From positions 1-23,143 of IMG/VR virus record IMGVR_UViG_3300024259_000157: DNA of 23,143 bases; one strand, given 5' to 3'. The notes under the pieces were generated by a model that ran no database searches, was not told the origin of the DNA, and worked only from the letters and a program-made list of their open reading frames with translations. This DNA is from a virus. Shown piece after piece: positions 1 through 23,143 of this stretch. Position 1 is the stretch's first letter, and every line of letters begins with the position of its first letter. A program made the position numbers and the translations under genes.

Positions 1-2692
1 CAAGATTTTCTAAACCTTTTTTACCCCAATCTGCCATGCTTGAAAAGAAACTCTTTTTTTCTTCTTGTTTTTCTTGTTTTTCTTGTTTTTTTACACCTTT
101 TGGAGCTAAAGATGGTAAGAAACTACTCATATAATTACCTAATTTTGACATTGCGCCTTGGGTTGCGGCTACTGTTGAATCCACACCATCTTCCTCTATA
201 CCCAAGGATTTTTTAAATAATTTTTCAAGATATATATCATGAGTGAATAAACTACCTTTTGTGGTTGCCTCTTCAGCCATTTTTTTAATCCAATCAGTAT
301 TCTCTTTGTTCATATCACTATCAGCAAGAATAGCATTCAACATTTCTTTTGTTACTGTACCGTTTTCTATTCCTTGTCTGATTTTTTCTTTATCAATTTC
401 ACTATTACCAATTATATCTTTATCATATATACCAGATTCTTTAGCAGCCTTCAAATTTTTATCTGTACCCAAAAGACCTGTTACTTTAGATACCATTTTA
501 CCAACTGATGAATTTTCCCACCATTCTTTAACTCTTTTACCTATATTTTGAAAGAAATCTATTGTCTTGTCAAATATAGATTTTCCATCTTCTCCAGGTG
601 TAGAAAAAAATTCTTCAAGTTTTTTAATACCTTTAACAATCCAACCCAAAGGAGTATAATCTTCTATTAATTGCCAAATACCTGAAAATAAATCTGTAGC
701 CATTGTAATGATTTTATCAAATGTTGATTCTCCTTCTATAGGTGTTTTAAAGTATTCTATAATATTTTTAATACCTTTAACAATCCAACCCAAAGGAGTA
801 TAATCTTCTATTAATTGCCAAATACTTGCGAAAAAATTACTTATAGGGGTAAGAATATTATCATCAATCCAAGTTTTTGTTTCTGCAAATTTAGCTGGTA
901 ATGTTACTGAAAAGAAAAGGGGAATATCCACTGTAAAAAAGTCCCCAATTTTTTCAAAAAATTCAAGAATAGGCACTGTAACATTATCAAATATCCACTT
1001 ATTCATATTTCTCAGACCTTTTTCAATTGCTTCTGGTGATAGATCAATTTTAAAATCTGAACCAAACAGTCCTAATATACCATTTACAGCCCATTCTACT
1101 ATTTTTCCTGGTATTGTTAATAAACCAACAGCACCTAAAATTGCTTTATCTTCAAGTGTTTCACCTTTAATCCAACCCTTTATCATATCTTTAATCATTA
1201 ATCCTAATAATGCTATAATACCTAATTTAAACATTTTTTTAGGGTTAAATAAAAATTTTAATCCTTTTTTTAATAAACCAAACACAAATGTTCCGAGACC
1301 CATTCCAAATAAAGAACCAAAGGCTGTTCCTAACAATGCTCCTATACCTTTAAGAGCACCCATAAGAATGCCCATAATACCTTTCTTTTTCTCTCCTTTT
1401 TCCCCTCTTTGACTAGCCTTTTCTTGTCTTTTAAAGTATGATGACATTTTACCCAATAAACCAGTTTGTTTTTCGGGATCAGTATCTTTTTCTACACCAG
1501 TGCTTACAGCTTTACTCAAACCTTTTTCAGTTATACCTTCACCAGTACTTATAGAATTGTTACTATCTCTAACTTTTAATCCTTTTCCTTCACCTAAATT
1601 AACTAATTTTTTCAACCATTTACTAGATTTATCTTTATCTTTATCACCGCCAAAAAATACACCGGCTATTCCTTTCGCTACTTTCCATGTTGATTGTAAG
1701 GCGGATTTCACTACATCAAATGCTTCAGCAACAGGACCTAACACTTCATTTATATGACTACTAATTTTACCTACCATATCTGTTATAGCTGTCTTTACAT
1801 GCTCATAGGTATTTTTAAAAACTCTTGCTGTAAATCTAACAATTTTAAACCTTTCTTTTAATAGATCCCATTCTAATTTTAATTTATCACCTATACCCTT
1901 TACAATACCATGAAATGTACCTTGTAAAGCACCCATATTTTTATCTATTGCATCATCCCATCCTTCTTTTATCATCTGACCAAAACTTTGCCTAACTTTT
2001 TGATTAGCTTTTTCTTCTAAGTTCATTTTTTCTTCATAAAGTTTACCTTGATCAGCCTGTATATTTTTAAATTCATCTGAAAATTGTTTATATTTATCAC
2101 TTTCTTTACTAAGTAACTTCATTCTTTCTTTTAATGTTTTTAATTCATTGTCTTTTTGTTCTATTTCTTTATTAATTAATCTGGTTCTTTTTATGGCAAG
2201 TTTTACAATTTGACCTTCCATATCATTAAAGGTATTAGACCATGATTTCATATTATTAGTAAAATCAGATAATATGGAATTATCTATGCCTTTCATTTCA
2301 AAATCCGAGAAACTTTTACTTAAAGATTCAAACATTTTAGATGCATCTACATATTCTTTTACGTCTCCTGTTTTAGAAGAATCTTTTAATGTGTTTTTTA
2401 AACTCTTTAGATCATCTAATAGAAATTTACCAGCATTACTTAGACTACCACTTTCTGATTTTCTATCTTTAGTGATAACTCCTCTTCCGATTTCCTTCAT
2501 AGAATCGCTTAAATTGGATAGTGTATCTGCTATATTATCATTATTTTTTTCAGATTTTTCGAGATATTTGTTTATTGTTTTACGATTGGTAGAGCTATCC
2601 TTTTTTTGTTCTTTTCTATCCTTATCTATAGCAGCAACCATTTCATCATCTGCTGTGGTACTATTTCTTTCATTTACTGATTTTCTTGCCAT
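1..2692 (-). CDS. Tape-measure-like giant tail protein, N-terminal 897 residues (gene continues past the left edge)
   Basis: An uninterrupted frame runs from the ATG at 2692-2690 to the window edge without a stop. A GGAG site lies 9 nt before the ATG. The first ~330 residues are charged and rich in Lys, Glu, Asn and Ser, with a clear coiled-coil stretch (around residues 170-240, Lys/Glu heptads). A glycine-rich hydrophobic segment near residues 445-500 (GALKGIGALLGTAFGSLFGM, then LGIIALLGLMIKDMI) looks membrane-insertable. Further on is a duplicated module (WQLIEDYTPLGWIVKGIK), and near the edge a short Lys-Gln-Glu repeat. Size, coiled coil, hydrophobic patch and position directly after the tube proteins and a frameshifting chaperone-like gene are what is expected of a tail tape measure, which sets tail length and can enter the cell membrane during DNA ejection. 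A very large tail or baseplate protein of another type is the alternative. No catalytic domain is visible. Confidence 0.7.
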   Translation of the reverse strand, partial: MARKSVNERNSTTADDEMVAAIDKDRKEQKKDSSTNRKTINKYLEKSEKNNDNIADTLSNLSDSMKEIGRGVITKDRKSESGSLSNAGKFLLDDLKSLKNTLKDSSKTGDVKEYVDASKMFESLSKSFSDFEMKGIDNSILSDFTNNMKSWSNTFNDMEGQIVKLAIKRTRLINKEIEQKDNELKTLKERMKLLSKESDKYKQFSDEFKNIQADQGKLYEEKMNLEEKANQKVRQSFGQMIKEGWDDAIDKNMGALQGTFHGIVKGIGDKLKLEWDLLKERFKIVRFTARVFKNTYEHVKTAITDMVGKISSHINEVLGPVAEAFDVVKSALQSTWKVAKGIAGVFFGGDKDKDKSSKWLKKLVNLGEGKGLKVRDSNNSISTGEGITEKGLSKAVSTGVEKDTDPEKQTGLLGKMSSYFKRQEKASQRGEKGEKKKGIMGILMGALKGIGALLGTAFGSLFGMGLGTFVFGLLKKGLKFLFNPKKMFKLGIIALLGLMIKDMIKGWIKGETLEDKAILGAVGLLTIPGKIVEWAVNGILGLFGSDFKIDLSPEAIEKGLRNMNKWIFDNVTVPILEFFEKIGDFFTVDIPLFFSVTLPAKFAETKTWIDDNILTPISNFFASIWQLIEDYTPLGWIVKGIKNIIEYFKTPIEGESTFDKIITMATDLFSGIWQLIEDYTPLGWIVKGIKKLEEFFSTPGEDGKSIFDKTIDFFQNIGKRVKEWWENSSVGKMVSKVTGLLGTDKNLKAAKESGIYDKDIIGNSEIDKEKIRQGIENGTVTKEMLNAILADSDMNKENTDWIKKMAEEATTKGSLFTHDIYLEKLFKKSLGIEEDGVDSTVAATQGAMSKLGNYMSSFLPSLAPKGVKKQEKQEKQEEKKSFFSSMADWGKKGLENL
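621..825. repeat. 61-bp exact direct repeat inside the tape-measure-like gene
   Basis: Positions 621-681 and 765-825 are identical over 61 bases. They are 144 bases apart, exactly 48 codons, so the frame is kept. The repeat encodes IWQLIEDYTPLGWIVKGIK. The flanks are also related in protein (YFKTP..GESTFDK against FFSTP..GKSIFDK), so a whole ~48-residue module is duplicated and the central part is recent or conserved by gene conversion. Confidence 0.9.
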
Positions 2693-2705
2693 TAGATAAT
2701 GCTCC

Positions 2706-2757
2706 AAAAAAAAGAGGTCTAAACAGTATATCATTTTAATGATAACTCTTTAGACCC
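2706..2757 (-). terminator. Intrinsic terminator upstream of the tape-measure-like gene
   Basis: Read on the minus strand, GGTCTAAA (2756-2749) pairs with TTTAGACC (2723-2716), with an inner palindromic part (TATCATT/AATGATA). The hairpin is followed at once by TCT and eight T residues. This is the textbook shape of a Rho-independent terminator. It ends just before the GGAG ribosome binding site of the tape-measure-like gene, so it would limit read-through into that gene rather than end an operon after it. Confidence 0.7.
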
Positions 2758-2772
2758 TTATAAGTAGATCCG

Positions 2773-2799
2773 TTAGACTATCATTAAAATGACATCTAA
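2773..2799 (-). promoter_or_regulatory. Second hairpin between gp26-like and tape-measure-like genes
   Basis: A 27-nt imperfect inverted repeat: TTAGA pairs with TCTAA at the ends, and TCATT with AATGA inside. It has no T-run. Its arms share TTAGA, TCATTTTAATGA and TCTAA with the terminator hairpin 17 nt further on, so the two can pair with each other as well as with themselves. A TATAAATA motif (2814-2807) would start transcripts about two nucleotides before this hairpin. Confidence 0.5.
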
Positions 2800-2805
2800 G
2801 TGAGT

Positions 2806-2991
2806 TTATTTATATTTCATTGCCTCTGCTTCTTCTTTAAGTTCTTTTGCTAACATATTTATATATGCATCTCTTTCAAAATCTGGTAACATAGTAGATT
2901 CTATTAAACTTATACCTGCTTTTTTAGCTAAATGGAATTGCTCTTTAACAATATTTTCTAATGAAGTATCAGCGACAATTTTAATTAGAAA
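2806..2991 (-). other. -1 frameshift extension of the gp26-like gene (60 residues)
   Basis: The gp26-like frame ends AAT TTT TTT TTC TAA on a run of nine T (2997-2989). Slipping back one base on T TTT TTT continues as F-L-I-K-I-V-A-D and stays open for 60 codons to a TAA at 2808-2806. This second frame has no start codon with a ribosome binding site. Its first ATG is more than 30 codons in and lacks a Shine-Dalgarno sequence. It encodes a plausible acidic/basic helical tail ending KEEAEAMKYK. The frame is open exactly where a slip would place the ribosome. A programmed -1 frameshift is the best reading, giving a fusion of about 317 residues. A miscounted homopolymer in the assembly, which would make one continuous gene, is the alternative. 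Confidence 0.65.
2807..2814 (-). promoter_or_regulatory. T4-type late promoter motif TATAAATA before the tape-measure-like gene
   Basis: An exact TATAAATA on the minus strand, overlapping the last codons of the frameshift extension of the gp26-like gene. By the T4 rule (motif at -13 to -6) transcription would start near 2801, just ahead of two hairpins and the tape-measure-like gene. The motif alone is only eight AT bases, so the call leans on its placement in a gap and on the strand bias of the motif in this window. Confidence 0.45.
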
Positions 2992-3758
2992 AAAAAATTC
3001 TCTACAGGTATATCAATCTTTTCATTATAATCGCAACCATTACATTTTATAGTATAAGTAAAATCCATACCAAAGGTATTATTTTCAAACCAATCTCTTA
3101 CTTTACCATAAGCATCTGTTGGTACATTTTCTAACAAATATTTTTTATCATCAATAGAGGCGTCCATTATTTCACCTTCAGGTGTAATAATACTTACAAT
3201 AGAAACAGCATGTGTGAATAAAGCCATTTCAGTAATTCTTTGAGTATCTGTAAGTTTTTTTCTATTTTTGATATTTTTATATGCTATTTTTTGTCCACCT
3301 CTTGTAATATGGACAAGTTTTACAGATAAATTATCATCCATTTTCACAATGGAATTTATATCTTCTGGAATACCTATTACTTCTAATTCAGATAAATCAA
3401 TATTTTGTATTGATTGAGACCTACAATCTCCACATTGGAATTGGAATTGGTAATTATCACCTTTTGATTTTCTTCTTATCTCTACAAGGAGGAAAAATCT
3501 ATCTTGTAAATATAATTTATTAATATCAAAATTTTCAGTTATAATACAAGATGATATTAATTCATCTAATGCTTTTTCAATCATCATAGGATCAGTTTCA
3601 TTCTCATAAACTAATAACCTTTTTAATTGACCAGTAGTAATTGGTTTAAACTTAATAACTTCTTTACTACCTGGTAAGGTTGTTTCAAATTCATAAGCAT
3701 TAAGATAGTTTTTAAAATCTAACCTTTTAACTTCAACAGTTGCTTCTTCTTCTGACAT
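2985..3758 (-). CDS. T4 gp26/T4_baseplate-like tail assembly protein
   Basis: The start is the ATG at 3758, which follows AGAGGTG at 6 nt. A GTG three codons earlier overlaps that ribosome binding site and is not used here. The 257-residue product shows the pattern I associate with the T4_baseplate family: an N-terminal beta region ending FKPITTGQLKRLL, then LDELISSCI, then LYLQDRFFLLVEIRRKSKG. Two cysteine pairs, CGDC near residue 111 and CNGC near residue 240, could bind one zinc. In T4, gp26 helps build the baseplate hub. Here the gene lies between the tube genes and the tape-measure-like gene, the place of a tail assembly chaperone in many phages, and it ends on a slippery T-run with an open -1 frame. 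A chaperone role is therefore possible. Family assignment is from recalled motifs only. Confidence 0.65.
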   Translation of the reverse strand: MSEEEATVEVKRLDFKNYLNAYEFETTLPGSKEVIKFKPITTGQLKRLLVYENETDPMMIEKALDELISSCIITENFDINKLYLQDRFFLLVEIRRKSKGDNYQFQFQCGDCRSQSIQNIDLSELEVIGIPEDINSIVKMDDNLSVKLVHITRGGQKIAYKNIKNRKKLTDTQRITEMALFTHAVSIVSIITPEGEIMDASIDDKKYLLENVPTDAYGKVRDWFENNTFGMDFTYTIKCNGCDYNEKIDIPVENFFF

Positions 3759-3782
3759 ATTATTCACCTCTTTTATTTAATT

Positions 3783-4328
3783 TTATTCACCTGATGTTGA
3801 ATTTGTTATTTCATGATATACATATCCAAATGTTACATCAAATTGGGCTATATCCATGGCACTATAATCTAATGTTACAGCACTAACACTTTTAGGCCAT
3901 GCATCTACTAATTTAACTTCTAATATAGGATTACCATAATCACCTTTATAATCAAGTAAATATAAATCTTGACTAGCTTCATATTCTACTGGATATCCAT
4001 ATGCAGAGTCTCCGCCAACCTTATGAATTACCTTTATCCATTCTTCATAAGAAACTCTAATATCTGATTTTAAATCTACATTAAAAGTGATTGTCCAATC
4101 AGCAAATGTTTGTTTACCTGATACTTTATAATCAGCACCTTGCCAATTAACTAAAATTTCTTCTGTTGTTGATTCTGGTACTGATGTTGCTCTTACAAGA
4201 AATTTTGCATCTGGAGTTGCGGGTCCTTTTATACCCTGTGGGAATCCTGGTTCAAACAAAAATAAATATGAACGTGCTCCACCTTTAAATTGTGATTTAA
4301 ATGTATCAAGATTAAAATCTGTTCCCAT
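3783..4328 (-). CDS. Tail tube protein, gp19-like, paralog 4 of 4
   Basis: 181 residues, the last of four tandem paralogs. Its ATG follows an AGAGGAGG site. The N-terminus has GGARSYLF after ~15 residues. The middle has VRATSVPESTTEE, NWQGADYKV and DWTITFNVD. The C-terminus has AWPKSVSAVTLDY, MDIAQFDVTFGYVYH. These are hallmarks of the T4 gp19 fold, which stacks as hexameric rings to form the inner tail tube that carries DNA. It departs from its siblings by SVSAVTL in place of SVGPVTL and by an extra C-terminal STSGE. It is closest to paralog 3 by eye. The order of the four genes after the sheath suggests co-expression. Whether all four enter the tube cannot be told from sequence. Confidence 0.8.
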   Translation of the reverse strand: MGTDFNLDTFKSQFKGGARSYLFLFEPGFPQGIKGPATPDAKFLVRATSVPESTTEEILVNWQGADYKVSGKQTFADWTITFNVDLKSDIRVSYEEWIKVIHKVGGDSAYGYPVEYEASQDLYLLDYKGDYGNPILEVKLVDAWPKSVSAVTLDYSAMDIAQFDVTFGYVYHEITNSTSGE

Positions 4329-4344
4329 TATATATTTCCTCCTC

Positions 4345-4944
4345 TTACTTTGTTATTTTATGATATTGATATGAAAATGTTACATCAAATTGGGCGATAT
4401 CCATGTTACTATAATCTAATGTTACGGGTCCAACTGATTTAGGCCAAGCATCAATTAATGTTACAGTACTAACTTTCTCACCTTTTCCATTTAATAAATA
4501 TAATGTTTGATGTTCCATATATTTATCCATCTTACCATAATCATTTCTAAAATCTTTGAATTTACTTATTAAATCCAACCATTCTTCAAAATCTTCACGA
4601 ATTTCATATTTACTATCTACATTAAAAGTGATTGTCCAATCTGAATATGTTCGTTTACCACCAACTTTAAAATCGGAACCTTGCCAATTGAGAATGAGTT
4701 CTTCAATAGTAGATTCAGGCATTGTAGTTGCTCTTACATGAAATGACATTAAACTCATTGTTCTTAGTAAATCTCTTTGCTCTTTTGTTAAATTTCCTTG
4801 TTGTTTTAATTCAAGGGCATCTAAACCAGTATCTAAGATATCTAAAGGAAAAAATGGCATATACATAAACAAATAGGATCTTGCGCCTCCTTTTTGTCTA
4901 AAAATACTTGTAAACTCATCTAATTTAAATCCATCTATTGACAT
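4345..4944 (-). CDS. Tail tube protein, gp19-like, paralog 3 of 4
   Basis: 199 residues, the longest of the four. The ATG follows AGAGGA. It keeps GGARSYLFMY, VRATTMPESTIEELILNWQG, DWTITFNVD and the C-terminal AWPKSVGPVTLDYS with AQFDVTFSYQYHKI. Relative to paralog 4 it carries an insertion of about 20 residues (residues ~35-65, Leu/Lys/Gln-rich, KQQGNLTKEQRDLLRTMSLM) between the N-terminal strand and the VRATT segment. That insertion is where a surface loop would be expected, so it could change contact with the sheath or with another tube ring. It lies 16 nt from paralog 4. Confidence 0.8.
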   Translation of the reverse strand: MSIDGFKLDEFTSIFRQKGGARSYLFMYMPFFPLDILDTGLDALELKQQGNLTKEQRDLLRTMSLMSFHVRATTMPESTIEELILNWQGSDFKVGGKRTYSDWTITFNVDSKYEIREDFEEWLDLISKFKDFRNDYGKMDKYMEHQTLYLLNGKGEKVSTVTLIDAWPKSVGPVTLDYSNMDIAQFDVTFSYQYHKITK

Positions 4945-4955
4945 TATTCCTCTAT

Positions 4956-5513
4956 TTATGTTATTACATGATATTGATAACTAAATGTTACATCAAATTG
5001 AGCAAAATCTTGAGAACTATAATCTAATGTAATGGGACCAACTGATTTAGGCCAAGCGTTTTTTAATTTTATATTTAATATCATAGGTTCAACACCACCA
5101 AAATCTGGAATTCCAGCAGTAAAATCTAAATTAAAACTTATCAAACCTAACATTTTAAATTCTAAATCTTGTTTATAATCACTATAATAGTTGGGTTTAA
5201 TTTCAGTATCATTTACAGGATAAATAAGTTGTATCCATTTTTCAAAATCTTTTCTTAATTTACCATCTATATCGAGATTAAAAGAAATTGTCCAATCTTC
5301 ATAAATTTGTTTACCACCACTTTTAAAATTTACACCTTGATATTCTACAACATGCTCTTCAACAGAGGAACCAGGGAAAGTTGATGATTTAACAAACACT
5401 TTAGTATATTCACCGAGAGACATTCCAGTTTTAATACTTGGCTCCCATTCAAATAAATATGCTCTTGCTCCTCCTTGAAATTCATTAGCAAATTGTTCTA
5501 TATTGAAACCCAT
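4956..5513 (-). CDS. Tail tube protein, gp19-like, paralog 2 of 4
   Basis: 185 residues. The ATG follows AGGAG at 6 nt. Family marks are GGARAYLFEWEP, SSTFPGSSVEEHVVEYQG (here the usual PEST becomes PGSS and NWQG becomes EYQG), DWTISFNLD, and AWPKSVGPITLDYSSQDFAQFDVTFSYQYHVIT. The centre (residues ~105-145) is extended and has a Gly/Pro-containing stretch (FTAGIPDFGGVEP) not seen in paralogs 1, 3 or 4. A TATAAATA at 5540-5533 sits ahead of this gene so that a transcript would begin just before its ribosome binding site. Confidence 0.8.
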   Translation of the reverse strand: MGFNIEQFANEFQGGARAYLFEWEPSIKTGMSLGEYTKVFVKSSTFPGSSVEEHVVEYQGVNFKSGGKQIYEDWTISFNLDIDGKLRKDFEKWIQLIYPVNDTEIKPNYYSDYKQDLEFKMLGLISFNLDFTAGIPDFGGVEPMILNIKLKNAWPKSVGPITLDYSSQDFAQFDVTFSYQYHVIT

Positions 5514-5532
5514 TATAACTCCTAAAAATAAT

Positions 5533-5540
5533 TATTTATA
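5533..5540 (-). promoter_or_regulatory. T4-type late promoter motif TATAAATA before tube paralog 2
   Basis: An exact TATAAATA overlapping the last codons of tube paralog 1. By the T4 spacing rule a transcript would start about 14 nt before the ATG of paralog 2 and would keep its AGGAG site. This would raise paralog 2 and downstream genes independently of paralog 1. Confidence 0.4.
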
Positions 5541-6066
5541 TTATTACATGGTATAAATAACTAAATGTTACATCAAATTGAGCAAAATCTTGAGAACTAT
5601 GATCTAATGTAATAGGACCTATATTTTTGGGCCATATTCCATAAAGAAATAGTTTTAAAGTTGACTCTCCTTGAGTATTTAACATTTCAAATATACTAGA
5701 TTGTACAGGATTTGCATATATTTTAGGAGATACATTTACAATAGAACCTACAACATTGTTTATACCACTCATCCAAGCTTCCATTAACATTCTTATATTT
5801 GATTTTTTATCACATAATAAAGTAACAGTCCAATCAGTATACCTTCGTGAACCTCCTACCTTATATTCTACTCCTTTCCAATATGCTGGTATTTCCTCTA
5901 CGGTACTTTCAGGTATACTTGTTGCTTTTATTAAATATTTTATATCAGCATCTAAGGCTACACTTGCTGCATAAATCAAAAGAGGAGGCACAAACCAATT
6001 AAAATGATAAGCTCTAGCTCTATCTTTTTTAGATTCGGAAACAAAAGTATCCCATTCAAAACCCAT
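5536..6066 (-). CDS. Tail tube protein, gp19-like, paralog 1 of 4
   Basis: 176 residues, first of the four and the most divergent. The N-terminal GGAR(S/A)YLF of the others is DRARAYHFNW here. The rest is clear: KATSIPESTVEEIPAYWKGVEYKVGG, DWTVTLLCD in place of DWTITFNVD, and IWPKNIGPITLDHSSQDFAQFDVTFSYLYHVI. A Leu/Ala-rich stretch (PPLLIYAASVALDADIKYL) fills the loop where paralog 3 has its insertion. The ATG follows AGAGG, directly after a 30-nt perfect palindrome that separates it from the sheath gene. Confidence 0.78.
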   Translation of the reverse strand: MGFEWDTFVSESKKDRARAYHFNWFVPPLLIYAASVALDADIKYLIKATSIPESTVEEIPAYWKGVEYKVGGSRRYTDWTVTLLCDKKSNIRMLMEAWMSGINNVVGSIVNVSPKIYANPVQSSIFEMLNTQGESTLKLFLYGIWPKNIGPITLDHSSQDFAQFDVTFSYLYHVII

Positions 6067-6080
6067 TATTTAAACCTCTT

Positions 6081-6110
6081 TTAAGAGCACCCTATATAGG
6101 GTGCTCTTAA
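6081..6110. repeat. 30-nt perfect palindrome between sheath and tube genes
   Basis: TTAAGAGCACCCTAT is followed directly by its reverse complement. As RNA it would form a strong 13-bp hairpin with a four-base loop. On the minus strand it is followed by AAAAGAGG rather than a T-run, so it is not a standard terminator in the direction of the genes. It could be a processing site, an mRNA-stabilising 3' end for the sheath message, or a weak pause. Confidence 0.85.
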
Positions 6111-6115
6111 TGTTT

Positions 6116-7339
6116 TTATAATCCTTCACTTGCTAAGCCAATTAATTCAGTAAATGAAGCACCTGTCTTAGTGGCTATGAAATTAAGTACAATAAATTCT
6201 GCTGCTCTAGTAGGTTTAACGTAAATATCAACCCACAATTCTTGTCTATCAATTCTTTCAGGAGTATTATTTCTTTCATCACATACTACCATGAAATCAT
6301 AAACACCTCTTCTTCCTTTTACATCTCTAAGGAAAGGTTCAATCATATTAACAATGCTAAGTCTTGTGAACTCATCATTAGGTTCAAATAGGAAATACTT
6401 AGCAGACGTTGAGATTGCTTTTTCCATTACAATAAACAACCTTCTAACATTAATTCTATTGAAAGCAGAGGATTTATCTAACATTGTTTTTTGTCCCCAA
6501 ACTACTTTACCTTGTCCGGCAAATGCTACAATAGGATTAATTCCATTTTTATAAAGTATATCTCTTTCACCAATGGTAGGTGACCATGCTAATCTTCTAA
6601 TATTAGTTATTACTGCTCTATTAAGACCGGCTGGTGCGAACCATGGATCTGATACATCATCTGTATTAGCTAAAATACCAGCCATATGACCTGCAGGTGG
6701 TACCCAACGATATTTTGAACTCCATTTATCAAACATTTCAAGCCAATTACCATACATAGCTACATAACTTGAATTTTCATTAAATGTTGCAAGTCTCCAA
6801 TCTCTTAAATTGGTAGTTTCACTTCCTGCTTGATTGACAACATGTGTACTATAACAATCACACAAGGCTATGCAATCTTTCCTTGATTCTGCAATAGCAA
6901 CAAGTCTTTGTTTTACAGTAAGTCGTTTATCAGCATCAATAAGAATATTAACATCAATTTCTTCATCATTTTGATATAAATTATAACCATTGATACAGGC
7001 GGTATCTTCAAGTGCTGGATCATCATCCCATGCGTCAAAATTTTCAAGGCCACCTGCTAATTGCTCATATGATACTGTAGTACAATAAAAATCATTATTA
7101 ATTACATTTGCACCTAATGCTATTCTAATATATTTTGATTCGTTATTAATTACATTTGGTGCATAAATATTTTTACCTTCATCATCAACTTCCGTCTCAT
7201 CGGTTGATACATAATACGCTTCTCTTAAATAGTATGTTAATGATGCTTTATTCAGAGAATCTTGATTAGCCGATTTGACTATTACAATAAATCCTTTTTG
7301 ATCTTGAATGGGAAAATCGAGTCCATCTACATCACCCAT
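6116..7339 (-). CDS. Tail sheath protein, C-terminal two thirds (second frame)
   Basis: A 407-residue frame that continues the sheath begun upstream. It contains GKNIYAPNVINNESKYIRI, which resembles the G.N.Y...VIN..S.YI pattern of T4 gp18. It also has a long core including DWRLATFNENSSYVAMYGNW, PPAGHMAGILA and RINVRRLFIVMEKAI, then the C-terminal RQELWVDIYVKPTRAAEFIVLNF typical of contractile sheaths. The ATG at 7339 has no ribosome binding site, and the frame is closed just upstream by TGA, so independent translation is unlikely. One extra T in the TTT at 7342-7340 would join it to the upstream frame as DESFMGDVDG. Either the assembly lost one base, the gene is truly mutated, or the ribosome shifts here. 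Sheath subunits surround the tube and contract to drive it into the cell. Confidence 0.85.
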   Translation of the reverse strand: MGDVDGLDFPIQDQKGFIVIVKSANQDSLNKASLTYYLREAYYVSTDETEVDDEGKNIYAPNVINNESKYIRIALGANVINNDFYCTTVSYEQLAGGLENFDAWDDDPALEDTACINGYNLYQNDEEIDVNILIDADKRLTVKQRLVAIAESRKDCIALCDCYSTHVVNQAGSETTNLRDWRLATFNENSSYVAMYGNWLEMFDKWSSKYRWVPPAGHMAGILANTDDVSDPWFAPAGLNRAVITNIRRLAWSPTIGERDILYKNGINPIVAFAGQGKVVWGQKTMLDKSSAFNRINVRRLFIVMEKAISTSAKYFLFEPNDEFTRLSIVNMIEPFLRDVKGRRGVYDFMVVCDERNNTPERIDRQELWVDIYVKPTRAAEFIVLNFIATKTGASFTELIGLASEGL

Positions 7340-7926
7340 AAAGATTCATCCAATGTGCCACCAAGGTCTTGATATTGTACATATGTTCCACCACCACCTG
7401 ATGTTACAATAGAATAAGCATCATTATCAATTATTGCTATTTTTGTATAATTTCCCCATACACCTCTTGAATTAGCTACAATAGCAATATCATTACCTGA
7501 TGTTGGTAATGCAGAAAATGGTGATTCTTCCTGGAATTTATCAGGATCATCACCATCAAGATCAGCCATTACAAAGGCATTACCGGTTGTATATGCAGTA
7601 AAATCTGATGTTTCTGAACCAGATACACCTAAACTTCCATAGGTACCCGCAAATGTTGATGTTTCTGGCATAGCCCTTGTACACCATAATTTATTTCCAT
7701 ATTTTAAATAACCCATTGCAGCCATCATATCTTTATAACTGTAATTTGTAGGTTCGCCAAAAGCATCAAGAAGTTGCTCTAAATTAGTGACCAAATGTGT
7801 TTTTAATTCTGGTCCCTTCCAAGTTCTTCTTAATACTAAAACAGCAGTAGATGTTGCAACAGCTGGAATGGATGTTGTCAAATCAACTTCATTAACGTCC
7901 ACTTGTGGACTTAGATAAAAAGCCAT
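7327..7926 (-). CDS. Tail sheath protein, N-terminal third (first frame)
   Basis: 199 residues starting MAFYLSPQVDVNEVDLTTSIPAVATSTA, the usual N-terminus of gp18-like sheaths (SPGVxVxExD). Next come LVLRRTWKGPEL, FGEPT, DMMAAMGYLKYGNKLWCTRA and an NDIAIVANSRGVWGN segment. The ATG follows AGGAGG. The frame stops at a TAG at 7329-7327, 13 nt into the overlap with the continuing frame. The two parts sum to about 600 residues, near the 659 of T4 gp18, so this is one gene in two frames. The site (TCT TTA TGG) is not a recognised slippery heptamer, which favours a single-base deletion over programmed shifting. Confidence 0.87.
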   Translation of the reverse strand: MAFYLSPQVDVNEVDLTTSIPAVATSTAVLVLRRTWKGPELKTHLVTNLEQLLDAFGEPTNYSYKDMMAAMGYLKYGNKLWCTRAMPETSTFAGTYGSLGVSGSETSDFTAYTTGNAFVMADLDGDDPDKFQEESPFSALPTSGNDIAIVANSRGVWGNYTKIAIIDNDAYSIVTSGGGGTYVQYQDLGGTLDESLWVM

Positions 7927-8058
7927 ATTATATATTCCTCCTTTTTAATTGAATACATTTCGTGGATAAAACAAAATTAATTTATCAAACATTCACACAA
8001 TCCATTTAATACTCATTATGTATTTATATTATTTATGTTATTATTTATATTTTTTCGT
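7927..8058 (-). promoter_or_regulatory. Leader region of the sheath-tube operon with two TATAAATA motifs
   Basis: A 132-bp gap without a reading frame between the gp19-like gene and the sheath gene. It holds two exact minus-strand TATAAATA motifs, at 8049-8042 and 8028-8021, 14 nt apart. They would start transcripts near 8036 and 8015 and give leaders of about 90-110 nt ending in the AGGAGG of the sheath gene. A strong, doubled late promoter fits the demand for hundreds of sheath and tube copies per virion. I see no convincing terminator in the gap. Confidence 0.55.
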
Positions 8059-8574
8059 TTAGATTACTGAATACTCACGAATTTCAAATCTATCATAGGT
8101 AAATGAAACTTGTGTTTCCAAATTCATTTCCCCCTCTCTATAATTCATAGTGACTTCACCCATACTCGTAGGCCATATATCAACAAAAAATAATGAAAAC
8201 TTTTGGGCTTGAAAATTATCCACAATTCTTAATGTTGCATCTGTTGCGTAATTCTTTTGTGTATCTATATATTTATCTTTATTATTATTTATGAACATGA
8301 ACCAATTAAATATTAATTGCCAGTTCTTAAATTCAGAATCAACCATGAAATTAACATTTAATGGCTCAAATGTTAATGCTCCTGTTGCTCTATTCGTTTT
8401 ACCACCTTGCCAATTTTGTTCAACCATATCCATTGTAACACCTGGAATCACAGTTTCATATATATTTAAAACGAATTCCTCAGCAGCTCTTAATTCAGAT
8501 TGTTCAGGTATTAATGGAAATACCAATTCAAAACTAAATGGACTTGCTTTATTTAATTGAGTGTCTAATGCCAT
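8059..8574 (-). CDS. gp19-like tail tube family protein upstream of the sheath
   Basis: 171 residues, distantly related to the four tube paralogs beyond the sheath. It has IPGVTMDMVEQNWQGGKTNRATG where they have ATS.PEST.EE....WQG, then FMVDSEFKNWQLIFNW, and ends IWPTSMGEVTMNYREGEMNLETQVSFTYDRFEI in place of AWPKSVGP.TLDYS...AQFDVTFSY.YH. The N-terminal GGAR motif is missing. The gene lies between the gp15-like gene and the sheath, so it may be a specialised ring at the neck end or baseplate end of the tube, or the main tube protein itself. AAGAGGAG lies 5 nt before the ATG. Confidence 0.75.
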   Translation of the reverse strand: MALDTQLNKASPFSFELVFPLIPEQSELRAAEEFVLNIYETVIPGVTMDMVEQNWQGGKTNRATGALTFEPLNVNFMVDSEFKNWQLIFNWFMFINNNKDKYIDTQKNYATDATLRIVDNFQAQKFSLFFVDIWPTSMGEVTMNYREGEMNLETQVSFTYDRFEIREYSVI

Positions 8575-8593
8575 ATTCTCCTCTTATTTATAC

Positions 8594-9562
8594 TTAATTC
8601 TCAAATAATTCATATTCTGTCAATCGTTTTTGTTCATCATGTTGATATCTCTCCCATATTATATCATTATCAACAATTGGAACTCCTTTTACCTCTGACC
8701 ATGTTGGTTCAGTAGCATCAGAATACCCAGAGTTTATATAACTTATCATTTCATATAAGTATCCATTTGCTGTCGTTGGTTTAACTAAATCCCCTATCTC
8801 ATATGATGTACTTGCCTCCCAATCATCTTCATCATAATATGGCGCAATTGCTTTAATATACATAGCAGCTAGTTCTTGTCCACCACCTGAAGTGAATTGG
8901 GATTCAGTAAATCTATGACCCCAATTATGTTTATTATCATATATTTTTTGAATAACTTTCGTAATAATACCAGTGGTTTTCAATGGTTGAAATAAATATC
9001 CTTGAACCATGAAATCTAATGTCCATTTTATTATTCTTATCTCATCATCTGCCATTTCTTGTGTAACATCAGGTGAACAACCTTGAAAGATGGTCTTTAA
9101 ATCCAAGGTAGCATCCAATTCAGGTATATTTATACGAATGAAGATTGTTGGTGTGAAGTATGGTAATATTTGTTCCAATATCTGATCAATATCAACCATA
9201 TGTAGTGACCAGAGAGTCATTGTGAATCCAAAATTATATGGAATGGGATTTAAAAAATGGCTTAATTCCCCATCTGATATAGATTTTGATTTTACAACAT
9301 TCCTCATCTTACTGGTTTGTCTATCAGATGCATATTCAACACTACTTAACACAACTGACATAACAGGAAGCATTTCATCATCTTTTTTCTCATGTAGAAA
9401 ATACCACACCTTTTCCTTTATCCCAAATTTAAGGGGCACTTTTTTATATCCATTAGTAGTACCTTCAGCATCATGACGGGCAATTTGTATGTTCTTGAAG
9501 ATATCTAAAAACTGGATTATCGTTTTTCTGATTGAGTTGTAGTAATAATACTGCCTACTCAT
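8594..9562 (-). CDS. Tail sheath stabiliser and completion protein, gp15-like, with a C-terminal extension
   Basis: 322 residues against about 272 in T4. The first ~230 follow T4 gp15: YYYYNSIRKTIIQFLDIFKNIQI near the N-terminus, VPLKFGIKEK, then LNPIPYNFGFTMTLWSLHMVDIDQILEQILPYF and IIKWTLDFMVQGYLF. In T4, gp15 forms the hexameric ring at the top of the tail that holds the sheath and binds the neck. Residues ~245-305 are extra: W-A-S-T-Y-IGDLV, then GYLYE, a Gly-Tyr turn, and EPTWSEVKG with DNDIIWERY. This W/Y-rich repeat pattern is common in appended phage tail domains thought to bind carbohydrate. The ATG overlaps the TGA of the preceding GIY-YIG gene. Confidence 0.8.
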   Translation of the reverse strand: MSRQYYYYNSIRKTIIQFLDIFKNIQIARHDAEGTTNGYKKVPLKFGIKEKVWYFLHEKKDDEMLPVMSVVLSSVEYASDRQTSKMRNVVKSKSISDGELSHFLNPIPYNFGFTMTLWSLHMVDIDQILEQILPYFTPTIFIRINIPELDATLDLKTIFQGCSPDVTQEMADDEIRIIKWTLDFMVQGYLFQPLKTTGIITKVIQKIYDNKHNWGHRFTESQFTSGGGQELAAMYIKAIAPYYDEDDWEASTSYEIGDLVKPTTANGYLYEMISYINSGYSDATEPTWSEVKGVPIVDNDIIWERYQHDEQKRLTEYELFEN

Positions 9563-10287
9563 ATTTCTATACCTCTATTAATTCTATAATATATTGTGCT
9601 ATATTTATATCCATTTTCTTTACAGAAATTTTGTAAGTTTTTAACAACAATATGCTTACCTTTATGTATTATATTCCATATTTTAGCATGGCTTTCATTA
9701 CCTTTTGATTTTTCTGCTAAAACTTTTTTAGTTTTCTCTGTATGATGTTTACCATATCTATTACTTACTTTACCGATTTTTGCTAAACTCATTTTTCTTC
9801 TAGCTTCTTTAGACATTTTTTTACCAAATGATGATTTACTTATTTTTCTCTTAGTTTCTTCTGATTTAGGTATACCTTCCATTACTTCACTTACTCTTTT
9901 GTTATGTTCTTCTGTGTGATGTTTACCATACATAGGATGTTTTTCACCTCTTAAAGATTCTGAAATTTTTCTTTTATGTTCTTCAGTAAACTTTGATCTT
10001 AATACACTATCCCCACCAGTTGTCATATTATAGCCGTTATTAAATGAATCGTACTGTTTAATATAATGGAACTCCATTTCATTTAATTCTTCTTTAGATA
10101 AACATTCTTCAATCACTTTCCACTCAAAATTGTTTTCATCATATTTTCTTAAAGCATTATGAAAATAAAAATTAGATTTTTTATTAACTTTATACATATG
10201 TTGTTGCTTTCTTCTATTTAATCCTTGTATAGTTTGACCTATATAACATTTACCATTAATCTTATTTGTAACCTTATAAATTAACAT
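9559..10287 (-). CDS. GIY-YIG homing endonuclease with NUMOD3-type repeats
   Basis: 242 residues. The N-terminal GIY-YIG fold shows IYKVTN (residues 3-8) and CYIGQT (14-19), an arginine at 25-26, the catalytic glutamate E72 in NEMEFHYIKQYDS, and GYN at 85-87. Then come several NUMOD3-like DNA-binding repeats (FTEEHKRKISESLRGEKHPM, HHTEEH, SEETKRKIS, HHTEKTKK), and a C-terminal NUMOD1-like segment ending CKENGYKYSTIYYRINRG. It is free-standing, inserted between the gp14- and gp15-like genes, and its stop overlaps the gp15-like start (ATGA). It probably promotes its own spread by cutting phages that lack it. The ribosome binding site is TAAGGAG. Unlike the copy at 21501 it has no sequestering hairpin. 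Confidence 0.9.
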   Translation of the reverse strand: MLIYKVTNKINGKCYIGQTIQGLNRRKQQHMYKVNKKSNFYFHNALRKYDENNFEWKVIEECLSKEELNEMEFHYIKQYDSFNNGYNMTTGGDSVLRSKFTEEHKRKISESLRGEKHPMYGKHHTEEHNKRVSEVMEGIPKSEETKRKISKSSFGKKMSKEARRKMSLAKIGKVSNRYGKHHTEKTKKVLAEKSKGNESHAKIWNIIHKGKHIVVKNLQNFCKENGYKYSTIYYRINRGIEI

Positions 10288-10343
10288 ATTAATCTCCTTA
10301 GAATCTGTAAATAATGACGGAAACCCTTGATATCATTATCATT
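10288..10343 (-). other. Short gap between gp14-like and GIY-YIG genes
   Basis: 56 bases. A weak inverted repeat (ATAATGA with TCATTAT, 15-nt spacing) and the TAAGGAG site of the GIY-YIG gene are the only structure I see. No T-run follows, so it is not a convincing terminator. Confidence 0.4.
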
Positions 10344-10967
10344 CTAGAACCCATATATGGACTCATCAACATCTGAATAAGCGTCTATATCTTCTGATTC
10401 ATCTTCAATCCATTCATTATCACCATATGCTGTTAATGGTTCACTCAATGTACTATCAACATCATATGATATATCTTCTGCTGATTCAGATTGTTCACTA
10501 AATCTGTATGGTTTCAATATAAATTCCCATACTAAATGTTTCAATTGAAAGACACTACCTTCCATACCTACATCCACCACTTCATATGATCTTTCATTCC
10601 ATAATGTTTGTATAACATCACCAGGTTTAGGTTCATATGGACTACCACTTATATCTCTTGTAAAGGTTGATTTAGGGATCCATCCCATATCAATAACATC
10701 AACAGAGGTTATACCAAAGGTATCAATAACACCTGCTTCCTCTGTGATTTCATATGTCATTTTGGATTCATAAGGACCGAGATATGCGGTATTATCTGAT
10801 TCACCATATAGTCTATCCATGGTTATATTCTCATCACGAATATAATACTGAATTTTGGCACCCTGTATATCATTATATTCAACTACAACTGAATCATATA
10901 AATCATGTTCAATATTACCATCTTGAGGATGATACATATCCCAGCCAGGGATCTCTAAGGTACTCAT
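10344..10967 (-). CDS. Neck protein, gp14-like
   Basis: About 207 residues from the ATG at 10967, which overlaps the TGA of the HNH gene (ATGA) and lies 8 nt after GGAG. An ATG two codons earlier is too close to that site. The core GAKIQYYIRDENITMDRLYGE, the KPGDVIQTLWNERSYEVVDVGME turn and LKHLVWEFILKPYRFSEQSE follow the pattern of T4 gp14. In T4, gp14 closes the head after packaging, together with gp13, and makes the docking site for the tail. The last ~50 residues are strongly acidic (Asp/Glu/Ser) and low in complexity, as in T4-group gp14 tails. It is separated from its usual partner gp13 by six small genes and an HNH gene. Confidence 0.72.
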   Translation of the reverse strand: MSTLEIPGWDMYHPQDGNIEHDLYDSVVVEYNDIQGAKIQYYIRDENITMDRLYGESDNTAYLGPYESKMTYEITEEAGVIDTFGITSVDVIDMGWIPKSTFTRDISGSPYEPKPGDVIQTLWNERSYEVVDVGMEGSVFQLKHLVWEFILKPYRFSEQSESAEDISYDVDSTLSEPLTAYGDNEWIEDESEDIDAYSDVDESIYGF

Positions 10968-11773
10968 ATACATTTCTCCATTAAATCTTTGATTTTACAT
11001 CCATCCTTTTGATGTGCTTCCTTATGACAGTCAACACAATAAGTTATACAATTATCAACATCTGCTGATTCTATTGGATTGATTGATACTGGATAAATGT
11101 GGTGACAATGTAAAGGACCTTTACTACCACACTTAACACACTGATATTTATCCCTTTCCAGTACCATTTTTCTTAATTCGGGTTGAACTTCTCTATTGAG
11201 TTCTAACCAATCTAATCTACCTGCTCTTATTGCATCTTCTTTCATAAGTGTTTCTGGTTTCTTACCATATATAGAACAACTATTCTTACAATTATCAGAA
11301 CAATAAAACTTATTTTCGGATAAACGATTATTTTTTAAATGTTGTATTCTATGATCTACATTTATTAATGTTGGTATAAACCATTCATTACATTTAACAC
11401 ATCTCACTTCAAGTATGTTTTTATCAGTTGGGCTTCTTCTAACCTCTTCACACCATTCTAATTGTGGTGCATATGTGTCATATAGGGGAATACCTTTAGA
11501 ATGATATCCGCCTTTCCAAAAATGACATTTATCACCTTTCATATTATTATGCATTTTTATTTTATGTTTTTCTGTATGATGTTTATTGAAAAAAGGATTA
11601 TTTTCACCTTTATTAGAACAATTTTTATTACAAAATTTACTATTCTTATAACCAAAATATTCTTCCCCGCAATTTTTACAAACTTTGAAATAGTATGTTT
11701 TATTCTTTCTTCTTAATGTATATTTCTTTTTATTATATTTAAATTCTTCTAAATTATCCCAACATATCTTCAT
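10964..11773 (-). CDS. HNH homing endonuclease, copy c
   Basis: 269 residues from ATG 11773, which is 8 nt after AGGAGG and starts MKICWDNLEE as in the sister copies. A TTG two codons upstream is rejected. The order is: a short zinc-ribbon (CKNCGEEYFGYKNSKFCNKNC), one NUMOD3-like repeat (NPFFNKHHTEKHKIKM), a middle domain (HFWKGGYHSKGIPLYDTYAP, then WCEEVRRSPTD, CVKC..W, YCSDNCKNSC), and a C-terminal HNH nuclease (YQCVKCGSKGPLHCHHIYPV, then DNCITYC.DCHKEAH). The HH pair, the Asn and the final His form the metal site, and the two CxxC pairs hold zinc. It lies between a paralog-family gene and gp14-like and overlaps the latter by 4 bp. The full motif set is intact, so it is likely active. Its leader RNA is described separately. 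Confidence 0.9.
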   Translation of the reverse strand: MKICWDNLEEFKYNKKKYTLRRKNKTYYFKVCKNCGEEYFGYKNSKFCNKNCSNKGENNPFFNKHHTEKHKIKMHNNMKGDKCHFWKGGYHSKGIPLYDTYAPQLEWCEEVRRSPTDKNILEVRCVKCNEWFIPTLINVDHRIQHLKNNRLSENKFYCSDNCKNSCSIYGKKPETLMKEDAIRAGRLDWLELNREVQPELRKMVLERDKYQCVKCGSKGPLHCHHIYPVSINPIESADVDNCITYCVDCHKEAHQKDGCKIKDLMEKCI

Positions 11774-11863
11774 AATCAATTCCTCCTAAAAATTGTTATA
11801 TTTGGAGTAAGGTTGGATATTAGGAGTATCCAACCAAAGGGAGCTACCCTCTGTCCTCCTATA
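11774..11863 (-). promoter_or_regulatory. Structured leader RNA of HNH copy c (P1-P2-P3 with loop-SD pseudoknot)
   Basis: Minus-strand order: AGGAGGACAG at 11860-11851, whose GGAG can pair with CTCC at 11807-11804 (P1). Hairpin P2 lies at 11850-11838 (AGGG/CCCT). Hairpin P3 at 11835-11811 has 9 bp (GGTTGGATA with TATCCAACC) and a 7-nt loop CTCCTAA. The loop is exactly complementary to TTAGGAG at 11789-11783, which contains most of the HNH Shine-Dalgarno AGGAGG. The element starts directly after the stop of the upstream gene. Pairing of loop and Shine-Dalgarno would block ribosome entry. The same fold with different bases precedes the other two HNH genes. Confidence 0.85.
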
Positions 11864-12319
11864 TTATTTACCTGCTTTAATTTTATATTTCTTTAAGAAT
11901 TTATCAACCTTGACATAACTATTGATCCATTGTGAATCCTTATATAGTTTATCCATATCAATAACTTGTCCTTCCTTTTCTATGTGATAATATTCTATAA
12001 TATCCGATTCAACCATTACATACTTACCACCTTTAAGTTCAGCAATCCCAAATATAATAACACTTGCATCTATTACATCTTTATAATCTATTGATCCACC
12101 ATATACTTTTTGATATATTTTACTATGCACATCATTTCCTTCATACCAAATCCATATCTTCTTGGATCTATTATCAGAAATGAATCTAATACTTTTATAT
12201 TTTTCCCATCTCAGAATTTCTTTAATTTCTTTTTGGGAAGGATTCTCTAATACTTCAAATCTTTCATTACTATAAGTATTTTTCATCCATAGTTCATTTA
12301 TGTATTTAAGTAATCTCAT
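11864..12319 (-). CDS. Paralog family of unknown function, member 1 (last in order)
   Basis: 151 residues, N-terminus MRLLKYINELW. The family signature follows: FEVLENPSQKEIKE, IRFISDNRSKKIWIWYE, an invariant His (DVHSKIY, with Tyr where the other members have Trp), ELKGGKYVMVESD, and the C-terminal SQWINSYVKVDKFL. It is the member with the most Lys-rich C-terminus (KKYKIKAGK). No known domain is recognised. The start codon overlaps the stop of member 2 (TAATG), so translation is probably coupled. Its stop lies one base before the leader RNA of HNH copy c. The short N-terminal MRLLKYINE resembles the T4 capsid-targeting signal, so packaging into the head is an inference worth testing. Confidence 0.8.
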   Translation of the reverse strand: MRLLKYINELWMKNTYSNERFEVLENPSQKEIKEILRWEKYKSIRFISDNRSKKIWIWYEGNDVHSKIYQKVYGGSIDYKDVIDASVIIFGIAELKGGKYVMVESDIIEYYHIEKEGQVIDMDKLYKDSQWINSYVKVDKFLKKYKIKAGK

Positions 12320-12756
12320 TAGTCATACTCTTTCATATAGTTATTTAAAAGTTTATTAATCTTTATATAAGGATTAACCCATTTAAAACCTTTGATTATA
12401 TCAGCAACCTTAACATCCAGATTTTCTCTTACTTCATAATCCATCCATTCATAATCATCCCATACACTCATTTCCCATTTATTACCAATCTTTACTGCTG
12501 CTCCTTGTAACACTTGTGTATTAGGTATAGAACTATATCCTGTTTTAAATATTCCATTCCAAACCTTCTGATGATTAACTTCATAAGCATTCCATACATA
12601 AAGTTTTTTAGTTTTTTTAATAGCAGTAAATCTAATAGATGAAGCATTAAGTTCTTTAATATCACTCATACTATCAGGTGGTATTTCTAATACTTCTATT
12701 TTTTTACTAAATGGTTTTATCCATAGTTCATTTAGAATGTATTTCTGGAGTCTCAC
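12319..12756 (-). CDS. Paralog family of unknown function, member 2
   Basis: 145 residues. The start is GTG at 12756. An ATG two bases upstream is out of frame and runs straight into TGA. It is the most divergent member. The N-terminus is MRLQKYILNELW with one extra residue, NPS.KEM is replaced by IPPDSMSDI, and IRFIAD becomes IRFTAI. It keeps KKLYVWNAYEVNHQKVW with the invariant His, an Asp in the SD position (SVWDDYEW), and FKWVNPYIKINKLL. Loss of the NPS.KE motif suggests a changed specificity, or that this motif is not essential. It begins 1 nt after the stop of the small coiled-coil gene. Confidence 0.8.
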   Translation of the reverse strand: MRLQKYILNELWIKPFSKKIEVLEIPPDSMSDIKELNASSIRFTAIKKTKKLYVWNAYEVNHQKVWNGIFKTGYSSIPNTQVLQGAAVKIGNKWEMSVWDDYEWMDYEVRENLDVKVADIIKGFKWVNPYIKINKLLNNYMKEYD

Positions 12757-12757
12757 A

Positions 12758-12907
12758 TTATTTTCCTGCTAGCATCTGAGTAACTTTTTCTTCTAACATT
12801 TCAATTCTTTTTCTTAATGCTTCTATAAGTGTTGGATGTTCTTCTTCCAAATCCTTATATTCCTTTACTTGCATTTGTTCATATAATTGTCCTAATCTAT
12901 CCGACAT
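12758..12907 (-). CDS. Small coiled-coil protein (49 residues)
   Basis: ATG at 12907, 6 nt after a very strong GGGAGGAG site. Stop TAA at 12760-12758. The product starts MSDRLGQLYEQMQVKEY and continues as a charged helix (LIEALRKRIEMLEEKVTQML) with Leu/Ile/Met at heptad spacing, so a two- or three-stranded coiled coil is likely. It lies between paralog members 3 and 2 with a 21-nt gap on one side and 1 nt on the other, in the same operon. Function unknown. It could be a scaffold, an adaptor or a regulator. The strong ribosome binding site suggests high expression. Confidence 0.75.
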   Translation of the reverse strand: MSDRLGQLYEQMQVKEYKDLEEEHPTLIEALRKRIEMLEEKVTQMLAGK

Positions 12908-12928
12908 TCTTACTCCTCCCTATAACTA

Positions 12929-13354
12929 TTATTTATTCATCCATTGTTTCATAAACTTATCAATTTTAATAAGTTTATTGACCCATAGAGATTCTTTATA
13001 TAATTCTTCTTTATCTTTTATATCATTCTGTCTCCATTCCAAAATATCAGAAGCAACCATTACATGAGATCCACCTTTTTGTTCTGCTATACCAAATATA
13101 CCATAATTTTGTCCATCTTTATAATAATTTATACCTTTATTTATTTTAGAGTTTTCTTGCCATACTTCAACATGAATTGCTACGGAAGCCTTCCATACCC
13201 ATAATTTTTTATCACTATTAACAGCAATAAATCTAATGGTATTACCTTCACCAATTTCTCTCATTTCCTTTTGGGAAGGATTCTCTAACACTTCAAACTT
13301 ACTATGATTGCGTGTATCCATCCAAAATTCATTTATATATTTCTGAAGTCTCAT
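12929..13354 (-). CDS. Paralog family of unknown function, member 3
   Basis: 141 residues, MRLQKYINEFW. Motifs are FEVLENPSQKEMREIGEGN, IRFIAVNSDKKLWVWKA, SVAIHVEVW (invariant His), EQKGGSHVMVASD, and LWVNKLIKIDKFMKQW. It is the shortest member and closest to member 1 (shared FEVLENPSQKE, FGIAE.KGG, VMV.SDI), which points to a fairly recent duplication of these two. The ATG follows the stop of member 4 by one base and has no good ribosome binding site of its own, so it probably depends on re-initiation. Confidence 0.8.
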   Translation of the reverse strand: MRLQKYINEFWMDTRNHSKFEVLENPSQKEMREIGEGNTIRFIAVNSDKKLWVWKASVAIHVEVWQENSKINKGINYYKDGQNYGIFGIAEQKGGSHVMVASDILEWRQNDIKDKEELYKESLWVNKLIKIDKFMKQWMNK

Positions 13355-13355
13355 A

Positions 13356-13796
13356 CTATAACCATTGATTGAACATTCGTTTAAAAAATTTATCTATGTT
13401 CATGTATGTCTTTAACCATTGTGCATTATCATACAACTCTTCTAAGTATTCAGCTGGATCTCTTTTACCATGTTGTATTTTATCAGATTCAGTTAATATC
13501 CAATTACCACCCATTTTTTTACACATACCAAATAAATATTTAGTAAGATCCACTTGCATCCACCTAACACCTTTAGATATTTTTGTTACTTCAGTCCAAA
13601 CATCATGATGTATTAATGAAATAGGACTAAAGATCCATAAAGTCTCACTATCATTATCAGCAATAAATCTGAGTTCATTGAAGTTATCAGTAGATATTTC
13701 AAGCATTTCTTTTTTAGAAGGATTTTTAATAACTTCATATTTTCGACCACCATAGGTCTTAACCCATTCCTCATTTATATAGTGTTTAAGTCTCAT
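13356..13796 (-). CDS. Paralog family of unknown function, member 4
   Basis: 146 residues, MRLKHYINEEW. Motifs are YEVIKNPSKKEMLEIS, LRFIADNDSETLWIFSP (the usual VWDA is IFSP here), ISLIHHDVW with the invariant His, KKMGGNWILTESDKI, and AQWLKTYMNIDKFFKRM. The start overlaps the stop of member 5 by four bases (ATGA). The loss of the Trp-Asp pair after the hydrophobic strand sets it apart from members 5-8 and agrees with those residues being structural or specificity-related rather than catalytic. Confidence 0.8.
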   Translation of the reverse strand: MRLKHYINEEWVKTYGGRKYEVIKNPSKKEMLEISTDNFNELRFIADNDSETLWIFSPISLIHHDVWTEVTKISKGVRWMQVDLTKYLFGMCKKMGGNWILTESDKIQHGKRDPAEYLEELYDNAQWLKTYMNIDKFFKRMFNQWL

Positions 13797-14227
13797 TTTA
13801 GGTCTCTTTTTATATTATCGGATATTTTAATATATTTTTCAACCCATCGCCATTTCTTCAATACATCATTAACACTTATCTCTTTTTCTTTTACATAAAA
13901 TTCAAATTCACTATTACCATCCAAACTAGACATAATAGCCTTTCCTTTTATTAATCTGGCATATCCAGGTAATATCCTACCATCATATATATCATCAGAA
14001 AGGTCTGCTGAATTTAATTGATGCCAAGTAGGCCCATGTAAAGGACCATAAACATCCCATACAAATACTAATTTTTTCTTATTATCAGCAATGAATTTAA
14101 TACCTAAACCATTCTGTGATAACTCCTTCATTTCTTTAAAGGAAGGATTACTGAATACTTCATAAGATTTACCAGCATCCTTTACCCTAGTTTCATATGA
14201 CTCATCCATATAATGTTTTAATCTCAT
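13793..14227 (-). CDS. Paralog family of unknown function, member 5
   Basis: 144 residues, MRLKHYMDESY. Motifs are YEVFSNPSFKEMKELS, IKFIADNKKKLVFVWDVYGPLHGPTW (invariant His), LPGYARLIKGKAIMSSLD (Asp kept, Ser lost), and WRWVEKYIKISDNIKRD. The ATG overlaps the gp13-like stop (TAATG), so it is coupled to a virion gene. That coupling means it is made at the time and roughly the level of a neck protein, which fits a structural or packaged product. Confidence 0.8.
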   Translation of the reverse strand: MRLKHYMDESYETRVKDAGKSYEVFSNPSFKEMKELSQNGLGIKFIADNKKKLVFVWDVYGPLHGPTWHQLNSADLSDDIYDGRILPGYARLIKGKAIMSSLDGNSEFEFYVKEKEISVNDVLKKWRWVEKYIKISDNIKRDLK

Positions 14228-15078
14228 TATCCTATCTCTATCCCGTATCCCTCGTAAACTTCTTTAGCTATAAGACTCTCACTTAATCGTTCCATCTCAG
14301 CATCAGCTTCTCCAATTAAATCACTACCATCCAATGCTATACCTTGATTACCTAATGAACCAAAGGATGCAAATTTTCTTCTAACCATACCAAGCATCTT
14401 CTTAGCATAAGCAGTAGCAAAATCTAATACCCATGTGCTATCATAGATATATTCATAACTATCATTAATTTCCCAACTAGGACTTGTGGTGGAACCTTGT
14501 ATCATAAAACTTCTAATTAAAACCCAACCAGGAGAATTAATAGTTACTTCATCACCTAATACTTCAACACCTGCTTCACTAGCATATTTAGGTGTATAAG
14601 TTAAAGTGGCACCTGATGCTGGAGGAGGTTGTATTTCTAATTGATTAGTATATTTATGGTATTTATAGTTATAAGCGTCAGGAGTATATCTTCTTAAAGT
14701 ATCTATAAAGTCTCTTGCTATATGGTATGATACTAGGCTATATCCTTCATAACTATTAATAAGTCCATCTAACATACCTCTACTATACATATAATTTTCA
14801 ACAGTAAATAGTGTATTGATACCACCTGTTTCACTACTTCCAGTTTCATATGATAATACTTCTGTAACACCAGTAGGCAGATCATACATATATTGGGTTG
14901 CGGATAATGCCATTGTGAAATAAACTTCTTGTGTTGCATTACCTACTGCATATTTCATAAACTTAGAACGAGCGTAGTCTATGGCATCATATATTTGAAT
15001 TTCGGATAATTCCACCTTCACCATAGGATATCCGAGATTTCTTTTAATTTTCTCTGAGAGTTGCCCCTTCGTTTGCAT
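14227..15078 (-). CDS. Neck protein, gp13-like
   Basis: 283 residues (T4 gp13 is 309). The N-terminal QLSEKIKRNLGYPMVKVELSEIQIYDAIDYARSKFMKY, then YDLPTGVTEVLSY, and the C-terminal WVLDFATAYAKKMLGMVRRKFASF followed by a Gly-rich loop and DLIGEADAEMERLSESL, match the gp13 pattern of T4-like and cyanophage neck proteins. gp13 and gp14 join the portal after packaging and hold the genome in. The ATG is 9 nt after AAAGGAG, which lies inside the last codons of HNH copy b. In T4 gene 14 follows 13 directly; here five paralog-family genes, one small gene and an HNH gene stand between them. Confidence 0.78.
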   Translation of the reverse strand: MQTKGQLSEKIKRNLGYPMVKVELSEIQIYDAIDYARSKFMKYAVGNATQEVYFTMALSATQYMYDLPTGVTEVLSYETGSSETGGINTLFTVENYMYSRGMLDGLINSYEGYSLVSYHIARDFIDTLRRYTPDAYNYKYHKYTNQLEIQPPPASGATLTYTPKYASEAGVEVLGDEVTINSPGWVLIRSFMIQGSTTSPSWEINDSYEYIYDSTWVLDFATAYAKKMLGMVRRKFASFGSLGNQGIALDGSDLIGEADAEMERLSESLIAKEVYEGYGIEIG

Positions 15079-15081
15079 GTT

Positions 15082-15975
15082 TTAACACTCCTTTCGTTTC
15101 ATATTACATTCCTTCTGTTTATGAATTTTATTATGACATTGTTTACAAAAAGTTACACAATTATCTACATCAGCACTTTCAATAGGATTGATCTCTACAC
15201 CTGTTATATGGTGACAATGTAAAAGTTTTTTGCTACCACATTTAACACACTGATATTCATCCCTTTCTAACACCAATTTCCTTAATTCAGGCTGCACTTC
15301 TCTGGAAGTATCAATTTTAAACTCTTTGGGCCATTTTCTTTGGTTAAATATAGGACAAGATTTTTTACATCCATCAGAACAATAAAATCTTCCCTCACCT
15401 TCATTTATAGTATTACCTTTTATTATTTGTATTCTGTTTATAACATTCCATAATTTTGGTATATACCATCTTCCACAATAGACACACCTCACTTCAAGTA
15501 TGTTTTCATCAATTGGACTTCTTCTAACTTCTTCACACCATTCTAATTGTGGTGCATATGTATCATATAGGGGTATACCTTTTTTATGATAGCCACCTTT
15601 CCATAAATGACTATTTTTCCCACTATTAGATTTGCCAATTTTTTCTTTTACAGCATTCGGTAGTTTTTTACCATTCATATGATGTGAACATTTAGAGTAT
15701 TTTTCTTTTAGAGATTTACTTATATTTATACTATGTTCCTTTGTGAGTTTTTTACCTTTATGTGATTCACTTTGTTTATCTTTTGTTTCCTTTGACACAA
15801 TTCTTAATGATAAACAAAATTTAGAACAATAAATACTATGTTTATTACCAAGGAAGGGTTCCTTGCATACTTTACATGATTCTTTATATATCCAAGTGCT
15901 ATTACATTCACTATACCATTTACCCGTTCTCTTACTGTATCTTAACCCTTCCAGGTTATCCCAACATATCTTCAT
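15082..15975 (-). CDS. HNH homing endonuclease, copy b
   Basis: 297 residues from ATG 15975 (8 nt after AAGGAGG). A TTG six codons upstream lies inside that ribosome binding site and is rejected. The layout matches copy c: MKICWDNLEGLRY, zinc-ribbon (CKVCKEPFLGNKHSIYCSKFC), NUMOD3-like repeats (HKGKKLTKEHSINISKSLKEK and NGKKLPNAVKEKIGKSNSGK), the shared middle domain (HLWKGGYHKKGIPLYDTYAP, WCEEVRRSPID), and HNH (YQCVKCGSKKLLHCHHITGV, DNCVTFCKQCHNKIH). It lacks the KEDAIRAGRL.WLELN segment of copies a and c, having FKIDTSREVQPEL directly. It sits between paralog member 6 and gp13-like. The DNA is very close to copy c in the middle domain, so they share recent ancestry. Confidence 0.9.
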   Translation of the reverse strand: MKICWDNLEGLRYSKRTGKWYSECNSTWIYKESCKVCKEPFLGNKHSIYCSKFCLSLRIVSKETKDKQSESHKGKKLTKEHSINISKSLKEKYSKCSHHMNGKKLPNAVKEKIGKSNSGKNSHLWKGGYHKKGIPLYDTYAPQLEWCEEVRRSPIDENILEVRCVYCGRWYIPKLWNVINRIQIIKGNTINEGEGRFYCSDGCKKSCPIFNQRKWPKEFKIDTSREVQPELRKLVLERDEYQCVKCGSKKLLHCHHITGVEINPIESADVDNCVTFCKQCHNKIHKQKECNMKRKEC

Positions 15976-16065
15976 AATAATTACCTCCTTCAAAGGTTTA
16001 CTTGTTAGGAGTTAGGTTCGATGTTGAAGGCATCAAACCAAGGTGATCAAGCCCTGTCCTCCTAT
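15976..16065 (-). promoter_or_regulatory. Structured leader RNA of HNH copy b (P1-P2-P3 with loop-SD pseudoknot)
   Basis: AGGAGGACAG lies at 16063-16054, and AGGAG there can pair with CTCCT at 16011-16007 (P1). P2 is weaker (AGG.. with CCTT) and encloses TGATCA. P3 has 9 pairs, GGTTTGATG (16039-16031) with CATCGAACC (16023-16015), including one G-U, and loop CCTTCAA. The loop is exactly complementary to TTGAAGG at 15993-15987, adjoining and overlapping the Shine-Dalgarno AAGGAGG. Compared with copies a and c, both the P3 stem and the loop-target pair have changed on both sides. The TAA of the upstream gene overlaps the first base of the element. Confidence 0.85.
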
Positions 16066-16508
16066 TAACTATTATAATCAATCCAATCATCTAATGCATC
16101 GGTTATATTAATATATCTATCTACCCATTTGAAATTCTTTTTAAAATCTCTCATACTATCTGGTTCATATCCAAAGTAAGCATCCATTTGATCGGATTCA
16201 ATCATTTTATATTTACCACCTTTCTTTTTAGCAACACCCTCTAATATGACACCTTTCATTGCTAATGAGCTTTCAGTACCATTTGCATTAATATAATCAT
16301 CCCAAGTGCGAGAATGTATTTCTTTCATAGCATCCCATATATATATTTTCTTATCTCTGGAATCTGCTATAAATCTTATTTCACCTTTTTCAGGTCTAAG
16401 ACTATCAACATCACGCATAGACATTTCAGGTAGTTCAATTATTTCAAACTTTTCACCTTTTATATTTTCACCCCATACCTCATTCATATATTTTAATAGC
16501 CTACTCAT
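16065..16508 (-). CDS. Paralog family of unknown function, member 6
   Basis: About 147 residues from the ATG at 16508, which is 6 nt after GGAAG and gives MSRLLKYMNEVW. An ATG two codons upstream touches that site and is less likely. Motifs are FEIIELPEMSMRDVD in place of the NPS.KEM block, IRFIADSRDKKIYIWDAMKEIHSRTW with the invariant His, KKKGGKYKMIESDQM, and FKWVDRYINITDALDDW. It is the most acidic member at the C-terminus. It overlaps member 7 by 8 bp, the same overlap as members 7 and 8, which suggests that the three arose by in-place duplication of one unit. Confidence 0.8.
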   Translation of the reverse strand: MSRLLKYMNEVWGENIKGEKFEIIELPEMSMRDVDSLRPEKGEIRFIADSRDKKIYIWDAMKEIHSRTWDDYINANGTESSLAMKGVILEGVAKKKGGKYKMIESDQMDAYFGYEPDSMRDFKKNFKWVDRYINITDALDDWIDYNS

Positions 16509-16944
16509 ATCCATCTTCCTTCATAATTTTTTTAAGATAATCTTCTATATTAATATATCTATTTACCCATTTGAAGTCTTTTATAATATCCCTAATATAG
16601 AATGTTTTGTTATCCATTTGATAATGTATTTCATCAGAAAAATTCATTACATATTTACCACCCTTCAATTCACATTCTCCATGTAATACAGTTTCACAGG
16701 ATTCCCTATTAAAATTTCTTCCTTTACCTGTCTCCAGATCCCATACATCATTATGAATAGCAACAAAGGAATCCCAAACATATACTTTTTTATCTTTATT
16801 ATCAGCAGTGAATCTAACACCATCCATCTCATCCACTTGTTTCATTTCTTTTACAGAAGGATTAACAAAGACTTCAAAGGATTGACCTTTCCTTTTAAGT
16901 CTTGTTAGGTATTCCTCATTTATGTATTGTTTAAGTCTAGTCAT
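16501..16944 (-). CDS. Paralog family of unknown function, member 7
   Basis: 147 residues from ATG 16944, with GGGAAG upstream at 6-7 nt, giving MTRLKQYINEEYLTRLKRKG. A longer frame starting ten codons earlier has no ribosome binding site and an unrelated leader, so it is rejected. Motifs are FEVFVNPSVKEMKQVD, VRFTADNKDKKVYVWDSFVAIHNDVW (invariant His), LHGECELKGGKYVMNFSDEI, and FKWVNRYINIEDYLKK. It is close to the family consensus and could serve as the query for searches. Confidence 0.82.
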   Translation of the reverse strand: MTRLKQYINEEYLTRLKRKGQSFEVFVNPSVKEMKQVDEMDGVRFTADNKDKKVYVWDSFVAIHNDVWDLETGKGRNFNRESCETVLHGECELKGGKYVMNFSDEIHYQMDNKTFYIRDIIKDFKWVNRYINIEDYLKKIMKEDGYE

Positions 16945-17389
16945 TATATTCTTCCCATTCTTTTTCCCATTCATCTAAAATACTTAAATCAATATATTTA
17001 TTGACCCATTTGAATTTCTTTTTAAATGCTTTCATCTTCTGATATAAAAATCTATCATTTATTCTATCTGATCTAGTCATTGCGTATTTTCCTTTAACCT
17101 TTTCAGCATTACCAGGTAATAAAACTAATTGTTCAACTAGATTGCCAAATTTCATTATATCTTTAGGTTTAATAAATTCCCAGGCTTCATAATGTATCGC
17201 TTTATCCGCATCCCATACATATACAGTTTTATCTCTGGAATCAGCTAAGAATCTAACACCTAATGATGTGGTATCAAGTTCTCTCATTTCTTTTGCAGAA
17301 GGATTAATAAATACCTCATAAGAATTCTTACCATATACGGTTGTTAATCTCATTAAGTATTCTTCATTTATATATTTTAATAATCTCAT
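16937..17389 (-). CDS. Paralog family of unknown function, member 8 (first in order)
   Basis: 150 residues, MRLLKYINEEYLMRLTTVYG. Motifs are YEVFINPSAKEMRELD, VRFLADSRDKTVYVWDADKAIHYEAW (invariant His), LLPGNAEKVKGKYAMTRSDRI, FKWVNKYIDLSILDEW. The ATG lies 9 nt after the stop of HNH copy a. Members 7 and 8 share the extended N-terminal helix (INEEYL.RL) and are the closest pair by eye. The family looks like a compact alpha/beta domain of ~110 residues behind a short leader peptide. I recall similar sequences only as hypothetical proteins of environmental phages and cannot name a family. Confidence 0.82.
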   Translation of the reverse strand: MRLLKYINEEYLMRLTTVYGKNSYEVFINPSAKEMRELDTTSLGVRFLADSRDKTVYVWDADKAIHYEAWEFIKPKDIMKFGNLVEQLVLLPGNAEKVKGKYAMTRSDRINDRFLYQKMKAFKKKFKWVNKYIDLSILDEWEKEWEEYND

Positions 17390-17398
17390 AATTATTCC

Positions 17399-18265
17399 TT
17401 AACATATCTCCATTCTTAATTGACCATACTTGCATCCATCCTTCTTATGTGTTTCCTTATGACAATCTATACATAATGTTATACAATTATCCATATCTGC
17501 GGAAAATAAAGGCTCAATGTTTACAGGATAGATATGATGACAATGTAAATTTTCAGATGAATCACATTTAACACATTGATATTCATCCCTTTCTAATACC
17601 ATCTTCCTTAATTCTGGCTGAACTTCCCTATTTAATTCTAACCAAGATAACCTTCCTGCTCTTATTGCATCTTCTTTTATAATGGTTTCAACAGGTTTAT
17701 AGTATATAGGACAAATATTTTTACATTCATCGGAACAATATAATTTACATTCTCCCTTATTAGTGTTATTTATTGCTTGTATTCTATTTCTTATATTATT
17801 TATTCGAGGTATATACCACTTTCCGCAATATGCACATTTTACTTCTAATATGTTTATATCAGTTGGGCTTCTTCTAACTTCTTCACACCATTCTATTTGC
17901 GATGCATAAGTATCATATAAGGAAATACTTTTAGAGGAATATCCACCTTTCCAAAAATGGCATTTATTACCTTTATGTGATTTACTATTATTTATTTTAT
18001 GTTCTTTTGAAATTTTTCTTTTCTTTATTTTAATACTTATTTTCTTTTTAGTTTCATTTGAATGTTGTTTTTTATAAAATGAATTATATTGTTTATTTTG
18101 GGAACATAAACGTGAACAAAATCCTTTATTATTTTTACTAGCCAAATAAGATTCACCACAATTCTTACATGACTCTTTATAACAATACGAAACTTTTTTC
18201 TTATACCATTTACCTGTTCTCTTATTATACCTTAACCCTTCTAGGTTATCCCAACATATCTTCAT
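17399..18265 (-). CDS. HNH homing endonuclease, copy a
   Basis: 288 residues starting MKICWDNLEGLRY, 8 nt after GGGAGG. Zinc-ribbon CKNCGESYLASKNNKGFCSRLC, two Lys-rich NUMOD3-like repeats (QHSNETKKKISIKIKKRKIS, KEHKINNSKSHKGNKC), the shared middle domain (HFWKGGYSSKSISLYDTYAS, WCEEVRRSPTD, CAYCGKWYIP, YCSDECKNIC), and HNH (YQCVKCDSSENLHCHHIYPV, DNCITLCIDCHKETH). All expected metal and zinc residues are present. It stands between the terminase and paralog member 8. As a free-standing endonuclease it would cut related genomes lacking the insertion and be copied in by repair. Confidence 0.9.
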   Translation of the reverse strand: MKICWDNLEGLRYNKRTGKWYKKKVSYCYKESCKNCGESYLASKNNKGFCSRLCSQNKQYNSFYKKQHSNETKKKISIKIKKRKISKEHKINNSKSHKGNKCHFWKGGYSSKSISLYDTYASQIEWCEEVRRSPTDINILEVKCAYCGKWYIPRINNIRNRIQAINNTNKGECKLYCSDECKNICPIYYKPVETIIKEDAIRAGRLSWLELNREVQPELRKMVLERDEYQCVKCDSSENLHCHHIYPVNIEPLFSADMDNCITLCIDCHKETHKKDGCKYGQLRMEIC

Positions 18266-18352
18266 AATAACTACCTCCCTAATAGGTTTAATTAGGAGTG
18301 AGATTGATAATTAGGGTATCAATCAAAGGGTGGCCACCCTCTGTCCTCCTAT
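18266..18352 (-). promoter_or_regulatory. Structured leader RNA of HNH copy a (P1-P2-P3 with loop-SD pseudoknot)
   Basis: AGGAGGACAG at 18350-18341 pairs through AGGAG with CTCCT at 18298-18294 (P1). P2 is a perfect 14-nt palindrome at 18340-18327 (AGGGTGG with CCACCCT). P3 is an 8-bp stem, GATTGATA (18324-18317) with TATCAATC (18309-18302), with loop CCCTAAT. That loop is exactly complementary to ATTAGGG at 18283-18277, which overlaps the Shine-Dalgarno GGGAGG. The unpaired GACAG between P1 and P2 is the same in all three leaders. A TATAAATA motif upstream predicts a transcript starting at the first bases of this element. Confidence 0.87.
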
Positions 18353-18357
18353 ATTAC

Positions 18358-18376
18358 TATTTATATTTTATTTATA
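18358..18376 (-). promoter_or_regulatory. Two TATAAATA late promoter motifs between terminase and HNH leader
   Basis: Exact motifs at 18376-18369 and 18365-18358, just downstream of the terminase stop. With T4 spacing, the second would start transcription at about 18352 and produce an RNA beginning AUAGGAGGACAG, which is the 5' boundary of the conserved leader. This would give the HNH gene and the following neck/paralog genes their own late transcript. Confidence 0.6.
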
Positions 18377-18383
18377 AAATACA

Positions 18384-19928
18384 TCAATCTGAGAAAGAAC
18401 GCTCATATAGCCAAGACCAATCATCCGCTTGATTATTTATATCAGTTAGTATCCCCCAACCATCATCACCTTGCTTCTCCTCAAATTCAAAAGATTCATC
18501 CAATACATTCATCTCTAATATATAACAAGCCCAATATAAAGCACTTATAGCATCATCAGCTTTATCCTTCCCAAAGAATTTATTACCTTCCTCTACAAAG
18601 GTTGTCAACTCCTCCAATGTTTCCCTATCAATTATCTTTAATGATCTATCCTCTATCAACTTTTTCATTAATAATACTGCTTTAGGTTTGGTTGCTTTAG
18701 TTGCCCTTACACCAAGATTAACAGCCTTTGATCCTGTATTAACAAGATTCTCATTCTCATGTTCCCACCATAATCTATTTACTACTGCTGCTCCTTCACT
18801 ATTATTCTCCACCATTATATAAGCATTGTTATAATAATATGACATTCTATTGATAGCATCTGAAAAGGTATATACATCAATAGTATTATCAAAAAGAATA
18901 GCAACTTGCTCCATCTTAATAGGTTTCAATGATATAATTTTAAGAACTTGAATAGCGGAATAATGCTCCCCTGTTCCTTTAGCAGTATCAACACCTAATA
19001 CATAATTACAACCTTCAATAGGTTTCTCATATATATGAAAGGTATTATTTAATTCCGAATGCTTAGGTTCTTCCCATTCAACAATTATCTCTTCTAATAT
19101 GTCTGGGTCAATGACAGTATGGGTACTTCCTAGAAATTCAACAGCAAACTCTTGTGCAAACTTTTGTTTACCAATATTACCTATTTGTGTTTCAGCCCAT
19201 TTTTTATCTCTACCAGGAACTTCTTGCCAGGACACCTTCATTGAATAAAAACTATTACGACCTTTCTCAGCATTATGATAAATTCTATGGAAAAGGTTAA
19301 ACATTCCATTTGGTGTTGATATGATTACAATTTTTGAATTTTCTGATGCTGCAATGGTAGGATAGTTAGATGCCCAGAACTCTTCTGCTTGATTCTTAGG
19401 TACAAATGCAAATTCGTCCATTATTAATAAATTAGCAGATTCACCACGAAAAGCATCAGGAGATGTAGCAGATATAACTAATTGAGAACCATTATCAAAA
19501 AATACTGTAGTCTTATCATAACCTTCGACACCTGGTTTAATCCATATAGGTAATGCCTCATACATCTTCTTTATTCTTCTAAGGATCATTTTGGCTGACT
19601 TTTCTTTATTAGATACTATACATATAATCTTATTATCATTGAACAGAGCATACCATAAAGCATAGATACCAACCACTGTAGTTTTGCCTGATTGTCTACT
19701 TTGTAATGATATAGTAAATCTTTCGTTATGTAAAACATTTAATAATTTCTTTTGATAATCATAAGGTTCAAAGGTTATCTCACCCTTATCAGGATTAACA
19801 ATTTTGATATGCTTTGTAAACTCATTGATATCATTAGAACATTTCTCTAATTCTAAAACTTCTTCATTTGTATATTCATGTTCTGAATATGGTCTCTTAA
19901 TCCTAGCATCGTCATACCTTATCCCCAC
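18384..19928 (-). CDS. Terminase large subunit, gp17-like
   Basis: 514 residues, GTG start 7 nt after AAAGGAG. The ATPase domain shows YDYQKKLL, Walker A SRQSGKTT (77-84, similar to the SRQLGKTT type of T4 gp17), Walker B LLIMDE (167-172) and the coupling motif STPNG (204-208). The RNase H-like nuclease has GVDTAKG (Asp 314), IMVENN (Glu 374) and KADDAISAL (Asp 458/459), giving the expected three acidic residues. The protein cuts concatemeric DNA and drives it into the prohead through the portal. It is shorter than T4 gp17 (610), mainly at the ends. It heads the virion operon and is followed by HNH copy a instead of the sheath gene that follows 17 in T4. Confidence 0.95.
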   Translation of the reverse strand: MGIRYDDARIKRPYSEHEYTNEEVLELEKCSNDINEFTKHIKIVNPDKGEITFEPYDYQKKLLNVLHNERFTISLQSRQSGKTTVVGIYALWYALFNDNKIICIVSNKEKSAKMILRRIKKMYEALPIWIKPGVEGYDKTTVFFDNGSQLVISATSPDAFRGESANLLIMDEFAFVPKNQAEEFWASNYPTIAASENSKIVIISTPNGMFNLFHRIYHNAEKGRNSFYSMKVSWQEVPGRDKKWAETQIGNIGKQKFAQEFAVEFLGSTHTVIDPDILEEIIVEWEEPKHSELNNTFHIYEKPIEGCNYVLGVDTAKGTGEHYSAIQVLKIISLKPIKMEQVAILFDNTIDVYTFSDAINRMSYYYNNAYIMVENNSEGAAVVNRLWWEHENENLVNTGSKAVNLGVRATKATKPKAVLLMKKLIEDRSLKIIDRETLEELTTFVEEGNKFFGKDKADDAISALYWACYILEMNVLDESFEFEEKQGDDGWGILTDINNQADDWSWLYERSFSD

Positions 19929-19948
19929 AATATTTCTCCTTTGAGCAT

Positions 19949-19990
19949 AAAAAAAGGTCTCTATCTTATTTATACAGATAGAGACCTTTT
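19949..19990 (-). terminator. Intrinsic terminator after SpoVR with a TATAAATA promoter motif as its loop
   Basis: Arms of 11 bases (19986-19976 and 19966-19956), extended by A-T pairs to about 15, with a 9-nt loop. On the minus strand a run of seven T follows. The loop is almost wholly TATAAATA (19974-19967). T4 spacing puts the start of transcription near 19961, inside the right arm. RNA from upstream forms the terminator; RNA starting at the loop lacks the left arm and cannot. It thus separates the SpoVR operon from the terminase and virion operon. Confidence 0.8.
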
Positions 19991-20007
19991 AAGGAAAAAT
20001 AATTATA

Positions 20008-21504
20008 TTATACTATAAGTTTCGGTTCCACTACAAATTGAATCTCTGACTTGTCCTCCCTTGTCCTCAAATAAACCTTGTTACCCCACAATCGACATAT
20101 ATGCTTACAAGTCTCCTTAGCATATCTCCCTTCCAAGTCCATATGATTCCACCTGTGTTCCAGTAACAATGAACCATTTCCATTAACATTACCATCCACT
20201 ACCTCAATTAAAGGAATACTTGAATGGGCAAAACTATTGATAATCATAGTTTTAATTTCCTGTGCTTTCTTCTTAATGATAACATAGTCAATAGTTGAAT
20301 GTGTTTCCTGTTTCTGATAGATATACATATTCAATTCATCAACTAATTTATCTGTTAAAAAGTTTTGAAAAAATGCCCAATCAGTGTATGTCCTCATTAC
20401 ACTCTTACACTTCTCCCAACCTTTCATTTCCTCAGTATCCCAATCTTCCCTTTCCTTTTCATCTGAACATAAGTCCCAATCTTTACCATGTTGACCTGTA
20501 TCCCATCTATGTTCAATATCCTCCCACATCTTACTACCAATAAGGTAAGGGTTCATAGATTCAGGATTCTCTGCCTTAACCAATGCGTTTGAATAAGTAT
20601 ATTGTGCGTGATCAGATATATTTAACACATCCTCTTGAAATAGTTTTCTCATTACTTTCTCATGTACAAAGGTAGCCCAACCCTCATTAAGATAATGGGT
20701 TTTCATCATAGGCCAGAAATACTGTCCTTCCATCCTCAACATTTCCAAGATATCCTTTTGCCAATCCTCCAAGATACGGGAATTATCAATAATATATCTT
20801 AGTAAGTCTGTAGTAGGCTCAACAGGAGACTTCAATCTCAAATTTCTTTTAATCTTCTGTAATACCAATTCTAGGTCATGGTTAAAGTCTCTGATATCAT
20901 TGGGAATAAGATCACTATATTCTTCTGTTGATTGATGAGAACTAATAATCTTTTGCTTAACATGATTATATATTCTTTCCCTTTTTTCATCTTCTGTTTC
21001 TTTTTCAAAGGGACTTGAATGTAATTGAATAGCATGGCCAGCATCCACTATATGTTCAATTTCATCTATACCATACTTCCTTTCATATTCATTAAATCGT
21101 TTATTTGCTTGAGCCATTACACCCATTATGTCTTGTCGGCTATTTGTGAAATATTTATTCTCCGCAAATACATTAACGTGACCAAACACATGAGCAATTA
21201 CTAACGCATGAACAGCAAAAGTATTGTTATTCATAAGAAAAGCTCTAGCAGGATCAGAATTGATAACCACCTCATATGGAAGATTGGAACTATATTTCTC
21301 ATAAATAGTTCTTAATCTTTCGTAATTTCTACCATACTTCCAAGAGGATATATTGGTAGGAATACGATAAGCCATAATCTCCAACATCTTTTGAGGTTGA
21401 CAAATATCAAACTCAATGTCATAGACCTTCAAACCCATATCATCAACAATTTGTTTAACTCGTTCCTCAACCTTAATAAGTTTTTGAAACTCTTGTTTTT
21501 TCAT
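20008..21504 (-). CDS. SpoVR-like protein
   Basis: 498 residues, close to bacterial SpoVR/YcgB (about 470-510). The N-terminal third is diagnostic: WKYGRNYERLRTIYEKYSSN, LPYEVVINSDPARAFLMNNN, then VIAHVFGHVNVFAENKYF, whose His residues are a possible metal site. Further on are LEDWQKDILEMLRMEGQYFWPMMKTHYLNEGWATF and NPYLIGSKMWEDIEHRWD, also standard for the family. In bacteria the gene is linked to prkA and yhbH/yeaH and acts in spore cortex formation or stress adaptation; its biochemistry is not settled. Here it overlaps the upstream GIY-YIG gene by 4 bp (ATGA) and lies downstream of a YhbH-like gene, so two of the three partners are present. AAAGGAG precedes the ATG. Confidence 0.92.
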   Translation of the reverse strand: MKKQEFQKLIKVEERVKQIVDDMGLKVYDIEFDICQPQKMLEIMAYRIPTNISSWKYGRNYERLRTIYEKYSSNLPYEVVINSDPARAFLMNNNTFAVHALVIAHVFGHVNVFAENKYFTNSRQDIMGVMAQANKRFNEYERKYGIDEIEHIVDAGHAIQLHSSPFEKETEDEKRERIYNHVKQKIISSHQSTEEYSDLIPNDIRDFNHDLELVLQKIKRNLRLKSPVEPTTDLLRYIIDNSRILEDWQKDILEMLRMEGQYFWPMMKTHYLNEGWATFVHEKVMRKLFQEDVLNISDHAQYTYSNALVKAENPESMNPYLIGSKMWEDIEHRWDTGQHGKDWDLCSDEKEREDWDTEEMKGWEKCKSVMRTYTDWAFFQNFLTDKLVDELNMYIYQKQETHSTIDYVIIKKKAQEIKTMIINSFAHSSIPLIEVVDGNVNGNGSLLLEHRWNHMDLEGRYAKETCKHICRLWGNKVYLRTREDKSEIQFVVEPKLIV

Positions 21505-22328
21505 ATAACTCCTTTCAAAGAATACTTCCCTTTATACAATTTATTTTTATTCTTATATCCATAGAATGTGCTATAATTTATATTCCTTCTTTTACACCAA
21601 GTTTTCAAATCATCAATTTCTTCACCATTTATCAACCATTTTTTCATATTGAATGATCTGAATTCCTCTTTTCTATCTTTTCTCATTTCTTTTACTCTTT
21701 TGCCCATTTCCTTTTTTAAGGTAACATTATCATTCCACGATTTTTTTATAGATTCACTTAATTTTTTTCTGTATATTTCATCAGACCTGAATTCCATTTG
21801 CTTTTTTCTATACTCCGGATTCTCCCAATTTTTCCTTTGTCTTATTCTAGTGTTTTCTTTATTCTTTGCAGTACCACATGCCTTTCTTATTTTTTTTACC
21901 TGATTCTCTCTATACTCTGAATTCTCCCAAACTTTTTTTTGTTTTAAACCTACCTTTTCCCGTTCTTCTTGTTTTTCATACCTTTTTGATTGTCCCTTAC
22001 TCATTTTTTTCTTAGTTTCGTCTGAACATTCATAACCAAATTTACCTTCACCACCCCAAGAAAGATTATATCCTCCATTACCAAAACTATCATATTGTTT
22101 AATGTAGTGAAATTCCATCTCATTCATTTCTTCTTTAGATGAACACTCTTCAATTACTTCCCACTCAAAATTGTCCCATCCATGTTTATTGAGAGCATTA
22201 TAGAAATAAATGTTTTGTTTATTTCTATATCTTGTTTTATGTCCTCGTTTTCTTTTCTCTAATGCTCCTATAGTTTGACCTATATAACATTTACCATCAA
22301 TTTTATTTGTCACTTTATATATTATCAT
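21501..22328 (-). CDS. GIY-YIG homing endonuclease between YhbH-like and SpoVR-like genes
   Basis: 275 residues. The nuclease domain shows IYKVTN (3-8), CYIGQT (14-19), Arg 26, catalytic Glu 72 in NEMEFHYIKQYDS and GYN at 86-88. It is nearly identical in design to the copy at 9559 for the first ~90 residues. The rest differs: instead of NUMOD3 repeats it has a long Lys/Arg/Glu-rich helix region with repeated KKVWENSEYRENQ / RKNWENPEYRKKQ / KKSWNDN units, then a C-terminal CKRRNINYSTFYGYKNKNKLYKG segment like a NUMOD1 domain. A different DNA-binding half on the same nuclease half suggests retargeting by recombination. Its ribosome binding site sits in a palindrome with an overlapping late promoter. 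Confidence 0.9.
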   Translation of the reverse strand: MIIYKVTNKIDGKCYIGQTIGALEKRKRGHKTRYRNKQNIYFYNALNKHGWDNFEWEVIEECSSKEEMNEMEFHYIKQYDSFGNGGYNLSWGGEGKFGYECSDETKKKMSKGQSKRYEKQEEREKVGLKQKKVWENSEYRENQVKKIRKACGTAKNKENTRIRQRKNWENPEYRKKQMEFRSDEIYRKKLSESIKKSWNDNVTLKKEMGKRVKEMRKDRKEEFRSFNMKKWLINGEEIDDLKTWCKRRNINYSTFYGYKNKNKLYKGKYSLKGVI

Positions 22329-22330
22329 AT

Positions 22331-22356
22331 TAAATACCTCCTAGGAGGTATTTATA
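22331..22356 (-). promoter_or_regulatory. RBS-sequestering hairpin with overlapping TATAAATA promoter, before the GIY-YIG gene
   Basis: Positions 22331-22354 are a perfect 24-nt palindrome with centre CCTCCTAGGAGG. As RNA it forms a 10-bp stem with a CUAG loop, and the AGGAGG of the right arm is the GIY-YIG ribosome binding site (8 nt from ATG 22328). TATAAATA at 22356-22349 overlaps the left arm. T4 spacing puts the start at about 22343, in the loop, so late RNA would begin UAGGAGG and leave the site free, while read-through RNA would hide it. This is the logic known for T4 I-TevI. Confidence 0.8.
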
Positions 22357-22401
22357 TAAAACATATGTTATTTTATATTACCTCTACTTCCCTTATTATA
22401 C
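22357..22401 (-). other. Short AT-rich gap after the YhbH-like gene
   Basis: 45 bases between the stop of the YhbH-like gene and the promoter/hairpin of the GIY-YIG gene. Apart from a 10-base palindrome (AACATATGTT) I see no structure and no terminator, so read-through from the YhbH-like gene into the GIY-YIG and SpoVR-like genes is expected. Confidence 0.4.
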
Positions 22402-23143
22402 TTATTTAGGAGCAAAGAGCATGTGACGAAGGCAGGGAAATATATGTTGCTTATTCCTAATGATAGACAATAGAAAATGCTTATCATCATTCCTATAAAA
22501 GTTAGTACCCTCTGTTTGCTTTACTCTAAATTTCCAGTTCTTTTGAATTTCCTTAATCAGAGTATTATCAGGACGCCACCCGTGCATGTCCTCACCATCA
22601 GTATCAATCTCCACATATGAAAACATATTAACCTTCTTATCCAATAGTCTTTGTATATATGGAATAGTTTTAGGTGGATCCCAATCCTCACCATCACTTA
22701 TATATACACAATACACATTCCATTGATCAACAGGATATTCAGTATCAATAAGATAATCTGCCTTATCAATAGCAGTCCAACACATGGTACCACCTGACTC
22801 CCCTTTATGGAAAAATGTCTCCTCATCAACAATACTTGCCGTTGTAGTATGTTGAATGAATTTAATGTCCACTTCATCATAGGTTTTCTTTAAGAATTCC
22901 ACCATCCAGAACAACATTGATCTTGCCAAATACTTCTTATCCATCGTCATTGAACCAGATGTATCCATCATTGCTATCACTACTGCATTACTATGAGGTA
23001 TAGTATCCTCTTCAATTTGTTTATATCTCAAATCACTATCATCAATCATCAAATAAGGATCATGATCCTTATCCACCTTACCTTCCTTAATAATATCAAT
23101 AGCTTTATCAATATCATCATGTGTCATAGATAAGGCTATATAA
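22402..23143 (-). CDS. YhbH/YeaH-like VWA-domain protein (DUF444), 5' end outside the window
   Basis: The frame is open to the right edge. The first ATG inside is at 23127, but bacterial relatives have about 390-430 residues, so the true start is probably outside and roughly 150 N-terminal residues are missing. Counting from 23127: LRYKQIEEDTIPHSNAVVIA (34-52), the metal-ion-dependent adhesion motif DTSGSM (55-60), KYLARSMLFWMVEFLKKTY, FFHKGESGGTMCWTAI with the second metal-site Thr, and YISDGEDWD with the third-site Asp. The match to YhbH/YeaH is strong (SNAVVIAMMDTSGSM and the KGESGGT block). In bacteria YhbH works with the kinase PrkA and with SpoVR. Its presence two genes upstream of SpoVR, with a homing endonuclease between, supports a transferred prkA-type cluster. 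Confidence 0.92.
   Translation of the reverse strand, partial: YIALSMTHDDIDKAIDIIKEGKVDKDHDPYLMIDDSDLRYKQIEEDTIPHSNAVVIAMMDTSGSMTMDKKYLARSMLFWMVEFLKKTYDEVDIKFIQHTTTASIVDEETFFHKGESGGTMCWTAIDKADYLIDTEYPVDQWNVYCVYISDGEDWDPPKTIPYIQRLLDKKVNMFSYVEIDTDGEDMHGWRPDNTLIKEIQKNWKFRVKQTEGTNFYRNDDKHFLLSIIRNKQHIFPCLRHMLFAPK

Follow-up and report, generated by a model that had tools for sequence, protein, structure and literature searches.

The leader that precedes each of three HNH endonuclease genes in the window, that is, in the whole 23-kb (23,143 nt) stretch of an IMG/VR virus record that carries a tail sheath and a terminase of the T4-like myovirus type, is probably (about 0.8) an RNA lock that acts in cis on translation and moves together with mobile (homing) endonuclease genes. 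It is about 85 nt long and was found in about 64 copies (63 distinct), most of them in metagenomic viruses and some in five isolated Enterocloster phages, CB457P1 and CB473P3 among them. The letters of the loop-loop pair that would close the lock on the Shine-Dalgarno sequence (SD) differ in almost every copy.

The three leaders of the window (A, B and C) are located on the minus strand, and each reaches the ATG of one HNH gene (18265, 15975 and 11773). The sequence-only reading had described their shared sequences and stems and the 7-nt loops of P3 (L3), each complementary over seven of seven bases to the SD region of its own gene; all of these are present, the full complementarity in 3/3 leaders (table 1). 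That reading also proposed a pseudoknot, of which the long-range pairing between loop and SD is retained, but not the form of the contact. Complementary bases flank the SD-side partner (ACCT-ATTAGGG-AGGT in A, ACCT-TTGAAGG-AGGT in B and CAATTT-TTAGGAG-GAATTG in C), and therefore the SD is divided between the 7-nt loop (L4) of one more conserved hairpin, P4, and the 3' strand of that hairpin. Since the partner of L3 is the loop of P4, the contact is a 7-bp kissing loop and not a pseudoknot between a loop and a single strand. The sequence AGGAGGACAG occurs within the window in the three leaders only, with 0.74 occurrences expected at up to one mismatch.

Table 1. Positions of the leader elements and of the genes that follow them in the window
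Feature	Positions	Strand	Remarks
Leader A	18352-18266	-	
A, P1 5' strand TAGGAG	18346-18351	-	in homologs P1 pairs change on both sides
A, junction GAC	18343-18345	-	
A, P2 hairpin	18325-18342	-	invariant A-U and G.U at base
A, P3 5' strand GATTGATA	18317-18324	-	
A, kissing loop L3 CCCTAAT	18310-18316	-	7/7 with L4
A, P3 3' strand TATCAATC	18302-18309	-	
A, P1 3' strand CTCCTA	18293-18298	-	
A, P4 5' strand ACCT	18284-18287	-	P4 covariation
A, P4 loop L4 ATTAGGG	18277-18283	-	part of SD; pairs with L3
A, P4 3' strand AGGT	18273-18276	-	remaining SD
HNH endonuclease gene 1	17399-18265	-	start codon 18265-18263; PF01844 19.3 bits (cut-off 21.4); PHROG HNH endonuclease
Leader B	16065-15976	-	
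B, covariance-model match	15982-16064	-	86.7 bits
B, P1 5' strand TAGGAG	16059-16064	-	
B, P2 hairpin	16040-16055	-	
B, kissing loop L3 CCTTCAA	16024-16030	-	P3 arms 16031-16039 and 16015-16023
B, P1 3' strand CTCCTA	16006-16011	-	
B, L4 TTGAAGG with SD	15987-15993	-	P4 arms 15994-15997 (ACCT) and 15983-15986 (AGGT)
HNH endonuclease gene 2	15082-15975	-	start codon 15975-15973; PF01844 22.2 bits, above cut-off
Leader C	11863-11774	-	
C, covariance-model match	11778-11861	-	74.6 bits
C, P1 5' strand GGAG	11856-11859	-	
C, P2 hairpin	11836-11852	-	
C, kissing loop L3 CTCCTAA	11820-11826	-	P3 arms 11827-11835 and 11811-11819
C, P1 3' strand CTCC	11804-11807	-	
C, L4 TTAGGAG with SD	11783-11789	-	P4 arms 11790-11795 (CAATTT) and 11777-11782 (GAATTG)
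HNH endonuclease gene 3	10964-11773	-	start codon 11773-11771; PF01844 25.6 bits and NUMOD3 20.9 bits, above cut-offs

In all three leaders the RNAfold minimum-energy structure contains P1, P2 and P3 and places the SD inside the P4 hairpin, whose loop is drawn with fewer than 7 nt in two of them. Their folding energy is mildly unusual (z -1.5 to -2.2) and by itself unremarkable; the case for the structure rests on covariation. Calculated for free duplexes and not for the constrained kissing complex, the leaders' own L3-L4 pairs reach -7.2 to -7.6 kcal/mol, compared with -1.9 to -5.1 for cross pairs, an advantage of 2.3 to 5.7 kcal/mol for the own partner over those of the other leaders. Each leader of the window prefers its own SD, and the cross pair of -5.1 indicates that the separation is incomplete.

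Further copies were gathered from IMG/VR by an HNH alignment search and by leader-pattern searches. In the first set of 46 leaders the loop-SD match has a mean of 6.2 bp when loop and SD come from one leader and of 3.9 bp when they come from different leaders; the observed mean was reached in none of about 300 permutations. In the alignment A2 (40 leaders), 89.4% of the pairs are standard, two-sided changes are found in 24 of the 30 pairs, and the covariation score is 0.51 as against 0.20 after shuffling and at most 0.15 after sliding. From A2 we built a covariance model, R1, that includes P1-P4 and leaves out the kissing pairs, so that its matches outside A2 are a held-out test of the kissing loop. 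In 18 of these 26 matches L3 and the SD region downstream of it can form at least six contiguous Watson-Crick pairs, with a mean of 5.8 within and 3.8 across leaders (0/2000 permutations). Among the eight exceptions, L070-5942 and L011+649 precede damaged genes, L128 has lost its gene, and L080 was mis-parsed by the script and pairs by eye (CCCGTAT/ATACGGG); L122, L009 and L130 belong to an opposite-strand variant, the latter two being the same site, and the eighth is L131.

In the final alignment A3 (64 matches, 63 distinct), the seven kissing pairs are 89% formed and their covariation score is 0.65, compared with 0.19 for shuffled and at most 0.16 for slid controls. Two-sided changes occur in six of the seven kissing pairs among the 63 distinct rows and in all pairs of P1, P3 and P4 (four pairs in P4), and all four Watson-Crick types occur in the innermost kissing pairs; these counts ignore kinship, which is addressed in part by the slid controls and by how diverse the pair types are. 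The SD and P4 occupy the same place in almost all copies. A scan with a looser P2 pattern yielded 76 stretches, nearly all of them chance, and together with two smaller scans gave 80 loci (0.7 Mb), of which the covariance model kept eight, doubling as a specificity control. The selection on the loop-SD pair that had been proposed from three leaders, and that a covariance model and homolog search were suggested to check, is thus upheld: loop-SD covariation is present in further homologs, and the pair persists in about 60 more copies, including matches outside the training set of the model.

Several candidate matches and readings were set aside. L131 is a chance match, and L009 and L130 (upstream of HNH) and L122 (upstream of GIY-YIG) were excluded because they match on the opposite strand only and have no kissing pair. 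At these sites (L009 2886-2969, minus; L130 1898-1981, plus; L122 1797-1895, minus) a related-looking element, GGACARTTCGGTARATAGCTCCACCGAA, lies on the opposite strand just upstream of the HNH or GIY-YIG gene. A decoy-SD role of the 5' AGGAGG was rejected, since P1 reads AAAAG, ATGGG or GCGG, among others, in some copies and its partner changes along with it. Some P2 loops are palindromic (UGAUCA, UGGCCA, UAGCUA), but dimerisation through them was rejected as a general feature, UCGCU, UUGCU, GACG and GAUA loops also being present. Transcription attenuation is not favoured, since the leaders read have no U-run after P4.

The sequence-only reading placed the leader before HNH genes. This applies to the three in the window, but elsewhere it precedes several other endonuclease families and intron-borne genes as well. 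The downstream genes encode mostly HNH (PF01844), GIY-YIG with NUMOD3, HNH_3/zf-His_Me and probable Vsr/REase-like proteins; some have sub-threshold REase_MTES_1575 matches with DUF559, DUF7487 or CapR domains, and one is Mom-like. At least two copies stand before other kinds of gene: L078 (405-489) precedes a gene that resembles Staphylococcus phage replication initiators and lies beside a portal-like gene, and L080 (188-272, minus) precedes a cut-off gene not recognisable as an endonuclease; L3 and L4 co-vary between L078 (CCCGCAT/ATGCGGG) and L080. Many relatives of the HNH gene have no leader, and therefore the leader is not essential. Several copies before broken genes retain the kissing pair, and in L128 (283-393) a truncated leader stands between terminase and neck gene with no endonuclease between them, which is a probable scar of endonuclease gene loss.

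Some leaders stand between genes, others within group I introns, in the P8 loop. Four copies, from the 180-kb record behind L069 and L126, overlap group I introns (Rfam); P8 is the site in two aligned intron copies, and the other two are assigned to it from their position. The leader lies outside the intron core, in the P8 loop or beside introns, and is not scored as RF00028 core, and no Rfam intron was found at the free-standing leaders of the window. When known phage genomes were searched, the HNH protein gave no match, and leader DNA gave meaningful matches only in the Enterocloster phages. In these five phages a diverged leader (L3 CTGCAA, and L4 TTGCAG within P4 ATCTTT/AAAGGT) is located just after a group I intron core, 14 nt before a GIY-YIG gene annotated as intron-associated endonuclease 1.

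We infer repression from the masking of the SD together with what has been published on such hairpins of homing endonucleases, and its timing and an opening signal are likewise predicted. P1, P2 and P3 form a three-way junction whose core is near-invariant (GAC/UNA, together with an A-U pair and a G.U wobble) and which presents the 7-nt loop of P3; P4 holds the SD in its 7-nt loop and 3' strand. In the proposed mechanism, with L3 and L4 joined in a kissing loop of about 7 bp, P4 closed and L4 occupied, the 30S subunit would be kept off, and read-through transcripts would yield little endonuclease as long as the contact holds. In the intron copies the lock would, in addition, prevent ribosomes from entering the ribozyme while it folds, as shown for the I-TevI hairpin. 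Such silencing would answer a need of selfish endonucleases, which may harm the phage or block splicing of their host intron.

It should be asked whether masking is all that the junction does. In A3, G7, A8, A10 and U73 are invariant (64/64), as are C9 and A75 (63/63), and 58 of the 63 distinct copies have G.U as the second pair of P2, whereas the helices around this core vary freely. The motif that had been read as an invariant GACAG is invariant as GACA, but not in its final G. Most copies were gathered with patterns or a model containing GGACA, so that the invariance is somewhat overstated; copies found via protein alone also show the invariant core. Conservation of this core (GACA, U73, A75 and the G.U wobble) exceeds the need of simple masking, and from it we infer a candidate sensor, riboswitch-like or protein-gated, in which a metabolite, a phage protein or a protein of the host, such as a ribosomal protein, would bind the junction and thereby open or close the kissing loop. 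This is possible but somewhat doubtful: the core may owe its conservation to junction geometry only, the analysis identified neither a ligand nor a partner gene, no riboswitch in Rfam matches, and the leader precedes several gene types without shared metabolism. It is similarly tentative that the near-invariant junction is an aptamer or protein-binding core, one riboswitch-like sensor having been acquired by unrelated endonuclease families and a phage replication gene. A ribosome that ends translation of the upstream gene could instead unfold P1 and free the SD, making the endonuclease dependent on upstream translation. Of the leaders with a detected upstream frame, about half (two of the three in the window included) begin 0-20 nt after its stop codon, and yet this coupling is unlikely, as many other copies lie 30-190 nt past the stop codon and a trailing ribosome could hardly serve the intron-borne copies, which have no close upstream frame. 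Of the ways in which the lock might open, binding of a protein or a ligand to the near-invariant junction may be the most interesting; it may also be that the lock does no more than fix a low basal rate.

Two further explanations dispense with a regulatory RNA. The leader moves with mobile genes and stands at their 5' edge, as would a protein operator, a homing site or a recombination end acting at the level of DNA. However, the letters of L3, P3 and P4 vary with pairing kept and the G.U wobble is conserved, which suits RNA and not a DNA site read by its sequence, and a DNA element is accordingly most improbable. Chance or shared ancestry of anti-SD-like loops could be suspected because L3 is often CCT-rich, like any anti-SD, but it is excluded by the cross-pairing control given above, by the four Watson-Crick types of the innermost pairs and by the held-out test. 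The cis-acting lock is the reading that is preferred here.

The leader can be compared with several known systems. In the ColE1 plasmid, RNA I and RNA II meet through kissing loops in trans, between two RNAs, in copy control; the leader is similar in that seven-nucleotide loops pair along their whole length, but both of its loops are in one RNA and the target is the SD. In preQ1-class pseudoknot riboswitches a loop reaches downstream to the SD and the core is conserved, as in the leader, whereas the leader has no Rfam match and no known ligand, and the partner of its loop is a hairpin loop instead of a single strand. The autoregulatory pseudoknot of T4 gene 32, which lies well upstream of the ribosome binding site and nucleates gp32 binding without pairing with the SD (PMC3014915), is likewise a structured phage mRNA leader that controls translation, control by the present leader being predicted. 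The closest setting is that of the homing endonucleases themselves: the SD hairpin of I-TevI restricts translation, its removal harms td splicing, an SD-masking hairpin limits translation of mobE in Aeh1, and a similar structure is implicated for segB (PMC3014915, PMC2988022). In the I-TevI/mobE type a late promoter lies inside or beside the hairpin, and late transcripts lack its 5' half (PMC3014915, PMC2988022). The structures of T4 I-TevI/II/III and segB and of Aeh1 mobE share with the leader the masking of a homing-endonuclease SD by RNA structure, but they are single, local and gene-specific hairpins with the 5' arm directly upstream of the SD, whereas the leader adds to the local P4 a conserved three-way junction of about 85 nt and a loop-loop helix, and is common to several unrelated endonuclease families. 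The Rfam search that had been proposed found no matching family, riboswitches included, in Rfam 15 at gathering and permissive thresholds, the best sub-threshold matches being chance-like, and the literature searched holds no description of the leader, a 2017 set of 224 candidate structured RNAs standing outside this comparison. The leader appears to be undescribed as an RNA family and as an architecture, its mode of working being the known SD masking of homing endonucleases.

The window has other features of its own. At 22337-22358 (minus) the perfect palindrome AAATACCTCCTAGGAGGTATTT masks the SD of a GIY-YIG gene (21501-22328; fold z -3.7) and is a classical endonuclease SD hairpin beside the new leader type. 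About seven tandem paralogs of a protein of roughly 145 residues, starting with MRLLKYINE or similar, are located at 11864-17389 (minus), and the members scanned gave no convincing Pfam and no PHROG match. The tail sheath is encoded at 6116-7926 (minus) over two overlapping frames (7327-7926 and 6116-7339), which may be a frameshift, a split gene or an assembly error. Four to five tandem tail-tube-like paralogs were recognised by eye from shared motifs at 3783-6066 and 8059-8574 (minus).

What does the leader mean for the genes that carry it? If the junction is a sensor, it would time the expression of the endonucleases and of the replication gene to the state of the infected cell, and its near-invariance makes a sensed signal directly testable. 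Each loop of the window pairs best with its own partner, which would suit the module for use as an orthogonal switch of translation. A single RNA architecture, its loop-loop lock re-coded in almost every copy, is common to several endonuclease families, free-standing and intron-borne, and this sharing suggests an expression module that is mobile, and strong selection for tight control.
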